Shown here in pieces: positions 1 through 64,000 of a DNA stretch of 64,000 bases. The DNA is taken from assembly GCA_027315115.1 (NCBI GenBank), contig DAHUYQ010000065.1, forward strand, positions 1 through 64,000. Reading direction: 5' to 3'. Below the pieces are notes generated by a model that saw only the letters and a program-made list of their open reading frames with translations, made no database searches and was not told the DNA's origin. Source of the stretch: Solirubrobacterales bacterium. GTDB lineage: Bacteria; Actinomycetota; Thermoleophilia; Solirubrobacterales; Solirubrobacteraceae. How positions within the stretch are numbered: the stretch's first letter is position 1; each line of letters opens with the position of its first letter. A program made the position numbers and the translations under genes.

Positions 1-240
1 CGCCGCCAGGCGCGTGTAGTAGTCGGGGAACTCGTTCAGGTGCGCCCAGGCGATCTTGGCGGTGAGCGTCTCGTCGTCGTCGGTCACGTTGGTGCGCAGG
101 TCATGCGTGCCGTGCTCGAGCTCGACGTCCATGCCCATCCGTAGCTGCTCGACGTCGAAGGGGCAGGTCGCCCAGTCGATGCCGACGCGCTCACCGGCAG
201 CGCGGGCCTGGTCGGCGGTGAAGCGGGGGGAGCCGGACAT
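1..240 (-). CDS. DUF5661-like hypothetical protein (partial)
   Basis: Read from an ATG at 240 towards the window edge: 80 codons with no stop, so the C-terminus lies outside the window. The product is acidic and soluble and starts MSGSPRFTADQARAAGERVG. Motifs such as MDVELEHGTHD and AHLNEFPDYYTRL match my memory of the DUF5661 family, small actinobacterial proteins of unknown function. There is no signal peptide or membrane segment. It is divergent from the repeat protein that follows. Function unknown. Confidence 0.7.
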   Translation of the reverse strand, partial: MSGSPRFTADQARAAGERVGIDWATCPFDVEQLRMGMDVELEHGTHDLRTNVTDDDETLTAKIAWAHLNEFPDYYTRLAA

Positions 241-327
241 CTCCGCTCCAGCCTAGAGCAAGCGTCCGGGCGGGCCGCCTCGAGTCTATGCGCCCGCCGC
301 CGGATCGCTGCCGCGGGTTCGGCTCTC

Positions 328-356
328 TTGACGGATCGAGGCGCTTGTCGTATCTT
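328..356 (+). promoter_or_regulatory. Sigma-70-type promoter for the repeat surface protein
   Basis: TTGACG (328-333) and TATCTT (351-356) are separated by exactly 17 bases, close to the consensus -35/-10 arrangement. Transcription would begin near 363, leaving a leader of about 85 bases before the ATG at 452. This is the clearest promoter in the window. Confidence 0.6.
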
Positions 357-451
357 TTCGCCGCACGTTATGAGTCGCCGGGGGGAAAGTCGATTTGTCT
401 GACCGCATCGACTCACTGGCTTGGCATCAGTCCACATTGGAGGCAATGCGC

Positions 452-2833
452 ATGCGAGCACAGCTCGATAGAGAAGGCCGTCCTGCACGGACGGCGAGAC
501 GGAACGAGAACCGGACTTCGGCAATCCGCCGCACGAGCCTGGCGGCCGCGATCGCGGTGCTCGCCATGCTGGTCGGCGCGTCGCTGGCCGTTGGAGACGG
601 GCTGCCGTCGAAATCCGCGGCCGCGTCCACTCCCGCGAGCACCGGCGCACCGACGCTCACGGGCACGCCTGCGCCGGGACAGACGCTCACGTGCTCCACC
701 GGCAGTTGGTCGGGCAACCCGAGCGGCTTCGCCTACGCCTGGCTGCGGGACGGACAGCCGATCGCCGGCCAGAGCGGCAGCACCTACGTCGTGCAGAGCG
801 CCGACCAGGGACATTCGATCTCCTGCCAGGTCACGGCCTCCAACGGAGGCGGTGAATACACGATCGTCGGGCTGCCGAGCGGCTCCTACAAGGTCTCGTT
901 CTACCCGTTCGAAGGCAACTATCTCGAACAGTACTTCAATGGACAGGCCACCTACTCTGCAGCGACGCCGGTCTCCGTGACCGCTCCGGGCGCCACACCG
1001 AACGTCAACGCCGAACTGCAGGCCGGCGGTGAGATCAGCGGCAAGATCACCGATGCGATCACGCACGCCGCGCTCGCCGGCGCCGAAGCATGTGCATCCA
1101 CGGAAATCAAATCTGAAGAATTCGCAGGCGGCTGCGCACCAACGAACGCTGCGGGCGAATACACGATCGTCGGACTGCCCACCGGCGCCTACACCGTGTC
1201 CTTCTCCCGATACGGAAGCAACAACCTGCCGACATCTACGAGCGGCGTCAAAGTCACGGCACCGACCCCAACGTTGAACGTCAACGCCGAACTGCAGGAC
1301 GGCGGGCAGATCACCGGCACGGTCACCGAAGCACAGGCGCCCGGAGCCGCGATCGCGGGTGTCTACGTGTGCGCCGCCGAAGTGACCACCGAATTCTACG
1401 GACACTGCGCTCAGACCAATGCCGCCGGCGAATACACCATCATCGGGCTACCGACCGGCAAGTACGAAGTCTCGTTCAGCACCTATAGCTGCGCCGAAAG
1501 CGGCTGCACGCAGCAGAACTTCATCGAATTCAAGGGCGAAGTGGAAGTCACCGCGCCGAATCCCGCGACACTCGACGCCAAACTGCAGCCCGGCGGACAA
1601 ATCGAAGGCAGCGTCACAAACGAAAGTGGCTCCGTCCCGATCGCACATGTCGAGGTGTGTGCCGCCGGGGAAGTCAGCAAAGTCCATGTAGGCGCGTGCA
1701 CGACCACGGAAGCAAACGGCAAATACACGATCAGCGGGCTGGAGGCCGGCAGCTATGAAGTCTTCTTCTATGCCTCCTCCACCGGCTATCTCAGCCAAAA
1801 TGGCCCAACCGTCTCGGTGAGCATCTCCAAAACGGCTACCGCAGACGGCAAACTGAAGGAAGGCGGCAAGATCAGCGGCAAGGTCACCGATGCGACGACG
1901 CATTCGCCGATCGCAAACGTCGAGGTCTGCGGCCTCGAATCAGGCACCAAATTCTACGCCGGCTGCGCGCAGACCAATACCGCCGGCGAATACACCGTGA
2001 TTGGGCTGCCGACCGGCCAATACGAAGTCTCGTTCGCTGCTTTTAGCTGCAACGAAAGCGGCTGCGCCCAGCAGAACTACCTGAGCACCGCCATTAGCGG
2101 CATCTCCGTCACCGCACCGAACACGGCATCTGGCGCGAACGCGGAACTGTCGCCAGGAGGACAAATCACCGGCCGAGTGACCGACGCCGGCACGCACGCG
2201 GGTCTCACGAGCGTGAGCGTGTGCGCGTCCAGTGAATCGTTCACAAGCTGCGCCACCCCCAACAGCGCCGCCGCGGCCTCTGCCAGCGCGAAGAGCAACG
2301 CGCTCGCGGTGCCGGCTCCGATCAGCGCGTTCAAGATCAAGGGCAAGCCGAAGTTCAACTCGAAGACAGGCAAGCTCATCTTCACGATCGAATTCGCGAA
2401 CGCCGGCAGCCTGAGCTGGAGCCTGTTCTTCCGCAATGCCGACGTGGGCTTCGCGGACTCGCTGGCGATCTCGCTTGGCGAAGGCGGGCCGTCCGCCGAA
2501 GCTGCGCGCAAGCACCACAAGCGCCACAAGGCCAAGTGCAAGAAAGGCTTCACCAAGCACAAGGGCAAGTGCGTGCGGATACTCGTGCCATTCGGCTCGG
2601 GGACCCAGAACGTGGCGGCGCCCGGCACGGTGACGGTCGAAGTGCCGGCGTCCAAGAAGGCGCTGAAAGCACTCAAGGACCATCACACGCTGCACGTGAG
2701 CGGCACCTTCACGTTCCAGTCTGCGCTCGGAGGCTCGCCCTCCACGCAGAAGGTCTCCACCGTCGTGCATCCGCCGAAGAAGAAAGCCAAGCACAAAGGC
2801 AAGCATGGCCACTCGAAACACAAGAAAGGCTGA
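452..2833 (+). CDS. Exported CnaB/carboxypeptidase-regulatory-like repeat protein
   Basis: Large secreted or surface protein. An Arg-rich N-terminus and a hydrophobic stretch (LAAAIAVLAMLVGASLAV) form a signal peptide. An Ig-like domain of the type with a WLRDGQPIAG core follows. Then come about five to six repeats of 85-95 residues, each with GGxIxGxVTD, VCA, and GEYTIxGLPTGxYxVSF, the pattern of CnaB/carboxypeptidase-regulatory-like beta-sandwiches. A beta-rich C-terminal region ends in a Lys/His-rich tail (HKGKHGHSKHKKG), possibly for binding an anionic glycan. The ATG at 452 has GGAGG eight bases upstream; an in-frame TTG at 395 after GGGGGAAAG would add 19 residues. Glu codons are mostly GAA, unlike cytoplasmic genes nearby. 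Structural or adhesive role inferred. Confidence 0.85.
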   Translation: MRAQLDREGRPARTARRNENRTSAIRRTSLAAAIAVLAMLVGASLAVGDGLPSKSAAASTPASTGAPTLTGTPAPGQTLTCSTGSWSGNPSGFAYAWLRDGQPIAGQSGSTYVVQSADQGHSISCQVTASNGGGEYTIVGLPSGSYKVSFYPFEGNYLEQYFNGQATYSAATPVSVTAPGATPNVNAELQAGGEISGKITDAITHAALAGAEACASTEIKSEEFAGGCAPTNAAGEYTIVGLPTGAYTVSFSRYGSNNLPTSTSGVKVTAPTPTLNVNAELQDGGQITGTVTEAQAPGAAIAGVYVCAAEVTTEFYGHCAQTNAAGEYTIIGLPTGKYEVSFSTYSCAESGCTQQNFIEFKGEVEVTAPNPATLDAKLQPGGQIEGSVTNESGSVPIAHVEVCAAGEVSKVHVGACTTTEANGKYTISGLEAGSYEVFFYASSTGYLSQNGPTVSVSISKTATADGKLKEGGKISGKVTDATTHSPIANVEVCGLESGTKFYAGCAQTNTAGEYTVIGLPTGQYEVSFAAFSCNESGCAQQNYLSTAISGISVTAPNTASGANAELSPGGQITGRVTDAGTHAGLTSVSVCASSESFTSCATPNSAAAASASAKSNALAVPAPISAFKIKGKPKFNSKTGKLIFTIEFANAGSLSWSLFFRNADVGFADSLAISLGEGGPSAEAARKHHKRHKAKCKKGFTKHKGKCVRILVPFGSGTQNVAAPGTVTVEVPASKKALKALKDHHTLHVSGTFTFQSALGGSPSTQKVSTVVHPPKKKAKHKGKHGHSKHKKG

Positions 2834-2857
2834 GCGACGGCCGGGGAACGCCCCACC

Positions 2858-3682
2858 GTGCTGAGCAGCAGGACATCGCGGGGAGCCGTTGGGTCCAGGC
2901 TCCCCGCGATGCCGCTCATGCTTGCCGGGGCCGCTGCCGTCGCGCTCTCGCTCGGCGGCTGCGGCTCCTCCTCGGCAGGACACGCAGCGGAGACGCATCC
3001 GCACTCGACTGCGACCACGGCAGGCCAGGCGGGCTCTGCGCCCTCGGCGGGCGCGGGCCACGCAGCGTCCCCGACGGGCGGCACAGCATCTTCAGCCGGC
3101 GCCTCCGCGGCGGCCGCCCACGCGAATGCCGCGGCAGGTGCTCGCTCCGGCGGCGGCGCGGGCGCGGGCGCAGGCGGCCGCAGCTCATTCGAGGCGGCCG
3201 TCAACGCTGCCTGCGACGCGGCTCGCTCCACCGTGGAGAGCACGGCGCAGAGCACGGCGCGCGGCGGAAGCAGTCTGGCGACCTCCGCCTATCAGGCGCA
3301 GCGCCGCGCGTTCGGCGTGCTCATCCTGACCCAGAAGCTCTCACGTCTGAAGGCGCCTGCATCGGAGCGGGCCTCGCTCGCAGAGCTGATCGACTCCTTG
3401 CGGCAACTCCAGCACGCACAGCTCTTGGCCGCAAACCCACAGGCCGGGAGCGTCACGCAACACGAGCTGTCGGTGGCGCGCCGGCGGCTTATGGCCAGCG
3501 CCGACCTCGCGGGCGCGCCCGAATGCGCGAGCCTCGCCCCGGCGACCGGCGTGCTCACAGCGAGTCCTCCGGGCGGGCAGCCGGGGCAGCCGGTGCAGCC
3601 GGGGCAGCCGGGGCAGCCGGGGCAGCCGGTCGGACGGCCGGGCAGCCCACCGCAAAGCCGGCCTGAACTTCCGCGGCGCTGA
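2858..3682 (+). CDS. Hypothetical lipoprotein with QPG-repeat tail
   Basis: Predicted lipoprotein. The hydrophobic segment MPLMLAGAAAVALSLGGC ends in a lipobox with Cys, and the GTG start at 2858 supplies the positive n-region that a start at the ATG at 2909 would lack. Low-complexity Ala/Ser/Gly/His sequence follows, then a roughly 130-residue, mostly helical domain with several Arg/Leu-rich heptads, then Pro/Gln/Gly repeats. It begins 24 bases after the repeat surface protein and is probably co-transcribed. No catalytic motif is visible; an envelope role is inferred from the anchor and neighbour only. Confidence 0.65.
   Translation: MLSSRTSRGAVGSRLPAMPLMLAGAAAVALSLGGCGSSSAGHAAETHPHSTATTAGQAGSAPSAGAGHAASPTGGTASSAGASAAAAHANAAAGARSGGGAGAGAGGRSSFEAAVNAACDAARSTVESTAQSTARGGSSLATSAYQAQRRAFGVLILTQKLSRLKAPASERASLAELIDSLRQLQHAQLLAANPQAGSVTQHELSVARRRLMASADLAGAPECASLAPATGVLTASPPGGQPGQPVQPGQPGQPGQPVGRPGSPPQSRPELPRR
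3573..3640 (+). repeat. Tandem 9-bp GGGGCAGCC-type repeat inside lipoprotein gene
   Basis: About six tandem or near-tandem copies of a 9-bp unit encoding Gln-Pro-Gly. Because the unit is a multiple of three, copy-number slippage would change tail length without breaking the frame. Confidence 0.7.
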
Positions 3683-3767
3683 GCTGCAGCGGATCGACGC
3701 TCGCACGAATGGCGAGCCCCCGAGGCCTCGCGCTCGTGCGCCGCACAGGCTGGCTTGTCGGTTGACG

Positions 3768-4016
3768 TTAAGGCAACTGGGCTACCACGGCAGTTGTGGA
3801 GGTAACGCGCACCGTTCCTTCACCTGCCGCAGCATATTTGACTACTCGCGCAATGCCCACCCTATGACGTCCTGCCGTGATACCAGTCAACACCTGCACC
3901 GGCACCTGTGTTGATTCGCCCGCCCCAAGCGTCACGGCGGCGGCATTGGCGGTCTTCAGCCGACCGTCTACCACGGGGTACACCGTAACCGTTCCGGCAG
4001 GGCCGCGACTGGCGAC
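3768..4016 (-). pseudogene. C-terminal fragment of an unidentified beta-rich protein
   Basis: The stretch 3683-4071 carries no intact gene. On the minus strand a frame opens just after a stop at 4019 and runs about 82 codons to a stop at 3768. It contains GPAGTVTVYPVV and ends VRVTSTTAVVAQLP, and reads like the end of a secreted beta-sandwich protein. A GTG at 3983 could start a 71-residue product, but conserved-looking sequence continues upstream of it, so I favour a remnant. It is locally less GC-rich than its surroundings. Family not recognised. Confidence 0.35.
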
Positions 4017-4071
4017 TCACCAGGTCGAGCAGGACCTCATCCTCTCGCGGCTAATGGTCGAGAGATCGTCC

Positions 4072-5280
4072 TCACCAGCCAGAAGACCTCTCGGGGTCAG
4101 CTCGGCGGCCAGGCTCGACAGGCGCCTCCTCGGGCTCCGGCGCCTGAGAGTCGTCGAACAAGCTGAAATATGGCTCGAACCTGTAGCGACGCGATCGGCT
4201 TCGGCCGGTGAGCTCTCGCAAGAGTCCGAGGTCTTCGAAGTGCTTGACGAGGCGGCTGGCCGTGGGGAAGGTGACTTCCAGTTCGTCCTTGACGCGGTTG
4301 ACGTTCACCAGCGGCCGCTGGAACAGGAGCGAGAGGAGCCTGAGACCGTTGGTGCCGGTGTCCTCCATCACACGAGTCCGGGTGGATTCGCGGAGCTCCA
4401 CGATCCGCTCGGCGGTGGCGTTGGCCTCGGTGGCGGTCTCGGCCACACCGCGCAGGAAGAATCGCAGCCACCCCTCCCAATCGCCGCTGATGCGGACAGC
4501 CATCAGACGGTCGTAATACTCTGAACGGTGCCGCTTCAGGTAGTGGCTCAGGTAGAGCAGTGGCGCGCGCAGAGCGCCGCCGCGGCACAGAAGGAAAGTG
4601 ATCAGCAGGCGTCCGACTCGGCCGTTTCCGTCGAGGAACGGGTGGATGGTCTCGAACTGTGCGTGGGCAAGACCCGCCAGGACGAGCAGAGGCGGCTGAT
4701 CATCGGAGTGGAGAAACTTCTCAAAGTCGCCAAGGGCCGTCTTCATGTCCGGGACCGGAGGCGGAACGTAGGTCGCCTGCTTCAGTCCCGCCCCACGCGG
4801 GCCGATCCAGTTCTGCGTCGTACGGAACTCACCAGGAGTCGCGTGCGCCCCGCGGCCGCCGCGAAGCAGCTCGCCATGGATCTCCCTGATCAGGCGCAAT
4901 GACAGCGGCAGATCTCGGAGTCGGTCGAGCCCGTAGTTCATCGCAGCGACGTAGTTGACGATTTCGCCGACGTCGCCGTGGCTTGAATCGGGATCGAGCT
5001 CGACCTCGAGCACGTCCTCCAAGGTGCTCTGCGTGCCCTCGATTTGGGAGCTCAGGACAGCCTCGCGCCGGACGTACATCGCCACGAAGACATCTGGATC
5101 GGGAACGAAGCGCACGACACCGTCCAAGCGCCCGATCGCCTGATCGGCACTGGAAAGCAGGCCGCGCAACTCGCCTTCGAGATCGAGTGGCGGCACGGGC
5201 GGCAGAGGTGCCGGGATGAACGCGCGATAGCCGCTCGGCTGCGTTATGAACCGACCCGCTCGATGCTCGGCTGCGCACAT
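4072..5280 (-). CDS. Fic family protein (class II, N-terminal inhibitory helix)
   Basis: 402-residue Fic protein. The family usually transfers AMP from ATP to hydroxyl side chains of target proteins. The catalytic loop HPFLDGNGRVGR (residues 213-224) is complete, including His213 and the phosphate-binding Asn/Arg. The Fic_N region carries SSQIEG (77-82), matching the autoinhibitory [ST]xxxE[GN] motif, so activity is probably self-repressed. The C-terminal part resembles a winged helix (FPTASRLVKHFEDLGLLREL). It stands alone, with an AT-richer 90-bp gap to the next gene. Target unknown; a role in stress signalling or as a toxin-like module are both possible. Confidence 0.93.
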   Translation of the reverse strand: MCAAEHRAGRFITQPSGYRAFIPAPLPPVPPLDLEGELRGLLSSADQAIGRLDGVVRFVPDPDVFVAMYVRREAVLSSQIEGTQSTLEDVLEVELDPDSSHGDVGEIVNYVAAMNYGLDRLRDLPLSLRLIREIHGELLRGGRGAHATPGEFRTTQNWIGPRGAGLKQATYVPPPVPDMKTALGDFEKFLHSDDQPPLLVLAGLAHAQFETIHPFLDGNGRVGRLLITFLLCRGGALRAPLLYLSHYLKRHRSEYYDRLMAVRISGDWEGWLRFFLRGVAETATEANATAERIVELRESTRTRVMEDTGTNGLRLLSLLFQRPLVNVNRVKDELEVTFPTASRLVKHFEDLGLLRELTGRSRSRRYRFEPYFSLFDDSQAPEPEEAPVEPGRRADPERSSGW

Positions 5281-5370
5281 GTGCGAAGCATAGCTTATTC
5301 AAAATCTGGGCTGGAAACTTTAATAACGGGCCGCTCCCGGGGGTCCGATCGAAAGCTGGCTTTCATAGCG

Positions 5371-5892
5371 TCAGCGGCTGAGCAGCTCTTCCAAGAAGAA
5401 CCGCGTCTTCGCCGGCGGCTCCTTGGCGGGATAGACCTGCTCGAGCACCGCCAGCGCCTCCCCGGCGCTGTGGATGTCGCACTCGCGCAGGAGGATCTCG
5501 ATGTCCTGGTCGTCCTCTCCGAAGCGCATCGCCATGAGCTTCATCGCGAGCAGGTAGCGGGGCGACGCCGTGGTGACCTCGATGCCCTGGATGGCCGGGA
5601 CAGGGCGAGGCGCGTCGTCGGGGCCTGGCATGAAGCCCTTGACCGCGTCATTGAGCCAGCCCTCGGGCAGCCCAAGCTCCTCGGCCACCTTGGCGGCGGC
5701 GGCGTAGACGGTCTGCTTGGGCTCGAAGACGGCGTCGACGTCCTTAGTGACTCGCCGGGTCGAGTAGGCGAGTGCCATCGCCGCGCCACCGACGATGAAG
5801 ATCTGCGCCCTCACTCCCTCTCGGGTCAGCTCGGCGCCCAGGGCTTGGAGCGCCTCCACGATCCGGGCCTTTGTGAACTCGCGCTCAGACAC
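5371..5892 (-). CDS. Nucleotidyltransferase (DUF6036 / AbiEii-like)
   Basis: 173-residue protein of the pol-beta-like nucleotidyltransferase superfamily. The core reads IFIVGGAAMALAY followed by TKDVDAVF, giving the Gly-rich turn and the DxD pair needed for metal binding. The GTG at 5892 overlaps the stop of the upstream XRE regulator by eight bases (GTGTCTGA), so translation is coupled. Longer upstream starts would run inside the regulator gene. An HTH gene followed by an AbiEii-like transferase is the arrangement of a type IV-like toxin-antitoxin pair, although chromosomal DUF6036 pairs have not all been shown to be toxic. Confidence 0.75.
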   Translation of the reverse strand: MSEREFTKARIVEALQALGAELTREGVRAQIFIVGGAAMALAYSTRRVTKDVDAVFEPKQTVYAAAAKVAEELGLPEGWLNDAVKGFMPGPDDAPRPVPAIQGIEVTTASPRYLLAMKLMAMRFGEDDQDIEILLRECDIHSAGEALAVLEQVYPAKEPPAKTRFFLEELLSR

Positions 5893-6484
5893 GGTCGAAC
5901 ACCTCCCGGGCGATGAACACGCCATGACGGGCGAACACCGCCGGGGTGTTGGCGAGGGTGTACGCATCGAACGCCGGGCGGCTTGCCACGAACCACCACG
6001 GCTCCACGAAGCGCCGCGAACCGTTCACCCATGGCGGCGCCGCGACCCCCGCCTCGGCGGCGAAGAACTCGGCGAGCCCCGCGAGGGCGGCGTCGAAGCG
6101 CGGGTCGCCGGTCGGCGGTGGATCCTCGGCGATCAGCGCGATCCGCCCGGGCCGCGAAGATCCCCGGAAATCGTCGGCGAACCCGAAGAGCAGCCGCACC
6201 GCGTCGTTCTCGCGACCGCCGGCCAGGTCCTCCGAGATCACAGGGCAGAGCTCGGCAAGCGACGCAGCGCCCCGCCGCACGCGCGGACGCGCAAGCACCT
6301 CCACGTCGTGCTCGCAGCCCTCGAGCAGCCGCGTGAGCGTCGCGAGATTCGGCCTCCTCGCGCCCGACTCATATGCGGCGACGGCAGACTGCGTCGTGGC
6401 AGCCCGCTCGGCGAGCTCGGCCTGCGTGATGCCGGCGGCTCTTCGCGCGCTCCGAATCATTGTCATGGGGTCCAGAAAAGGCAT
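5885..6484 (-). CDS. XRE-type helix-turn-helix regulator, putative antitoxin
   Basis: 199 residues. Residues about 8-60 form an XRE-type HTH (RSARRAAGITQAELAERA, then QSAVAAYESGARRP). The remainder is an uncharacterised C-terminal domain with a WVNGSRRFVEPWWFVASR motif. A palindrome, ATATAC-N4-GTATAT, sits 2-17 bases upstream of the start, and no Shine-Dalgarno is visible, so the transcript may be leaderless and the protein could repress its own promoter. It is cotranscribed with the nucleotidyltransferase gene. Start at 6484 or at the internal ATG at 6466. Confidence 0.78.
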   Translation of the reverse strand: MPFLDPMTMIRSARRAAGITQAELAERAATTQSAVAAYESGARRPNLATLTRLLEGCEHDVEVLARPRVRRGAASLAELCPVISEDLAGGRENDAVRLLFGFADDFRGSSRPGRIALIAEDPPPTGDPRFDAALAGLAEFFAAEAGVAAPPWVNGSRRFVEPWWFVASRPAFDAYTLANTPAVFARHGVFIAREVFDRV

Positions 6485-6485
6485 T

Positions 6486-6501
6486 ATATACGATTGTATA
6501 T
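6486..6501. promoter_or_regulatory. Palindromic operator over the HTH gene promoter
   Basis: Perfect 6-bp inverted repeat ATATAC-GATT-GTATAT adjoining the start codon of the minus-strand regulator gene. The minus strand reads TACAAT within it, a good -10 hexamer about 8 bases from the ATG. This fits autoregulation and a leaderless mRNA. It is strikingly AT-rich against the local background. Confidence 0.5.
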
Positions 6502-6658
6502 GGGATCGGCCCTACAACGCCATGAGTAAAATCACTCAGCACGTTGAGCAACTTGCCATACCAAAAGTGCATTGACAGGATGCGGCGCCTGGGCCGCGAC
6601 CTCTGAAGTGGCCTCCGGTCTGAACAAGCCGCCCGCGGCGCGATGCGATCATGTCAGC

Positions 6659-7408
6659 ATGAGCTTTGCCGCCGACACCGACACCGACACCGAGGCCGAG
6701 GCCGTGGAAGGCACGCCGACCGAGGCCGACCTGCTGGCCACCGAGAGCTTCGACCACGACAGCGACGCCGTGCGGGAGTGGGCGCTCGGGACGATCGCCG
6801 GCGCGGAGCACGACGTGGAGCGGGCCTCGCGGCTGTTCGCCGCCGTGCGTGACCAGATCCGCTACGACCCCTACGCGATCGACCTGCGTCCCGAGGCATT
6901 CTCCGCGAGCGTGACGCTCGCGCAGGGGCGGAGCTGGTGCGTGCCGAAGGCGATCCTGCTCGTCGCCGGGGCGCGGGCGGCCGGGATCCCCGCGCGGATC
7001 GGGTTCGCCGACGTTCGCAACCATCTCTCCAGCGAGAAGCTGCGTGAGCGGATGGGCAGCGACCTCTTCGTCTTCCACGGCTACGCCGCGCTGCACATCG
7101 ACGGCAGGTGGCTGAAGGCGAGCCCCGCCTTCAACGCCGAGCTCTGCGAGCGATTCGGCGTGCCGCCGCTTCACTTCGACGGACGCTCCGACGCGCTGCT
7201 GCACGCCTACGACGGCAAGGGACGGCGCCACATGGAGTACGTCAACGACCACGGCACCTGGACCGGCGTGCCGCTGCAGAGGATGCTCGATGCGTTCAGG
7301 GCCAACTACGCCGGCGGGCAGGCGGCTGCCGTGTACACGGGCGGCGAGAGCCGGGACACGGGCGGTGAGCGCCGCGCGAGCGAGGACCCGGTGTTCGAGG
7401 GGGCGTAG
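6659..7408 (+). CDS. Transglutaminase-like cysteine protease superfamily protein
   Basis: 249 residues from the ATG at 6659; a GTG-type start 87 bases upstream is possible but adds unconserved sequence. The core shows the transglutaminase-like pattern: QGRSWCVPKAILLVAGARAA places the catalytic Cys at the start of a helix, FHGYAALHIDGRWLKASP supplies the His, and the following strand the Asp. Members act as peptidases or amide-forming enzymes; the substrate here cannot be told. No signal peptide, so cytoplasmic. It is divergent from the XRE pair. Confidence 0.85.
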   Translation: MSFAADTDTDTEAEAVEGTPTEADLLATESFDHDSDAVREWALGTIAGAEHDVERASRLFAAVRDQIRYDPYAIDLRPEAFSASVTLAQGRSWCVPKAILLVAGARAAGIPARIGFADVRNHLSSEKLRERMGSDLFVFHGYAALHIDGRWLKASPAFNAELCERFGVPPLHFDGRSDALLHAYDGKGRRHMEYVNDHGTWTGVPLQRMLDAFRANYAGGQAAAVYTGGESRDTGGERRASEDPVFEGA

Positions 7409-7495
7409 GGGGCGCGGGATCAGGGCCCCGTCGTCTCGGGCGGCTCGATCAGCACAAGTCAGCAGGAGCTCCAGGCTCGTCCTATCCTCCCTGAC

Positions 7496-7672
7496 GTGCT
7501 CCGGCGTCTGCAGCGCGCACGAGATCTGATAGGCAGCCAAGTGCAGGTCGCGCCCGACGTGAAGCTGCTCCTGTTCTCCGCAAGCGGCTTCGACGGCCGC
7601 CTGCGTGCCGCTGCGCGTGCGAGCCGCGACGTGGAGCTCGTCGATCTGGATCGGCTCTACACCGGCGAATGA
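7496..7672 (+). pseudogene. C-terminal fragment of an AAA-type ATPase
   Basis: 58 codons from a GTG, in a frame open from about 7448. The piece VKLLLFSASGFDGRLRAAA then VELVDLDRLYTGE matches what I know of the extreme C-terminus of archaeal/actinobacterial AAA ATPases with a DUF234-like or nuclease-like tail. No ATP-binding part lies upstream, so this is a relic. The rest of 7673-8071 contains only short unconvincing ORFs, a small inverted repeat and a hairpin. Confidence 0.5.
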
Positions 7673-7699
7673 CGGCGGGCACCCGCCCGCGCGCTATTC

Positions 7700-7713
7700 T
7701 TAGGGTCACCTAA
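7700..7713. repeat. Small inverted repeat TTAGG-N4-CCTAA
   Basis: Perfect 5-bp arms around GTCA. It superficially resembles half of an iron-regulator box, but there is no convincing gene downstream, so no function is assigned. Confidence 0.3.
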
Positions 7714-7904
7714 CTGATGCGCCTTCGTCCTCGACACAGCAAGCCGTCCCGCGACGCCGACGAGGCCTCCCGGCCCGAGCAGGCAGCGCCGGCGCGCCTC
7801 CAGCGCGCCCCCAGGTGCGGCTATCGCCTCGAGGCGGCGGCACACCGCGTCGGCGTCTCCTCGCGGTTCGCGCCGCGGGCGGCCGACGTCCGCAAGTAGC
7901 GCGG

Positions 7905-7926
7905 CGGGCGGCGCCTCCGGCGCCCG
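7905..7926. terminator. GC-rich hairpin in gene-free stretch
   Basis: CGGGCG(G)CGCC and GGCGCCCG pair around TCC. It is a stable stem with no U-tract, of the kind seen after actinobacterial genes. It lies between the ATPase relic and the convergent flippase gene. Confidence 0.3.
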
Positions 7927-8071
7927 TTGCGGTGTAGTCGCGAGCTCGTCTCCGAGCGCGGCGTCGCCCGGGCGGACGGCCCACCCCCGAGATACCTGAC
8001 ATCGAAGGTAACCGAGCACGGCAGCAACGCCCGACCGGCGAGGTCCTCAGCGGCCCCGGCAAGCCTCCCGC

Positions 8072-9598
8072 CTAGCGGCTGAGCCCGCCACCCGCAAACC
8101 CTGATACTGCCCTGCGCAGCAGGACGAGGAATGCGAGTACCGCCACGAGACACACACCCACCCGAATTGCGAGCCAGGCGTGCGATGTCGGCACTGCCGC
8201 CATCGCCAAGGTGACCGCGAGGCCGCTCCCGATGATGGCGCCTGACCGGATCGGCGTGCGGGGTATCCTCAGGCCCGAGCGCATCGGCGGCCGGGTGAGT
8301 CCGGCAAGCAGAACGTAGGAGACAACCGTGGCGATGGCCGATCCAGCGAGGCCGAAGAGCGGCACCATCACAAGGTTCAAGGCTACGTTGATCGCGGCTC
8401 CGACTGCCGTCGCCACTGCGACCCGGACCGTCATCGCCTCACTCATCAGCGCCCTCACGTTGGACAGGAACAATCCGTAGGGAATGGTCGCCACGGCGAC
8501 GATCGCGACGATCGACGTCAACCCTTCCGGCCCGAACGATCGCGGCGCCCACAGCCGCAACACCACTGGCGCGGCGGCGGCCAGACCGCACATGACCGGC
8601 ACCAGCAGCAGGCTCATCATGTCGCGGCTGCTGGCCAGCAGTCGTGACCGGGCGAGGCTGTCTGTGACGGAATATATGCGCGGCAACCACGCCTGATTGA
8701 CGAACACGAGCAGCAGAACCCCGAGGCTGCCGACGTTATACGCGACGGAGTAGCGTCCGGTAGCGGCCGATCCGACGTAATGTCGGATGACTATCCTGTC
8801 ACCGGCAAACAGAACGAAGACGCTCAACTGCTGAGGCACCATCGGCAGACCAAACGCGAACGCGCGCCCGTAGCGACGAACCGCGGACAACGCCGCCCAA
8901 TCTGGTCGCAGCGCGAGCAAGCCGCCGAGCGCGGCCGCGGCTTGGCACACGATCACGCCGCAGAGGTAGCTTCTCACGTCAGGTGCCCACAAGAGCAACA
9001 GCGTCACGCCGAGCGCTTGTGCTCCAAGCGACTGAAGGCCACCTATGACGATCACGATGCCGAGCTTTTCCTTCGAGCGCAGCATGGCAAGACACGTCCA
9101 TGTCAGCGCAAAACAGGCACCCCACAATGCGGCCAAGCGTGCGTCGACCAGATGGTCCAGCCCCACGGCAGGCCCCCATGCCGGCGCGGCGAAGATCACG
9201 ATGACCGACGCCGCGACGCCAAAGGCGACCGAAACGGCAACCACGCCGCGAGCTCGACGATCTCCGTCCTCGCCCGCGAACGCCTCTTGCGTCGCGAAGG
9301 GCAGCCCGAAGCTCAAGATCGGCCCCACGATCTGCATGACCGCGATGGCAAGAACGAGTTGCCCGAATGCGCCCGTGCTGACAAGTCGCGTCAGGATAGG
9401 CGTCACCCCGGCCGCAAGCACGACCTGCAGGACAGACACACCGAGGTAAACGAAATCGCGCGTGAACATGCCACGCAGCGCCTCGGCAGATGCTCGGTGA
9501 CCCTCCGCGACGATCACCGAAGCGTCGGCTGCTTCGCTCTCAAACTGGTCGTAATCCACTCGCCCACCCGCCCTCGTCCAGCGGGGTCCCTCAGACAT
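8072..9598 (-). CDS. Polysaccharide flippase (Wzx/MATE-like)
   Basis: About 508 residues from the ATG at 9598 (a GTG at 9637 would add 13). A soluble N-terminus of about 40 residues precedes 12-14 predicted membrane helices, for example FVYLGVSVLQVVLAAGVTPI and further hydrophobic runs to the end. This is the layout of the oligosaccharide flippase family that moves undecaprenyl-linked repeat units to the outer face. It is the last gene of a four-gene minus-strand operon with the sulfotransferase, a DUF1616-like protein and a GT-C protein. A second flippase occurs at 50.4-51.9 kb, so the locus may export two glycans. Confidence 0.88.
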   Translation of the reverse strand: MSEGPRWTRAGGRVDYDQFESEAADASVIVAEGHRASAEALRGMFTRDFVYLGVSVLQVVLAAGVTPILTRLVSTGAFGQLVLAIAVMQIVGPILSFGLPFATQEAFAGEDGDRRARGVVAVSVAFGVAASVIVIFAAPAWGPAVGLDHLVDARLAALWGACFALTWTCLAMLRSKEKLGIVIVIGGLQSLGAQALGVTLLLLWAPDVRSYLCGVIVCQAAAALGGLLALRPDWAALSAVRRYGRAFAFGLPMVPQQLSVFVLFAGDRIVIRHYVGSAATGRYSVAYNVGSLGVLLLVFVNQAWLPRIYSVTDSLARSRLLASSRDMMSLLLVPVMCGLAAAAPVVLRLWAPRSFGPEGLTSIVAIVAVATIPYGLFLSNVRALMSEAMTVRVAVATAVGAAINVALNLVMVPLFGLAGSAIATVVSYVLLAGLTRPPMRSGLRIPRTPIRSGAIIGSGLAVTLAMAAVPTSHAWLAIRVGVCLVAVLAFLVLLRRAVSGFAGGGLSR

Positions 9599-9651
9599 AT
9601 CGACTATGCCTGGACGAACGGGCGTCCAACTGGGCACGGTCAGGCAAGCCC

Positions 9652-10512
9652 TCAGCTCTCCTTGGCACCCAGATCTGGGTCCCCCACACTCTCTGTCAAG
9701 CGCTCACGGATCTTGAGCCAGGAGCATCTTGCGCGCAGCATGCGCCTGACCCACCACGGCTGAGGGGGCAGCGACGGCGCGCGAAAGCTGTGAGTTACGT
9801 CAGGGCCCGCTCTGAGCACCGCGGCGAGTCGGCGCCCGCGACCAGCTTCAGACGCGCCGGTACCGTCGGAGCGCGGGTTCAGCGATGCCGCCGCGTCGCC
9901 TATGTCATCGTTGACCTCGACGCCGAGCGTGGCAAGGCCGTCGGCAAGCCGCTCGACCTGCCGAACCGGATCGCTCATCATCGAGTCGAAGTCGACTCTG
10001 ACGACAGGCAGCCCAGACAATCCGGCGACAGCGCGCCGGTTGTAGTCGTCCCAGACGGCGTAGCAAAGAGGAATCGGCCAACCTTCTCGACGGTTCAACG
10101 AGCGCGTCACCGGCCCGGCGTTCCGCACGACGAAAACGACGCAGAAGTCGTCAAGCACCTCTCGCCAGAGCGGGAGGGTCAAACAGGTTCGCGGATCCTT
10201 CCACAGCCACCTGTCGGTTCTGTACACGTCCCGGAAGCTGGCCCGCATCACGTCTCGGAGCGACTGCGCGCGCCGCGATGTGAGCCATGACCGAGGCATC
10301 GGCGGCATCGCCATCTCGAAACCCCCGAACGCGCGCAAGATCACGTCGTTGAGATCGCATAGCGTGCGACTCTCCCAGTGTCCGCTGGGATTGTCGTTCG
10401 CGGTGTAGATATCGTCGGCTCGCCCGAGGGGCACGCCCATGAGGTTGATCGCCCGTGTCACCGCCGACGTTCCGCTGCGGTGCATGCCCACGACCATTAC
10501 CCCATTGGTCAT
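9652..10512 (-). CDS. Sulfotransferase family protein
   Basis: 286 residues. GMHRSGTS (9-16) is the 5'-phosphosulfate-binding loop of PAPS-dependent sulfotransferases. KDPRTCLTLPLW and VFVVRNAGPVTRSLNRR match the 3'-phosphate-binding region (Arg/Ser). It probably transfers sulfate to a sugar hydroxyl of the glycan made here; GT-like acceptor choice cannot be read from the sequence. Its ATG overlaps the stop of the upstream membrane protein gene (ATGA), so the two are translationally coupled. No signal peptide; acts in the cytoplasm. Confidence 0.88.
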   Translation of the reverse strand: MTNGVMVVGMHRSGTSAVTRAINLMGVPLGRADDIYTANDNPSGHWESRTLCDLNDVILRAFGGFEMAMPPMPRSWLTSRRAQSLRDVMRASFRDVYRTDRWLWKDPRTCLTLPLWREVLDDFCVVFVVRNAGPVTRSLNRREGWPIPLCYAVWDDYNRRAVAGLSGLPVVRVDFDSMMSDPVRQVERLADGLATLGVEVNDDIGDAAASLNPRSDGTGASEAGRGRRLAAVLRAGPDVTHSFRAPSLPPQPWWVRRMLRARCSWLKIRERLTESVGDPDLGAKES

Positions 10513-10955
10513 CGTGAAGTCGCCCGCTCGCGCACGTCGACACCGTCATCGGCGTGGCCGGAGGCATGAACCGCGGCGCGGCGCCGCGGGTTTTCACTCC
10601 GGCTGAAGCGCATTTGGCGGCTGTAGGAACCCGCCAAGAACAGGGCGGTGACGGCACCGAGCACGGGACCGAGCGAGAGTCGGTCGAGCCGAACGCTGCT
10701 CACGTATAGAGCCAGCGAGCACAAGATCACGAGCATGATCGACACCGGCACCGCAATCCCGGCGGACCGCCACTCGACGTCACGGCCCAAGAGACGCATG
10801 AGCGCATAGCCAGGGGACAGCAGCAGCGCGGGCAGCACAGCGAGGCGCAGCAGCCCAGGCAGGATCGGGCTGCAGATGAGCAAAACGGCTCCCAGCGCCA
10901 GGAGACCAGGGTCGCACGCCCCGTATAGGCGGCTATGCCATCCTCCTATTTTCAT
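10509..10955 (-). CDS. DUF1616-like membrane protein
   Basis: 148 residues from the ATG at 10955, one base after the stop of the upstream GT-C gene. About four membrane helices, with LPALLLSPGYALMRLLG, reminiscent of DUF1616 proteins of archaeal and actinobacterial glycan loci. The C-terminal 35 residues are polar and Arg-rich, presumably cytoplasmic. Role unknown; its position between a GT-C protein and a sulfotransferase suggests an accessory in glycan assembly. Confidence 0.65.
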   Translation of the reverse strand: MKIGGWHSRLYGACDPGLLALGAVLLICSPILPGLLRLAVLPALLLSPGYALMRLLGRDVEWRSAGIAVPVSIMLVILCSLALYVSSVRLDRLSLGPVLGAVTALFLAGSYSRQMRFSRSENPRRRAAVHASGHADDGVDVRERATSR

Positions 10956-10956
10956 G

Positions 10957-12951
10957 TCATTCGTCCTCGGCGTGAAACGGATACCACAGGTAGTACCGGT
11001 TGAAGTCAATCTTGTACAGCCGATAGTTCGGTGAGGCGTACAAGAGGTGCAGCCACGGCCAGCGCGCCAAGCGCGTCATGTCTTTCTCTCGCACTTGATA
11101 CGGCTCGCCGGGAACGAATAGAGGCGACTCCGTCGGATGATGCAGCCCGTCACGGAGATCCACCGCGAGGTAGTCGTCCCCCTGGCGTTGCAGACCGAAC
11201 ATCAGAGACGGTTCAGGTGGACGACGGTTGTACCAGATGGCCGCGATCGGGAGGCCAGGAACTTGCAGTGGCGTGATCGCGGCCGCGTGGGCTGTCAATG
11301 ACAGCGCGGTGTAGCGGTCGGTCACCACGCCGCTCGCAGTGCCCAGATGCGTGCGAACCCAGCCGTCCAGCCGAAGGGTTTCGGGCGTGACGCTGAGGGT
11401 GTCCGAGCCGAACTGGTAGGGCCCTGGGAAGCGATAGTCCACCGGCATGCCGGCAGTGACGTTCCCAACCAGCAGGACGACCAGGCTCGCCACGCCCACG
11501 GTCACAGCCGTATGCCTCAGCCACGGCTTGCGCTTGTCAAGCGCGAACAATGTCGCTACGGCCGCCGGCAGCACTCCCACCCCCAAGAACGTCGAGGCCC
11601 AGGTGCGGTGAGCGCCCGCGGCTCCTCCCCCGAGGAGCGTCAGGGGCAAGGTGACCAGGTAGACCGCCGCCAGCGCGAACGACCACAGGAACACCGTCTG
11701 GGACCGATGCCTTCGCAGCCAGCGAAGCCCGGCGAACAGCAGAGCAAGCGAAATCAGAACCGGAGCCGCGATCGCCGCGATTCGCTCGTATTCGGGAGCG
11801 ACCGAGTGGCCGAAGAGCGTCCGCAGTGGATTGCTTGTGCCATGCCCAATCCCCACCAGCTTGAGAACCTGCTGGACCGGCTGTGAGACGTGTGGGAAAA
11901 GATAGGGCCACGTCCCCGGGGCGACGAAGACGACCCACAGCGTGAAGCATCCCGCGAGCATCAACGGCGGCGTGTATCTCACGAACAGCCTGCGCGCCCC
12001 GCCCTTGCGGTCCAGCAGCCCGGACATTGGGCCGATGGTGACGGCGCTCACCAGCAAGAGCCCGATGCCGGTGAGGCTGGTGAGGTGGTGCGTCACCACG
12101 CAGGCGACGCACATCAGCGCGATCAGCAACGTGGTCGACAGGCTTGCTCGCCACGTGCGACCTCCCGATCGCTCGGCCGCCAATGCCTCCGTGTAGATGC
12201 GGACGATCGTGAACATGAGCAGGATCGCCACCGTTTCGTAGGCGAACTGGACGTCCTCGTACATGAAACTCGGATTCGCGGCGTAGACGACAGCGGCCAC
12301 GACGGCCCAACGCTCGCGAACCGGCAGCGCTCGCGCGATGTAGTAAACCTGGACGGGAAGCAGGCAATGAGCCACAGCGACGAGGACCAGAGCAGACTCC
12401 CAGGGCGAGAGGCCGGTCAGCCAGTGGATCGCGGCTGCGACGCTTTCCATGCCCGGATAGAACTTCCCGATCGGCAGCAGGGGGGTGCTCTGAAACAGAT
12501 GCCCGGTCGAAATGACCTCCCGCAGGAGAGCGAAGTGGGCGGTCTCGTCGAAATAGATTGGACCATTCGGGCTCATCCAGAACTTCGGCAAGACCGCGAA
12601 CAGACCAAGGAACGCGAGCCAGAGAGGCACGTGGCGCCCCGACAGGGCCCGCCACGTCACGGTCAGATAGACGAGCACCATCCCGGCCCAGAAGATCGGA
12701 TCGTAGGATTCGATCCGACTGGTCGGCGCGATGCTGTACGCCCACACGACGAGCGCGGCGCCGGCGAGGATCAAAGCGGCCGCGATCAGGTTCGCCCGCG
12801 ATCCGCTCACAGACCGCCGCCGGCTTGGCTGGCCGTTCCCGCGGAGACCTGAAGACCGCCGGTTGGAAGGAGTCCGGGCGGGTGCCGCGGCAACCTGGGC
12901 AGGGGCCGTAGGGGCTGCGCCGGGACCCTGTCCCAGCTCGCCTTCAACCAT
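10957..12951 (-). CDS. GT-C-type polytopic membrane glycosyltransferase-like protein
   Basis: 664 residues. A Pro/Ala/Arg-rich cytoplasmic N-terminus of about 50 residues precedes some 12 membrane helices and a C-terminal periplasmic domain of about 160 residues. IYFDETAHFALL in the first large loop has the Asp-Glu pair typical of GT-C enzymes (GT39/PMT-like), which use polyprenyl-phosphate sugars outside the membrane. YYIARALP and a His-rich ACVVTHHLTSL helix add to the pattern. First gene of a four-gene operon. It could instead be an O-antigen-ligase-like transferase; the family is not certain. Confidence 0.7.
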   Translation of the reverse strand: MVEGELGQGPGAAPTAPAQVAAAPARTPSNRRSSGLRGNGQPSRRRSVSGSRANLIAAALILAGAALVVWAYSIAPTSRIESYDPIFWAGMVLVYLTVTWRALSGRHVPLWLAFLGLFAVLPKFWMSPNGPIYFDETAHFALLREVISTGHLFQSTPLLPIGKFYPGMESVAAAIHWLTGLSPWESALVLVAVAHCLLPVQVYYIARALPVRERWAVVAAVVYAANPSFMYEDVQFAYETVAILLMFTIVRIYTEALAAERSGGRTWRASLSTTLLIALMCVACVVTHHLTSLTGIGLLLVSAVTIGPMSGLLDRKGGARRLFVRYTPPLMLAGCFTLWVVFVAPGTWPYLFPHVSQPVQQVLKLVGIGHGTSNPLRTLFGHSVAPEYERIAAIAAPVLISLALLFAGLRWLRRHRSQTVFLWSFALAAVYLVTLPLTLLGGGAAGAHRTWASTFLGVGVLPAAVATLFALDKRKPWLRHTAVTVGVASLVVLLVGNVTAGMPVDYRFPGPYQFGSDTLSVTPETLRLDGWVRTHLGTASGVVTDRYTALSLTAHAAAITPLQVPGLPIAAIWYNRRPPEPSLMFGLQRQGDDYLAVDLRDGLHHPTESPLFVPGEPYQVREKDMTRLARWPWLHLLYASPNYRLYKIDFNRYYLWYPFHAEDE

Positions 12952-13113
12952 GCTCTACTGCTTGCCCGTGGCCGAGTTGACCATTTGCCGACCCCGCGTG
13001 CGTGGCGCGCCGGTGGGAGCGCACGCCGCCCCGCGAGCGACGCGGCCCGTGCCGCATGGGCCCTGAGCGGGATTTGTCGCGGGCACGCTCGTTACCCTAA
13101 CGGAGATACACAC

Positions 13114-13135
13114 GGCGGATAGGCTACCATCCGCC
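13114..13135. promoter_or_regulatory. Inverted repeat in divergent promoter region
   Basis: Perfect 7-bp arms GGCGGAT and ATCCGCC separated by eight bases. They lie between the divergent GT-C operon (start 12951) and the glycosyltransferase pair (start 13189), close to where a shared regulator would bind. A leader hairpin for the plus-strand transcript is the alternative. Confidence 0.4.
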
Positions 13136-13188
13136 AGACCGGCGATGTTGTGCTGGCCGCGCCAGACGCCGATGCACACGTGACCGGA

Positions 13189-14265
13189 ATGAAAGTCTCG
13201 CTCGTCGCCCCAGGGTTCCCCCCGCAACTTGGTGGTGTGGAGACCGTAACCGAACGTCTGGCGGATGAGCTCTGCGAGCGCGGTCATCGGGTCGCGGTGT
13301 ACGCCCAGCGGCCGCGGGGCGCCTCGTTTCCGAACGATCGCGGCTACGCGGTGCACCGGTTCGCGGACTGGACCGGCACGCGCCAGTTTCAGGTCGCGCC
13401 TGGGCTGATTGCCGCGCTGTGGCGGGACAGAGCGACGTTCGACGTCATCCATGCGCACAGCTTCCACGCAGTGCCCTCAATGATGGCGGCGACCATTCCG
13501 AAGGTCCCGCTGGTGTTCACGCCGCATTTCCATGCGGTTGGCCACACCAGGATCGCGTCGGCTCTGCACACCTTCTACGACCCACTGGCGACCTACCTGT
13601 TTCGACGCGCGGACAAGGTGACGTGCGCGTCGACAGCCGAGTCCGATCTTCTGTTGGCGCGGTACGCGTTCGTGGAGCCCCGGCTTTCCATCGTGCCGCT
13701 CGGCGTGGACACCCAGGCGCTGCTCGCAGCCGAGCCGTTCGTGCGCGATCGACCGGTGATCCTCATCGCCGGTCGCCTGGAGCCTTACAAGCGAGTCGAC
13801 ATGGCGATCCGGGCCTTTGCGCGCATGCGCAGCGATGCGGAGATGGTTATCTGCGGCGCGGGCCCCCAGCTCGCCGCCCTCCGACGTCTCGCGGAGGACA
13901 TGGGGGTGGCGAGCCGGACCACGTTTCGCGGAATGGTCGACGACGCGGAGTTGCGCCGATGGCAGCGGACAGCCGTCGTGACCGTCAGCCTGTCGCGGCG
14001 GGAGGCATTCGGACTCGTGCTCTTGGAGGGTGTCGTCGCGGGTGGCCGGGTCGTCGCCTCCGACATCCCCGCCCATGCCGAGCTCGCGCAGCGGCTCGGG
14101 GGCGAGGACGCGCGCATGGCTGTCATGGAACCCGATGTGGGGGTCGTCGCCGTGGCATTGGACCACCATGTCGAGATGGGGCGTCTGAGTCCGCTGGCGG
14201 ACGGGACCTTCGACTGGTCGTCGACGGCTCGGCGATACGAAGCGATCTACCGTTCGCTGGGGTGA
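13189..14265 (+). CDS. Glycosyltransferase family 4 (GT-B)
   Basis: 358 residues. Acceptor-side N-terminus SLVAPGFPPQLGGVETVTERLADEL with the Gly-Gly loop, donor-side ILIAGRLEPYKRVDMAIRAF and the E-x7-E motif EAFGLVLLE: a retaining GT4 enzyme using a nucleotide sugar. ATG at 13189; a GTG at 13150 would add 13 residues. Seven bases separate it from the next glycosyltransferase, so the two probably add successive sugars in the cytoplasm. Donor and linkage not predictable. Confidence 0.92.
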   Translation: MKVSLVAPGFPPQLGGVETVTERLADELCERGHRVAVYAQRPRGASFPNDRGYAVHRFADWTGTRQFQVAPGLIAALWRDRATFDVIHAHSFHAVPSMMAATIPKVPLVFTPHFHAVGHTRIASALHTFYDPLATYLFRRADKVTCASTAESDLLLARYAFVEPRLSIVPLGVDTQALLAAEPFVRDRPVILIAGRLEPYKRVDMAIRAFARMRSDAEMVICGAGPQLAALRRLAEDMGVASRTTFRGMVDDAELRRWQRTAVVTVSLSRREAFGLVLLEGVVAGGRVVASDIPAHAELAQRLGGEDARMAVMEPDVGVVAVALDHHVEMGRLSPLADGTFDWSSTARRYEAIYRSLG

Positions 14266-14272
14266 GAGCTCG

Positions 14273-15514
14273 ATGCGAGTGATCGAGCTGACCGATCTCT
14301 ACCCGCCCGCGATCGGGGGGCTGGAGAGGTTCGTAGTCCTGCTGTCCGAGGAACTCGCTCGTCGCGGTCACGAGGTTCATGTGGTCGCAAGCGCGCTGCC
14401 GGGAGCCCCGGCAGTCGAGCGCACGGCCGGCGTGAGCATCCACCGTCTGCCTCTGCTCTACCAGAAGCTGGCGCCCAAACTGGGAGAAGACGCCGCTCGG
14501 CCATTCCACCCGCCCGCTCCGGATCCTTGGTTCGCGCGTCGACTGCGCAGGATCGTCGCCGAGGTACGTCCCGACGTCATTCACGCCCACTCCTGGAGCG
14601 TCTTCTCCTCTCTATCCCGAGCGCTCCCGCCGACGCCCGTGATGGTGAGCGCCCACGACTATGGTCTCGTTTGCGCGAAGAAGTCGCTGGTAGACAGATC
14701 CGGCGCCCACTGCGCAGGTCCAACCTGGACGCGGTGTGGGCCGTGCGCGAGCACCCAGTACGGCGCCGTCAAGGGCAATGTCCTGGCGACGGCATCGCTC
14801 CACAGCCTGCGTCTGCTCGAACGGGTGACTAAGTTCACCGCTGTTAGCGACTATGTGGCGAACCAGCTCGCGCCTACCGTCGGGCGGGTTAGCGGAAGCC
14901 CTGTAGAGACTCTGCATTCCTTCGTTCCCGACGGGCTCTACGAAAGCGGTTGGCAGACCGAGCGTCCGAGCTTCCTGCCACCCGCGGACGACTATCTTCT
15001 GTACGTGGGGCAGCTCTCTTCGCACAAGGGCGTCAACGTGTTGCTCGACGCCTATCGGCATCTGCCATCGCCCCCACCACTGGTACTTCTCGGAACGCGA
15101 CATCCGACAGGTCCAGCTCCCGACCGCCTACCGCCAGGCGTCACGATGCAAACCAACGTCCCGCATGAGAGCGTGATCGCGGCAATGGTGCGGTCCGCCT
15201 GCGTGGTGGTCCCGTCGGTCTGGGCCGACCCACTCCCGATGACCGTCAGCGAGGCACAGAACTGCGGCGTTCCCGTGATCGCATCCGCAGTCGGCGGCAT
15301 ACCGGAGCAGGTGGTCGATGGGCAGACGGGATGGCTGGTCCCGGTCGCCGACGAGCAGGCGCTGGCCGACCGAATATCCAGGCTGCTCGCCAGGTCCGAC
15401 CGCACCGACGCGATGCGACGTGCCGGGCGTGCGCGCGGAGAGCTGTTCGCCGCCGCGCACGGGGTCCCTCGATTTGAGGAGGCGCTGCGGACGACCTCCC
15501 AGATGCTCGCTTGA
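14273..15514 (+). CDS. Glycosyltransferase family 4 (GT-B)
   Basis: 413 residues, starting MRVIELTDLYPPAIGGLERF with GAGAG-like spacing to an upstream purine-rich site. The mid-region has an unusual Cys-rich insert (CAGPTWTRCGPCAST, about residues 145-160), seen in some GT4 enzymes. Donor side: LLYVGQLSSHKGVNVLLDAY and GVPVIASAVGGIPEQV. Operon partner of the preceding GT4. Cytoplasmic. Sugar specificity unknown. Confidence 0.92.
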   Translation: MRVIELTDLYPPAIGGLERFVVLLSEELARRGHEVHVVASALPGAPAVERTAGVSIHRLPLLYQKLAPKLGEDAARPFHPPAPDPWFARRLRRIVAEVRPDVIHAHSWSVFSSLSRALPPTPVMVSAHDYGLVCAKKSLVDRSGAHCAGPTWTRCGPCASTQYGAVKGNVLATASLHSLRLLERVTKFTAVSDYVANQLAPTVGRVSGSPVETLHSFVPDGLYESGWQTERPSFLPPADDYLLYVGQLSSHKGVNVLLDAYRHLPSPPPLVLLGTRHPTGPAPDRLPPGVTMQTNVPHESVIAAMVRSACVVVPSVWADPLPMTVSEAQNCGVPVIASAVGGIPEQVVDGQTGWLVPVADEQALADRISRLLARSDRTDAMRRAGRARGELFAAAHGVPRFEEALRTTSQMLA

Positions 15515-15574
15515 GCACTCCCGCCAAGCAACCAGCCCCGGGCGCTGCCGCGCTTGTCCTTACGATCGGCCCGG

Positions 15575-17215
15575 TCAGGGACGCTTGACCGTAAACCTGA
15601 AGCGAATCGGACCCGCCAGCGTGCCGTTAGCACCGGGAGCGCTGGCGCTCAGGAGATAGTTGCCCGGACCCAGCCGCGCGGCGGACAGGCGCGCCGCCGG
15701 CAGCAGGAAGGCGTTCGCGCCGGCGTGCCCGACTTGCCTGAAGCTTCCCCTGAGCGCCTGCCCCTCGCAGCGCCGTAGTCTGTGCAGCAACGGAGAGTCG
15801 CGCACGCAGTCCTTGCCACGCAGGCGACCGGAGAACACTCGATCGAGTGTGAACGTGACCAGCGCAGGCGTTGACAGACGGAACGTGATCTTCCCGGCTC
15901 TCGTGACCTTCAGGTAGGTAGAAGAGCCGTGCCGCTCGGCGCGGAAGCTGGCGAGCGTCAGTCGCAGGCCGGAGATCCGCGTCGCCGGCAATTGCCACAG
16001 CGCCGCGTGATCGTGGCCGGCGGCGTCCACGCTCCAACCAACGACCTGGCCGCTGTCGTTGACCGCTTCGGCGTAGCTGCTGGTGTCACCGGGCAGCGGG
16101 CCGAGGTCGACCATCCCGCCCGCCTGCGTCCAGGAGAACGCGTGGACGGTGCCGCCGCCGGTGTCGCTGTAGCCGACCACCTCACCGTTGTTGCTGACCC
16201 CGCGGGCGACGCTGATGGCGCCCCCAAGGGTGCCGAGGTCGACCATCCCCCCCGCCGCAGTCCACGAAAACGCATGGGTGGGACCGTCTTTGGCGGTCGT
16301 GCTCTGGCCGACCACCTGACCATCCTCGTTGATCGCGTGAGCGGTGCTGGTGGAGCCGCCGAGCGTTCCCAAATCGCGCATCCCGGCCGCCTTCGTCCAC
16401 AAGAACGCATGCCAGGCGCCGCTCGCGAGGTCGCTGTAGCCGACGACCTGACCGACGTCGTTCACGGCCGCGGCGGTGCTGGCACTGCCGCCGAAAGTGC
16501 CGAGGTCGACCATCCCCCCCGCCGCGGTCCATGAAAACCCATGTCTGATACCGCTGTCCGCGCCCGCCGGAATGCTGGTGGTGTCCGCCCATCCGACGAT
16601 CTGACCGCGGTCGCTCACCCTGGTGGCCCGGCTCTCGCTGCCGCCTGGAAGCGTCCCCAGGTCCACGACGCCGGTCGCCGCGGTCCACGAGTAGGCGTTT
16701 GGATGCTGGCTGGGGGTGAAGCTGTAGCCGGCGATCTGGCCGTAGTCGCTCACCTCGGAGGCGACGCTGTCGTTTCCGCCGAGGCCGACGAGAGCGCTCA
16801 GATCGACCAGCCCGCCCCTCTGCGTCCATGAGAACGCATGGACCGCTGCGTGGTTGGCCAGGAGGGTGTAGCTCCAGCCGACCACCTGCCCCTTTTCGTT
16901 CTCCCCCAACGCCCGGCTGTCGCTGCCACCGGGAAGCGTCCCCATGGCGACCGGAGTCGGGTTCATGGGTGTCAGGCGAGCGACTGCGGCGGTGCGCGCT
17001 GCCGCAACCGCGGGCGCCGCCTCGGGCAGCGCCAGTCCACCGGCCGCCAGTAGCAGAGCCACGCAGGCCGAAGGCTTGGCAGGGAGACGCAGCCCGGCTG
17101 CCGCGCCTGGCACGAGCGACGCTCCGCGTGCCTTCTGCGCACGGCGATGCATGCGCCTCACCTGCGCCCCGCAGCCGCGGATCGTGTCAATCGGTACGTG
17201 CAACTTGTCCCCCAT
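15575..17215 (-). CDS. Exported HAF-repeat protein
   Basis: 546 residues from the ATG at 17215; upstream in-frame sequence to 17452 overlaps the divergent promoter region and looks non-coding. An Arg-rich start is followed by a hydrophobic stretch (ACVALLLAAGGLALPEAAPA) that serves as a signal peptide. Then come seven repeats of about 45 residues of the form HAFSWTxxGGMVDLGTLGG...GQVVGYS, the HAF extracellular repeat, which probably folds as a beta-propeller. The C-terminal 120 residues form a separate beta domain with two Cys. A single chain with seven blades would close one propeller. Ligand unknown. Confidence 0.88.
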   Translation of the reverse strand: MGDKLHVPIDTIRGCGAQVRRMHRRAQKARGASLVPGAAAGLRLPAKPSACVALLLAAGGLALPEAAPAVAAARTAAVARLTPMNPTPVAMGTLPGGSDSRALGENEKGQVVGWSYTLLANHAAVHAFSWTQRGGLVDLSALVGLGGNDSVASEVSDYGQIAGYSFTPSQHPNAYSWTAATGVVDLGTLPGGSESRATRVSDRGQIVGWADTTSIPAGADSGIRHGFSWTAAGGMVDLGTFGGSASTAAAVNDVGQVVGYSDLASGAWHAFLWTKAAGMRDLGTLGGSTSTAHAINEDGQVVGQSTTAKDGPTHAFSWTAAGGMVDLGTLGGAISVARGVSNNGEVVGYSDTGGGTVHAFSWTQAGGMVDLGPLPGDTSSYAEAVNDSGQVVGWSVDAAGHDHAALWQLPATRISGLRLTLASFRAERHGSSTYLKVTRAGKITFRLSTPALVTFTLDRVFSGRLRGKDCVRDSPLLHRLRRCEGQALRGSFRQVGHAGANAFLLPAARLSAARLGPGNYLLSASAPGANGTLAGPIRFRFTVKRP

Positions 17216-17418
17216 AGATCCAGAACCCGGGTCGATCCTACTAGCGATGGGGCCTCGTATGAGCGCGCCGCTCCAAATCACGCTTGTATCATGGGCTCGC
17301 GACATCGGTAGCTTCGAGACCTGACCACGCTGGCGATTCGCGGCGCGATCCAACCACTCGCCATCGGCGACATGTCCAGGTTGGCCGCGAGATCTCCAGC
17401 ATCCAGCGAGGGACATCG

Positions 17419-18689
17419 ATGGCAGGAACATCCGAACCGTTGCCATCAGCATCCTCGTCGCAGGGATTCTGGCGATCGCGCCGCTTCAGTCAGGCGCAGC
17501 CGCACGCTCTGCGGCACCCGGGCCGAGCCGGCACGCGACGGCCATGCGGATGAAGCCCCATGTGAGCGCGTGCCGAGCCAGACAGGCGGGGCACCAGCGG
17601 ACGAAGGCTCCGCGGCCAAAGCACCCGCGGGCAGCGCACCCGCGGGCAGCGCACCTGCTCAGATGCGCCAAGGGGAAACGCTTGAGAAAGCGTTTGGCCA
17701 AGCGAGCCGCCTCACGCGGAGCCGCCTCACGCGGAGCCGCCTCACTCAGCGCGCCCACCGCCCCGTCCGCGCTCTTGCCGCCGAGCCAGACGAGCACGAC
17801 CAGGGAACTCAAGGAGATCAACTATTACCCGGCCAGCGGCGGGTGGACCTATATGTGGACGAAGTTCGACCCGGCGGAGATCGACACCGACTTCGGACGG
17901 ATTCGCGCCTTGGGCGCGAACACGGTCCGCATCTTCATCCAGCCGCTGGTCTTCGGCTATCCGGCCGTCAATCCGACTATGGCGGCGCGCCTCTCCCAGG
18001 TGATCGAGCTTGCGGCGCAGAACTCGCTGCGCGTCCACCTTACGCTGTTCGACTTGTGGTCACAGTTCACCGATGTGACCGGCAGCAAGGAATGGGTCTC
18101 ATCGCTGCTGTCCCCGTATCGCGGAGACCCGCGCATAGCGGTCGTCGAGCTGAAGAACGAGGTCAATCCTCAGGATGCGCAGGAGATGGCCTGGGTCCAG
18201 CAGATGCTTCCCTATCTCTCCGCCGTCCTGCCCGGCACGCCACGAACGGTCTCGGTGGCCAACATACCCCCACTGCTGTTCCAGATCTTCACGCAGGAGC
18301 TGGCGGACTCGCCGCCGGACTTCTGGGACTACCACTACTACGGACCACCGCAGGATGCCTCCACCCGGCTGACCTGGCTCAAGGCGCTCGCTGCTCCCCG
18401 ACCTCTGTTCGTCGGCGAGACCGGCTACACCACAGCGGGGACGGAAGGAAACCCTTCCGCTGGGGACGAAGCGCAGGCCGCGTACTACCGGGCGATCTTT
18501 TCCGCGACCGCAGCGTTGGAACTGCCCGCGCCTGCGCCGTGGACCCTCAACGACTTCGCTCCAGGCGCGATTCCACCGAGTCCGACGGCCGAAAACCAGG
18601 CGCAGTACAACTACGGGCTGTACACCGTGAACGGAACCGCGAAGCCGGCGGCCGCCGTCGTGCGCCAGGGGTTCACGTCCGGATCTTGA
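17419..18689 (+). CDS. Exported glycoside hydrolase (clan A, GH5-like) with frameshifted signal peptide
   Basis: Catalytic barrel encoded from the ATG at 17544 to 18689 (381 residues): ELKNEVNP carries the acid/base Glu and LFVGETGY the nucleophile, as in cellulase-family enzymes. In the same frame upstream of 17544 lies a clear signal peptide (RNIRTVAISILVAGILAIAP), but no ATG, GTG or TTG precedes it. One frame over, GAGGG and an ATG at 17419 sit at ideal spacing, directly before the signal sequence; adding one base after codon 2 would join them. Either a one-base deletion, a sequencing error or a rare start. The linker is Arg/Lys-rich with 15-bp tandem repeats. Probably trims or remodels the glycan outside the cell. 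Confidence 0.75.
17621..17650 (+). repeat. Two tandem 15-bp repeats in the GH linker
   Basis: Two exact copies of a 15-bp unit beginning GCACCCGCGG, in frame, extending the basic linker by five residues each. Confidence 0.7.
17704..17748 (+). repeat. Three tandem 15-bp repeats in the GH linker
   Basis: Three copies (the third imperfect) of GAGCCGCCTCACGCG, encoding SRGAA-type pentapeptides. Together with the repeats 55 bp upstream they mark the linker as slippage-prone but frame-neutral. Confidence 0.7.
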
Positions 18690-18737
18690 ATCCCTGAACC
18701 GACTAGAGACGGCGGTCAGAACCTTCTCTCAGGTCGG
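18690..18737. terminator. Possible bidirectional terminator hairpin
   Basis: Between two convergent genes, CCGAC-T-AGAG and CTCT-CAG-GTCGG can pair across a loop of about 16 bases, running into the end of the minus-strand hydrolase gene. Weak, no U-tract. Confidence 0.3.
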
Positions 18738-19676
18738 CTCCTTCAGGCCGCGGGCACGCTGGAGCACGAGCTGCACGAGCTGCTCTTGGACCGCCACATC
18801 CTCCAGCCCGTGTACCGGGCCCTCGAGAATGGTCCATGCCAGGCGGCCCTGGCCGCGCCGACGAAGCAACGCGATCGCACGCGAGGCATCTGCGTCTGCC
18901 GCCACTTGTGCCAGGTTGCGATCCGCCGTCCCGTACACGACCTCAATGTCGGTTTCGCTGGTGATGAGACGAGCTAGCTCATCCTCCATCAACAGCCCCC
19001 GCAAGGTGCCGGCATCGCCGCCGGGCGCCGCACCAGACGTCGGCAGAGAACGCCCCATGAGCCGCTGGAGCTTCACACTCACGCGAGTACGGACGATCGA
19101 GACCAGGCGCGCGAAGAACCAGCGCCTGTAATCGCCGTTGGTGCCGACCAGGCGCACGGTGGGGAGATTGATGACCTCGCCGATACGCTCGCGCACAGAC
19201 CCGATGCGGCTCCGGCCTGGAAGCACGAGCGGCGGGCTGAACAGAATCAAACCGGCTACGTCTCCCCTGCCGGCGGCCGCGGCGATGCTGGGGATCGCGC
19301 CGAAGCAACTTCCGACGATCAGGAGCGCTTGGCAGCCGGCCGCCCGCAGCGCGTTCATCGCCGCCACCACGTCGCTGACCGGCTGCCCGGTCACTCCCAG
19401 GACGAGATCGCCCGAGCTCTCCCCTGTCCCGGCGAAGTCGAATCTCAGCGACGGGATGCCTTCTTGCGCCAGCCGCCGCGAGATGCTCGTCCAGACGCCG
19501 TTGCGGTGCGCCGAGAAGTTGTTCGCCCCGCTGTGCGCCAGCACGACGCCGACGCTCGACGCGGGCGTTGTGGGAGCCGGCGCGGTGTGGAGTGCAAAAA
19601 CGGTCTCGGACCCCGAGTCGAGGTACATGGCGCATCCCAGGTGACTCTCGGACGCCCGCCCACCCTCAGAGCTCAT
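18729..19676 (-). CDS. Alpha/beta hydrolase with Cys at the nucleophile elbow
   Basis: 315 residues from an ATG at 19676 that overlaps the stop of the preceding hydrolase (ATGA). Fold markers: VVLAHSGANNF, LRFDFAGTGESSGD, and the elbow GSCFGA (Cys124), with HGLEDVAV giving the late His. Cys in place of Ser points to acyl transfer rather than plain hydrolysis and recalls hydrolase 1 of exosortase-A polysaccharide loci. It is the last gene of the ACP/acyl-AMP-ligase operon, so an acyl-carrier thioester is the likely substrate. Its partner is the Gly-elbow homologue just upstream; the two are fused in the protein at 33.5-35.3 kb. Confidence 0.82.
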   Translation of the reverse strand: MSSEGGRASESHLGCAMYLDSGSETVFALHTAPAPTTPASSVGVVLAHSGANNFSAHRNGVWTSISRRLAQEGIPSLRFDFAGTGESSGDLVLGVTGQPVSDVVAAMNALRAAGCQALLIVGSCFGAIPSIAAAAGRGDVAGLILFSPPLVLPGRSRIGSVRERIGEVINLPTVRLVGTNGDYRRWFFARLVSIVRTRVSVKLQRLMGRSLPTSGAAPGGDAGTLRGLLMEDELARLITSETDIEVVYGTADRNLAQVAADADASRAIALLRRRGQGRLAWTILEGPVHGLEDVAVQEQLVQLVLQRARGLKEPT

Positions 19677-20692
19677 TCGTCGGTCCTCCACGCTCCCACC
19701 AGCCACTCGCGGACGCTGCTCATGAGTTGCTCCTCCGTGGCCAAGATCGAGGCCGCGATCTCAGCTCCGTCCGGAATGAACCAGGGGTCCTCGGCAAGTT
19801 TCACGGGCTCCAGGCGAACGTCAGAGCCTCCGTTCTTCCAGTCCGCGACAAGTTGCTCCAGACCGGTCGCACGACTGCCGCGAAACGGCTGGACGAGGAT
19901 AGGGCGCGGCTGCCGGGGGACCGTCTGGGCCAGGTGAGACCCGCGGACAGACTCGTAGAGGCTGGCGGTGACCGTGAATCCCATCACGTCGACCTGTCCC
20001 TCATGGGCCAGTGTGGCAAGCAGATCCTCGGTGGGGGCGGGCCGCGATCCACCGATCCGAGTCGCGGCCGCCAGGCGAGCGCGGAAGAAGTCCTTGAAGA
20101 ACTTCGTGCCGTCGAGCACCGGCTTCCACAGCACGAGCGGCGCATCCGGATAATCGAACAGGGCTTGCGCGGCGATCAGCGACCCCATCCCGACACCGAG
20201 AAACGCGACACGACGCAGTGATCCCGCGTGTGCGACGGCGCGGGTAACGTCGAGCACGTCACGGCTGAAGGCATGCAGCGAAGTGGATCCTGCACCGCTG
20301 TTGCCGACGCCCCGGTAGTGGAAGCGAGCGACGGCGACTCCCGCGGACGCGAGCACGCGGGCGAGGCGGACCTCGCGCCGGTAGTCGGTGTGCTGCTCGG
20401 CGAACAGGGAGCCACACACCGTCAGCAAGCCCGACGGCGCACGGTCCACGGGACGGTGCAGCACGACGAACAAGGCCCCCTCGGGGCGCGCCAGGAAGCC
20501 CGCGTCCTCTCGCACCGTGCCGACAACTGTACGAGCTACATTGACCAGGCCGGTGCCCTGGTCGGCTCCTGGTCCGCCGGCCTCCTGTCCTGGGCCAGCG
20601 CACGGCTGCAGGGCGGCGCCCGCCTGCGAATGAACGCCCGGCCTCACCTGTCGATGCTTCCAGCCGTCGCGATCCACTCGTGCACGGTGCAC
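19673..20692 (-). CDS. Alpha/beta hydrolase-like protein with degenerate Gly elbow
   Basis: 339 residues from a GTG at 20692 (another GTG at 20677); both lie inside the upstream ligase gene, and the first 55 residues look unconserved. Fold markers: LLTVCGSLFAEQHTDYRRE, VARFHYRGVGNSG and the elbow LGVGMGSL, where Gly replaces the nucleophile. This probably abolishes hydrolysis, making it a binding or scaffolding subunit for the Cys-elbow hydrolase encoded immediately after. The arrangement resembles hydrolase 2 of exosortase-A loci, which as I recall also lacks the usual nucleophile. Residues such as EDPWFIPDG fit a lid domain. Confidence 0.75.
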   Translation of the reverse strand: MHRARVDRDGWKHRQVRPGVHSQAGAALQPCAGPGQEAGGPGADQGTGLVNVARTVVGTVREDAGFLARPEGALFVVLHRPVDRAPSGLLTVCGSLFAEQHTDYRREVRLARVLASAGVAVARFHYRGVGNSGAGSTSLHAFSRDVLDVTRAVAHAGSLRRVAFLGVGMGSLIAAQALFDYPDAPLVLWKPVLDGTKFFKDFFRARLAAATRIGGSRPAPTEDLLATLAHEGQVDVMGFTVTASLYESVRGSHLAQTVPRQPRPILVQPFRGSRATGLEQLVADWKNGGSDVRLEPVKLAEDPWFIPDGAEIAASILATEEQLMSSVREWLVGAWRTDE

Positions 20693-22356
20693 AACCCTCC
20701 CTTCCGGAAGGCTTCGGCAGCCGCGGAGCGCCTCAGCTTCCCGGACGTCGTCTTGGGCACCGATGATCGCTCGACCAACACGACCGCGTCAACGCTGATG
20801 CCGTGCTGCTCGCTGACGGAGCGGCGAATCTTCTCAACGATCCGCTCCGGCTCGCCGGGCCTGTCGTCCACGATCTCCTGGATCAGGACCACCAGGTCCC
20901 CCGCATCGGCAGGCACAGACACCGCCACGCCACACCCGGGACGCAGACTCGGATCGGCCGCCTGCATCGTCTGCTCGACGTCGTGGGGGTAGTGATTACG
21001 TCCACGGACGATCAGCACGTCCTTCAGCCGGCCGGTCACATATACAGATCCCTGCCAGAGCGCGCCCAGGTCGCCGGTACGCAGAACGCCCTCAGGGAAG
21101 ACCTCCGCGCTCAGATCCGTATCTCCCCAGTATCCGTCACACACGTGGGGTCCGCTGACCCGGATCTCGCCAACGACGCGGTCCTCGACCGGCTCACCGG
21201 TCGCTGGATCACAGACGGTCACGGTCGTCCCCGGACTTGGAGGCCCGCAGGAGACGAGCGGCCGGCCGATCTCAGGATCCACCGGCACGAGCCGGCCCTG
21301 AGAGAGCTGGTCGGAATCGACCCACAACGTCGACCCAGGCCCGCGCGAGCGAGCGCTCACGAGCAGCGTCGCCTCGGCGAGCCCGTACCCGGGCCAAAGA
21401 GTGCTCGGCCGCAGACCGCACTCCGCGAACTTGCGCGCGAACTCCGCCAGCGTGCGCTCCTTCACCGGCTCCGCGCCGTTGACCGCCACCGTCCAGCTCC
21501 GCAAGTCGATGCCGTCGAGATCAGCGACGCGCCGTATGCACAGCTCGTATGCGAAGTTCGGTGCTGCGGACCATGTCCCCCGAAACGCGGTGATCGCCCT
21601 CAGCCATCGATCGGGGCGACGCAGAAACGCCCAGGGGGCCATCTGAACCGTCCTGCATCCGATCGCCAGCGGCATCAGGATCGTCGCGATGAGGCCCATG
21701 TCGTGAAACGGCGGCAACCAGCTACACATGATCGCTTCTTCAGTCAGGCCGAAGACATCGACCATCATCCCGATGTTCGATGCCAGAGAGGCCTGGGTCA
21801 CCCGGACGCCACGGGGGGCGGATGTCGAGCCTGACGTGTATTGAAGAAAGGCCAGGTCATGGGGGCCAACGTCGACCGGCGCGTAAGCATCGGGCGAGAT
21901 GGAGGCCGTGTCGGTGAACGCCCACGACAGCTCCGGATGCGTCTCCTTGAGAAAGTCCAGGGCGGGAGCCAGGACAGACGTGGTCACCGCCGCCGTCGCC
22001 TCGGCATCATCGACAACGATGTGGAACCGCTCATGGCCCTTGGCGCCCATGAGCGAGCTCGGCGGATAGCAGGGCACGGCGACCGCGCCCGCGTAGGCGG
22101 CCCCCAGAAAGCCGGCGACCATGTGGCGCCCCGGATCCTGCAGAAGCATCACCCGGTCGCCACACCGCACGCCCTTTGCCTGCAGGTCGGCCGCGACGAT
22201 CCGTGCCTCGCGATCCAGCTCGGCGCACGAAAGCGTTTCGGCGCCCTGCACCTCACCGCCCTCCAGGAAGGTGAACACCGGCCTATCTCCACCCGCTGCA
22301 AGCGTCCGCTGCACCGCGCCGAGGAAGGTCTGCGCCGTGGCGATCGAAGCGGTCAT
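20644..22356 (-). CDS. Fatty-acyl-AMP ligase (FAAL-type adenylating enzyme)
   Basis: 570 residues, full length for the ANL superfamily. Core motifs: LQYTSGSTSAPRGVRVT (phosphate loop), WLPPFHDMGL (FAAL hallmark), GYGLAEATLLV, and TGRLKDVLIVRGRNHYPHDVE, with a C-terminal Lys in PKTTSGKLRR. FAALs activate fatty acids as adenylates and load them onto an acyl carrier protein rather than CoA. The ACP encoded two genes upstream (23.5 kb) is the expected partner. Its ATG overlaps the esterase stop codon (ATGA), so the products are made together. Confidence 0.93.
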   Translation of the reverse strand: MTASIATAQTFLGAVQRTLAAGGDRPVFTFLEGGEVQGAETLSCAELDREARIVAADLQAKGVRCGDRVMLLQDPGRHMVAGFLGAAYAGAVAVPCYPPSSLMGAKGHERFHIVVDDAEATAAVTTSVLAPALDFLKETHPELSWAFTDTASISPDAYAPVDVGPHDLAFLQYTSGSTSAPRGVRVTQASLASNIGMMVDVFGLTEEAIMCSWLPPFHDMGLIATILMPLAIGCRTVQMAPWAFLRRPDRWLRAITAFRGTWSAAPNFAYELCIRRVADLDGIDLRSWTVAVNGAEPVKERTLAEFARKFAECGLRPSTLWPGYGLAEATLLVSARSRGPGSTLWVDSDQLSQGRLVPVDPEIGRPLVSCGPPSPGTTVTVCDPATGEPVEDRVVGEIRVSGPHVCDGYWGDTDLSAEVFPEGVLRTGDLGALWQGSVYVTGRLKDVLIVRGRNHYPHDVEQTMQAADPSLRPGCGVAVSVPADAGDLVVLIQEIVDDRPGEPERIVEKIRRSVSEQHGISVDAVVLVERSSVPKTTSGKLRRSAAAEAFRKGGLCTVHEWIATAGSIDR

Positions 22357-23453
22357 CTCGATGCTGTGGCGTGCCGATCGCCGTCTCGCCGCCGTCTGCG
22401 CACGGCGAGAAGAACCAGAGCAAGGCTCCCGGCCACGATGAGCGCACAGCAGATCACGAGCAGCGTGATGCCCCCTGAGGGCGCGGACGGATCCGCGCCA
22501 GTCTGGACGCGGAGCGTCGAGACCCCAAGTCGTTTGCGCAGGAATTTGAGGATGGCCGGGCTCACCTGGGACACGTAGCCGGCTGCGTGCGCCGTGCCCG
22601 CAATGCTCACGACCTTCACGGGCGCTCCGGAGCCCCGCAACGCATTTGCCATGTCCGTAGGCTGGCTGCTGGGAATCAGCTCATCGGTCGAGTTGAACAG
22701 CAGGAAAGCCGGAGCCCGCGCGGTCACGTGGCTGCTGGGCGACGCTTCGCTGATCAGCCGCGAGGAGCACTTTCCGGTCGGACACCCAAGAAAGCGAAAC
22801 AGGGTGCCGAAGGCGCCCAGCGGGGGCATGTGCGGCATCTGCGGACAGAACGATCGATAGCCGCAAGCAGCGAGTCGTGCGCGAAGAAGCTGATCCAAAG
22901 CCGGCAGATCGAGCGGTGCCGACAGCGTGGCCACGGCGTCCACCCTCGGTGCATGCTGCTGCTCGTTGTCGAGCAGCGAAGCCATCGCTCCGAGATAGCC
23001 GCCGGCAGAGAAGCCGAGTATCCCGACCCGGCGTGGATCGCCCTCGACCTTGCGTGCGCGGGCTACGTTCCACTGGATCGCGCGCTGGATCTCCTTCACC
23101 TGTTCGGGGTACCCGGGACTGGTCAGGGAGTAGTTGAGGTTGATGGTGACGAACCCGGCCGCCGCGAGCGCGGCGGCGTATGCCGCGGTGCCCTGCTTGT
23201 CACCGCTGGTGAAGCCGCCGCCGTGGATCACGAACACCAGCGGGGCCGGCTTGGTCCGCTTCTTCGGCGAATAGACGTCCTCCGTGAGAGGCTGCCCGCC
23301 GTTCGACCGGCCGTAGACCAGGTTCTGTTGCACCTGCACCGGCTGCGACGCCGTGCCCGGCGTGGGCCCGCAACCAGCGAGACCGACGCAGAGAACGCTC
23401 AGCAGTCCAGTCGCTACCGCGGTTCGGAGGGAAAGCCTTCTCAAGACGATCAC
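22353..23453 (-). CDS. Membrane-anchored alpha/beta-hydrolase esterase (lipoprotein)
   Basis: 366 residues. The N-terminus has Arg residues, a hydrophobic run and a lipobox LAGC (Cys28). The catalytic domain shows HGGG (77-80, oxyanion hole) and GFSAGG (Ser149), with STDELIPS and GTAHAAGY for Asp and His: the acetyl-esterase BD-FAE/HSL type. A second membrane helix (GGITLLVICCALIVAGSLAL) lies near the C-terminus, with a basic tail. It probably removes acyl groups from the polysaccharide at the outer face of the membrane, balancing the FAAL/ACP pathway encoded in the same operon. Confidence 0.88.
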   Translation of the reverse strand: MIVLRRLSLRTAVATGLLSVLCVGLAGCGPTPGTASQPVQVQQNLVYGRSNGGQPLTEDVYSPKKRTKPAPLVFVIHGGGFTSGDKQGTAAYAAALAAAGFVTINLNYSLTSPGYPEQVKEIQRAIQWNVARARKVEGDPRRVGILGFSAGGYLGAMASLLDNEQQHAPRVDAVATLSAPLDLPALDQLLRARLAACGYRSFCPQMPHMPPLGAFGTLFRFLGCPTGKCSSRLISEASPSSHVTARAPAFLLFNSTDELIPSSQPTDMANALRGSGAPVKVVSIAGTAHAAGYVSQVSPAILKFLRKRLGVSTLRVQTGADPSAPSGGITLLVICCALIVAGSLALVLLAVRRRRRDGDRHATASR

Positions 23454-23764
23454 GAACGGCTGTGCGGTTGGCCTGTCTGGTCACTCGCCGCGTGCGTGGC
23501 GAGAGCGGCTTTGGCGCGGAGGAGCGCGACGAGGTCGGCGACCGTGGCGAAGTTCTCGGCCACGATCTCGTTGTCCTCGATCTGCACGCCGAAGTCGTCT
23601 TCCACGAAAGTTGCCAACTCAAGTAGGGCGGCCGAGTCGATCGCCTCGGTCAGCCGCACCGGATCGCTGCCGACCAGGTCTGCCACTGCTCCGCCGTAGT
23701 TCAGCTCGGAGACGATGAAGTTGGCGATGCGAAGTGCGGCTTCGTCTGACGAGTCAGTCAGCAT
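23450..23764 (-). CDS. Acyl carrier protein (first of two)
   Basis: 104 residues from the ATG at 23764, which overlaps the end of the methyltransferase gene by 11 bases; the stop overlaps the esterase start (ATGA). IDSAALLEL has the serine (Ser44) that would carry 4'-phosphopantetheine, followed by the helix VEDDFGVQIEDNEI. A Gln/His/Ser tail follows the domain. In this operon it is the obvious acceptor for the fatty acyl group activated by the FAAL. No phosphopantetheinyl transferase is encoded in the window. Confidence 0.88.
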   Translation of the reverse strand: MLTDSSDEAALRIANFIVSELNYGGAVADLVGSDPVRLTEAIDSAALLELATFVEDDFGVQIEDNEIVAENFATVADLVALLRAKAALATHAASDQTGQPHSRS

Positions 23765-24506
23765 GTCGAGCTGCCTCGCTCCACTCGGGCTTGACGAGCA
23801 CGAACTGCCAGGACCACGGAAAGACGCGCATGATCGGCGCCGCGGCGCGGGCGAGCGGGCGGACACGGGTGGGGATCGCCTCGGGCGGATAGTTGAACGA
23901 CCGACGCAGGCGCAACTGGAAGCCTGCGGCGATGGCGTGGCGCTGCAGATGACGCATCGTGACGACGAAGAAGTCGTGCTCCCAGGGCACCCGACTTAGT
24001 CCCCAGTAGCGTCGCTGCAATCCGATCGGCAGATAGCCCATGAACGGCAGCCGACTGTGGGACTCGATGGGAAAGTACGGGTTGGGAATCTGGCCGACGA
24101 GCACTCCCCCCGGCTTCAGCGCCCGCCAGATCTCGTCAAACGACTTTTGGCGGGCCTCCGGAAGGATGTGCTCGAAGACGTTCGCCAGAAGGACCGCGTC
24201 GAAGTACGCGTCCGGGTACGGGATGTCGTCCGCCTTGCCTGGGCCGATCTGGGCGCCCTTCTCGGTGAACGAGGTCTCCTCGAGGATCGGGTCGATTCCT
24301 GTCCACGTCAGGCCCGTTTCGGCCGTGATCTGGTCGATGAGGCCACCTCGCTGGCATCCGACGTCGAGACCTCGACCACCCGGCTCCGGCAGGTTGGCTC
24401 GGAGCAGATCCGCCAAGCTGCCGGCGAGCGCGCGGCCACGTACCGCCCACTCCTCTCGGGACTGCAGCAGCCCGGTACCCGCCAAAGGATCGTCTTGTCT
24501 GGCCAT
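23754..24506 (-). CDS. Class I SAM-dependent methyltransferase
   Basis: 250 residues from the ATG at 24506; in-frame sequence upstream overlaps the regulatory region and is unconserved. LDVGCQRGGLID is the SAM-binding motif I; FDAVLLANVFEHILPEARQK and ALKPGGVLVGQIPNPYF give motifs II/III. This is the methyltransferase-11 type found in glycan loci, which often methylates sugars or lipid-linked intermediates. First gene of the six-gene acyl-transfer operon, so it may act on the same acyl or sugar intermediate. Cytoplasmic. Confidence 0.85.
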   Translation of the reverse strand: MARQDDPLAGTGLLQSREEWAVRGRALAGSLADLLRANLPEPGGRGLDVGCQRGGLIDQITAETGLTWTGIDPILEETSFTEKGAQIGPGKADDIPYPDAYFDAVLLANVFEHILPEARQKSFDEIWRALKPGGVLVGQIPNPYFPIESHSRLPFMGYLPIGLQRRYWGLSRVPWEHDFFVVTMRHLQRHAIAAGFQLRLRRSFNYPPEAIPTRVRPLARAAAPIMRVFPWSWQFVLVKPEWSEAARHAD

Positions 24507-24553
24507 GCCGCGTGAAAGCCTACACGCAACACGCCACCATCCGCCTGAGGCAT

Positions 24554-24588
24554 GTGCGAGCCAAGACATGAGATGACGAGGCTCGCAC
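24554..24588. promoter_or_regulatory. Perfect 9-bp inverted repeat
   Basis: GTGCGAGCC and GGCTCGCAC are exact arms separated by 17 bases, in the 253-bp region between the divergent methyltransferase and GT2 genes. The long spacer fits a dimeric regulator site or a leader hairpin of the minus-strand transcript. Confidence 0.5.
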
Positions 24589-24593
24589 GAAAG

Positions 24594-24613
24594 CGGCCGG
24601 CCCGCGCCGGCCG
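24594..24613. promoter_or_regulatory. Perfect 8-bp GC palindrome
   Basis: CGGCCGGC and GCCGGCCG arms flank CCGC, forming a very stable hairpin. It lies between the 9-bp inverted repeat and the direct repeats. Confidence 0.5.
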
Positions 24614-24626
24614 AACCGTGACAAGC

Positions 24627-24692
24627 GTTCCAGCTAGCGATCGACATCGTTCCAGCTAGCGATCCCCGTAGTTCCAGTTAGCGATCGACGTG
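24627..24692. repeat. Three 22-bp direct repeats (GTTCCAGCTAGCGATC core)
   Basis: Copies start at 24627, 24649 and 24671. The first 16 bases of each unit are identical except C-to-T at position 8 of the third; the last six vary. The 22-bp period, two helical turns, places each copy on the same DNA face, as expected of a multimeric regulator site upstream of the GT2 operon (ATG 24760). They do not look like CRISPR. Confidence 0.7.
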
Positions 24693-24759
24693 TTAGGCTA
24701 TCGGTCCCGCGCGGGGCGGCGCATTGCCGAGTTGTGCCCCGAACGGGGACAGGGACGAC

Positions 24760-25989
24760 ATGAACACTGCCGCATCCAGGGGGGACTCGGAGCGGCACAA
24801 CCCCAAAGGACGAGGGGGAGAGTTGGCCACAACGAACGGCACGAGCCGCGGCATCACGCATGGAGAGCGAAAGCGGGACTCGGACGTCGGGCGGGCGTCC
24901 TCGTTGGCGGCTGCGCCGCCGAGCGAGCACCTGCAGGTCCGGATCGCCGCGCCACGGATAGATCTCGACCCGAGCGGCCCCTCGGTGTCGGTCGTTATCC
25001 CGACGCTCAACGAGGCCCGCAACCTGCCATGGCTCGCCAGTCGAATGCCGGCCGGGGTCGGCGAGATCATTGTCGTCGACGGGCACTCGACGGACGACAC
25101 GATCGCGGTCGCCCAGCACCTGTGGCCGGACGTCCGCATCGTCAGTCAGACCCGACGTGGAAAGGGAAACGCGCTCGCCTGCGGCTTCGCCGCGGCCACA
25201 TGCGAAATCATCGTGATGATCGACGCCGATGGCTCGATGGACCCGGGTGAGATCCCCTATTTCGTCGCCGCGCTCGTCCGAAACGCCGACTACGCCAAGG
25301 GGAGCCGATTCGCTCCCGGGGGCGGCTCGTCGGACATAACCCGCTTCCGAGCCGCCGGCAATCACGTGCTCAACGCGCTCACCGGGCTCATCCACCAGAC
25401 TTCGTTCACAGATCTGTGCTACGGCTTCAACGCCTTCTGGCGCCGCATCCTCCCGGTCTTGGGGCTGGAGGTCGGCGAGGGCACCGCTCGCCGCTGGGGC
25501 GATGGGTTCGAGGTCGAGACTCTGATCAACATCCGGGTCCACAGCGCCGGACTCAACGTGACAGAGGTGCCATCGTTCGAGGGAGTTCGCCTGCACGGGA
25601 GCAGCAACCTGCGTGCGTTCGCGGATGGTTGGCGGGTGCTCTCGATCATCGCTCGCGAGAGCAGAGCGCTGCGAATAGCGTCTCCTGGCGGCGTACAGGC
25701 GCAGCCATTGGAGGAGCCGATCGCGACCACGGCTCGCGGAGGCGCGCCGGACGAGCGCGATCGACCGCTGCTGACGCTGCCGCACAAGCCGGCCAAGACC
25801 CCAAGCGACGCGGAGCGGCATCTCGCGGATACGGACGACCCACTGGAGCGCCTGGCGGCCGAGCTGGAGCAGGCGACCGGGCTGGAGGATCCGCCGGAGC
25901 CGGGAGACAGAGACAGAGAGCCGGCAAGGCCGATCACGGGCTCAAAGGGACGGTCGAAGGTTGATCGTCGCCCGCTCGCCAGAGGTTAG
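24760..25989 (+). CDS. Glycosyltransferase family 2 (GT-A, dolichol-phosphate-mannose-like)
   Basis: 409 residues from the ATG at 24760 (GGGAC upstream). A Ser/Arg-rich N-terminus of about 75 residues precedes the GT2 domain: VVIPTLNEARNL, VDGHSTDDT, GKGNALACGF and IDADGS (DxD metal site), then SFTDLCYGFNAFWRR. The C-terminal 100 residues are polar and charged and carry no membrane helix. DPM1-like enzymes put a sugar on polyprenyl phosphate, so this could supply the GT-C enzymes. First gene of a plus-strand run leading into the aminoacyl-carrier genes. Confidence 0.9.
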   Translation: MNTAASRGDSERHNPKGRGGELATTNGTSRGITHGERKRDSDVGRASSLAAAPPSEHLQVRIAAPRIDLDPSGPSVSVVIPTLNEARNLPWLASRMPAGVGEIIVVDGHSTDDTIAVAQHLWPDVRIVSQTRRGKGNALACGFAAATCEIIVMIDADGSMDPGEIPYFVAALVRNADYAKGSRFAPGGGSSDITRFRAAGNHVLNALTGLIHQTSFTDLCYGFNAFWRRILPVLGLEVGEGTARRWGDGFEVETLINIRVHSAGLNVTEVPSFEGVRLHGSSNLRAFADGWRVLSIIARESRALRIASPGGVQAQPLEEPIATTARGGAPDERDRPLLTLPHKPAKTPSDAERHLADTDDPLERLAAELEQATGLEDPPEPGDRDREPARPITGSKGRSKVDRRPLARG

Positions 25990-25995
25990 CCAGCG

Positions 25996-27303
25996 GTGGG
26001 CTTCGGCAGCGCGCAGGCGGGGAGCGCATCCGAGCGTACCCTGGAGCTGTCCGATGCCCGCACTTCCCCGGTGGGTGGACCCGAGCAGCCCACCGACCGC
26101 CTGAAGGTGTGCGTCGTGGGGTCCGGCAGCCGATTCGTGAGCGGAATCAGCTACTACACCTACTTCCTGTCCCGTGCTCTGAAGGAGCGCCATGACGTCT
26201 CGGTGATCCTCATGCGGCATCTGATCCCGACACGCTGGTATCCCGGTCGCGAACGCGTCGGCCACGACGTGATGTCATATGACATTTCCGATGAGGCACC
26301 TACGTTCGACGGCGTCGACTGGTGGGGCTTGCCGTCTGTTCCCCGGGCGCTGTTCTTCCTTCGGTCAGAGCAACCCGACGTTCTGATCCTCCAGTGGTGG
26401 TCGGCGTCCGTTCTGCCCTGGTACCTCCTGCTGGCGTGGCAGGCCACTCGGGGCGGAAGCGCAGTAGTGCTCGAGCTTCACGAGGATCTTGACAGTGGGG
26501 AAGCGCGACTTCCGCTCGTTGGCCGGCTGGCACGACGCGGGTTGAAGGCATTGTGTCGCCAGGCGAAGGCCCTCGTGGTCCACTCTGCGTGGGACCGGGA
26601 CCGCATGTCGGTGTCGCTTGGCGTCAGCGCTCACCGACTTCGCGTAATCCCGCATGGTCCGTATCCGATCTTCGCCGCCACCGAAGGCGAAGTGGAGCAT
26701 CGAAAGCAGACTCACCCCTTCGAGGAGCGATCGGCGACGCACAGCGCCCCGCACGACCGCTCGCAGCTCACCGTGCTGTACTTCGGCACCATCCGCCCGT
26801 ACAAGGGGCTCGAGCACCTGATCGGGGCCTTCGAGCGGGTCCGGCGCAGCTCAGACCTTCCATGGAAGCTGCTGGTCGTCGGGGAGACATGGGAAGGATG
26901 GACGCTGCCGCTCGAACTGATCGAGAGCAGCCCTTGCCGCGACGACATCGAGCTGGTCAATCGATACGTGACCGACGATGAAGCCGCCGGCTTCTTTCGA
27001 CGCGCCGACATAGTCGCCTTGCCATACTTGCGCTCATCCGCAAGCGGACCGCTTGCGATCGCACAGGCGTTCGGCCTGCCCGTAGTGGTGACGGCCGTCG
27101 GCGGGCTGGTGGACGCCACCGCCGGCTACACCGGTGGAGTGTTGGTGCAACCAGGCGATCCCAACGATCTCGCGCGAGGTCTGCGAACCGCGTGTGAGCT
27201 GCGCGGACGTAGACACGCGGCGCCGGTCACCTGGGACGCCGTGGCACAATCCTACGCAGACATCTGCACCACGGTGGCGCAGCGCACCCGCACAACGTCC
27301 TGA
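25996..27303 (+). CDS. Glycosyltransferase family 4 (GT-B)
   Basis: 435 residues from a GTG at 25996, seven bases after the GT2 stop. N-terminal domain VCVVGSGSRFVSGISYYTYF, mid motif VVHSAWDRDRM and LRVIPHGPYPI, donor side LYFGTIRPYKGLEHLIGAF. The usual E-x7-E is replaced by SASGPLAIAQA, so donor contacts differ from classical GT4. Cytoplasmic; sugar unknown. An 87-bp gap separates it from the carrier-protein genes. Confidence 0.9.
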   Translation: MGFGSAQAGSASERTLELSDARTSPVGGPEQPTDRLKVCVVGSGSRFVSGISYYTYFLSRALKERHDVSVILMRHLIPTRWYPGRERVGHDVMSYDISDEAPTFDGVDWWGLPSVPRALFFLRSEQPDVLILQWWSASVLPWYLLLAWQATRGGSAVVLELHEDLDSGEARLPLVGRLARRGLKALCRQAKALVVHSAWDRDRMSVSLGVSAHRLRVIPHGPYPIFAATEGEVEHRKQTHPFEERSATHSAPHDRSQLTVLYFGTIRPYKGLEHLIGAFERVRRSSDLPWKLLVVGETWEGWTLPLELIESSPCRDDIELVNRYVTDDEAAGFFRRADIVALPYLRSSASGPLAIAQAFGLPVVVTAVGGLVDATAGYTGGVLVQPGDPNDLARGLRTACELRGRRHAAPVTWDAVAQSYADICTTVAQRTRTTS

Positions 27304-27390
27304 CCAAGTCGCCGCTCACGACTGACGCGCGTCAGCCTGCGCCCCAAGGCCGCCCTTCAGAAAACGACGCCGAAACCCGATGAGCAGCCT

Positions 27391-27654
27391 ATGAGCGACG
27401 CGACAGTCATCGAGCAGATCCGCAACGTCATCGCAGAGCACGCCCGGCTGCCGGGCGAGGCCGCCGACCTGCCCGCCGGGGCGAGCCTGTACGAGGCCGG
27501 CATGACCTCGCATGCCAGCGTAAGCGTGATGCTCGCGCTCGAGGACGCGTTCGACGTCGAGTTTCCCGATCGGATGCTCACGCGCGAGGTCTTCGAAAGC
27601 ATCGACGCGATCGCCGCCGCGCTCTCCGAGCTGGCGGTGGGCAGCAGCGCATGA
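27391..27654 (+). CDS. Carrier protein for aminoacyl loading (ACP-like)
   Basis: 87 residues. Carrier-protein fold with EAGMTSHASVSVMLALEDAF: the phosphopantetheine Ser is Ser40, but the usual Asp before it is Thr. As I recall, carrier proteins partnered with amino acid:[carrier protein] ligases share this Asp-less motif. Its stop overlaps the start of the dehydrogenase gene (ATGA). It is the natural partner of the aaRS-like ligase encoded two genes downstream, distinct from the fatty-acyl ACP at 23.5 kb. Confidence 0.88.
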   Translation: MSDATVIEQIRNVIAEHARLPGEAADLPAGASLYEAGMTSHASVSVMLALEDAFDVEFPDRMLTREVFESIDAIAAALSELAVGSSA

Positions 27655-28826
27655 GCGCCGTCTCGGCCACCGACACCGACTTCCTGACCACGGTCCGCGA
27701 CATCGCCGAGCGGGTCGCTGCGCCAAACGCCGACATGGTCGACAGGGAGGCCCGCTTCCCGGTCGAGACGGTGCAGGCGCTGCGTGAGGCTCGCGCGCTC
27801 TCGGCGCTCGTGCCGGTGGAGCTCGGCGGCGATGGCGTGCCTTTCGAGACGGTCGCCGCCGCCTGCTTCGAGCTCGGGCGCCGCTGCGGCGCGAGCGCGA
27901 TGGTCTTCGCGATGCACCAGATCCAGGTCGCCTGCATCGTGCGCCACGTGGGCGGAGAGCCGTGGCTCGCGGACTACCTGCGCCGCGTGGCCAACGAGCA
28001 GCGGCTGATCGCCTCGGTCACCTCGGAGGTCGGCACCGGCGGGGACATGGGGCGCTCGATCGCGGCGCTCACCGAGGCGGGCGAGGGCCGCCTGAGCTTT
28101 GAGAAGCAGGCGCCGACGGTCAGCTACGGCGCGCATGCCGACGACCTGCTGGTCACGTTGCGTCGCGGCCCCGAGGCGGAGCCCGGCGACCAGGTGCTGG
28201 TCCTGGCCCAGCGCGACCAGACCACGCTGCGGCAGAACGGCACCTGGGACCCACTCGGCATGCGCGGAACCTGCTCGCCCGGCTACCTGGTCTCCGCCAC
28301 GCTGCCCGCCGAGCAGGCGCTTTCCACGCCGTTCCCGCGCATCGCCGCCGAGACGATGGTGCCGGTCTCTCACATCCTCTGGTCTCACCTGTGGCTGGGC
28401 ATCGCCACCGATGCCTTCGATCGCGCTCGCGAGTTCGTGCGAGCCGCCGCCAAGCGCAATCCGGGCGAGCCGCCGCCGGCGGCGCTGCGGCTCTCGCAGC
28501 TTCTCAGCGAGCTCGGGCTGCTGCGCGCGGAGGTGCGCGCCGGGCTGACCGACTTTCTGGAGATGTCGGCGGAGCCGGGCCGCCCCCGGCTCTCGACGAT
28601 GACCGCCGCCGTGCGCTTCAACAGCCTGAAGATCGCCGCCTCCGAGCAGGCGCCCCGGATCTGCCAGGCGGCGCTCGGCGTCTGCGGCATCGTGGGCTTC
28701 AAGAACGACACTCCCTTCAGCGTCGGGCGCCACCTGCGCGACACGATGTCCGCGTCTCTGATGATCGCCAACGAGCGCATCCATCAGACCAACGCTGGCC
28801 TGCTGCTGATCGCCAAGGAGGTCTGA
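27651..28826 (+). CDS. Acyl-CoA dehydrogenase-like flavoprotein
   Basis: 391 residues, the normal length for the acyl-CoA dehydrogenase family, which uses FAD to form a double bond next to a thioester. N-terminal helical domain with LVPVELGGDGVPFE, beta domain with ASVTSEVGTGGDMG, and C-terminal helices with ICQAALGVCGIVG and MIANERIHQTNAGLL, where a Glu may be the base. Sandwiched between a carrier protein (4-bp overlap) and the aaRS-like ligase (2-bp gap), it is likely to act on aminoacyl-carrier protein, not acyl-CoA. Chemistry inferred. Confidence 0.85.
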   Translation: MSAVSATDTDFLTTVRDIAERVAAPNADMVDREARFPVETVQALREARALSALVPVELGGDGVPFETVAAACFELGRRCGASAMVFAMHQIQVACIVRHVGGEPWLADYLRRVANEQRLIASVTSEVGTGGDMGRSIAALTEAGEGRLSFEKQAPTVSYGAHADDLLVTLRRGPEAEPGDQVLVLAQRDQTTLRQNGTWDPLGMRGTCSPGYLVSATLPAEQALSTPFPRIAAETMVPVSHILWSHLWLGIATDAFDRAREFVRAAAKRNPGEPPPAALRLSQLLSELGLLRAEVRAGLTDFLEMSAEPGRPRLSTMTAAVRFNSLKIAASEQAPRICQAALGVCGIVGFKNDTPFSVGRHLRDTMSASLMIANERIHQTNAGLLLIAKEV

Positions 28827-28828
28827 GG

Positions 28829-29776
28829 ATGGCCGAGCTCCAGGCCGGCACGCCGGAGGAGAGCGCCTTCCTGGCAGAGCTAATCGACGCCAGAATGCTG
28901 ATCGGCAGCGGGGTGCCGGGCCTTCTCGGTCGCGGTGAGCGCTTCGAGCGGATCAGGGCGGCCGTCGACGCTCTGATCACCCGCGCCGGCGCCGACGAGG
29001 AGCCCGAGCGGATGGCCTTTCCACCCCTGATCCCGCGCCGGCAGCTTGAGCAGATCGGCTATCTCAAGTCCTTCCCCCACCTCGCAGGCAGCGTGTTCTC
29101 CTTCGAAGGCGACGAAGCGGCCGCAGCCGAGCAGGAGCGCAAGGCGAGCCTGCACCAGGATTGGAGCGAGCACCAGTCGCAGACCGATCTAGTGCTCACG
29201 CCCGCCGCCTGCTACCCGGTCTACCCGGCGATCGCGGCACGCGGGCCGCTGCCGCCGGAGGGAGTGGTGGTCGACGCGGGCGGCGCCTACGTCTTCCGGC
29301 ACGAGCCGTCCGGCGACCCGGCGCGACTGCAGATGTTCCATCAGCGCGAGATGGTTCGCATCGGCGCCCCGGAGGCGGTGCTCGATTGGCGCGCACGGTG
29401 GCGCGACCGGGCGGTGGAGCTGCTGCGCTCGATCGGCCTGGATGCCCGCTTCGATGTCGCCAACGATCCCTTCTTCGGCCGCAGCGGTCGGATGCTGGCG
29501 CGCAGCCAGCGCGCGCAGGAGCTGAAGTTCGAGGTGCTGGTGCCGATCGCGAGCCCGCAGCCGACCGCCGTTGCGTCCTTCAACTACCACCAGGAGCACT
29601 TCGCCGAGGTGCACGGCCTCACGATCGCCGCGTCCGACGGCCAGCCCGCGAGCGCGGCCCACACGGCCTGTCTGGGGTTCGGCCTGGAGCGGATCTCGCT
29701 GGCGCTGCTGCGCGCGCACGGGCTGGAGCTCGACCGCTGGCCGGCGGAGGTCCGCGAGCGGCTGGAGCTCACGTGA
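28829..29776 (+). CDS. Amino acid:[carrier protein] ligase (class II aaRS-like)
   Basis: 315 residues, start fixed by GAGG before the ATG at 28829. It is the catalytic core of a class II aminoacyl-tRNA synthetase without a tRNA-binding domain, as in Bradyrhizobium Bll0957-type ligases, which load Gly or Ala on carrier proteins. Motif 2: FHQREMVRIG; motif 3: GFGLERIS (Arg288). Cys128, Glu174 and Cys281 occupy the positions of the known zinc ligands, so substrate binding through zinc is probably kept. Neighbours on both sides overlap or abut, forming carrier protein, dehydrogenase, ligase, DUF1839 and GH2 in one unit. Confidence 0.92.
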   Translation: MAELQAGTPEESAFLAELIDARMLIGSGVPGLLGRGERFERIRAAVDALITRAGADEEPERMAFPPLIPRRQLEQIGYLKSFPHLAGSVFSFEGDEAAAAEQERKASLHQDWSEHQSQTDLVLTPAACYPVYPAIAARGPLPPEGVVVDAGGAYVFRHEPSGDPARLQMFHQREMVRIGAPEAVLDWRARWRDRAVELLRSIGLDARFDVANDPFFGRSGRMLARSQRAQELKFEVLVPIASPQPTAVASFNYHQEHFAEVHGLTIAASDGQPASAAHTACLGFGLERISLALLRAHGLELDRWPAEVRERLELT

Positions 29777-30768
29777 GCGCGGCGACCGGCGCCGGTGCGG
29801 GTGCGGGTGCGAGTGCGCGCAGCCTGCTGGGGCTCGACCCGGGCAGCTACGTCTCGCACACGCTGCACGCCAGCACGCGCGCCTACCCGGAAACGAACTG
29901 CTACACCGACATCCTGATCGAGCTAGTGCACGCGCTCGGCCACGAGCCGCTGGCGATGATGGGCTGTGCGCTGCCGATCGACTTCGAGGGCGACCAGTGG
30001 ACGTTCTTCAAGCCGCTGGACCGAGACGTCGAGCTGCTTTACGGCATCGACATCCACGAGATGCAGCCCTACCGCCCGCTGCCGCAGCAGATCGAGCAGC
30101 AGCTCGCGGCGGGGCGCACGATCACGGTCGAGCTCGACTCGTGGCACCTGCCCGACACCGCCGCCACCAGCTATCGCAACGCGCACGTCAAGAGCTCGAT
30201 CGTGCCCGAGGCAATCGATCCAGAGCGAGAAACGTTGCGCTACTTCCACGGCACCGGCTATTTCGAGCTGAGCGGCGATGACTACCGGGGCGTCTTCCGG
30301 CTCGGCGAGCACGCCTCCGAGGCCGCCCTGCCTCCCTACACCGAGCTCGTGCGGCTCGACGCCCGCAAGGCGTTGGAGGGAGCGGATCTGCGCGAAGCCT
30401 CGGTGGAGCTGCTGAGAGGACATCTGGCCAGGCGCCCGAGCACCAACCCTTTCAGGCGCTTCGGGGAGCAGCTCTCCGCCGAGCTGCCGCGCCTGCTGGA
30501 GGGCGACCAGGCCGCCTACCACGACTACGCCTTCGCGACCGTGCGGATGGTGGGCTCGGCCTTCGAGGCGGGCGCCTCGCACGTGCAGTGGCTGCTGGGA
30601 GACGACGCCGCGCAGGCGGCGGCGCAGATGAGCGCCATCGTCGCGGGCAGCAAGGCGCTCTCCTTCAAGCTCGCCAGGCGCCGCGCCTTCGACCCGGAGC
30701 CCGCGCTGGCAGAGCTGGCCCAGGCGTGGGAGCGGGCGTTCGGCGCCCTGGACGATGTCCTGCGCTGA
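29773..30768 (+). CDS. DUF1839 family protein, possible BtrH-like acyltransferase
   Basis: 331 residues; the GTG at 29773 overlaps the ligase stop (GTGA). The family has unknown function. Visible are ETNCYTDILIELVHALG (Cys43 at a helix start), DFEGDQWTFFK, ELDSWHLPDT (Asp122) and RNAHVKSSIV (His138). By eye this order of Cys, Asp and His resembles the N-terminal domain of BtrH, which moves an aminoacyl chain from a carrier protein to an aminoglycoside in butirosin synthesis. I infer transfer of the carrier-bound amino acid to a sugar. The C-terminal half is helical. Confidence 0.82.
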   Translation: MSAATGAGAGAGASARSLLGLDPGSYVSHTLHASTRAYPETNCYTDILIELVHALGHEPLAMMGCALPIDFEGDQWTFFKPLDRDVELLYGIDIHEMQPYRPLPQQIEQQLAAGRTITVELDSWHLPDTAATSYRNAHVKSSIVPEAIDPERETLRYFHGTGYFELSGDDYRGVFRLGEHASEAALPPYTELVRLDARKALEGADLREASVELLRGHLARRPSTNPFRRFGEQLSAELPRLLEGDQAAYHDYAFATVRMVGSAFEAGASHVQWLLGDDAAQAAAQMSAIVAGSKALSFKLARRRAFDPEPALAELAQAWERAFGALDDVLR

Positions 30769-33400
30769 GAGCGCGCCGCGGCGCGGTGTCACCGCGGGGG
30801 AGCGCGGCACCACCGCGCGTCCGCGGCTGAGCACGGAGGAGACGATCGCGCTCGATCGGGGCTGGCAGGCGGCCCGCTGCGCGCCCGACTCCCACACCGA
30901 TCCCGCGCGGCTGGACGATCTCGACTGGCTGCCCGCGCGAGTGCCGGGCACTGTCGCAGCGGCGCTGCGCGACGCCGGGCTCTGGCGGGCGGGCCAGCCG
31001 AGCGACCTCGACGCCGAGGACTGGTGGTTTCGCACCCGCTTCACCGCGACGCCGGCCGCCGAGAACGAAGAGCTCACCCTGCAGCTGGACGGCATCGCCA
31101 CGGTCTTCGAGGTGTTCCTCAACGGCGCCAGGCTACTCGCCGGCGAGAGCATGTTTGAGCCGCACAGCGCGCATGTCGCCGAATTGCTTAAGGAGGAGGA
31201 GAACGAGATCGCGATCCGCTGCTGTGCGCTCGCGCCGCTGCTTGCTCAAAGCCGCAAGCCACGAGCCCGATGGCGCCAGCGCCTCGTCGACGGCAACCTG
31301 CGCTTCTTTCGCGCGATGCTGCTCGGCCGTGCGCCCGGGTTCGCGCCCGGTCCGGCCGCCGTGGGGCCATGGCGGCCGATTCGCCTGGTGCGAGCGCACA
31401 CGGTGAGCATCGAGCAGGTGCGACTGCGCACGGCGCTCGCGGGCGACGACGGCCTGCTGGAGGCAAGTCTGCTCGCGCGGACGCTCGACGGGGCCGAGGT
31501 CCAGCGCGCCGAGCTCGAGCTCTCCGGCCCGTCGGGCACGCACAGCGCACCGCTGCGGCTGAGTCGGCACGCAGACGGTCGCACCCTCGCGGAGGGTGGC
31601 CTGCGCGTTGGCGCCGTCACCCGCTGGTGGCCGCACACCCACGGCGAGCCCGCCCTGCACGAGGTACGCCTGAGGATCCAGACCGCCACGGGCGAGGCGA
31701 TCGCGGATGCCGGGCGCGTGGGCTTTCGCACGCTGAGCGCAGGCGCCACGCCCGAGCACGACGTGCTGGTGGACGGCCTGGCCCTGCATGTCAACGGCGT
31801 GCGCACCTTCGCGCGCGGCGCGGTCTGGACCCCGGCCGACCCGGTCGGCCTGGCCCCCGACCCGGCGGATCTGCGCGCGCGCCTGCAACGCGCAAGGGAC
31901 GCCGGCATGAACATGCTGCGGATCCCCGGCACCGCCCACTACGAGAGCCCCCTGTTCCACGACCTCTGCGACGAGCTGGGGCTACTGGTCTGGCAGGACT
32001 TCATGTTCGCCAACCTCGACTACCCGATCGCCGACGAGGACTTCAAGGCGACGGTGGAAGCGGAGGCCCGCACTCAGCTTGCGCAGCTCGCGGGACGCCC
32101 GAGCCTGGCGGTGCTGTGCGGCAACAGCGAGATCGAGCAGCAGGTAGCGATGCTCGGCCTCGATCCCGCGCTTGGACGGGGCGAGCTGTTCGGGGAGATC
32201 CTGCCGCGGCTGGTCGCGGAGGCGCAAAGCGACGCGATTTACGTGCCCTCAGCGCCATGCGGCGGCATGCTGCCCTTCCGCCCGGGCGAAGGCATCGCGA
32301 ACTACTACGGGGTCGGCGGCTACCGCCGGCCGATCGAGGACGCCCGCCGCGCAGAAGTGCGGTTCGCCGCCGAGTGCCTCGCGTTCTCCAATGTGCCTGA
32401 TGAGGCGGGCGTGCGAGCCGTCCTGCCGGAGGGTCCGAGCGCGATCGTCGTCCACCACCCCGCGTGGAAGGCGGGCGTGCCGAAGGACGCGGGCACGGAC
32501 TGGGATTTCGAGGACGTCAGGGACCACTATCTGAAGCTGACCTTCAACGTAGACCCTCACGAGCTGCGCAGAGTCGACCCCGAGCGCTACCTCGAGCTGT
32601 CTCGAGCGGTGACCGGCGAGGTGATGGCGGAGACCTTCGGCGAGTGGCGCCGCGAACGCTCGCCGTGCGGTGGCGCGCTCGTGCTGTGGCTCGCGGATCT
32701 CGCGCCCGGTGCCGGCTGGGGCGTGCTCGATCACCGCGGCCTGCCCAAGCTTTGCTACCACCATCTCCGTCGCGCGCTGGCGCCTGTGGCCGTATGGACG
32801 ACCGACGAGGGACTCGGTGGTGTGCGCATCCACGTCGCCAACGACCGTCGTGAGCCGCTCGCGGCGCGGCTGCGGGTCGCCTTCTACCGCGACCTGGAGC
32901 AGAGGGTGGGCGAAGGCCGCGAGGAGCTCACGCTCGACCCCCGCTCGATCTGCGAACGCGACGCCGAGGCCATGCTCGGCCACTTCGTCGACGCGAGCTG
33001 GGCTTACCGATTCGGTCCCAGCGCACACGACGCGATCGCCGTGACGCTCGAACGTGACGATCCCAACGTCGACCTGCCGCAGGTGCTCTCTCAAGCGTTC
33101 CGCTTTCCAGCAGGGCGTCCTCTGCGCCGCGAGCCGGCGCAGAGCCTCGGCTTGGACGGCACGCTCATGCCTGTCGGTGAAGGCTTCTACGAGCTCACGC
33201 TCACGAGCAGACGCCTCGCATATGGAGTGAGAATCCATGCCGACGAGTTGCACCCCTCTGACGACGCGCTCACGCTTGAGCCGGGCGTTCCACGTGTCTT
33301 GACGCTTCGGGGAGAACGCAACGCGACGCATCAGACTGACCCTGACATCGCGCTTACCGCCATCAACCTCGAAGGGCAGGTGAGGGTGTCCACCGAGTAG
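30755..33400 (+). CDS. Glycoside hydrolase family 2 protein (beta-mannosidase-like)
   Basis: 881 residues. Jelly-roll N-terminal domain (DLDAEDWWFRTRF, LQLDGIATVFEVFLNG), Ig-like middle, TIM barrel with MNMLRIPGTAHYESPLFHD, VLCGNSEIEQQ (acid/base Glu459) and FAAECLAFSN (nucleophile candidate Glu540), then C-terminal beta domains. No signal peptide, unlike the other glycosidases here, so it acts in the cytoplasm, which is odd for a glycan-degrading enzyme. The ATG lies 14 bases inside the DUF1839 gene. It may edit a lipid-linked intermediate or release a modified sugar. Confidence 0.88.
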   Translation: MSCAESAPRRGVTAGERGTTARPRLSTEETIALDRGWQAARCAPDSHTDPARLDDLDWLPARVPGTVAAALRDAGLWRAGQPSDLDAEDWWFRTRFTATPAAENEELTLQLDGIATVFEVFLNGARLLAGESMFEPHSAHVAELLKEEENEIAIRCCALAPLLAQSRKPRARWRQRLVDGNLRFFRAMLLGRAPGFAPGPAAVGPWRPIRLVRAHTVSIEQVRLRTALAGDDGLLEASLLARTLDGAEVQRAELELSGPSGTHSAPLRLSRHADGRTLAEGGLRVGAVTRWWPHTHGEPALHEVRLRIQTATGEAIADAGRVGFRTLSAGATPEHDVLVDGLALHVNGVRTFARGAVWTPADPVGLAPDPADLRARLQRARDAGMNMLRIPGTAHYESPLFHDLCDELGLLVWQDFMFANLDYPIADEDFKATVEAEARTQLAQLAGRPSLAVLCGNSEIEQQVAMLGLDPALGRGELFGEILPRLVAEAQSDAIYVPSAPCGGMLPFRPGEGIANYYGVGGYRRPIEDARRAEVRFAAECLAFSNVPDEAGVRAVLPEGPSAIVVHHPAWKAGVPKDAGTDWDFEDVRDHYLKLTFNVDPHELRRVDPERYLELSRAVTGEVMAETFGEWRRERSPCGGALVLWLADLAPGAGWGVLDHRGLPKLCYHHLRRALAPVAVWTTDEGLGGVRIHVANDRREPLAARLRVAFYRDLEQRVGEGREELTLDPRSICERDAEAMLGHFVDASWAYRFGPSAHDAIAVTLERDDPNVDLPQVLSQAFRFPAGRPLRREPAQSLGLDGTLMPVGEGFYELTLTSRRLAYGVRIHADELHPSDDALTLEPGVPRVLTLRGERNATHQTDPDIALTAINLEGQVRVSTE

Positions 33401-33474
33401 GGATGTCGGCGGCATCAGCTACGACACAAGCCACATCGCTCGCCGGCAGAACGGCACGACAGAGACTCTGACAA

Positions 33475-35298
33475 TCAGTGGACAGCGAGCAGCTCGTCAA
33501 CGAGCGCATGGACGACCTGCTGGTCGCTCGCGGAGCGCAGGTTGTGATCCGCGTGGGCGAAGCAGTGCAGCTTGAACGAAGGTCCGCTTTCCGGCCCGGC
33601 CGAGAGGCCTTCGAGCTCGATGGTCCGGTAAGCGTGCTCGGACCGCCCCACCGCGCAGATCATGCGACCATCCCTGCCTTCCAGGCTCGCGATCAGCGAT
33701 CTGTAGGTGAAGGCAAAAGGGTCGTCCACACAAGCACCGTCGGCGGAAGATTGCACGGGCCGGCGCCTCATCCACCGCACGGCCGCTATCGCTATGTAGC
33801 GCAACCCTCGCGCCACCGTTTTGAAGCCATTGCTGCTCACTTCTCCACGCATCACCCTGGCCCACCAACCGGGGCTGAAAACCGCGAACACGCGAAGCGC
33901 CGCGTCGCGGCGCAGGGCATCCCGTGCCCACCGCGACGCGCTCGGGTTGAGCGCAAGCACACCCACGACGCGCCCGTCAGACGCCGCCGTGGCCTGCGCC
34001 CAGTAGCCTCCCGCACACAACCCGATCAGCACGAACCGGCTCCATTTCTCCTGCTGGGCAAGCACATCCATCACACGTCGGATCTGGACGACCCGATCCG
34101 GATCGTGAATCGCGTTCGGCGCCCGCATATCCTCTGGACAGCCATCGCTGTCCCCGATCGATTCGAGGTCGATCCGCAGTACGGGCACACCGAGCGCGGC
34201 ATGGCGGCGCGCGATCTCGACCCACATGCGGCTCGGCCCAACGCAACGCTCGGCAAAAGCGGGCAGGCAAACCACGCAGGCGACCTCGCGCAACGGACGC
34301 CCTACCGGCGTCGCGAGTATCCCAAACATGCTTCCCCCAGCTCCCGTCACGGCATATGGACGCTCCCGGACGAGCGCGCCGTCCACCTCCAAGTCGATCT
34401 CCTGCTCCACCACGGGCTCCTCGCCGCCCGGCGATGCTGAGCGCGAGCGCAGATCAGCCAGCCACGCCCCCACCGTCACCATCGTCCGATCCGGTGTGAC
34501 CGAGAGATGCGGGCTGTCGATCATTTCCGCATACCCCTCTCCCACCGCGACCTCCACTTGCACGTCGGCCTCACCCAGGCGGCTCACAAGGCGGCTCTGC
34601 TCCTTGGCCACCTCACCGCTCTCGGTAAGCAGGAGCACTCGACGCAGGCGGTCGCGCGGAGCGTCGTCGAGCCGCAGGGCCCCAAGCTCATCCATCGTCT
34701 CTGCGCTGAGCATGTAGCCGCCGCTTTGCATCCAACCCGGTGCGAGCGCAGGATCGTCTCCTGTCTGGGCCTCTACCTGCAGCTTCGCGAATGCGTGCAT
34801 CTTGCGTACGAGTGCGCGCCCACTCGACGGCAGACTCCAAAGCACGAGGTCGTCGAGCGGCACTCCCTCACGGCTCGCATGAAGCGCGAGCAGAGCCCCC
34901 ATGCCGATTCCGATCGCCGCAACCGCGTCGCTGTCGCTGCTCTGCCGCAGCCACCTGGCGCACTCGTCTATCGCAGCGACCCAATGCCGCAGCTGGCCGT
35001 CGTCTCCGGGCTCTCCGGCGCTCTGGCCAGTGCCCGGCAGGTCGAATCGCAGAACTGGATGGCCGGCCTGCGCCAGACGCTGCGCCCAAAGCCGTCTGAC
35101 CGCGTAGGAGCCCATGTCCTCCCACCCGAAGGGGGCGCAGAACAGGACGGCGAGCGGGTGAGGATCAGTGGCGGGCTCGTGATAGACCGCAAATGCGGGC
35201 CGCGCCTGCCCGATCCACATGGCCCTCTCTTGAGCAGGAGGTCTGCTCGCGAGATCCGTCGATATACGCGTCGCCTCCCTACCCGCCGGCCCGCTCAC
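33475..35298 (-). CDS. Fused tandem alpha/beta hydrolase (Gly-elbow + Cys-elbow)
   Basis: 607 residues from the GTG at 35298, which overlaps the GT4 stop (GTGA). Two alpha/beta-hydrolase domains: the first (about 30-285) has LRFDLPGTGQSAGE and the degenerate elbow AIGIGMGALLA; the second (about 325-607) has LRIDLESIGDSDG and the elbow IGLCAGGYW (Cys428), with HADHNL for the late His. These correspond to the separate hydrolases at 19.7-20.7 kb and 18.7-19.7 kb. The fusion strongly implies those two form a complex. No signal peptide; cytoplasmic. Likely acyl transfer on carrier or lipid-linked glycan. Confidence 0.85.
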   Translation of the reverse strand: MSGPAGREATRISTDLASRPPAQERAMWIGQARPAFAVYHEPATDPHPLAVLFCAPFGWEDMGSYAVRRLWAQRLAQAGHPVLRFDLPGTGQSAGEPGDDGQLRHWVAAIDECARWLRQSSDSDAVAAIGIGMGALLALHASREGVPLDDLVLWSLPSSGRALVRKMHAFAKLQVEAQTGDDPALAPGWMQSGGYMLSAETMDELGALRLDDAPRDRLRRVLLLTESGEVAKEQSRLVSRLGEADVQVEVAVGEGYAEMIDSPHLSVTPDRTMVTVGAWLADLRSRSASPGGEEPVVEQEIDLEVDGALVRERPYAVTGAGGSMFGILATPVGRPLREVACVVCLPAFAERCVGPSRMWVEIARRHAALGVPVLRIDLESIGDSDGCPEDMRAPNAIHDPDRVVQIRRVMDVLAQQEKWSRFVLIGLCAGGYWAQATAASDGRVVGVLALNPSASRWARDALRRDAALRVFAVFSPGWWARVMRGEVSSNGFKTVARGLRYIAIAAVRWMRRRPVQSSADGACVDDPFAFTYRSLIASLEGRDGRMICAVGRSEHAYRTIELEGLSAGPESGPSFKLHCFAHADHNLRSASDQQVVHALVDELLAVH

Positions 35299-36431
35299 AG
35301 CGCCCTCGCCTCCGCCGCTTTCGCGATCGCGGTGGCCATCTCGCGCTGGAAGCGCGCACGCCCAAAGGAGGCGGCGTGCCTGCGCGCACATTCCGGATCC
35401 AGGCTCATCGACTCGAAACGCTCGATCGCGGCCGCGAGGGCGCTCGGGCTCTGCTCGGAGAACAGTGCGCCTGTCACGCCGTCGATGACCGTCTCCTCGG
35501 CGCCGCCGGTCCCGTACGCGATCACCGGCACGCCTGCCGCCTGCGCCTCGATCGGCACGATGCCGAAATCCTCCTCCCCAGGGAACAGAAGCGCGCGCGC
35601 CGACGAGAGCAACTCGTCTCGCTGCATCATGGACACCTTGCCGAGCAGCTCGACATCGGCTCGATCGCCTGTAAGGGCGCGAATCGCGGACATCGCCCTA
35701 CCGTCGCCGGCCACCTTCAGCCTGCGCCCGATCAACCGGCAGCCATTCACCGCCAGATCAACCCTCTTGTAAGGAACGACGCGTCCGAACACGAGATAGG
35801 CATCGTCTGGACGTCTTGGCAGCTTGAGCAGCGGCTCCACATCCACGGGCGGATGCACGACCTCGGCCTCGCGCCCATAGAAGCGCGCGATCCGGTCTGC
35901 GACATGCTTGGAGTTGGCGACAAAGGCGTCTGGACACGAGGCGCCCTTCAGATCCTGGCGGCGCAGATACCAGGTCAATGCGGGAAGACCCAGCCTCACC
36001 AACGGTCCGAGCTCCTCTTCGGCGAGGAAGGCCGGCTCCCATGCGTATCGCATCGGCGTGTGGCAATAGCAGACGTGGAGCGCATCCTTCGACATGCGCA
36101 CGTTCTTCGCGCTGGCGTGGTTGCTGGAGAGCACGAGGTCGAAGCGCGAGAGGTCAAAGGAGCGATACGCACGGCTCATCAGTGGCAGCAGCCGTCGGTA
36201 ATGACCCACCGCCCCCGGGATCCGGTTCAGAAAGGAGGCGTGCACGGGCCGATCAGTGATCTGCGGCGGCCACGGACCCGGGTCATACACCGAGGTGAAC
36301 AGCTCGGCGTGGGGGAACATGTCGAGCAGCTCGAGGACCACCTGCTCGGATCCACCGGGGATCGTCAGCCACTCGTGGACGACTGCGACCCGCGGGAAGC
36401 GGCGCCTGAGATCCTCCAACGTCGCGTTCAC
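35295..36431 (-). CDS. Glycosyltransferase family 4 (mannosyltransferase-like)
   Basis: 378 residues from a GTG at 36431 that overlaps the deacetylase stop (GTGA). VAVVHEWLTIPGGSEQVVLEL, CYCHTPMRYAWE, YLVFGRVVPYKRVDLAV and EDFGIVPIEAQAAGVPV are typical of GT4 enzymes close to WbaZ-type mannosyltransferases. The track of longer upstream sequence has no homology-like features. Cytoplasmic; donor inferred as GDP-mannose only by resemblance. Confidence 0.9.
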   Translation of the reverse strand: MNATLEDLRRRFPRVAVVHEWLTIPGGSEQVVLELLDMFPHAELFTSVYDPGPWPPQITDRPVHASFLNRIPGAVGHYRRLLPLMSRAYRSFDLSRFDLVLSSNHASAKNVRMSKDALHVCYCHTPMRYAWEPAFLAEEELGPLVRLGLPALTWYLRRQDLKGASCPDAFVANSKHVADRIARFYGREAEVVHPPVDVEPLLKLPRRPDDAYLVFGRVVPYKRVDLAVNGCRLIGRRLKVAGDGRAMSAIRALTGDRADVELLGKVSMMQRDELLSSARALLFPGEEDFGIVPIEAQAAGVPVIAYGTGGAEETVIDGVTGALFSEQSPSALAAAIERFESMSLDPECARRHAASFGRARFQREMATAIAKAAEARAL

Positions 36432-37495
36432 GATCCGGCCCGCGCTTTGGCATCCGCGGAGGCAGCGCCACCGACCTTCGCGCTGCGCCGAACCGCCTCC
36501 GAGAAGTGATCCCACGAAGCCGTGTACGGCGCGATCAGATCCGCAAGGCGCCCGAGAGATCTGAAGGAGTCGCGCTGCTCCCACTCCCAATGCAGCGTGA
36601 GCGGCAGCCACAAGCCCGTTTGACGCTCGATCGCCTCGGCAGCGGCAGGCAGAATCTCCGACGCGCGACCGTAGAACGGTGGATAGGAGGGCAAGTAGAC
36701 GCAGCGGCCCCACCATTGCGGCGTGCTGTGCAGCCCAAGCCTGCCGACCGACTCCGGCCCGCCGCAGACGACCTCGAAGCGCTGCGCGAGCAACGGAAGC
36801 TGCCCTGCGTCGAACCGGTTGTATGGCGCGACGAACACCCGCGGCTCGATGCCGAGCAACTCGAGCTCGGACAGCGACTCATCCAGCAGCCGGCATGTGT
36901 CCGAGGCGTCCAGTCCGCAGAGCTCGGAATGTCGCCTCGGCGAAGCGAAGCGCGTCCTGTGGTCGCGACCGTGAAGCGCGAGCGCGACACCCTCGTCGGC
37001 CAACATGCGCAGCGTCGCTTGCTCATCGGAGGTGAGCGGACGTGACCGCTGGCCACGTGGATCGAGCGGGTCGAAGCTCACGAACGGCAGCACGGCGACC
37101 AGATACGGCACGCCTGCATCCCTCATCAGCTCATGAAAACGCCGATACGCTCGTACACCGTACTCCCCTTCCGCATCGAACGCGAGATAGTTGGGGAACT
37201 CGTCCACCCGGACGAGGAACCGCGGTGGAGCCGGCGCGGCATCTCCAAGCGCCGCACGCCGCGCGGTCAGCAGCGGACGCTCGATCGAACGCGACCAGTC
37301 GAGCGCTCCAAGCCGAAGCAGCGCACGCTGGAGCCTGCGCACCCGTGGGCGCGGAGCTCGTGCGTCCCGCAGCTCGGCGGCCATCCTCGTGATTCGGGGA
37401 TCGGCATCGTCGCCCGCCGCGCCGCCGATCTCGCCATCGAGCAGCAGGTGCGCCGTTCGGCGGCGCTCCTCAGCTCCGGCGCCGCGTCTTGGCAT
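36428..37495 (-). CDS. DUF2334-like polysaccharide deacetylase
   Basis: 355 residues. FLVRVDEFPNYLAFD and ALHGRDHRTRF carry the Asp and His residues of the NodB-like metal site used by DUF2334 deacetylases. PYNRFDAGQLPLLAQRFEV and HSTPQWWGRCVYLPSYPPF form the second half of the barrel. It probably removes N- or O-acetyl groups from a sugar, complementing the LbH acetyltransferase encoded just upstream (26-bp overlap). No signal peptide, so action is on a nucleotide- or lipid-linked intermediate. Confidence 0.82.
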   Translation of the reverse strand: MPRRGAGAEERRRTAHLLLDGEIGGAAGDDADPRITRMAAELRDARAPRPRVRRLQRALLRLGALDWSRSIERPLLTARRAALGDAAPAPPRFLVRVDEFPNYLAFDAEGEYGVRAYRRFHELMRDAGVPYLVAVLPFVSFDPLDPRGQRSRPLTSDEQATLRMLADEGVALALHGRDHRTRFASPRRHSELCGLDASDTCRLLDESLSELELLGIEPRVFVAPYNRFDAGQLPLLAQRFEVVCGGPESVGRLGLHSTPQWWGRCVYLPSYPPFYGRASEILPAAAEAIERQTGLWLPLTLHWEWEQRDSFRSLGRLADLIAPYTASWDHFSEAVRRSAKVGGAASADAKARAGS

Positions 37496-38105
37496 CTCCG
37501 GCCTTCAATGCGCTGAATCGATCCGTGGCGCCCGGCAGGACCTTGGCCGGCACACCGCCGACGACCGCGCCGGCGGGCACATCCCGCACGACCACGGCGC
37601 CCGCACCCACCACCGCGTCGTCCCCGACCGTGATGGGACCAAGTACCACTGCGTTCGCGCCGATGCGTACACGATCGCCGAGCGTCGGCGGCCCACCGCG
37701 GTCGTCATAGCCGATCGTCACCTGCTGGGAGACCTGGCAATCGACTCCGATCTCACGAGCGGTGATGATCGTCGCGAATCCGTGCATCATCATCAGACCG
37801 GGCCCGATGCGATCGCAGCTGATGAACATCGCCGGCTCGCCCTTGTATACGACACCGAGCGCCTTGGCGACAAACCTGCCGATCACGCTCCTGCAGCTCA
37901 AGCGGTGATAGAGGATGCTGCGAAATGGTCGATGGGACAGGACTTCGACAAGCTGCGCCTGTGTACAGGAGTCAGGCAGGGCGCGATCAAGCCGCGGTTG
38001 CAGTTGACGACGAACGTCGCGCTCGGTCGCTTGCCCTCCCAAGCGCATCCCAAGACGCAGCGGCATATAGGCAAGAAGCCTGAGTGCCAGCAGGATGCGC
38101 CTCAT
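37470..38105 (-). CDS. Left-handed beta-helix acetyltransferase (serine O-acetyltransferase-like)
   Basis: 211 residues. A helical N-terminal half is followed by hexapeptide repeats: RIGPGLMMMHGFATIITAREIG, CQVSQQVTIGYDDRGG, RIGANAVVLGPITVGDDAVVGAGAVV. GPGLMMMHGFATII holds the His seen in CysE/WcaB-type active sites. In this setting the acceptor is more likely a sugar than serine. First gene of a four-gene operon (acetyltransferase, deacetylase, GT4, fused hydrolase). Confidence 0.87.
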   Translation of the reverse strand: MRRILLALRLLAYMPLRLGMRLGGQATERDVRRQLQPRLDRALPDSCTQAQLVEVLSHRPFRSILYHRLSCRSVIGRFVAKALGVVYKGEPAMFISCDRIGPGLMMMHGFATIITAREIGVDCQVSQQVTIGYDDRGGPPTLGDRVRIGANAVVLGPITVGDDAVVGAGAVVVRDVPAGAVVGGVPAKVLPGATDRFSALKAGDAKTRRRS

Positions 38106-38186
38106 CGATGGATGATCACTCGTGTCTGCTCAGGATCTCAGGCGTGGATCCCAGAGCAGCAAAGGCGGACGCCATCACCCCGTCCC

Positions 38187-38212
38187 GGAAGTCGCGATCC
38201 TGCAAGACTTCC
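38187..38212. promoter_or_regulatory. Inverted repeat in divergent promoter region
   Basis: Perfect 7-bp arms GGAAGTC and GACTTCC with a 12-base spacer, in the 154-bp gap between the acetyltransferase operon (minus) and the glycosyltransferase at 38.26 kb (plus). Possible regulator site. Confidence 0.35.
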
Positions 38213-38259
38213 CTGTGTGATGCGCAGCTCGGTCACCAGACGCTCCGAGCATACAACAA

Positions 38260-39483
38260 TTGCCACGATCATTCGACAGCGGAGCACCGATCAAGCGTAA
38301 CGCCCTGTGTGGGCATGACATCGTGTGCGTCGGCTTCGCCGACTGGAACACGGAGCTGTGGACCAACCAGCATCACCTGATGCACCGCCTTGCGGATCAG
38401 AACGCGGTCCTGTTCGTGGAGTCCCTCGGCCTGCGGCGTCCCCAGCTCGCCAGCCGTGACCTCTCGCGCATGGCACGGAGGCTCCTCGCCGGGCTGAGAG
38501 GGCCGCGTGAGATCGACGGGCTACACGTGATCTCGCCACTCGTGATCCCGCTGCACCGCCATGCGGCGGTGCGAGCGTTCAACCAGATCCTCCTCAGAGC
38601 CCTCGTACGACGGGCGACGCGGAGACTGGGGATGACCGATCCAGTGTTGTGGGCCTACGTGCCGCAGGCCGAGATGCTGATGCAGACGCTGAAGCCTTCG
38701 CTGATCATCTACCACTGCGTCGATGACATCGCCGCCCAGGAGCGCATCGATGGTGCGAGCTTCAAGGAGGCCGAGGAGCGTTTCGCCAAGTCCGCGGACA
38801 TCGTGCTCGCAAGCTCCAAGCCATTGGCACAGCGGATGCGCCAGCTTTCGGAAAACGTGATCTACGCACCAAACGTGGCGGATGTCGACCTGTTCGCCAG
38901 AGCGCTCCAGCCAGGTCCCGTGGACGCGGCGCTCCAGGCGCTGCCCTCGCCACGCATCGTGTTCACCGGCGCGATCGTGAGCATCAAGGTCGACTTCGAC
39001 ATGGTCGTCGCACTCGCTCGCCTGAGACGAGAATGGTCGCTCGTTCTGGTCGGACCCATAGGTCCAGGAGATCCGACGACAGACGTCTCCCCGCTGCGAG
39101 CGGAGCCGAACATCCATCTGATCGGCCACCGACCGCACGACCGGCTGCCCGAGGTCCTGAGGGGCGCGGATGTCGGACTGATCCCCTATCTCATCAACCG
39201 CCTTACGAGCAGCATCTTCCCGATGAAGGTCTACGAGTACCTCGCGGCCGGAGTGCCCGTCGTGGCGACGCCGCTGCCATCTCTGCAAGGAGTGAGCGGG
39301 ATCGCGACCGCAGCGGATGCCGCAGGAATAGCCGCGGCGATCGAGCAGGCGCTTGCCGCCTCAGGCGAGCAGCACCGCCGTGAACGCTCGGAGCAGGCAT
39401 CGAAGCACTCCTGGGACAAGCGCCTGGACGAGATCGGCGCAGCCGTGCTCGGAGCCGAGCAGAAGCGCCGAGCCAGAGCGTAA
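38260..39483 (+). CDS. Glycosyltransferase (GT-B, GT4-like)
   Basis: 407 residues from a TTG at 38260; the next plausible start, a GTG at 38323, would cut into the conserved IVCVGFADWNTELWTNQHHL. Further motifs: IYHCVDDIAAQERIDG, VIYAPNVADVD, IVFTGAIVSIKVDFDMVV and PMKVYEYLAAGVPVVATPLP. This group, often annotated as glycosyltransferase in capsule loci, has KVYEYL in place of E-x7-E. Ten bases from the next glycosyltransferase gene; same transcript. Confidence 0.88.
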   Translation: MPRSFDSGAPIKRNALCGHDIVCVGFADWNTELWTNQHHLMHRLADQNAVLFVESLGLRRPQLASRDLSRMARRLLAGLRGPREIDGLHVISPLVIPLHRHAAVRAFNQILLRALVRRATRRLGMTDPVLWAYVPQAEMLMQTLKPSLIIYHCVDDIAAQERIDGASFKEAEERFAKSADIVLASSKPLAQRMRQLSENVIYAPNVADVDLFARALQPGPVDAALQALPSPRIVFTGAIVSIKVDFDMVVALARLRREWSLVLVGPIGPGDPTTDVSPLRAEPNIHLIGHRPHDRLPEVLRGADVGLIPYLINRLTSSIFPMKVYEYLAAGVPVVATPLPSLQGVSGIATAADAAGIAAAIEQALAASGEQHRRERSEQASKHSWDKRLDEIGAAVLGAEQKRRARA

Positions 39484-39493
39484 TGATTGCCCC

Positions 39494-40693
39494 GTGAGCG
39501 ATCGTCCCGACTCTCCCCCCGCCGAAACTCGGGACCTGCTGATCACGAGCCACACCCCTGCGCTTGGGTCGGGGCGTGCGCTGCGCACCTACGCCATCGC
39601 ACGGGCGCTCGCATCGCATCGCCCCCTGGACCTGCTCTACGTACGCTTCGGCGCCGATCGGCCCGATTCGGCATTCAGCTCAATCCCTGACATCCAGATG
39701 CACGAGATTCGTCCCTCGAGGGACATCGGCCGCCTACTCGCATTCATGCGCGCCCGATTTGTGGACCGCGCGCCCTCAGACCTGGCACGCGGCGCCTCCG
39801 AAGATCTGCGAAAGGCAGCACGAGATCTCGCATCGGCGCCGCGCCGAGCAAGAGTGATCGCCGACGGCCCCACGGTCGCGGCGGCGCTGATGTCACTCGC
39901 ACGCGCACGACCCGTGATCTACAACGCACACAACCTCGAGTCTGGCTTTAGACACGAACTGGACAGTGAGGACAGCACAGCGCTGCTCGGAAGGCTGCGC
40001 AGACGAAAGCTGCGCGCCTTCGAGACGAGGGTGCTCGACCGCTTCGCAGAGTGCTGGATGGTCAGCGACGCAGACATCGCCGGCGCGAAGGCCCTCTGCG
40101 CCCACGCGCGCCTCAGATATGCGCCAAACGTGATCGATGTCGCCGCGATCGTCCCAGCCGATGCCGCCAACGGTGCTCAGTTGCCTGAGGCCCGCGCTCA
40201 ACGGGCGATCTTCGTGGGCAGCTTCGACTACGAGCCAAACAGGCGAGCTTTGCGCTTCCTGATCGACGAGGTCATGCCGTTGGTGTGGGCCAGCCTGCCG
40301 GAGGCAACGCTCGCCGTCGTGGGCAGAGGGCTCCCAGAGCCGCCCACGAGCGACGGCCGCGTGGAGACCCTCGGATTTGTCGAGGACATCGGCTCCGCCT
40401 ACGCGGAAGCTGGGTGTGCCGTGGTACCGCTGCTACAGGGCGGCGGCAGCCCGCTCAAGCTTGTCGAGGCGCTCGCCCATCGGCTGCCGGTGGTCGCAAC
40501 CTCCAGGGCGGTCGCTGGCCTTCGGATCCGCGCCGGCGGGCATTGCCTGGTCGCAGACGGCGCGGAGGCCTTCGCGGACGCGATGCTCCAGGTCATGCGG
40601 GGCCAGGCGCCGTCCTCGATGGCAAGCCGCGGGTGCCGTCTGGCGCAGGAGAGCTACTCGATCGAGGCACTCGCGTCATTGCTGCGCCCGTAG
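39494..40693 (+). CDS. Glycosyltransferase (GT-B, GT4-like)
   Basis: 399 residues from the GTG at 39494. LLITSHTPALGSGRALRTYA, YNAHNLESGFRHEL, AIFVGSFDYEPNRRALRFLI and GSPLKLVEALAHRLPVVATS fit the GT4-like family with PLKLVEAL as the donor-side motif. The final 101 bases lie opposite the end of the convergent polymerase gene, so the two coding regions share sequence on opposite strands. Cytoplasmic; sugar unknown. Confidence 0.88.
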   Translation: MSDRPDSPPAETRDLLITSHTPALGSGRALRTYAIARALASHRPLDLLYVRFGADRPDSAFSSIPDIQMHEIRPSRDIGRLLAFMRARFVDRAPSDLARGASEDLRKAARDLASAPRRARVIADGPTVAAALMSLARARPVIYNAHNLESGFRHELDSEDSTALLGRLRRRKLRAFETRVLDRFAECWMVSDADIAGAKALCAHARLRYAPNVIDVAAIVPADAANGAQLPEARAQRAIFVGSFDYEPNRRALRFLIDEVMPLVWASLPEATLAVVGRGLPEPPTSDGRVETLGFVEDIGSAYAEAGCAVVPLLQGGGSPLKLVEALAHRLPVVATSRAVAGLRIRAGGHCLVADGAEAFADAMLQVMRGQAPSSMASRGCRLAQESYSIEALASLLRP

Positions 40694-42119
40694 GGCGCGC
40701 CAGTTGCGCGAGCAGCCCGATCTGCACTGCGAGCACGACCGTCAAACGCGGTTCGATGCCCGTGAAACTCGCGGTCGTCTCGATCACGGCAAGCCCCACG
40801 AACGCGCACATCGATGCGAGGCCGAAGGCTTTCAGCCACTGGTCGCCTTTGGCCCGCCACGCACGAAAGGCGAGCACGAGACTCGCGATCACGATCCCAG
40901 CATAGGCGCAGAGGCCGAGGATCCCGAGCTTCAGCCAGTAGTAGAGCAGCGCGAAGTGGACGTAGTCCCGTCCGCCTTCGTGTTCCACCGAAAGCGTGCG
41001 GACGTCGGCTCGCCAGGGCACCGCCATGCCCAGCCCGCTGATCGGATGTTCGGCGATCTCGGCGAGAACGTTCGCTCGTTCATCCAGCCGGTAGCTGTCC
41101 TCCACGTTGGATTCCAGGCGCGAGGGCGCAAGCGATTCCGCGCGCTTGATGATCGGCGACTGATCCTGGACGTGCAGCGACCCGAGCACGAAAACGGCAC
41201 CAGCGATCACGAGCGCCGCGGGCACAAGCAGGCGCCGGCCGGTCGGCGTGGTGGCCGTCAGGAGCAGGAGGAGGATGCCGAGCACCGCCGCGATCCAGAA
41301 GGAGCGCCGATAGGAGAGCACCAGGCAGGCCACCAGCAGCGGCATTCCGAGCAGCACCCATCGAGGCATTCGGATAGCGCGAGCGAGCGCGACCGCAAGG
41401 ATCGTCAGGGCCGCGACCATGATCAGCCAGTTGGCGGTCGGTTCGTAGTAGGTGAGGGTCGTGGCGCCTTCTATCGGAGCACCGAAGTGTCCGGCGACCT
41501 CGATCAGCCCGAGGATCGCCTTCACGATCGCGAGCGCCATGGCCCCGGCGAGCAGGCGCTTGATCTGACGTCGGTCAAGGTCGAGGTTCGCGACGGCGAT
41601 CGGCAGCCAGAACAGGTAGGCGAGCACGTGCTCTGAGAAGAAGGAGAAGCGCAGGCTGTTGCCCCCCGCATGTCCCAAGATCACCCCCGCGACCATCGCG
41701 CACGCCAGAAACGTGAGCGGGATCACCAGCGGACCCGGCACCACCAGCGGCCTGCGGCGCACGAGCATGTCGAGCGCCACCGACAGCGCTGCGACGATCA
41801 CGAGCGCGTCGAGGATCGAGATGTCTTTGTAGAGCTGTCCGTATACGTGCGAGGTAAACGTGAGCAGGCCAAACGTCGAACCCTCACAGAGGATCACTAC
41901 CGCCGTGACTCCAGCCACGCACACGACCGGCCTTGTCAGGAGGATCGCGACGAGAATGAGTGCGAGCGGCGCCACGACCCCCACCTCGCCGGCCTTCTGG
42001 CCGGCGAGCAGGCCGATCGCCGCCACCCCACAGCCCGCGACAAGCCCAGAGGCCGTCACGCGCCAAATCGACGTACGCGAGATCCGCAGCGCCGGCATCC
42101 AGGCACGCCCGGCCGACAT
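40593..42119 (-). CDS. O-antigen ligase / polymerase-like membrane protein (Wzy)
   Basis: 508 residues from the ATG at 42119, one base after the BY-kinase stop. About 11-12 membrane helices, with the large periplasmic loop near LTYYEPTANWLIMVAAL and the LSYRRSFWIAAVLGILL segment plus ISGLGMAVPW, a pattern of the Wzy_C/WaaL superfamily. It would polymerise flipped repeat units or ligate glycan to an acceptor. Its Pro/Ser-rich C-terminal tail overlaps the convergent glycosyltransferase by 101 bases. Coupled with the chain-length kinase gene. Confidence 0.87.
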   Translation of the reverse strand: MSAGRAWMPALRISRTSIWRVTASGLVAGCGVAAIGLLAGQKAGEVGVVAPLALILVAILLTRPVVCVAGVTAVVILCEGSTFGLLTFTSHVYGQLYKDISILDALVIVAALSVALDMLVRRRPLVVPGPLVIPLTFLACAMVAGVILGHAGGNSLRFSFFSEHVLAYLFWLPIAVANLDLDRRQIKRLLAGAMALAIVKAILGLIEVAGHFGAPIEGATTLTYYEPTANWLIMVAALTILAVALARAIRMPRWVLLGMPLLVACLVLSYRRSFWIAAVLGILLLLLTATTPTGRRLLVPAALVIAGAVFVLGSLHVQDQSPIIKRAESLAPSRLESNVEDSYRLDERANVLAEIAEHPISGLGMAVPWRADVRTLSVEHEGGRDYVHFALLYYWLKLGILGLCAYAGIVIASLVLAFRAWRAKGDQWLKAFGLASMCAFVGLAVIETTASFTGIEPRLTVVLAVQIGLLAQLARPTGAAMTRVPRSSSSPAPDGTRGLPSRTAPGPA

Positions 42120-42120
42120 G

Positions 42121-43695
42121 CTAAGCCCGCGGCTGCCTCGCGGGTGAGGTCCGACGCGGACGCGCCAGCACGTCAGCGGAGAGCTCCAGCGGAGCGGCAG
42201 ACTCCTCTTCGCGGGTCTCATAGGCCTCATAGCCATAGCCAGATGAGTCGCGCAGCCCCGTCACCACCACCCCGACCGGTCGCACCATGTGGTTGTCGAG
42301 AGCGGTCCGTGCCCTATGCACGTCGTCTCTGGTCGTCAAGCCCAGCCGCGCGACCAGGAGCGCACCGTCGATGACCGACAGGTTGAGCAGCGACTGGGCA
42401 TCGGCGACAGGGTTGAGCGGCGGCGCGTCGATGATCACCATCGTTCCTTGCTCGGCCAGCTCGGCGATGATCTCGATCAGACGACCTGAAGCCAGCAGCT
42501 CCGCCGGGTTGTGGGGCAGGCGGCCCGCAAAGAGCACATGCAGCGCCGGCACGCCCTCCAGAGGCTCGGCCAGCAGACTCGCGGCCGAGGCGTGGCCCAC
42601 AAGCGCATCGGACAAGCCGGTACGACCGTCGACGGCGAAGTGCCGTGCGAGCGTCGGGCGGCGGAGGTCGAGCTCCATCAGAACAGTGCGCCGCCCGGTC
42701 AGGGCAACCGCGTGAGCGAGGTCGACGGCGACTGTGGTCTTGCCCTCGCCCGAGACCGCGCTCGTGATCAAAAGGGTGTCCAGGTCGCGAGTGACAGCGG
42801 CGAAGTCGAGAGCGCTGCGCAGGACACGGTATGGCTCCAGAGCATGGGTGCGTTGCTGCGCGAGTGCCTGGCGAAACGCGGACTGGGGCACGGACGACAG
42901 CAGCGGCGCCCTGTAGTCGCGCGCGAACTCGTCGGCCGACTTCACCCTGCGGTCCAGCGACTCCAGCAGGAAGACGAGCGAGAACGCGATCGCTATGCCG
43001 ACGAGCAGTCCAATCGCGGCGGTGGTCTTCAGACCCGAACCGGATGGTTCCGATGGCACGCTCGCGCGACCGATGATGTTCGCGCCTCCGCCCGCAACCG
43101 CGCGCAACTCGCTCAGACGCTGTACGGACTGGGCAAGCGCCGTGCGTTCGGAGGACCCGGCCGGCAGCGATGCGATCTGCTGCTGGAGCTTGGTTTGCGC
43201 CTTGCTGATCCCTTCCAGCTCAGAGTTCGCGCGAAACGCTATGTACTGTTCGGCGAAGGCATTGGCAAGCTGTGCTGAGGTCGTGGGATCGCTCGTCGCC
43301 GCGACGATTTCAAGGACGTCTGCGCTTGGGGCGACTTCGACCTTGACTTCTTTGAGGAGATCTTTGCTCGTGCTGTTGAGCCCAAGCTGCTTGCGCACCG
43401 CTTCGGCCACTTCGGGGGAGTGAGCGATCAGCACTTCGGTATTCGCTTCCCGCTGTGGTTCGCTGGTGCCGACCGGCGAGATCTGCAGAGCGGAGTCTGA
43501 GAGGGTGCCGGCTTGGAAGGCGACGCTAGCGGTCGCCGAGTAGGACTTCGTCGCGCGCTCGTATAGCGCGACGGCCACCGCGGTGGAGGCGATCATCACG
43601 ATGACCACAAGCAACCATCGCCTGCGCATCGCCGCGAGCATGTTCCTCAGGCCGTCGCTCTCGCGCACCCGCTCGAGTCCCTCGTAGGCGCTCAT
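42121..43695 (-). CDS. Wzz / BY-kinase (polysaccharide co-polymerase and tyrosine autokinase)
   Basis: About 524 residues from the ATG at 43695 (a GTG six bases earlier is possible). Wzz domain: transmembrane helix WLLVVIVMIASTAVAVALY, periplasmic coiled coil, second helix TAAIGLLVGIAIAFSLVFLL. Cytoplasmic kinase: SAVSGEGKTTVAVDLA (Walker A), TVLMELDLRRPTLARHF (A'), MVIIDAPPLNP (Walker B). The C-terminal tyrosine cluster is short (GYGYEAYE, three Tyr). It controls chain length by cycles of autophosphorylation; the CpsB-type phosphatase at 60.1 kb would reverse them. Confidence 0.92.
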   Translation of the reverse strand: MSAYEGLERVRESDGLRNMLAAMRRRWLLVVIVMIASTAVAVALYERATKSYSATASVAFQAGTLSDSALQISPVGTSEPQREANTEVLIAHSPEVAEAVRKQLGLNSTSKDLLKEVKVEVAPSADVLEIVAATSDPTTSAQLANAFAEQYIAFRANSELEGISKAQTKLQQQIASLPAGSSERTALAQSVQRLSELRAVAGGGANIIGRASVPSEPSGSGLKTTAAIGLLVGIAIAFSLVFLLESLDRRVKSADEFARDYRAPLLSSVPQSAFRQALAQQRTHALEPYRVLRSALDFAAVTRDLDTLLITSAVSGEGKTTVAVDLAHAVALTGRRTVLMELDLRRPTLARHFAVDGRTGLSDALVGHASAASLLAEPLEGVPALHVLFAGRLPHNPAELLASGRLIEIIAELAEQGTMVIIDAPPLNPVADAQSLLNLSVIDGALLVARLGLTTRDDVHRARTALDNHMVRPVGVVVTGLRDSSGYGYEAYETREEESAAPLELSADVLARPRRTSPARQPRA

Positions 43696-43957
43696 CGACA
43701 CGCCGGCCCACCGACAGTCGGAGAGAGTGCGAGTGCGCTGGGTCGCGTGGTGGTCGTCTGAGGTCGCATAGTCGGGCTTCTATCGTCCGCTCGCCCTCAC
43801 GAGTTGAGCGTTCGCCGAGCGTCGCACGACGGTCATCAGCGCCGTACAAGGAGCATGGTACCCGTGGAGCGTCGATCCTCCGACGGCTTCAAATGCCCTT
43901 TCAGCGGCCGCGAGTGGTCATCCGTCCAAGGGCGACCGCACTGCTCAGCCATCGGTA

Positions 43958-43981
43958 CCCAACACCCGACGCGTTGGGTGT
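43958..43981 (+). other. Two mutually exclusive hairpin arms upstream of the riboswitch
   Basis: CCCAAC (43958-43963) can pair with GTTGGG (43973-43978), or ACACCC (43962-43967) with GGGTGT (43976-43981), not both. Apart from this and the riboswitch, the stretch 43702-44037 shows no gene-like sequence. Confidence 0.3.
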
Positions 43982-44037
43982 AGGCAAGACGAGACCGGCG
44001 GACCGGACCGTGGACAGCTCCCGATCCGTGCGGCTCC

Positions 44038-44108
44038 CGACAAAGGCACACCCGTCGTGAGGCGGGCTCGCAAAGCCAGGGGTCTCCCTGAGACCGCCCA
44101 GCTACCGA
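44038..44108 (+). ncRNA. Class I cyclic-di-GMP riboswitch (GEMM-I)
   Basis: Hallmarks in order: GACAAAGGCACACC; a six-pair stem CCCGTC/GGCGGG closed by a GTGA (GNRA) tetraloop; CTCGCAAAGCCAGGGG; a GGTCT/AGACC stem; and GCTACCG, the tetraloop-receptor side and P1 closure. This matches actinobacterial GEMM-I RNAs. The 3' end runs into GAAGGAG, the Shine-Dalgarno of the exported glycoside hydrolase gene at 44121, so ligand binding probably controls translation there. No terminator is visible between. Confidence 0.85.
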
Positions 44109-44120
44109 AGGAGATCGACC

Positions 44121-45698
44121 ATGATCGCGAACGCGCACGCGAGCGCTGCGCGGACTTTCCGCGCCCGCAAGCTCTTCCAGCGGCTGGCTGCGGCCGCCAT
44201 GACGGCCTCTCTGGCAGCACTCCCGATCGGCATGGGCGCACCTGGCGCACAGGCCAAGGTCGCCTCCCGTTGCTTGGCGACCACGACCGCGAGCGCGGCA
44301 TCCGTGCAAGACACCCTGCTGTCCGCGCAGCGCGATCTGGAGTTGACCCGTCGCGAGCTGAGCCAAGCCAAGAGCACACTGAGGCACGCACGATCCGTAT
44401 TGAGCCGCTGCCGGTCCAACCGTCGTCGTTGCGCGTTGGCACGAAGCGCGGCGACAGACGCGAGCGCGCACGTGACGCGGCTGCGGCGTCGCCTGAAGGT
44501 CGACGCCAAGAAGATCTCGCGAGCACGCGAGGCCCAAGCAGCACGCATGTCGCGACTACGGGAGCGCAAACGTGGGCACAAGCACTCTGGCCCACCTGTG
44601 GAATCCACGACTGAAGAAGCGCCGGGGTCGACGACAAAGGAACCCTCGCAATCCACGACAGAAGAAGCCTCGGAACCCACGACAGCCTCGGAACCCACGA
44701 CAATAGAAGCCCCCAGCACCGTGGAAGGCTCGACACCGTCCAGCGAAGCATCATCTCTGCCCCTCGAAGAAAGCTCGACGAGCTTCGAAGCCGGGCTGGA
44801 CAGCGGCACCAACCTCGCACTGGACGTCGAAGGAGCACAAGCGCTCAAGGCGAGGCTCGTGCGGATCGAGTTTCCGGTGGACGACACCCCGACGCAGATG
44901 GAACCAGTGATCGCCGCCTACGCCAGAGTGGGCATCAGGGTGCTGCCACTGGCAGGCTTCTACGGCAGCATGCCGACTCCGCAGCAGGCCCGCGACCTCG
45001 CGGAATGGGCGAGCGTCTTCGGGCCCGGCGGCAGCTTCTGGGTCGGTCGACCCGACGGCAACCTCGCGATCCGCGACATCGAGTTCGGCAATGAGACCTC
45101 CTATGGCTATCAGTACGGAGACAACGCGGGCGAACCGAGCTATCAGGCACGCGCACGGACCTACGCGATCAGGGTCAAGGAAGCCGCGGAAGCGATCGAC
45201 GCCACCTCCCAGCACGTCGGGATCCTCGCCCAGGAGGACGACTGGACGGGCGACTGGGCGAACGGGATGTTCGAAGCGGTGCCCAACCTCAGCAGCTACG
45301 TAGCCGGGTGGACGATTCATCCCTACGGCCCGGAATGGCAGGGACGAGTGCGCGACCTGATCAAACAGACTACGTCGCATGGAGCTTCGGCCTCGATTCC
45401 GATCGACGTCACCGAGTGGGGCCTTGCAACCGACAATGGCAGATGCCTGAGCGACAACTACGGCTGGAATCCGTGCATGACCTACGAAGAAGCGGCAGGA
45501 GCTCTCGACAGCACGGTCGCCGAAATGCGTCGGATGCTCGGCTCGAGGCTGGGGATGTTCATTCTCTACCAGGTCCGCGACCAGCAGCGCAGCGGCTCGA
45601 CCAACGACCGTGAGGCCTACTTCGGCGCTTTGCAGCACGAATTGCAGCCCAAGGGCGCATTCACCACCGCGGTCGAGCGCCTGCTCGCGAGCGAATGA
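44121..45698 (+). CDS. Exported glycoside hydrolase (clan-A barrel) with coiled-coil and Thr/Glu linker
   Basis: 525 residues. Signal peptide (LAAAAMTASLAALPIGMGAPGAQA), then a basic coiled-coil region of about 100 residues, a Thr/Glu/Ser linker with repeated TTEE-like units, and a barrel. RDIEFGNETSYGYQYG carries the acid/base Glu and IDVTEWGL the nucleophile, as in GH39/GH5-like enzymes. Shine-Dalgarno AAGGAG lies at the end of the riboswitch. Glu codons are mostly GAA. It likely cuts the exopolysaccharide to release cells or shorten chains when c-di-GMP changes. Confidence 0.85.
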   Translation: MIANAHASAARTFRARKLFQRLAAAAMTASLAALPIGMGAPGAQAKVASRCLATTTASAASVQDTLLSAQRDLELTRRELSQAKSTLRHARSVLSRCRSNRRRCALARSAATDASAHVTRLRRRLKVDAKKISRAREAQAARMSRLRERKRGHKHSGPPVESTTEEAPGSTTKEPSQSTTEEASEPTTASEPTTIEAPSTVEGSTPSSEASSLPLEESSTSFEAGLDSGTNLALDVEGAQALKARLVRIEFPVDDTPTQMEPVIAAYARVGIRVLPLAGFYGSMPTPQQARDLAEWASVFGPGGSFWVGRPDGNLAIRDIEFGNETSYGYQYGDNAGEPSYQARARTYAIRVKEAAEAIDATSQHVGILAQEDDWTGDWANGMFEAVPNLSSYVAGWTIHPYGPEWQGRVRDLIKQTTSHGASASIPIDVTEWGLATDNGRCLSDNYGWNPCMTYEEAAGALDSTVAEMRRMLGSRLGMFILYQVRDQQRSGSTNDREAYFGALQHELQPKGAFTTAVERLLASE

Positions 45699-45703
45699 CC
45701 GGA

Positions 45704-45731
45704 TGCGAACGCAGCTCATGCTGCGCTCGCA
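45704..45731. terminator. Strong hairpin after the glycoside hydrolase gene
   Basis: Five bases after the stop, a 12-base arm TGCGAACGCAGC pairs with GCTGCGCTCGCA around TCAT, with a single A/C mismatch. No U-tract, as usual for high-GC actinobacteria. Confidence 0.6.
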
Positions 45732-45775
45732 CACGTCCGCTCCGCGCACGCTCGAGTTCCTGAGATAATCCGGTC

Positions 45776-47311
45776 GTGGCCTTCGCCGCAGAGCGCAGCC
45801 GCCTTTCCTCGGGCTCACGCCAGGAGCGCGACCGTGGCCAGTCACGTTGGCACGCTGCCTTGACCCCGCGGCGCGCGCTGATCGCGATCACACTGTTCGC
45901 GGCCGCGCTGAGATTCGCAACCATCGACGTTCAGAGCGTCTGGCTGGACGAGTCGGCCACCATCACGCTCGTCCACCGCGGGCTCTCCGGCATGCTCTCG
46001 CATCTTTCGAGCAGCGAGTCAGCGCCACCGCTCTACTACATGCTCGTCTGGCTCTGGACGAAAGTGCTTGGAAGCGGTGCGGTCGCCTTCAGGACCTTCT
46101 CCGCGCTTGTGGGAACCCTCACGATCCCCGTCCTGTATCTCGCTGGCCGCCGCACCTCCGCACGGGCTGGCCTATGGGCTGCGGCGCTCGCCGCAGTCAA
46201 TCCTGCGATGTACTACTACTCGCAAGAGGCTCGCTGCTACATGCTGCTGATCTTCTTCAGCGCGATCGCGTTCGTGCTCTGGCAGTCGGTGCTGGATGAG
46301 CCGACCGGCCGGCGTCTGGCGGGCTGGGCGGCGGCATCGATCCTCGCGGTGCTCACCCACTACTTCGCGGCGTTCCTGTTCGTGCCAGAGGCGATCGTCT
46401 TGATCTGGAAGCTTGGCTGGCGAAGGACCGTGACTCCGATCGGCGCGGTCGCGCTCGTCGGGCTCGCGCTCGTGCCGCTGGCGGTCGGCGAGCTCGGCAA
46501 CGGCCACAAGTCCGAATGGATCCAGACGAGCTCGCTTGCCTCGCGGATCGCTGAGACCGTCAAGCAGTTCATGGTCGGGCTTTACGGCCCGGTCGAGATC
46601 CTCTCAGCGGCCGTGATGGGCCTGCTCGGGGCGGCCGCGGTGCTGTTGCTGCTGCGGCGCGGAGACTCCAGAGAGCGTGCGACCGCCGCAAACGCGGCGA
46701 TCGTCGGGGTTGCCGCGTTGCTGCTCCCGCTACTGCCCGCTATCGCTCACGTACTTGACGTATTCGACGGCCGCAACGTGATCGCGGTGTGGATCCCCTG
46801 GGCCGTCCTGATCGCGATCGGGCTAGGCATCAAGAGAGCTGGACGCACAGGAGCGGTCGTAGGCATCGCTCTGTGCTGCGTGTCTCTCGCAGTCGTCGCG
46901 GCGATCAACGCGATCCCGGGCTATCAGCGCGACAACTGGCGTGGCGCGGCATCCGCGCTGCCCACGCTGCCCAGCGGCGGGAGGGCGGTCCTCAGCGAAG
47001 AAAACTCGTCGCTGCCGCTGTCGATCTACCTGCCCGGCGTGCGATCGTTGCGCAGCGGGGCTCTGACGGTCGAAGAAGTCGACGTAGTCACGCTGCGAAA
47101 CAGACGAACGGGCCGATCGCCGTCGCCGCCGGCGACGGTCAGACATCCGCCGCCGGGGTTCCTGCTCGTAGGCATCACGGCAACCGAAAGCTATGCGGTC
47201 TCGCGCTTCCGGGCACCGCGTCCCATTCCGACCACCGTGGCGAGGCTGCGCCAGTCCGCGCACATCTCCGACGGAGAAGTCTCCTTGCAGTCGCTCAGGC
47301 CGGGGAGCTAA
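45776..47311 (+). CDS. GT39-type (ArnT/PMT-like) membrane glycosyltransferase
   Basis: 511 residues from a GTG at 45776. Basic N-terminus, then about 11 membrane helices and a short periplasmic C-terminal domain. QSVWLDESATITLV contains the catalytic Asp-Glu of GT-C fold enzymes, and PAMYYYSQEARCYMLLI is the typical following segment. It should transfer a polyprenyl-phosphate sugar to a glycan or protein outside the membrane. Its end overlaps the convergent GT4 gene by 17 bases. Confidence 0.87.
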   Translation: MAFAAERSRLSSGSRQERDRGQSRWHAALTPRRALIAITLFAAALRFATIDVQSVWLDESATITLVHRGLSGMLSHLSSSESAPPLYYMLVWLWTKVLGSGAVAFRTFSALVGTLTIPVLYLAGRRTSARAGLWAAALAAVNPAMYYYSQEARCYMLLIFFSAIAFVLWQSVLDEPTGRRLAGWAAASILAVLTHYFAAFLFVPEAIVLIWKLGWRRTVTPIGAVALVGLALVPLAVGELGNGHKSEWIQTSSLASRIAETVKQFMVGLYGPVEILSAAVMGLLGAAAVLLLLRRGDSRERATAANAAIVGVAALLLPLLPAIAHVLDVFDGRNVIAVWIPWAVLIAIGLGIKRAGRTGAVVGIALCCVSLAVVAAINAIPGYQRDNWRGAASALPTLPSGGRAVLSEENSSLPLSIYLPGVRSLRSGALTVEEVDVVTLRNRRTGRSPSPPATVRHPPPGFLLVGITATESYAVSRFRAPRPIPTTVARLRQSAHISDGEVSLQSLRPGS

Positions 47312-48518
47312 GCGACCTAAGGGCGTCCTCGACGAATCGTTCCTGGCGATCCAGATATGGCGCTAACCGAAAGTCCTCCGCTCGCAGACGAGCGCGCTGC
47401 ACACGAGATGCGGTCTCCTGACTGCTGGTCAAGGTGCGGGCAAGCGCGGCGGCAGCAGCACCAGCATCGCCGCGCGGGAAGAGCAACGCATGCTCCTCGT
47501 CGCGCAGTCCCTCGCCGATGCCCCCGACGTCTGAAGCGACGACGGGGACCCGTGCGAATGCCGCCTCGATCGTGACCAGGCCGAAGGGCTCCTCCCACAG
47601 CGATGGAACGATCAGCGCAGCCGCGCGGGCGAGCGCCTCGGCGACCTGCTCGGTGTTTCCCTGATCGCGCCACTCAACCGCGTCCTCGACGCCGAGGCGC
47701 CGCGCCCTGTCCCTGAGCTCCGCGAGATATCCGTCTTCCTCCGGCCCCATCACCACGAGCCGCGCCGAGATGCCGTGTCGGGTGCGCAGCAGCGCCAGAG
47801 CATCGATCGCGACGGACACTCCCTTACTCGGCGTGACCCGCCCGAGGAACAGCACCTCAGGCTCAGGTGCGGGCACGCGCGCCACCGAGGCATAGACCTC
47901 GCCGTGGCATGGCACGGGGTGTTCGACGCGTTCTAGCACCGGTTCGACGAACGAGGGCGGCCTCACGAGCCTCTTCAGCGCATGGGAGTTCCACGAGATC
48001 GCGATTCGCATCGGCTTCGCTGGCTTCAGCCGCAGGAGCGGCAGCGCATTTGCCGCCACGCAGCCGCAATGCCATGCCGTCCTTGCCAGGCTGCGACGGG
48101 CGGGCAATAGCTCCCGCATGAATTGGTCCTCCACGAACAGGCCACCCAGCAGATGTGCGCACGCACGAAAGGCGACCGGCACACCCGCATCTGTGAGCAA
48201 CCTCAGCGTGGTCTGCGGCAGTCCTGACATGTTCCACGCGTAGACGAGATCTGGCCGCCACGCAAGCACCTCACGGGTGAGACGAGCCCCCGTCAAAGCC
48301 GCCGCCGGCGCGCGCAGCGCCCCGCGCCAGTCGTCGCTCAGATATGGCAGCTCCCGCCGTACGACGCTTTCGGAGCCCGTTCTGTCTCTTCCGAGCGTGC
48401 TGGTGAGGACGAGCAAGTCGTGGCTGTCGCCCAGCCGATCGACGACCGCCGCGCACTCCATCTCATAGCCTCCGCGCACCACCGGCGGGTAGAGGTTCGA
48501 GATGACTGCTATCCGCAC
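47295..48518 (-). CDS. Glycosyltransferase family 4 (GT-B)
   Basis: 407 residues. IAVISNLYPPVVRGGYEME (N-terminal Gly-rich loop), VLFLGRVTPSKGVSVAIDAL, and EPFGLVTIEAAFARVPVV (E-x7-E). The mid-section has Cys-rich, poorly conserved sequence. Last gene of a three-gene minus-strand run (flippase, asparagine-synthase-like, GT4) with a six-base gap to the preceding gene. Cytoplasmic. Confidence 0.9.
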   Translation of the reverse strand: MRIAVISNLYPPVVRGGYEMECAAVVDRLGDSHDLLVLTSTLGRDRTGSESVVRRELPYLSDDWRGALRAPAAALTGARLTREVLAWRPDLVYAWNMSGLPQTTLRLLTDAGVPVAFRACAHLLGGLFVEDQFMRELLPARRSLARTAWHCGCVAANALPLLRLKPAKPMRIAISWNSHALKRLVRPPSFVEPVLERVEHPVPCHGEVYASVARVPAPEPEVLFLGRVTPSKGVSVAIDALALLRTRHGISARLVVMGPEEDGYLAELRDRARRLGVEDAVEWRDQGNTEQVAEALARAAALIVPSLWEEPFGLVTIEAAFARVPVVASDVGGIGEGLRDEEHALLFPRGDAGAAAAALARTLTSSQETASRVQRARLRAEDFRLAPYLDRQERFVEDALRSLSSPA

Positions 48519-48524
48519 GTGCGT

Positions 48525-50351
48525 TCAGCGGCTCAGAGCGGGCTCCGGGCACGGCGCCCGGTGGAAGTACCAGAACACGGTGGCCACCCGCAGCAGGCCG
48601 TCGAGCCGATTGACGCGCTCCGCAGGCTCCGCCACCAGCAGCGACTGTACCCGCTCACGGCTGACCAGCTCCCACAGCGGAGAGTCGGCGTGGTCGAAGA
48701 GGCCGCTGATCAGCGGCATGTTCTGCTCCAGCCAGCCCGCCATGAACGGCGGCTTGCTCTCCTCCCCGCGGCTCGACTGCGACGAGTGGCGTAGGCGGGC
48801 GAGCACGTATCCGGCTGTCTTGCGCGTCGCGCGCCAGGACGCCAGGTGCGGGTTGGCGCTCGCCGGAGGGTCCTCGTAGGGATGCCGGTACAGCTCGGGC
48901 GACACTCGCTCCAGAAGCTGGTGAAAAGGCAGCTCGACATAGCGTTCGGCGGGCGACATGCGCAGACAGTACTCGGCATACAGGCGGCTGCAAAACGGGG
49001 TGAAGAGATCATCCCAGGCAGCGGTCCGACGAAAGGCGGTCGCCGCATGACAGCCGATGCGCTCAAAGGCAAAGAAGAGATCCGCCACCTCGTTTGCCCT
49101 CCAGCCCTCGGCGAGGCGATCGTCGAAGAAGGCGCCGATCGAAGCATCGAGCAGCGAGCGGGCCGCTGGCGTCAACAGGTCGCGGCAGGCGCTGGCCTTC
49201 ATCCCCAGGACGCGCCGCTGGACGGCGGTCATGGTTCCGAGCACGGGCACGTTGGCCGCTGCGATCGTGTTGTCGTAGGGACCGTTGCGGCCGATCTCAC
49301 CGCCGACCCCGGAGACCTTCACGCCGATTCCGGCGACCTGCGCGGCACCGCCGCGCGGATCTCGTGGCTGCAGGTAGTCGATCATCTGCCTGAGGTCCGA
49401 CATCCCGTCGGTCTGCCTTACGAGCCGCTCGGCGACGCTCGTCCAGTCCATTTCGCCACAGTCAGACAGTCCGAGCGACTCGTAGGGCAGCCCGAACCGT
49501 CGTGCCAGCGCGTGGCCCCAGAGGACATCGTCGTCCGCTGGGTCGCCGATCGTGTAACAGGAGACATCGATGTCGGCAGCACGGACGAGGGCTAGAGCCA
49601 TGCGGCTGTCGCGTCCAGCGGTGACTGCGCAGTGCACCGGAGCCAGGTCGCCCAGCGCGCTCGCGGTCATCTCTGTCATGCCATGGGCAAGCTCAACGGG
49701 CCCGACGTCAGGCGCCTCGCGACGAATCTCGCGTGGCCCGAACCGCAGGCGGGATGTGATCCTGCCACCGTGGACCTCGTGCCTGCCGCCGCCCGCCAGC
49801 GCCACCAAGCCGTCGAGCAGCGTCGTCCTGGCTGTCGCCCAGCCAAGCCCGATCATCGAGGCGACGCCAAGCGGATCAGGCGTCTGAAGACCGAGAAGCC
49901 CACGGATCACCCCGACGCTGTTGCTGATGAGCGCACCGTTGCGACGTCGCGCGACGAACACCGGCACGAGACCAAAGGCATCCAACTGCAGCTCGACGCG
50001 CTCCCGGGCAAGATCGAGACGTGCGGCACAGAACTGGCCCTCCAGATCGCCGGCCCAGGTACTCCACCCGCCTGCCAGAGCGGCAGCATCGTGGCCTCGA
50101 TGCGCACCTGAGGGATCGACCGGAAGGCCGTCCAGCAGCGTGATCGTCTCGGCGTCGCGAGCGAGGTAGCGTCTCGGCGCCGCCTGCGCGCCGTGATGAA
50201 CGCCTGCCGCCGCCAGAGCGCCGGCTGGCGAGGTCGCCAGCCACGCGGTCTCAGGATCGAGACCAAACCCCTGCCCCTCCACGAGCAGCGCCCGTCGGAG
50301 ATCTTCCGCCCGGACGCTCGGGATGTCCGTTGCTATCGCGAAGAGGTGCAA
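48525..50351 (-). CDS. Asparagine synthase-related protein lacking the glutaminase nucleophile
   Basis: 608 residues from a TTG at 50351 (AGGGG upstream); the frame is open further back but only through the neighbour's antisense-like sequence. The N-terminal region has the class II amidotransferase fold (WAGDLEGQFCAARLD, DAFGLVPVFVARR), but no Cys follows the initiator Met, so glutamine hydrolysis is not expected. The synthetase half has VTAGRDSRMALAL (244-249, PP-loop; usual SGGxDS) and TIGDPADDDVLWGHALA. Exopolysaccharide loci often carry such proteins, possibly amidating uronic acids or forming amide-linked amino acids with another nitrogen source. Confidence 0.83.
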   Translation of the reverse strand: MHLFAIATDIPSVRAEDLRRALLVEGQGFGLDPETAWLATSPAGALAAAGVHHGAQAAPRRYLARDAETITLLDGLPVDPSGAHRGHDAAALAGGWSTWAGDLEGQFCAARLDLARERVELQLDAFGLVPVFVARRRNGALISNSVGVIRGLLGLQTPDPLGVASMIGLGWATARTTLLDGLVALAGGGRHEVHGGRITSRLRFGPREIRREAPDVGPVELAHGMTEMTASALGDLAPVHCAVTAGRDSRMALALVRAADIDVSCYTIGDPADDDVLWGHALARRFGLPYESLGLSDCGEMDWTSVAERLVRQTDGMSDLRQMIDYLQPRDPRGGAAQVAGIGVKVSGVGGEIGRNGPYDNTIAAANVPVLGTMTAVQRRVLGMKASACRDLLTPAARSLLDASIGAFFDDRLAEGWRANEVADLFFAFERIGCHAATAFRRTAAWDDLFTPFCSRLYAEYCLRMSPAERYVELPFHQLLERVSPELYRHPYEDPPASANPHLASWRATRKTAGYVLARLRHSSQSSRGEESKPPFMAGWLEQNMPLISGLFDHADSPLWELVSRERVQSLLVAEPAERVNRLDGLLRVATVFWYFHRAPCPEPALSR

Positions 50352-50413
50352 GATCTTGGCCCCTGGCGCCCATGTTATCGGCGTGTTACGGCAGCATGCC
50401 GGCAGGCGCGTCT

Positions 50414-51862
50414 TTACACCGGCCGCTCGCGCCTGACGATCAGGCGGACGTCGGCAGGCGCGACCGCGCGCAACGCCAGCAACAGCGCCGGATAGCCGAG
50501 GCAGGTGCCCACCGCGAGCACGAACAGCGATGCGCCAACGCCGTGCAACGCCGCGAGCCCCGCCCAGAGCAGCGCCGCGGCAACCACGGTGCGCCCGATC
50601 CGACCCGGCTTCGGGAACGCCAGCGAGAGCCTGCGCATGATCATCGCGGTGCTCACCGAGAGCACGACAAGCTCGGTCAGAAGAGTCATCCAGGCCGCCC
50701 CGGCAAAGCCCAGGGCGGGAATGAGGGCGAGGTTGCCCGCCACATTGACGATCAGCGTCAGGAGGCTGGCGAGCATCATCTGTCGCTGCATGCCCAACGT
50801 CACGAGCAGGTTGTCCGTCAGATAGCCGAAGCACATCAACGTGAAGGCGCCGACGAGAATCGGCAGCACGCTCGCTGCGGGCACGAATTCAGGACCGAAC
50901 ACCAACCTCACGATCTGCTGCGAGCCAACCAGCGTGAAAGCAAGCCCACCAAGGGACATCACCGCCATCAGCTCCGCGGTCAGACGAGCGGCACGGAACA
51001 TTCGCTGCCTGCTGTCAGGCCACGCCGCCGCGATCACGGGCGCGAGCGTGGTGAGGATGGAGATCGGAATGAACTGCGCTTGTTCGATCAGCGTGTAGAC
51101 GCTCCCATAGAGGCCCGCCGAGCCTGCCCCCAACATCCCGAAGACGATCACCTGGTCGATGCGCCCGTATGCGATCACAAGCAGTCCGGAGACGCCGACC
51201 GGCAGCGCTGCTCTAACCAGAGAGCCAAGCCTCGTGCGAGGCAGGCCAGGCCAGCCGCCCAGCAGGCGCAGTGCGACAACCGCACCAACCACGGCGCAGA
51301 TCACGTTGGTCACAGCCATCGCGATCGCGAGCGCGACCATCCCGGCACCGGAGAGATAGATGATCGCCACTCCGGCCCCCCACAGCACGCTCCGCAGGGT
51401 CAGGATGATCATCGGCACCCGATTGTTGACCTGCAGCTCGAAGACGAGCTGCAACGGCCGCAGACCGCTCAACGGGCTGGAGGCCACGAGAATCAGGCCC
51501 GACAGCAGCATCGCATGGCTCTGCTGCAGCAGCAGAATCGCACCGCACGAAGTGATCGCCACAGGGCCGATCGCGCCCAAGCGCAGCAGCACCGCGCTGC
51601 CGATCCATTCCCGCTCCTGCTCGGGCCGCCGCGCCGCCTCGCGCAAAGCGATCGTTTCGATGCCGAGGTTCGCGAAGAAGGCGACGAGCGATAGCGCGAC
51701 GAACATCGTCGACCACTCCCCGTAGCCCTCCTTGCCGAGAGTCCGCGCGACCAGCGCCGTCACGACCGCTCCGAGCCCAAGATTGAGGATGCGAACGACG
51801 ACCTGCATCGCGATGTCCCTTGCGGCACGTTGCCGTGTTGCGTTGCGTGCTGAGGTGGACAT
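50414..51862 (-). CDS. Polysaccharide flippase (Wzx-like, second copy)
   Basis: 482 residues from the ATG at 51862. About 14 membrane helices; N-terminal RDIAMQVVVRILNLGLGAVV and VTALVARTLGKEGYGEWST are typical of the polysaccharide-synt family. Clearly distinct in sequence from the flippase at 8.1-9.6 kb. First gene of the run with the asparagine-synthase-like protein and a GT4, so it may be dedicated to the repeat unit these modify. Confidence 0.9.
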   Translation of the reverse strand: MSTSARNATRQRAARDIAMQVVVRILNLGLGAVVTALVARTLGKEGYGEWSTMFVALSLVAFFANLGIETIALREAARRPEQEREWIGSAVLLRLGAIGPVAITSCGAILLLQQSHAMLLSGLILVASSPLSGLRPLQLVFELQVNNRVPMIILTLRSVLWGAGVAIIYLSGAGMVALAIAMAVTNVICAVVGAVVALRLLGGWPGLPRTRLGSLVRAALPVGVSGLLVIAYGRIDQVIVFGMLGAGSAGLYGSVYTLIEQAQFIPISILTTLAPVIAAAWPDSRQRMFRAARLTAELMAVMSLGGLAFTLVGSQQIVRLVFGPEFVPAASVLPILVGAFTLMCFGYLTDNLLVTLGMQRQMMLASLLTLIVNVAGNLALIPALGFAGAAWMTLLTELVVLSVSTAMIMRRLSLAFPKPGRIGRTVVAAALLWAGLAALHGVGASLFVLAVGTCLGYPALLLALRAVAPADVRLIVRRERPV

Positions 51863-52080
51863 GACGAGTTCGTCGCGTGCGCAGACGGACACAATCGTAG
51901 CCCCGAGCGACGTGCCGAGACCCAACGCCGTCATACGGGCCGCCGTTCCAACATGCGGTTACTTTGATGGGCTATTGCGAAAGCTCCGGTATGCTTCGCC
52001 TCGACAAGAGCTGCGGCCAACCAAAGGCCGGGTCCGCCGGGTCTGCGGCTCGCGACATCCCAGACCGAGGAGCATCGTCC

Positions 52081-52527
52081 ATGCGCACAATGAGAAGCCT
52101 GCGCGTAGCCACCGCCATCGGCGTGGTCTCCGTGCTGGCCGGCGCTGTCGTCGCCTACGCCTACTTCACATCCAAAGGCTCGGGCGTAGGTCACGCGAGC
52201 GTCGGCACCGCAAACGCAACGGTAAAGATAGTCGGCACCGTAGAAGGAGAACTCTATCCCGGTGGCACGCCAGCGAAAGTGAAACTCGCGATCAAGAACG
52301 AAGGATCGTCGTCGGCACAGGTCCACGAAGTCATCCTTGACAAAGTCACGAGCAGCAAAGCAGGATGCACGGTGTCCGCCTTCACGATGGCGGCCGTGAC
52401 CGTAAACAAGACACTCGCACCCGGCGGCGAAACGAGCAGCGAAGGCGAGCTGGACATGGCCAACACCGAAGAAGACCAGGATGAATGCCAGGGCGCCGAA
52501 CTGACCTTGGCATTCGAAAGCAACTAG
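52081..52527 (+). CDS. Small exported protein, TasA/SipW-like signal type
   Basis: 148 residues from the ATG at 52081 (GAGGAG at ideal distance). The N-terminus VATAIGVVSVLAGAVVAYAYFTS resembles SipW-dependent TasA-type signals ending in AYF. The mature part (about 110 residues) is a beta-rich domain with LYPGGTPAKVKLAIKN, a Cys in AGCTVSAF and another in DECQGAELTLAF. The same pattern recurs at the C-terminus of the next protein. Likely a matrix or fibre component; no enzyme motif. First gene of a three-gene operon. Confidence 0.75.
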   Translation: MRTMRSLRVATAIGVVSVLAGAVVAYAYFTSKGSGVGHASVGTANATVKIVGTVEGELYPGGTPAKVKLAIKNEGSSSAQVHEVILDKVTSSKAGCTVSAFTMAAVTVNKTLAPGGETSSEGELDMANTEEDQDECQGAELTLAFESN

Positions 52528-52562
52528 CCAGCGACGATCTACGCGCACCGGAGTCGACGGGA

Positions 52563-53444
52563 GTGCCGTTGCCACGGCCATCTGATCCTCCGCCGACCTG
52601 GCGGCAGACCGTCCGCACGCGACTGTCGTCGATCGGCCGCAGCCAGGTGCCGTTCCGCTGCGCGCTGCTGGGCATCGCCGCGTTGGCACTCACGCTCGCC
52701 GCACCCTGGCAAGCCCTTCGCATCAGACCACATCGGCAGGCGCGCAACTCAAGGCAACTGCCCTCCGCACCGACGCACATCGCAGGACCACGAAGCGCCA
52801 CCTACAGTCATCAGGCGCGGTTTCTCTGGCGAGCACCGCAGCTTCCAGTGCGCGGCTTCCGCTGCCGACTCGACCGCCGAAGCCTGACACGCTGCCAGAG
52901 CGGGATCGTCTATCGCCATCTCAGAGCCGGGTGGCACTCGTTCACCGTGCTCGCCATGGACGGCGATGGCCATCTGGTCGCGGGCGTTGGCAACCTTGGC
53001 GCCGCGCCGCCGTCGTGGCGGTGGCGGATCATGCCGTCAACCGGCGGGGTGACGGTGGCTGGAAACGCGGCGTCGCCCCTCTATCCCGGAGCGGCGCCTT
53101 CCAGGCTGGACCTGATCATCTTCAACCACAGAGACGCTCCCGTCCTGGTGAAGCACCTCACGGTGACCATCAAAACGGTCGAAGCGCCGCACAACAGCGC
53201 TTCCAGCAAATGTACGAGCGCCGACTTTGCCGCTCGCGCCTATGGAGGTCCACCCTTCCTCGCGCCGGTCGGGACAAGCACGCTGCGCAAGGATCGCGTC
53301 CCGGAACGCCTGTGGCCGACACTGCAGATGCTGGACCTGCCAGTCAACCAAGACGGGTGTGCAGAAGCTCGACTGAAGCTTGCCTACAACAGCATCTTCG
53401 CCACACAGAAGCGTCGGGCTCCCTTGGGAAAGGCGCACCGATGA
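52563..53444 (+). CDS. Membrane-anchored protein with FN3-like and TasA-like domains
   Basis: 293 residues from a GTG at 52563; an ATG at 52485 inside the previous gene would add 26. A membrane or signal segment (CALLGIAALALTLAAPW) is followed by a domain with FRCRLDRRSLTRCQ and LRAGWHSFTVLAMDGDG, the pattern of Cys-paired Ig/FN3-like domains common in this phylum. The C-terminal domain (LYPGAAPSRLDLIIFNHRDA, NQDGCAEARLKLAYNS) parallels the preceding small protein. The stop overlaps the next start (ATGA). Surface assembly role inferred. Confidence 0.7.
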   Translation: MPLPRPSDPPPTWRQTVRTRLSSIGRSQVPFRCALLGIAALALTLAAPWQALRIRPHRQARNSRQLPSAPTHIAGPRSATYSHQARFLWRAPQLPVRGFRCRLDRRSLTRCQSGIVYRHLRAGWHSFTVLAMDGDGHLVAGVGNLGAAPPSWRWRIMPSTGGVTVAGNAASPLYPGAAPSRLDLIIFNHRDAPVLVKHLTVTIKTVEAPHNSASSKCTSADFAARAYGGPPFLAPVGTSTLRKDRVPERLWPTLQMLDLPVNQDGCAEARLKLAYNSIFATQKRRAPLGKAHR

Positions 53445-55189
53445 GGCGCCGACCCCGATCTCGCCGCGCTTTCGCAACCCTCGTACTATGCCTGCCGCTC
53501 GCGGCTGCGATCTGCGCATCCGACGCGACGAGCGCGCAGGGGTATCTCACCTCGACGGGAAGCGGGTCGGCACATGCGGCGATCGCGACACTCCACGCTC
53601 CCGGCTCCGCAAAAGCCGCGGTCACAGAAGCGGGAGTACGCGTAACCTGGAAACCCTCCACGATCTCTGCAGGCAACTACGCCACGAGCTACACGGTGGC
53701 ACGGTACAGCTCCGCGGGGATATATCTCGCGCAGGCGACGTGCGGCACCGTGCTCGCAACTGGCGAAGAAACGTCGGCGAGCACGATCGAATGCACAGAT
53801 GAGCCCGGCCCCGGGTCCTTCGAGTACGCGATCACGGCTCGCTACAGAAGCTGGACGGCGACCCCGGTCCAGACCGAAGCGGCCACCTTCTACACCTCCT
53901 CGACGACCCTTGCGAGCTCCGCCGATCCCACGACGCCCAACAGCCCGGTGACCTATGCCGCGACGGTGGAAGTCGCGCCTTCGGGAACGCCCGGAGGCGC
54001 TGTGCGCTTCACCGAAGCAGGCACCACGATAGGCGAATGCGCGGAAGTGCGACTGACCGCGACGGCCCCTTACCGCGCTACCTGCGACGTCGAATACGCA
54101 GCTACCGGCTCCCACTTGGTAGTTGCGGAATACCTAGGTGACGGCACGCATCCATCATCGAGCTCTGCGGCGCTGTCTGAGGAAGTCGCCAACCCTCCCA
54201 ACGGACCGCTGACGGCGCTCGCGCCCGCTTCTGTGCCCTCCGGCGCAGGCCCCGCACGCGTTGTCGTCTCACCTGACGGCAAGAACGTCTATGTTACAAA
54301 TCGCAGTGAAGGCACGGTCTCGCAATACGCCCGCAATCTGACCACGGGCGCCCTCATTGCGCTCTCCACCCCGACCGTGGCGTCCGGCGCCAAACCGGAG
54401 GGGATCGCCGTTACTCCCAATGGAGAGTACGTATACGTCGCCAACCTGGGTTCCAACTCGGTCTCCGAGTACTCGCGCAACGCGACAACCGGCGCGCTTG
54501 CGCCGCTTGCGACCGCTTCAGCGCCAGCCGAAAGCGAGCCGATCGGCGTCGCAGTCAGCCCCAACGGTGAAAACGTCTACGTGGCGGAGTCCGAAAGCGA
54601 AGAAGTGTCGGAGTACAAGATCGACGCGGAAACCGGCGAGCTGACGCCCCTCGCGACAGGCACGCTCGGTGCTGAAGCCAACGCTCATGGCGTCGCCGTC
54701 AGCCCGGACGGCAACAGCGTGTACGTGAGCAACTACGGCTCAGGCACCGTGAGCATGTACAGCGTAGGGAGCGAAGGCGCGCTGAGCTCGGTTGGCACAG
54801 TCAAAGCCGGCACCAACCCACACGACCTGGTCGTATCGCCAGATGGTACAAGCGTCTATGTGGCGGACAACGCCTCGGCAGGCGCGGTCCAAGTCTTCTC
54901 GCGCAACCTCACCAGCGGAGCGCTCACTTTCATCGCCAGCGTACCCGCCGGGAAATACTCAGAATGTGTCGCGGTCAGCCCGGATGGCGAAGATGTCTAC
55001 GTCACCAACGAGATCTCCGGTACGGTCTCGCAATACGCCCGCGCCGCCGAAGACGGCGCTCTCACCGCGCTTGCGCCGACGTATGTGGGCTCTGGCGAAC
55101 TTCCCGAAGGCATCGCCATATCGCCGGATGGAAAAAGCGTCTACGTAGCGAACAGCGGCTCGAGCTCCATCTCCCAGTACGAACGCTGA
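53441..55189 (+). CDS. Exported YVTN beta-propeller protein
   Basis: 582 residues from the ATG at 53441. Twin-Arg-rich start with a hydrophobic segment (AFATLVLCLPLAAAICA) as signal peptide. An Ig-like bacterial domain (PTTPNSPVTYAATVEVAPSG) precedes at least seven repeats of the form VAVSPDGxxVYVAN...GTVSQYxR, the YVTN propeller. Glu codons are mostly GAA. The operon (TasA-like, FN3/TasA-like, propeller) looks like a cell-surface or matrix set inserted in the glycan locus. Could also be a lactonase-like propeller, but no catalytic residues are evident. Confidence 0.87.
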   Translation: MRRRPRSRRAFATLVLCLPLAAAICASDATSAQGYLTSTGSGSAHAAIATLHAPGSAKAAVTEAGVRVTWKPSTISAGNYATSYTVARYSSAGIYLAQATCGTVLATGEETSASTIECTDEPGPGSFEYAITARYRSWTATPVQTEAATFYTSSTTLASSADPTTPNSPVTYAATVEVAPSGTPGGAVRFTEAGTTIGECAEVRLTATAPYRATCDVEYAATGSHLVVAEYLGDGTHPSSSSAALSEEVANPPNGPLTALAPASVPSGAGPARVVVSPDGKNVYVTNRSEGTVSQYARNLTTGALIALSTPTVASGAKPEGIAVTPNGEYVYVANLGSNSVSEYSRNATTGALAPLATASAPAESEPIGVAVSPNGENVYVAESESEEVSEYKIDAETGELTPLATGTLGAEANAHGVAVSPDGNSVYVSNYGSGTVSMYSVGSEGALSSVGTVKAGTNPHDLVVSPDGTSVYVADNASAGAVQVFSRNLTSGALTFIASVPAGKYSECVAVSPDGEDVYVTNEISGTVSQYARAAEDGALTALAPTYVGSGELPEGIAISPDGKSVYVANSGSSSISQYER

Positions 55190-55191
55190 AG

Positions 55192-56325
55192 CTACGCCAC
55201 GCCCCTGCCCGGAGGGTCGATACCAAGGTTCGCTTCGACTGCGGCGATCGTACGCCCGGGGTCGTGGCTCGCGCGCGTCGCCAGTCGCGCGTTTGCGCCC
55301 TCTCGCCGCCTGCGCACGGGGTCGTCTCGATACTGGGCCAACGCGCGAGCTAGCGCAACCGGATCGTGGGATGGCGAGACTATTGCGCCGGCGTCGGCGC
55401 ACACGAGCCCCTCGGCACCCTCTGTGTCGGTGGCCACGACCGGCACGCCGACGAGCTGCGCCATCACGATCACGCGTGGCTCCCCCTCTGTGGGACTCGG
55501 CGCGAACACGAGCAGGTCGCATGCCGAGAGAAAGCGCTCGACGTGCCCGCGGACGTTGGGCTCAAACCGGATGCGTTCTCCATGCACGGCTGCGCGCTCG
55601 CGCAGCGCCTGCTCATCCTCGCCCTCGCCGGCGAGCACGAGCAGCACGTCGCCTTCCAGATGGGCCATCGCGTCTATCACCACGTCATTGCGCTTGCGCT
55701 TCTGAAAGCGGGAGATGCACCCGATCACCATCGTCTGCTCAGCGACGCCCCACTGGGCTCTCAACTGGCCACGGCCGATCGGATCGTGCTCGACCGCGTC
55801 CACGTCCACGAGATTGGGCACGACGTCGACCTTGGTCGCCGGCACGCCCGTGTCGATCACGGTGCGTCGCGTGCCCTCCGAGATCGCCACGATCCGATCT
55901 GCTCTGGCGGCCGCCAGAGCGTAGAGCAGGCGCGCAGGCCCCCTGCGCATCGGTGGCGGCACCGGGCCCCACTCTGCCCAGACGATTCGTCCGGTCAGAC
56001 GCCGCGGGAGCAGCGCGCACAGCATCTGCTCCTTCTTGAAGTGCAGGAACAGAACGTCGATCGGACGCTCGGCCATCAACGCGGCCACCAGCCGCCCCAG
56101 GAGCCGCGGAGTCTGCAGGAAAAGCTTGATCGTCGTCCGACGCCCGAGCTTTGGGCCGAGGTCCACCGGCCGGGTGCGAACCCCAGTTCCGTCGGCGAGG
56201 TCGGGCAGGTTCGTGATCAACACGACATCGTGACCGCGACGTGCAAGAGCCTGCAGAAGATCGACGTTCGCGTACTCGGCGCCGCCCCGCTCGCTGGTCG
56301 TCTGGAGAGATACGACTTCTGTCAT
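55192..56325 (-). CDS. Glycosyltransferase family 4 (GT-B)
   Basis: 377 residues. VVSLQTTSERGGAEYANVDL, a central VDVVPNLVDVDAV, donor-side IGCISRFQKRKRNDVVIDAM and FAPSPTEGEPRVIVMAQL. The donor E-x7-E is replaced by EGEPRVIVMAQ. Ends two bases from the convergent propeller gene and follows the nucleotidyltransferase/2H gene by 42 bases, probably on the same transcript. Cytoplasmic. Confidence 0.9.
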   Translation of the reverse strand: MTEVVSLQTTSERGGAEYANVDLLQALARRGHDVVLITNLPDLADGTGVRTRPVDLGPKLGRRTTIKLFLQTPRLLGRLVAALMAERPIDVLFLHFKKEQMLCALLPRRLTGRIVWAEWGPVPPPMRRGPARLLYALAAARADRIVAISEGTRRTVIDTGVPATKVDVVPNLVDVDAVEHDPIGRGQLRAQWGVAEQTMVIGCISRFQKRKRNDVVIDAMAHLEGDVLLVLAGEGEDEQALRERAAVHGERIRFEPNVRGHVERFLSACDLLVFAPSPTEGEPRVIVMAQLVGVPVVATDTEGAEGLVCADAGAIVSPSHDPVALARALAQYRDDPVRRRREGANARLATRASHDPGRTIAAVEANLGIDPPGRGVA

Positions 56326-56367
56326 CGCGCGCTCATCGTAGGCGTCGATCGAGCAACGCGAAGTCGA

Positions 56368-57555
56368 TCATCGCCGCGAGCCGCTCTGCGCTCCCAGCGG
56401 AATGCGAGCGCTGCGAACCCAGCCGCGGCCTAGGCGACGCATCAGCCACACCTCTTCGATGGGCGCGGTGATTGGCAGATGCTCCGCGATTCCGCTCGGC
56501 GCCTCGTCTCCGTATGACACTGTCAGGTGGGGCACGATCTCCTCGAACTCGCCTTCATAAGGCCGCACCTGGGGCCAGAGTGCCATCACGGCGTGGGTGA
56601 TCGCCAGGAACGAGCTTGTGGGCTCAGGCTTGAGATAGACGACGTTTGGGAAGCGACCGATCGAGGACGCGGTGAGCTCGAACGCGGGCACGGCGGAAAG
56701 AGCGTCGGCCAGTCTGCGCCGCTCCCTCCTGCTCATCTCCCTGCTCCGCAGGAACGGGTACATCACCGTGATGTGGGCGGGCAGGCCACGGACACGCGCG
56801 GAAGGGTCCAGCAGGCGCTGTGCGGCAGGCACAGGCACGATCAGAGAGGTCGCCGCTCGACCCGTCAGCGACGCGGCAAGCGAAGCCGCTGCGCTCGATA
56901 CGGTTGCAGCGATCGCTCTCATGCGGCGCGGTACGGCGGGAGTCGAAGCGTCAACCGCCGACTTGCGCAGGACCGCCAGGTCCTTGCGATCGACCCGTCG
57001 ATGCCGATAGCTGGCGCGGTGTGTGATCTGGAACTCGCGCGAGACGCATGGCACCGGGGACCCGTCGATCATGCCGCTCGCAAACGCCCACTCCATAGAT
57101 GCCGGCTCGATTGGCTGTAGGTCCACCGTGTGTCCAGCCAGCTCATGGTCGTGCATCACCACGCGCGAGAACAGCGGGCGGTCAGAGTCGACTCTGTAGT
57201 GCTCCTTGAAGCCAATCCGTTCGAGCAGGCTCACCGCGAGCGGAAGGTCCCCCGCGTCCACGAGCAGGTCGAGATCATCGTGGCTGCGGGTGCTCCGTCC
57301 GACCAGCGCATCCACTCCCCAACCTCCCCTGATCCAACACGAAACGTTCCCGGCGCCCAACGTGGAGATCACCTCGACCACGAGCTCCGCGGGAATCGGA
57401 GGGTTGCGGTAGACCAACTCGCTCAACCTCGAAGCGACTCTGTGCGACACGGGCAGCCGCCACGCGAGCGCATTCAACCGTCCCCGCAACAGATAGGCTC
57501 GCGGCGGCTCGAAGCTCGTCGCCTGATGGTCATACTTCCACTGGCTAGAATGCAA
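56368..57555 (-). CDS. Fusion of LnuA-like nucleotidyltransferase and 2H phosphoesterase
   Basis: 395 residues from a TTG at 57555. Residues about 55-190: nucleotidyltransferase of the lincosamide/aminoglycoside type, with CWIRGGWGVDALVG, SHDDLDLLV (catalytic Asp pair 94/96) and HTVDLQPIE. Residues about 235-390: 2'-5' RNA-ligase-like 2H phosphoesterase with HITVMYPF (His261-x-Thr263) and HLTVSYGD (His343-x-Thr345). One domain would add a nucleotide, the other open a cyclic phosphate or phosphodiester. Neither half is an obvious EPS enzyme; the pairing is unusual. TTG start uncertain; a GTG at 57450 is possible. Confidence 0.82.
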   Translation of the reverse strand: MHSSQWKYDHQATSFEPPRAYLLRGRLNALAWRLPVSHRVASRLSELVYRNPPIPAELVVEVISTLGAGNVSCWIRGGWGVDALVGRSTRSHDDLDLLVDAGDLPLAVSLLERIGFKEHYRVDSDRPLFSRVVMHDHELAGHTVDLQPIEPASMEWAFASGMIDGSPVPCVSREFQITHRASYRHRRVDRKDLAVLRKSAVDASTPAVPRRMRAIAATVSSAAASLAASLTGRAATSLIVPVPAAQRLLDPSARVRGLPAHITVMYPFLRSREMSRRERRRLADALSAVPAFELTASSIGRFPNVVYLKPEPTSSFLAITHAVMALWPQVRPYEGEFEEIVPHLTVSYGDEAPSGIAEHLPITAPIEEVWLMRRLGRGWVRSARIPLGAQSGSRR

Positions 57556-57624
57556 AGCGGCCAGACCTTAGCATGCTCACGCCTGGTCTCTGTGCTGCAG
57601 AACAGGCTCGCACGGCGGGATAGG

Positions 57625-58842
57625 ATGACCGCCGTGACAGCTTCCCACCCACGCGCTCCCGCAGTTCTGCTGGTGGAGGAGGGCGGCAGCGGCGGCGTAT
57701 CCGATTACACGTGTGAACTCGCCGCCGCGCTCTATGCCGCGGGCTTGCGCGTTCACCTCGCAACCGCGACCGATCATCGCTCGGCGCTGCCTGCCGGCGT
57801 CGACGTACATCGCGTGTTCCCGTACATTCGGGGCCACACCCCCGCCGGCAAAGCAGTGCGCGCGTTGCGCCTCGCGCGCATCTTCAACGGCGCCGGCCAT
57901 CTCCTTGCGACGATCCGCCTCCTGCCGATCGCACGCAGGTGCGACGTCGTTCACATGCAGGGCGAGGAGTGGCCGCCACTCGGCGTCTTGGAGGCAGCGC
58001 TGCTCAAGGCATCCGGCTCGCCGCTGCTCTATACACCCCACAACACCTTCAGTCGCAGCCGGCAGCAATGGGCTCGCTCTCGCTCACTGATTCGCCGACT
58101 CGCCTCACGCGTGATCGTGCATTCGCAGTATGACCTCTCTAGCCTCGGGAGCACGGAGAGCAAGCGCACCCGGGTGATTCCGCATGGGACCTACGGCGAT
58201 CTGGCTAGCCACGGCAAACCGGACATCTCGGAAGCAGAGGCGAGGCGACTGCTCGGAGCAGACGATGACGAGATCGTCGTACTGCTGTTCGGCCAGCTTC
58301 GCAGCGACAAGGGAGTCCGCGACCTGGTCTGCGCGATGTCAGACGCTCCAGACGTGCGCGTCGTGCTCGCAGGCGAAGACTGTGGCGCGCTGGAGGAAGT
58401 GAGCGACCTGCTTGTGGACCCGCATATCAGCCGGCGCCTGAAGATCCTTCCCGGCTTCGCGGACCCGGAGCAGACCGGACGCCTGTTCCTGGCCTGTGAC
58501 GTAGTCGCGTTGCCGTATGCACGGGCCAGCGCGTCTGGTGTGCTGATGCTCGCCTACGGCTATGAGCGCCCCGTGATCGCCTATCCCGTTGGGGGCCTTC
58601 CCGAGTACGTGGTCGACGGCGACACGGGATGGATGTGCGAGCGCCCCGACCATCGATCGCTTGCACAAACACTTGCGGCTGTCACGCGCAGTGGGCGTGC
58701 GGAGTGCCGCAGGAGAGGCCAGCAGGCGCACGAGACCGCAAACGACCGCTTCAGCTGGGATACGATCGCCAACTCTACGGCGATGCTGTATCGAGAAGCG
58801 ATCGATCTCCGTGCGACAGCAGCGCGTCAGTCCCGCGACTGA
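57625..58842 (+). CDS. Glycosyltransferase family 4 (GT-B)
   Basis: 405 residues from an ATG at 57625 with GGGATAGG just upstream. VLLVEEGGSGGVSDYTCEL (Gly-rich loop), YTPHNTFSRSRQQW, VLLFGQLRSDKGVRDLV and ASASGVLMLAYGYERPVIA. Divergent from the nucleotidyltransferase/2H gene. Its last 16 bases overlap the convergent coiled-coil gene. Donor not predictable. Confidence 0.9.
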   Translation: MTAVTASHPRAPAVLLVEEGGSGGVSDYTCELAAALYAAGLRVHLATATDHRSALPAGVDVHRVFPYIRGHTPAGKAVRALRLARIFNGAGHLLATIRLLPIARRCDVVHMQGEEWPPLGVLEAALLKASGSPLLYTPHNTFSRSRQQWARSRSLIRRLASRVIVHSQYDLSSLGSTESKRTRVIPHGTYGDLASHGKPDISEAEARRLLGADDDEIVVLLFGQLRSDKGVRDLVCAMSDAPDVRVVLAGEDCGALEEVSDLLVDPHISRRLKILPGFADPEQTGRLFLACDVVALPYARASASGVLMLAYGYERPVIAYPVGGLPEYVVDGDTGWMCERPDHRSLAQTLAAVTRSGRAECRRRGQQAHETANDRFSWDTIANSTAMLYREAIDLRATAARQSRD

Positions 58843-60101
58843 TCGGCAGGCGCCTGCGCGCGGGCGAACCAATCGAGCAGCGTTCGCACCGCGCTCTGAT
58901 CCCCCTTGACGGCCACCTGCTCTCCGTCTGGCAATGGGATGCCGGCAAGCAGGCAGGTGAAGCCACGCTCGCTCAGGCTCACGAGCGCAAAGGACTCATC
59001 AATCTTGGCAGCGGATGGAGTGGCACCCGAGCCTGGGCGATTGACGGCAAGCGGCGCTCCATCGGTGGCCCTCACCTCGAAAACCGCTTCGCAGCCAACG
59101 ACCTCGAGCCATACGACGAAGCGGCTGCCCTTGGTCCAGGCCGGAGCGACCGCTTCTGCCATCGCGGCAAGCAGCAGCCCTGGCCAGACAGCGATGTTCG
59201 CGCCAGCGAGGTCGGCAAGAGTGATCGGCTGGGAGAGCGCGCTGAGATATCGCTTCGCCTTCCGTCTGCTCCCGCGCACCTGCACTCCCGGCAGCTTGGC
59301 CTGTGAGCCAGGCCCCGCGAGCGCTGCGAACGCAGCGGCATTGCCCGCCATACGGAAGTCCGGCTCGAGACCGTCGGCGTCCTCGCTAGGCGTGATGACC
59401 ACCTCGCCGTCGGCGACCGCGACGGTGAAGCGACCGAGCTCATCGATCTGGAGCGCGAAGGTCAGCGGCGCACCCGGCTGCAAAGCATGAAAGGGCACGA
59501 GCTCGAGCACGAGTTCGCCTGCAAGAGTCGCCGAGCGATGCACCGCGACAGCTTTGATCGCGTCGGCAAACCATCCGCTGCGCGGCGGCACAGAGAGAGC
59601 CTGCAGGTCCAACGCGGCAGTCGGTATGTCGTCCCAGCTCGGCGCCGCCCCTGATGGCTCTTCTCGGGCGGTTGACGCCTCCGCCTCGATTCGTGCCGCC
59701 ACCGTATCGCCAGCCATCGCGATGAGCTCATCATCCACGAAGAACGAGGTCTGTCGACTGAGCTCGGCACGTACCCCGGCGAGCTCGGCATCGAATTGAG
59801 CGCGTACGTCTGGGGGCAGACCGGAGAGCTCCTCCAGCACCTCAACGAGAGTCGAGAGATCGACTCTCAGGGTGGAGAGCTCCGACTCCGTGCGATCCTG
59901 GAATCCGCGCAGCGAGGCAACGTCGGCCGAGATAGAGCTCAGCCGCTCGTCTTGGGCATCCTGCCGGGTCCACAACTGGGCGAGCGCCTCGCGCACCGCG
60001 CGGAGGTCCTCCTCCACTCCTGAAGATGGACTTCTCGCAGCGAGATCCTCGCTCCGGTCGGCCTCAGCGATCCGTGCTGTCGGTGCCGAACCTGCCTGCA
60101 C
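58827..60101 (-). CDS. Coiled-coil protein with possible SCP2-like domain
   Basis: 424 residues from a GTG at 60101. Residues about 30-110 are heptad-rich (VREALAQLWTRQDAQDERLS, LSTLVEVLEELSGL), a coiled coil. The C-terminal 220 residues have LTFALQIDELGRFTVAVADG and ITPSEDADGLEPDFRMAGN, by eye like an SCP2/lipid-binding fold. No signal peptide or membrane helix. Its start lies 17 bases from the divergent phosphatase start. Function unknown; binding a lipid-linked intermediate is a guess. Confidence 0.55.
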   Translation of the reverse strand: MQAGSAPTARIAEADRSEDLAARSPSSGVEEDLRAVREALAQLWTRQDAQDERLSSISADVASLRGFQDRTESELSTLRVDLSTLVEVLEELSGLPPDVRAQFDAELAGVRAELSRQTSFFVDDELIAMAGDTVAARIEAEASTAREEPSGAAPSWDDIPTAALDLQALSVPPRSGWFADAIKAVAVHRSATLAGELVLELVPFHALQPGAPLTFALQIDELGRFTVAVADGEVVITPSEDADGLEPDFRMAGNAAAFAALAGPGSQAKLPGVQVRGSRRKAKRYLSALSQPITLADLAGANIAVWPGLLLAAMAEAVAPAWTKGSRFVVWLEVVGCEAVFEVRATDGAPLAVNRPGSGATPSAAKIDESFALVSLSERGFTCLLAGIPLPDGEQVAVKGDQSAVRTLLDWFARAQAPADQSRD

Positions 60102-60118
60102 ATCGCAAAGGAAAGCAG

Positions 60119-60934
60119 ATGCGGCAACTTGTTGCGCGCATGCCTCGTAACGTAGGGTGCGTGATCGACCTCCATTGTCACGTCCTGCCGGGCATCGATG
60201 ATGGCCCCGCGACCGTCGACGAGTCGCTTGCGCTCGTCAGGGCCGCCTACCAAGCGGGTGTCAGAACCATTGTCGCCACGCCCCACGTGAGCTGGCGCTA
60301 CCGAAATGACGACGCAACCATCGAGACCGCGTTCCGGGTTCTCACCGACCGCCTCGCCACAGAGGATCTGGATATCGAAGTGCTGCGCGGGGCCGAGATC
60401 GCCGCCACCTGCATTGCGGAGATCGAGCCTGGCGAGCTTGCGAAGCTGACCTTGGGGCAAAGTCGATCGCTGCTGCTGGAGCCGCCGTTCGTGACCGTGA
60501 TCACAGGCTTCGACGACATCGCCTTTTCGTTGATGCGAGAAGGCTACGAGGTCGTGATCGCGCATCCTGAGCGCTGTCCTGGGTTTCACCGCGACACGGA
60601 CATGCTGAGGCGACTCGTGACGGCGGGAGCGAGAACCTCGATAACGGCGGGGGCGCTCTCCGGCCGCTTCGGCAAGACCGTACGGCGACTAGCTCTGGAG
60701 ATGTTCGACGAGCAGCTTGCGCACAGCGTCGCCTCCGACGCCCACGACCTGCTCGGCCGGCCTCCCGGCATCGCGTCCGAGATCGAGCAGGCCGGCCTCG
60801 GAGGCATGCTCGGCTGGCTGACAGAAGAAGTGCCAGCCGCAATCCTGAGGGGAGAAGCGATGCCTCCGCGGCCGGCAGGACGTCTCGCTCCAGACAAGCC
60901 GCCGGGGCTCTTCGCGCGTCTGCACAGGCGATGA
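60119..60934 (+). CDS. CpsB/CapC-type PHP tyrosine phosphatase
   Basis: 271 residues from the ATG at 60119 (AAAGGAAAG upstream; an ATG at 60140 would be shorter). IDLHCHVLPGIDDGPATVD (His pair and Asp of the PHP metal site), IVATPHVSWRY, GAEIAATC, VIAHPERCPGF and ASDAHDLLGRPPG: the complete metal-binding series. These enzymes dephosphorylate the tyrosine tail of BY-kinases; the partner is the Wzz/BY-kinase at 42.1-43.7 kb. Unusually it is encoded 16 kb away from it. Confidence 0.9.
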   Translation: MRQLVARMPRNVGCVIDLHCHVLPGIDDGPATVDESLALVRAAYQAGVRTIVATPHVSWRYRNDDATIETAFRVLTDRLATEDLDIEVLRGAEIAATCIAEIEPGELAKLTLGQSRSLLLEPPFVTVITGFDDIAFSLMREGYEVVIAHPERCPGFHRDTDMLRRLVTAGARTSITAGALSGRFGKTVRRLALEMFDEQLAHSVASDAHDLLGRPPGIASEIEQAGLGGMLGWLTEEVPAAILRGEAMPPRPAGRLAPDKPPGLFARLHRR

Positions 60935-60938
60935 CTCT

Positions 60939-61025
60939 TCAGGCAAGTCGCGTGATCGCGATCACGATCCCGATCAGAACGAAGAGCACTATCGCCACCT
61001 GCATCCATATCCAGGTGGGGGACAT
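60939..61025 (-). CDS. Small single-span membrane protein (putative)
   Basis: 28 residues from the ATG at 61025: a short polar start followed by one membrane helix (MQVAIVLFVLIGIVIAITRL). Too short for most gene finders. Upstream in-frame sequence ...RRAKLRRP would add a basic flank. It fills the gap between the phosphatase and the glycoside hydrolase. Could be a chance hydrophobic ORF. Confidence 0.35.
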   Translation of the reverse strand: MSPTWIWMQVAIVLFVLIGIVIAITRLA

Positions 61026-61081
61026 CGGGCGGCGAAGCTTAGCGCGCCTCAGTTCGGGGCTCTGACACACAACGTGTCGCC

Positions 61082-62449
61082 ATGGTCTACAGTCAGAAGC
61101 GAATGGGGGCGTTGAAAGCCAGACTCGCTGGCGCCACAGTGCTGGTGCTCGTGATCGCGGTGGCACTTGCGCCGGCCGCGGGCGCGCAGACGCCCCCGGC
61201 GTACGCGGCACATGCCACGGGACATGGCAAGGGCAAGCAGGCGCCCCTCGGCGGAGTCGACATCAACGGCATCGGCAACGATGCGAGCATCTCGCGGATC
61301 GACGCGGAAGTCGCGGCAGCGCAGTCGCTCAAAGCCAAGCTGGTGCGCATCGAATTGCCCTGGTCCCAGTTCGAACCGCAGATGCAGGGGCAGTTGGATC
61401 CCGAAACGGTCGCGATGACCGACCGCCTCATGCAGGACGCCTCCAAGGCACATCTGAAGGTGATCGCCCTAGTCGACAGCACTCCCTGCTGGGCCAGCAC
61501 CGCACCTGCTTCGCTGCTGGCCACATGCGCTCCTGAAGCCCCCGGCCATTCGGCGGCGTGGCCGCCGAAGAGCGCCGCCAATTACGGCAAGTTCGTCGGT
61601 TGGATCGCGCAGCGCTACGGCAAGGAGCTCGCCGCGATAGAGGTCTGGAACGAGCCGGACCAAGCCAACCAGGACTACCTCACCGGCCCGAACAAGCCAC
61701 AGCATTACGCCGAACTGCTGCGCGCCGCCTACCCGGCGATCAAGCACGCCGACGCCCAGGTGAAGGTTCTCGCCGGCTCGCTCGTAGGCTCGAATGGCGC
61801 GTTCATGAACGCGCTCTACAAAGCAGGCATCAAGGGCTACTACGACGGCGTCGCCGTCCACTTCTACACGCTCACGCTTGGATCGCTGCGCGTCTTCCAC
61901 GAAAACCAGCTTGCTCACGGTGACCACAAGCCGTTGTGGCTGGACGAGTATGGCTGGAGCAGTTGCTGGCCAAAGTACAAGGTCGAGCAGGAACAGGGCT
62001 GCGTGACTCCCGCCGTCCAAGCGCAGAACCTGGCGAACATGATCAGACAACTCGCCCACACGAGCTGGGTCGCTGCCGACACCTCTTACGATCTTCAAGG
62101 CTCCGCGCAGGAAGAATTCGGCGTCGTTAGCCCGGAAGGCAAGCGCAAGCCGTCCTTCTACGCGCTCGCCAAAGCATTCGCCTCCCCCTTCGCTCCCCCC
62201 AGCCCCGTAACCCTGAAGCTCCACGCCAAGAACGGCCAGGTCATCGCCAACGGCTCGGGCCCGGTCGGCGACTACCTCAAACTCGAAGCCTTCCAGCATG
62301 GCCTCCTGCGCTACCGCCTGATCTTCTCGCTCAACCGGTTCAACGACTACTCGCTCAAGCTGCCGAAGGTGCTTGGCACGCACGGCCTGACGGTCCGCGT
62401 CTACCAGTACTGGCTCGGCCGCGGGCACGACGCGCAGCGCAGCATCTGA
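61082..62449 (+). CDS. Exported glycoside hydrolase (cellulase family, GH39/GH5-like)
   Basis: 455 residues. Signal peptide (LAGATVLVLVIAVALAPAAGAQ). Barrel with LVRIELPWSQFEPQ, IEVWNEPDQAN (acid/base Glu) and LWLDEYGWSSCW (nucleophile Glu), then a C-terminal beta domain of about 100 residues (LKLHAKNGQVIANG). Glu is mostly GAA. Third exported clan-A glycosidase in the locus; related in layout to those at 17.4 and 44.1 kb but with different domains around the barrel. Probably degrades or remodels the exopolysaccharide. Confidence 0.88.
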   Translation: MVYSQKRMGALKARLAGATVLVLVIAVALAPAAGAQTPPAYAAHATGHGKGKQAPLGGVDINGIGNDASISRIDAEVAAAQSLKAKLVRIELPWSQFEPQMQGQLDPETVAMTDRLMQDASKAHLKVIALVDSTPCWASTAPASLLATCAPEAPGHSAAWPPKSAANYGKFVGWIAQRYGKELAAIEVWNEPDQANQDYLTGPNKPQHYAELLRAAYPAIKHADAQVKVLAGSLVGSNGAFMNALYKAGIKGYYDGVAVHFYTLTLGSLRVFHENQLAHGDHKPLWLDEYGWSSCWPKYKVEQEQGCVTPAVQAQNLANMIRQLAHTSWVAADTSYDLQGSAQEEFGVVSPEGKRKPSFYALAKAFASPFAPPSPVTLKLHAKNGQVIANGSGPVGDYLKLEAFQHGLLRYRLIFSLNRFNDYSLKLPKVLGTHGLTVRVYQYWLGRGHDAQRSI

Positions 62450-62700
62450 GCGCGCCCGGCGCCTCTCTCGCCGAGACCGGCGACGAAGCCCACCGGGTCA
62501 TCGGTCGCATTGCGCCGCGTCGTCGGATCATCGAGGTTGAGCACGCGCATCCCCCGCTCCGAGGCGATCGCGTGCAGAGAGTCGACTTGCCGGCCTGTCT
62601 GGGGCCCTCGACAGCAACGATGCGCGAGTCCACCAGTGCCTCCCGGATGCGCGCGGCAGCGTGACGAGGGACCTCCTCGTGGGGGACAAAGCACCGTCAT
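62450..62700 (-). pseudogene. Frameshifted N-terminal fragment of an AAA_14 / DUF4143-type ATPase
   Basis: Reading the minus strand from about 62700: VDSRIVAVEGPRQAGKSTL gives a complete Walker A. One base is then missing, and the protein resumes in the next frame as HAIASERGMRVLNLDDPTTR and DDPVGFVAGL. Coding similarity ends near 62455, directly at the end of the glycoside hydrolase gene. This is the first roughly 80 residues of an AAA_14 (DUF4143) ATPase; the remainder is gone. Confidence 0.7.
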
Positions 62701-62801
62701 GCCAGCGGACAATCCCGAACAGGACCCCGGACGATTCAGGACCAGGACGATTCATGACCAGACGCCGCTAACGGCGCCGGGGAGCGCCCGAACGCAGCCC
62801 G

Positions 62802-64000
62802 CTACTCGGCCCTGTGGAACACGGCGAGCAGCGTCAGCAGCAGCACCTTCATGTCCAGGCCCAGCGACCAGTGCGCGATGTAGTAGTTGTCGAGCTCGAT
62901 CCGCTCGGCGAGCGAGGTCTGGCCGCGCAGGCCGTGTACCTGGGCCCATCCGGTGATGCCCGACCTGACGCGATGACGGTCGGCGTAGCGCACGATGTCG
63001 CCTGTGAACAGGTCGACGAACTCGGGGCGCTCCGGCCGGGGGCCGACGATGCTCATCTCACCGCGCAGCACGTTGAAGAGCTGGGGCAGCTCGTCCAGCG
63101 AGGTTCGCCTGATGAAGCGACCCACGGCGGTGCGGCGATCGGCGCCCTCGACGCCGCCGGGCGCAGTGTCGCCGCCGAGCAGATCGTCGAGCGCGCTCCG
63201 CGCCTGCGAGCCCTGCTCGTCGGCGGCCGGTCGCATCGAGCGGAACTTGTAGAGGTCGAAGACCTTGCCGTCGCGTCCGACGCGTCGCTGGCGGTATAGG
63301 ACCGAGCCGGGCGAGCTGAGCCTCACCGCGACCGCGACCGCGATCAGCAGGGGCGCAAGCACGACGAGCAGGACCATCGCGAGGATCCGGTCGAACGCGT
63401 GCTTGATCGTGAACTGCGTGCCCTTCGGGTTCACGGCGCTGAAGGAGAGCAGCGGCAGGCCGCCGACCGGGTCGTAGGCGATGCGGTTGTTGATCGTGTC
63501 GAACATCCGCGGCACGACGGAGACCTCGATGCCGAGCTCCTGCGAGCGCTGGATCAGGCGCGCCAGGCGCTCGTCGGCGGCCGACGAGAACGCGACGACG
63601 ACGTTTCGCACGCGCTCCTGGCGGACCACCCGATCGAGGTCGGCGACCGGGCCGAGCACCGGGACGTTGCGTCCCCCGACCTCGGCGATCGAGCGCGGAT
63701 CGTCGTCCAGGAAGCCGACCGGCACCAGGCCATACTCGGGATGGCTGTCCAGCCTGCGGGCCACCTGGGAGCCGACGATGCCGGCCCCCACGATCAGCAC
63801 CGGCTTGCCGACGACACCGGCGACCCTCGCGCGACGCTGGGCGATGGCAAGCGCCGTCCTGCCGGCTCCCACGGCCACCAGCGAGAAGAGCCACGTGCGC
63901 ACGAGCTGACTCGCGCTGGACATGCTGCCGTTGAGCAGCAGCCCGATCGTCGCGGCGGACATCGCCGCGACCGAGACCGCGCTGAGCACGGGCAGGAAGG
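62802..64000 (-). CDS. Undecaprenyl-phosphate sugar phosphotransferase (WbaP/EpsE-like), 5' end outside window
   Basis: At least 399 residues; the frame is still open at the window edge, and the family is usually about 470. Rossmann-like CoA-binding domain: VLIVGAGIVGSQVARRLDSH, VGFLDDDP. Then membrane helix FDRILAMVLLVVLAPLLIAV and catalytic domain: VFDLYKFRSM, RRTSLDELPQLFNVLRGEMS, IVGPRPERPEFV, RSGITGWAQVHGLRG. It transfers a sugar-1-phosphate from UDP-sugar to undecaprenyl phosphate, the first step of repeat-unit assembly for this locus. Confidence 0.93.
   Translation of the reverse strand, partial: FLPVLSAVSVAAMSAATIGLLLNGSMSSASQLVRTWLFSLVAVGAGRTALAIAQRRARVAGVVGKPVLIVGAGIVGSQVARRLDSHPEYGLVPVGFLDDDPRSIAEVGGRNVPVLGPVADLDRVVRQERVRNVVVAFSSAADERLARLIQRSQELGIEVSVVPRMFDTINNRIAYDPVGGLPLLSFSAVNPKGTQFTIKHAFDRILAMVLLVVLAPLLIAVAVAVRLSSPGSVLYRQRRVGRDGKVFDLYKFRSMRPAADEQGSQARSALDDLLGGDTAPGGVEGADRRTAVGRFIRRTSLDELPQLFNVLRGEMSIVGPRPERPEFVDLFTGDIVRYADRHRVRSGITGWAQVHGLRGQTSLAERIELDNYYIAHWSLGLDMKVLLLTLLAVFHRAE

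Follow-up and report, generated by a model that had tools for sequence, protein, structure and literature searches.

Background

The BtrJ-BtrO-BtrH route to the butirosin side chain loads an amino acid on an ACP, oxidizes it and transfers it to an aminoglycoside amine. Carrier proteins (CPs) are also charged by aaRS-like amino acid:[carrier protein] ligases, for which the original papers are said to be those of Mocibob et al. from 2010 and 2013. A 2022 review treats CP charging by this ligase family as established biochemistry and lists Gly, Ala and Ser for characterized relatives; the fate of the carrier-loaded amino acid is still termed unknown there (PMC9437257). The neighborhood of the ligase and its function were predicted in a note in proof by Iyer et al. 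2010 (PMC2922099), and a 2023 paper described DUF1839 as a papain-like family with a possible role in glycan processing and named BtrH an ACP:aminoglycoside acyltransferase (PMC10318531). In the mechanism described for CcbD, CP-tethered proline moves to a Cys and is then attacked by an amino sugar through its amino group (PMC12945683).

Here we analyzed a stretch of 64,000 nt, referred to as the window, from a Solirubrobacterales bacterium (GCA_027315115.1, contig DAHUYQ010000065.1, positions 1-64,000, forward strand). An initial annotation had named this locus as the best candidate for an undescribed system; as regards the idea, that claim does not stand, given the 2010 prediction of the neighborhood and its function (PMC2922099, note in proof) and the 2023 suggestion of glycan processing by DUF1839 (PMC10318531). 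Searches of an open-access library turned up no experimental work on the transfer step. We read the locus as a CP-based aminoacylation cassette that would load an amino acid, oxidize it and transfer it to an amine that is probably part of a sugar, and we regard this reading as evenly poised between right and wrong.

Organization of the locus

The CP and flavoprotein (ACAD) genes overlap by 4 bases, the ACAD and ligase genes are separated by a 2-base gap, and the overlaps of ligase with DUF1839 and of DUF1839 with GH2 are 4 and 14 bases, respectively (Table 1). The five genes and all four spacings in the initial annotation were reproduced when the coordinates were re-derived, and its five family identities were confirmed by Pfam, NCBIfam and PDB matches. 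It had overlooked the sixth member of the cassette, a convergent double alpha/beta-hydrolase. A promoter and terminator scan of the locus found none.

Table 1. Genes of the cassette and their principal matches
Feature	Position	Strand	Length	Match
Carrier protein (CP)	27391-27654	+	87 aa	PF00550 6.7e-7; NCBIfam PRK07081 5.6e-29, over cut-off
Flavoprotein (ACAD), acyl-CoA-dehydrogenase-like	27651-28826	+	391 aa	PF02771 6.1e-15
Class II aaRS-like amino acid:[carrier protein] ligase	28829-29776	+	315 aa	PRK07080, PDB 4h2w
DUF1839, GTG start	29773-30768	+	331 aa	PF08893 1.5e-99
GH2 beta-mannosidase-like enzyme	30755-33400	+	881 aa	PF22666 1.5e-17; PDB 6byc 9.1e-55
Tandem alpha/beta-hydrolase	33475-35391	-	638 aa	TIGR03101 94.2 bits; TIGR03100 67.4 bits

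Conservation of the cassette

The six families co-occur across 80 related loci from eight phyla; these are the best 80 of at least 571 and form a sample biased to close relatives. In these loci, stop-to-stop frames took the place of annotated gene calls and were recognized with HMM profiles made from the proteins of the window and from relatives of these. Among loci with sufficient flanking sequence, the ligase ended at most 2.2 kb upstream of DUF1839 in 68 of 78, ACAD and CP lay upstream of DUF1839 in 69 of 72 and 66 of 68, respectively, and GH2 followed immediately downstream in 67 of 73. These counts rule out a chance gene order. The genome survey that the initial annotation had proposed had a positive outcome, the DUF1839/ligase neighborhood being kept in eight phyla. 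The ligase was also found without DUF1839, which counts against the aminoacylation reading: the contexts were CP-ACAD-ligase-hydrolase (G292), ligase-CP-PPTase-hydrolase (G392) and a ligase adjoining NRPS genes (G107).

Activation of the amino acid

Ser40 of the CP, in the motif GMTS, is the predicted phosphopantetheine site, and the Ser is invariant in 80 of 80 relatives. An AcpS-type PPTase was present in 29 of 94 loci, and in 26 of these its end lay at most 300 bases upstream of CP. In a first step, a phosphopantetheinyl transferase would generate holo-CP.

The ligase matched the NCBIfam model PRK07080 'amino acid--[acyl-carrier-protein] ligase' (3.8e-119, over the cut-off) and PDB entry 4h2w, amino acid:CP ligase 1 (3e-76). 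Within the 518-position SerRS model it matches positions 310-506 alone and so corresponds to a SerRS-type core without the N-terminal tRNA-binding part. The zinc ligands, which had been described as intact, are indeed present (C128/E159/C281) and are invariant in the aligned relatives (82/82, 83/83 and 85/85, respectively). In a second step, the aaRS-like ligase, or elsewhere a DltA-like adenylation enzyme, would load a small amino acid on the CP as a thioester; homology, together with the exchange of activating enzymes described below, is our basis for inferring this charging.

Eight loci lacked the aaRS-like ligase, and a genome search found it absent from the whole genome in all eight. A DltA-like amino-acid adenylation enzyme was encoded in seven of these genomes, the query's own among them (56-61% identity to the query in the other six), and in none of 16 chosen ligase-bearing genomes at E<=1e-90 (p 2e-5). 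The controls were hand-picked among ligase-bearing loci, and the search of the ligase-less genomes with the same query served as the positive control; when the query's own genome was removed, the counts were 6 of 7 versus 0 of 16 (p about 7e-5, calculated by hand). A ninth ligase-less locus, L028, had only about 2 kb of upstream sequence and was kept outside the eight. The amino-acid adenylation domain model TIGR01733 scored over its cut-off in L049 and L060, and the adenylation code of all seven DltA-like enzymes reads DNFF(I/L)AMVD, the Asp and the A10 Lys both being present. This code resembles none known to us, and an attempt to read the amino acid from it was unsuccessful; the same reading of NRPS modules gave what we take to be the familiar Ser, Gly and Cys codes. 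At least six changes between ligase and no ligase were counted on the DUF1839 tree, a quick tree with many open forks. The genome counts support displacement of the activating enzyme, in which the aaRS-like ligase would have been exchanged for a DltA-like adenylation enzyme in some loci. Two observations weigh against the aminoacylation reading: the A gene stands alone on a separate contig in three of the seven swapped genomes, and in L086, whose genome was not among the 16 controls, a ligase-bearing cassette adjoins the gene for an amino-acid adenylation protein, although this protein shares only 35% identity with the query and has a different code.

The flavoprotein and the oxidation step

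The best PDB match of ACAD was the short-chain acyl-CoA dehydrogenase (SCAD) 2vig (4.6e-15), with NDTP aligned on TEMP. Asp353 occupies the position aligned with the Glu that is catalytic in SCAD, the C-terminal-domain Glu itself being absent, and could serve as the base in its place. Asp was found at this position in 79 of the 94 rows having a residue there. The idea of an invariant Asp base was dropped, since 12 of the 15 exceptions belong to the cassette and are not unrelated ACADs; in place of Asp they have Gly (8), Asn, His, Ser or Glu.

In a third step, the flavoprotein would oxidize the CP-bound aminoacyl group via dehydrogenation or oxygen insertion. Since 12 cassette ACADs have no acid at the base position and most of these have Gly instead, dehydrogenation is not secured, and we rated more highly the alternative that the flavoprotein is a monooxygenase hydroxylating the carrier-bound amino acid. 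This alternative concerns the third step only, is compatible with the rest of the scheme and in our estimate falls just short of an even chance. DszC-type monooxygenases, the FAD-dependent oxidoreductase 3m9v and the nitrososynthase 3mxl were also matched, although more weakly than dehydrogenases, and monooxygenation was the prediction in the note of Iyer et al. 2010 (PMC2922099). The top rank of SCAD and the predominance of Asp at its base position argue for dehydrogenation.

DUF1839 and the candidate transfer step

The DUF1839 protein scored 333.7 bits with PF08893, against a gathering score of 22.5, and its AF2 model (pLDDT 94.6) has a papain-like fold. The only PDB matches of the model at E<0.001 (Foldseek) were AziU3/U2 (5.9e-7), CtaG (2.9e-6) and CcbD (7.7e-6). 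The protein has C43, H138, H159 and N42, and D170 is nearly invariant. The Cys was conserved in 94 of 95 and both His in 95 of 95 when all frames were aligned, and in 79 of 79 in the chosen subset (alignments A2 and A4 are chosen subsets, and A2 is without the L013 copy, in which the NCY motif is lost). The Cys-to-His spacing is 116 in DUF1839, 112 in CcbD and 117 in CtaG. Based on the model, DUF1839 is predicted to be a carrier-protein-dependent amide synthase: in a fourth step, Cys43 would take the acyl group from the CP and pass it to a primary amine, most likely that of an amino sugar, to form an amide as CcbD does. However, the TM-scores to AziU3/U2, CtaG and CcbD are only 0.5-0.6, a DUF1839 profile search of PDB sequences up to an E of 10 retrieved no CcbD, CtaG or AziU3, and AziU3/U2, which tops the list, is to our knowledge not an amide synthase.

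Membership in the BtrH family was rejected: the Pfam model BtrH_N (PF14399) was unmatched by the window protein at E<=0.01, and only the DUF1839 model matched.

Glycan context and the likely acceptor

The polysaccharide surroundings noted in the initial annotation are real, comprising two Wzx-like flippases, Wzy_C, Wzz and many GT4 enzymes. Across genomes, 12 glycosyltransferases (GTs) were observed within 15 kb of the cassette versus 0.94 expected (P about 1.6e-7, under a simple model in which GTs are independent of each other and contig ends play no part). This test used the 150 PF00534 matches listed, down to near E 4e-31, in 35 genomes for 36 loci, all but L035. The neighboring genes there suggest that the acceptor in the window is a glycan, as had been proposed from the surrounding genes. 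The proposal gains from the GT enrichment but does not hold throughout: a strong GT lay within 15 kb of the cassette in only 9 of the 35 genomes (among the PF00534 matches listed), and plasmid cassettes of Azospirillum, Caballeronia and Rhizobium stand alone, with no polysaccharide-biosynthesis locus in the (incomplete) annotation around them. Both observations count against the aminoacylation reading, as does the lack of any amino-sugar aminotransferase family among the 30 window proteins scanned.

The same self-contained plasmid cassettes and the low proportion of genomes with a nearby GT would fit a cassette whose product is a small, diffusible amide or glycoside derived from an amino acid and which modifies no polymer, with GH2 and the hydrolase activating or releasing the product. 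The co-conservation of these two enzymes and the natural-product pathways of the fold relatives CcbD, CtaG and AziU3 point the same way. We consider this alternative unlikely, given the strong GT enrichment where GTs are present and the Acidimicrobiia loci, in which an EPS phosphotransferase adjoins the cassette.

GH2 and the tandem hydrolase

Both catalytic glutamates of GH2 beta-mannosidase are present in the GH2 enzyme: E459 (conserved in 71/75), presumably the acid/base by motif, and E540 (73/73), presumably the nucleophile. The tandem hydrolase consists of a hydr2-like N half without a nucleophile and a hydr1-like C half with a Cys459 nucleophile and His616. Of the 57 loci whose downstream flank was long enough, 46 contained it; in the 56 scan loci that contain it, it lay downstream on the same strand in 43, upstream in 9 and on the opposite strand in 4. 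In a fifth step, GH2 and the Cys-nucleophile hydrolase may trim, proofread or further transfer the product.

The Cys of the hydrolase motif GxC[SA]G is invariant in 59 of 59 relatives, and the hydrolase is retained in G292 and G392, where DUF1839 is missing. This Cys, and not DUF1839, could transfer the aminoacyl group from the carrier to the acceptor; DUF1839 would then carry out a different carrier-bound step resembling that of AziU3, its top fold match. In the window, a FAAL-like ligase also has beside it a hydr2/hydr1 pair that is split and retains this Cys. We judge such a role unlikely. DUF1839 is kept with no hydrolase in view in 11 of the 57 loci (3 of 39 with at least 6 kb on both sides), and the fold neighbors of the hydrolase model (AF2 pLDDT 85.9) among the matches listed are mostly esterases and lipases.

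Membership of the hydrolase in an exosortase system was also rejected, since its scores lie below the curated cut-offs of the exosortase A hydrolase models (202.75 bits for TIGR03101 and 168.45 bits for TIGR03100) and no exosortase match was found in this genome.

The split module in the window, a fatty-acyl-AMP-ligase-like enzyme with the hydr2/hydr1 pair, is a parallel to the cassette; if the broader and more tentative reading given below is true, bacteria may build several such acyl decorations per polysaccharide.

Overall reading

A chance or decaying assembly within a polysaccharide locus, to which the patchy spread of DUF1839 (3 of 396 genomes of the phylum; 5 of 24 of the genus, with the window's own counted) might point, is highly improbable and already contradicted by a gene order kept, and active sites mostly intact, over eight phyla. 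The scheme of activation on a carrier, oxidation and transfer to a sugar, put forward in the initial annotation, is the best-supported reading, and its neighborhood is conserved; its glycan context is not universal. Steps 3 to 5 (oxidation, transfer and trimming) are those that we infer. More tentatively, and with more doubt than confidence, we suggest a widespread, horizontally moving, carrier-protein-based module that decorates sugars with an oxidized amino acid. For activation, such a module would accept either the aaRS-like ligase, an enzyme derived from translation, or an NRPS/DltA-type adenylation enzyme, and its DUF1839 would form the first large branch of CcbD/CtaG-type amide synthases to act at the cell surface and not in an antibiotic pathway. 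Concrete proteins and mutants for the question of the amino acid's destination come from the six-gene cassette, the exchanged activating enzymes, the resemblance of the fold to CcbD and the presence of a defined cysteine. If the glycan reading is true, the cassette would represent a general route for placing modified amino acids on bacterial polysaccharides, with an activating enzyme owed to translation.

Comparison with known systems

The sixth gene, a fusion, has relatives in both hydrolases of exosortase A loci, hydr1_PEP and hydr2_PEP, and the adenylate-forming ligase of L073 scores 347 bits with ligase_PEP_1 of the same loci. CtaG (closthioamide) and AziU3/U2 (azinomycin) have a fold class in common with DUF1839; their reactions and gene contexts differ from the DUF1839 cassette, and both serve natural-product pathways.

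The lincosamide condensation enzymes CcbD/LmbD share with DUF1839 a papain-like fold with a cysteine and, presumably, the use of carrier-bound amino acids. However, sequence similarity is undetectable, CcbD belongs to an antibiotic pathway and acts on carrier-bound proline, and the DUF1839 cassette has an aaRS-like ligase and a flavoprotein. The parallel with butirosin drawn in the initial annotation is sound in kind, as the BtrJ-BtrO-BtrH pathway has the same logic of loading, oxidation and transfer; among solved folds, AziU3/U2, CtaG and CcbD come closest to DUF1839, BtrH_N is unmatched, and the cassette differs in having no decarboxylase and another type of ligase.

The neighborhood in the note of Iyer et al. 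2010 (PMC2922099) contains the ligase, an ACP, a redox enzyme, the conserved ORF Atu2574, a glycosidase and liposaccharide genes, and the reaction predicted there is identical; the tandem hydrolase, the displacement by an adenylation enzyme and the fold match of DUF1839 are not named in that note. The scheme is a prediction, then as now. We take Atu2574 to be DUF1839. The idea has been in print since 2010, and the present analysis adds support; new here are the exchange of activating enzymes, the structural match of DUF1839 with CcbD, CtaG and AziU3, the invariant Cys of the hydrolase and the GT enrichment.

Gene content of the cassette and its surroundings

The initial annotation correctly observed a five-gene operon. 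Family searches recovered all of its gene identities, namely a carrier protein, an acyl-CoA-dehydrogenase-like flavoprotein (ACAD), an aaRS-like ligase, a DUF1839 protein and a GH2 enzyme, and their coordinates gave the same spacings (an overlap of 4 bases, a gap of 2, then overlaps of 4 and 14). The ligase exceeded the NCBIfam cut-off for amino acid:[carrier protein] ligases, matched PDB entry 4h2w (3e-76) and retained the zinc ligands C128, E159 and C281; the closest matches of the GH2 enzyme in family and PDB searches were beta-mannosidases. A sixth gene encodes a tandem hydrolase that scored below the cut-offs of both related hydrolase models; its recurrence in related loci shows it to be a cassette member.

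A Pfam scan of 30 further window proteins, one being the sixth gene product, upheld the description of the window as a polysaccharide locus, with many GT4/GT2 enzymes, two Wzx-like flippases, Wzy_C, Wzz and a sulfotransferase. The next minus-strand genes after the cassette encode a GT4 enzyme, a DUF2334 protein and a hexapeptide acyltransferase. DUF2334 is a deacetylase-like family; its member here is possibly a sugar deacetylase that could expose an amine. The window also contains a second, split module (18729-22356, minus strand), whose two hydrolases each match one half of the profile of the cassette hydrolase. A search with the cassette carrier protein profile found no second carrier protein in the window.

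Features of the window outside the five-gene operon
Feature	Position	Strand	Remarks
Tandem alpha/beta-hydrolase (sixth gene)	33475-35391	-	Directly convergent with the operon; kin to exosortase-associated hydrolases 2 and 1
DUF2334 protein	36428-37495	-	Adjoins the cassette (Pfam)
Fatty-acyl-AMP-ligase-like enzyme	20644-22356	-	Split module
Hydrolase-2-like protein without nucleophile	19673-20692	-	Split module
Hydrolase-1-like protein, GSCFG cysteine	18729-19706	-	Split module

Distribution and gene order

DUF1839 was rare and patchy: the search of the phylum found it in 3 of 396 genomes and that of the genus in 5 of 24, a count that includes the genome of the window. A pattern scan of named genomes detected at least 571 relatives, and the best 80 of these, taken as loci, spanned eight phyla (Actinomycetota 29, Pseudomonadota 28, Planctomycetota 7, Acidobacteriota 5, Myxococcota 4, Verrucomicrobiota 3, Gemmatimonadota 2 and Chloroflexota 1; one locus was unplaced). 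Across these phyla, DUF1839 recurred with the ligase, carrier protein, ACAD, GH2 enzyme and tandem hydrolase. Among loci with enough flank, the ligase ended within 2.2 kb upstream of DUF1839 in 68 of 78, the ACAD lay upstream in 69 of 72 and the carrier protein in 66 of 68, and the GH2 gene followed directly in 67 of 73; the tandem hydrolase was present in 46 of 57, and 29 of 51 loci carried all six genes in sequence on a single strand. The 56 hydrolase-holding loci had it downstream on the same strand (43), upstream (9) or, as in the window, on the other strand (4). An AcpS-type phosphopantetheinyl transferase was present in 29 of 94 loci, and 26 of these had its gene end no more than 300 bases before the carrier protein, on the upstream side; the window has none, and one lies elsewhere in the same genome. 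Plasmid records from Azospirillum, Caballeronia and Mycetohabitans annotate five or six cassette genes consecutively, and a conjugative Rhizobium binae plasmid has four in a row (carrier protein, ACAD, ligase and DUF1839).

Exchange of the amino-acid-activating enzyme

Eight loci (L049, L060, L069, L072, L073, L078, L079 and L092) lacked the ligase, which was found nowhere in their eight genomes. Seven of these genomes, counting that of the query L049, encode a stand-alone DltA-like adenylation protein, 56-61% identical to the L049 protein in the other six; the L069 genome gave NRPS-like matches only. No such protein was detected in 16 chosen ligase-bearing genomes at E<=1e-90 (7/8 versus 0/16, Fisher p 2e-5). 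The gene adjoins the cassette in L049, L060 and L072 and stands alone on a separate contig in L073, L078 and L079; in L092 it shares the cassette's contig at a distance of about 31 kb, and a 51% copy lies closer, at about 21 kb. In loci L111, L112 and L113, the DltA-like gene of three ligase-less genomes is alone amid unrelated genes, which by eye resemble housekeeping genes.

The L049 and L060 proteins exceed the NCBIfam amino-acid adenylation cut-off, and all seven share, as read by motif, the binding-pocket code DNFF(I/L)AMVD, including the amino-group-binding Asp, as well as the A10 lysine. Since two unrelated amino-acid-activating enzymes alternate beside the same carrier protein, flavoprotein and DUF1839, there is good evidence that the carrier protein holds an amino acid.

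The ligase-bearing locus L086 also encodes an adenylation protein, only 35% identical and with a different code; there (351-5314) this protein, an acyl-CoA dehydrogenase and separate hydrolase-2 and hydrolase-1 proteins adjoin the ligase cassette, giving two activation modules. In L114 (G453:C12:60000-78900), a tandem hydrolase, a condensation-domain-like frame (by eye), a carrier protein and a DltA-like protein are consecutive without DUF1839 (12285-17442); this row may be the NRPS-type equivalent of the cassette.

Active-site conservation

The carrier protein serine was present in 80 of 80 relatives, the GH2 glutamates in 71 of 75 and 73 of 73, and the GxC[SA]G cysteine of the second hydrolase domain in 59 of 59; at the nucleophile position of the first domain, 48 of 60 proteins have Arg, 11 have Gly and 1 has His. 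His138 and His159 of DUF1839 were invariant in 95 aligned frames and Cys43 was present in 94, the sole exception being the second copy of L013. This Cupriavidus plasmid locus has two DUF1839 genes, in the regions 20394-23869 (minus strand) and 11521-14764 (plus strand); that of the five-gene cassette lacks the usually conserved NCY motif, and the other adjoins the hydrolase alone.

The Asp at the short-chain acyl-CoA dehydrogenase base position was found in 79 of 94 ACAD rows. Twelve of the other 15 are cassette ACADs, with Gly (8; L010, L012, L013, L030, L062, L065, L089 and L094), Asn, His, Ser or Glu. An acid here is therefore common without being required, the predicted oxidation may be a dehydrogenation or a monooxygenation, and the Gly-bearing enzymes may differ in chemistry.

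Candidate transferring enzymes and possible acceptors

A serious rival to DUF1839 as the transferase is the tandem hydrolase, acting via its cysteine, because ligase and hydrolase occur without DUF1839. Six Actinomycetota genomes gave a strong match to the ligase (E<1e-90), and three of them have DUF1839. Among those without it, G292 has carrier protein-ACAD-ligase-hydrolase, and G392 has ligase-carrier protein-phosphopantetheinyl transferase-hydrolase, adjoined by likely glycosyltransferases (judged from reading frames only); in G107 the ligase adjoins NRPS genes. However, DUF1839 stood without a hydrolase in view in 11 of 57 loci, or 3 of 39 when at least 6 kb was seen on both sides.

The association of glycosyltransferases with DUF1839 is real: among 150 PF00534 matches listed for 35 genomes, 12 lay no more than 15 kb from DUF1839, where 0.94 would be expected; they belong to nine genomes (P about 1.6e-7, simple model). 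This enrichment favours the glycan acceptor initially proposed, although 26 of the 35 genomes had no such neighbour among the matches listed, and a small-molecule acceptor is therefore possible.

Earlier predictions and the predicted role of DUF1839

Activation on a carrier, oxidation and transfer to a sugar is thus a plausible and partly strengthened interpretation, but the claim that the system was undescribed is wrong: Iyer and colleagues had already reported this neighbourhood in a note in proof in 2010, together with a prediction of the same reaction, in which the conserved ORF Atu2574 would be an amide-forming ligase and a redox enzyme would modify the aminoacyl group (PMC2922099). A passage of a 2022 review called the role of charged carriers unknown (PMC9437257), and a 2023 survey of papain-like proteins suggested glycan processing as a possibility for DUF1839 (PMC10318531). 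No later experimental test of the predicted reaction was found in the mainly open-access literature searched. In a Bradyrhizobium diazoefficiens phaR mutant, bll0957 (ligase) and bll0958 (acyl-CoA dehydrogenase) both have the value 3.0 in the first fold-change column of the published table. Our analysis makes an open question on this predicted system testable.

AziU3/U2, CtaG and CcbD account for every one of the 19 matches at E<0.001 between the PDB and the AF2 model of DUF1839 (pLDDT 94.6). CcbD and LmbD are described as forming an amide between carrier-tethered proline and a thiooctose amino group by a Cys-His-Glu ping-pong mechanism (PMC12945683). The Cys-to-His spacing is 116 in DUF1839 (C43-H159), 112 in CcbD (C19-H131) and 117 in CtaG (C11-H128; residues taken from the names of solved variants). 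Because of this similar spacing, H159 is likely the catalytic His of DUF1839, an assignment compatible with the C(T/S)H triad that the 2023 survey gives from modelling (PMC10318531). DUF1839 resembles CcbD and CtaG in its modelled fold and Cys-to-His spacing, but no sequence similarity to AziU3/U2, CtaG or CcbD was found.
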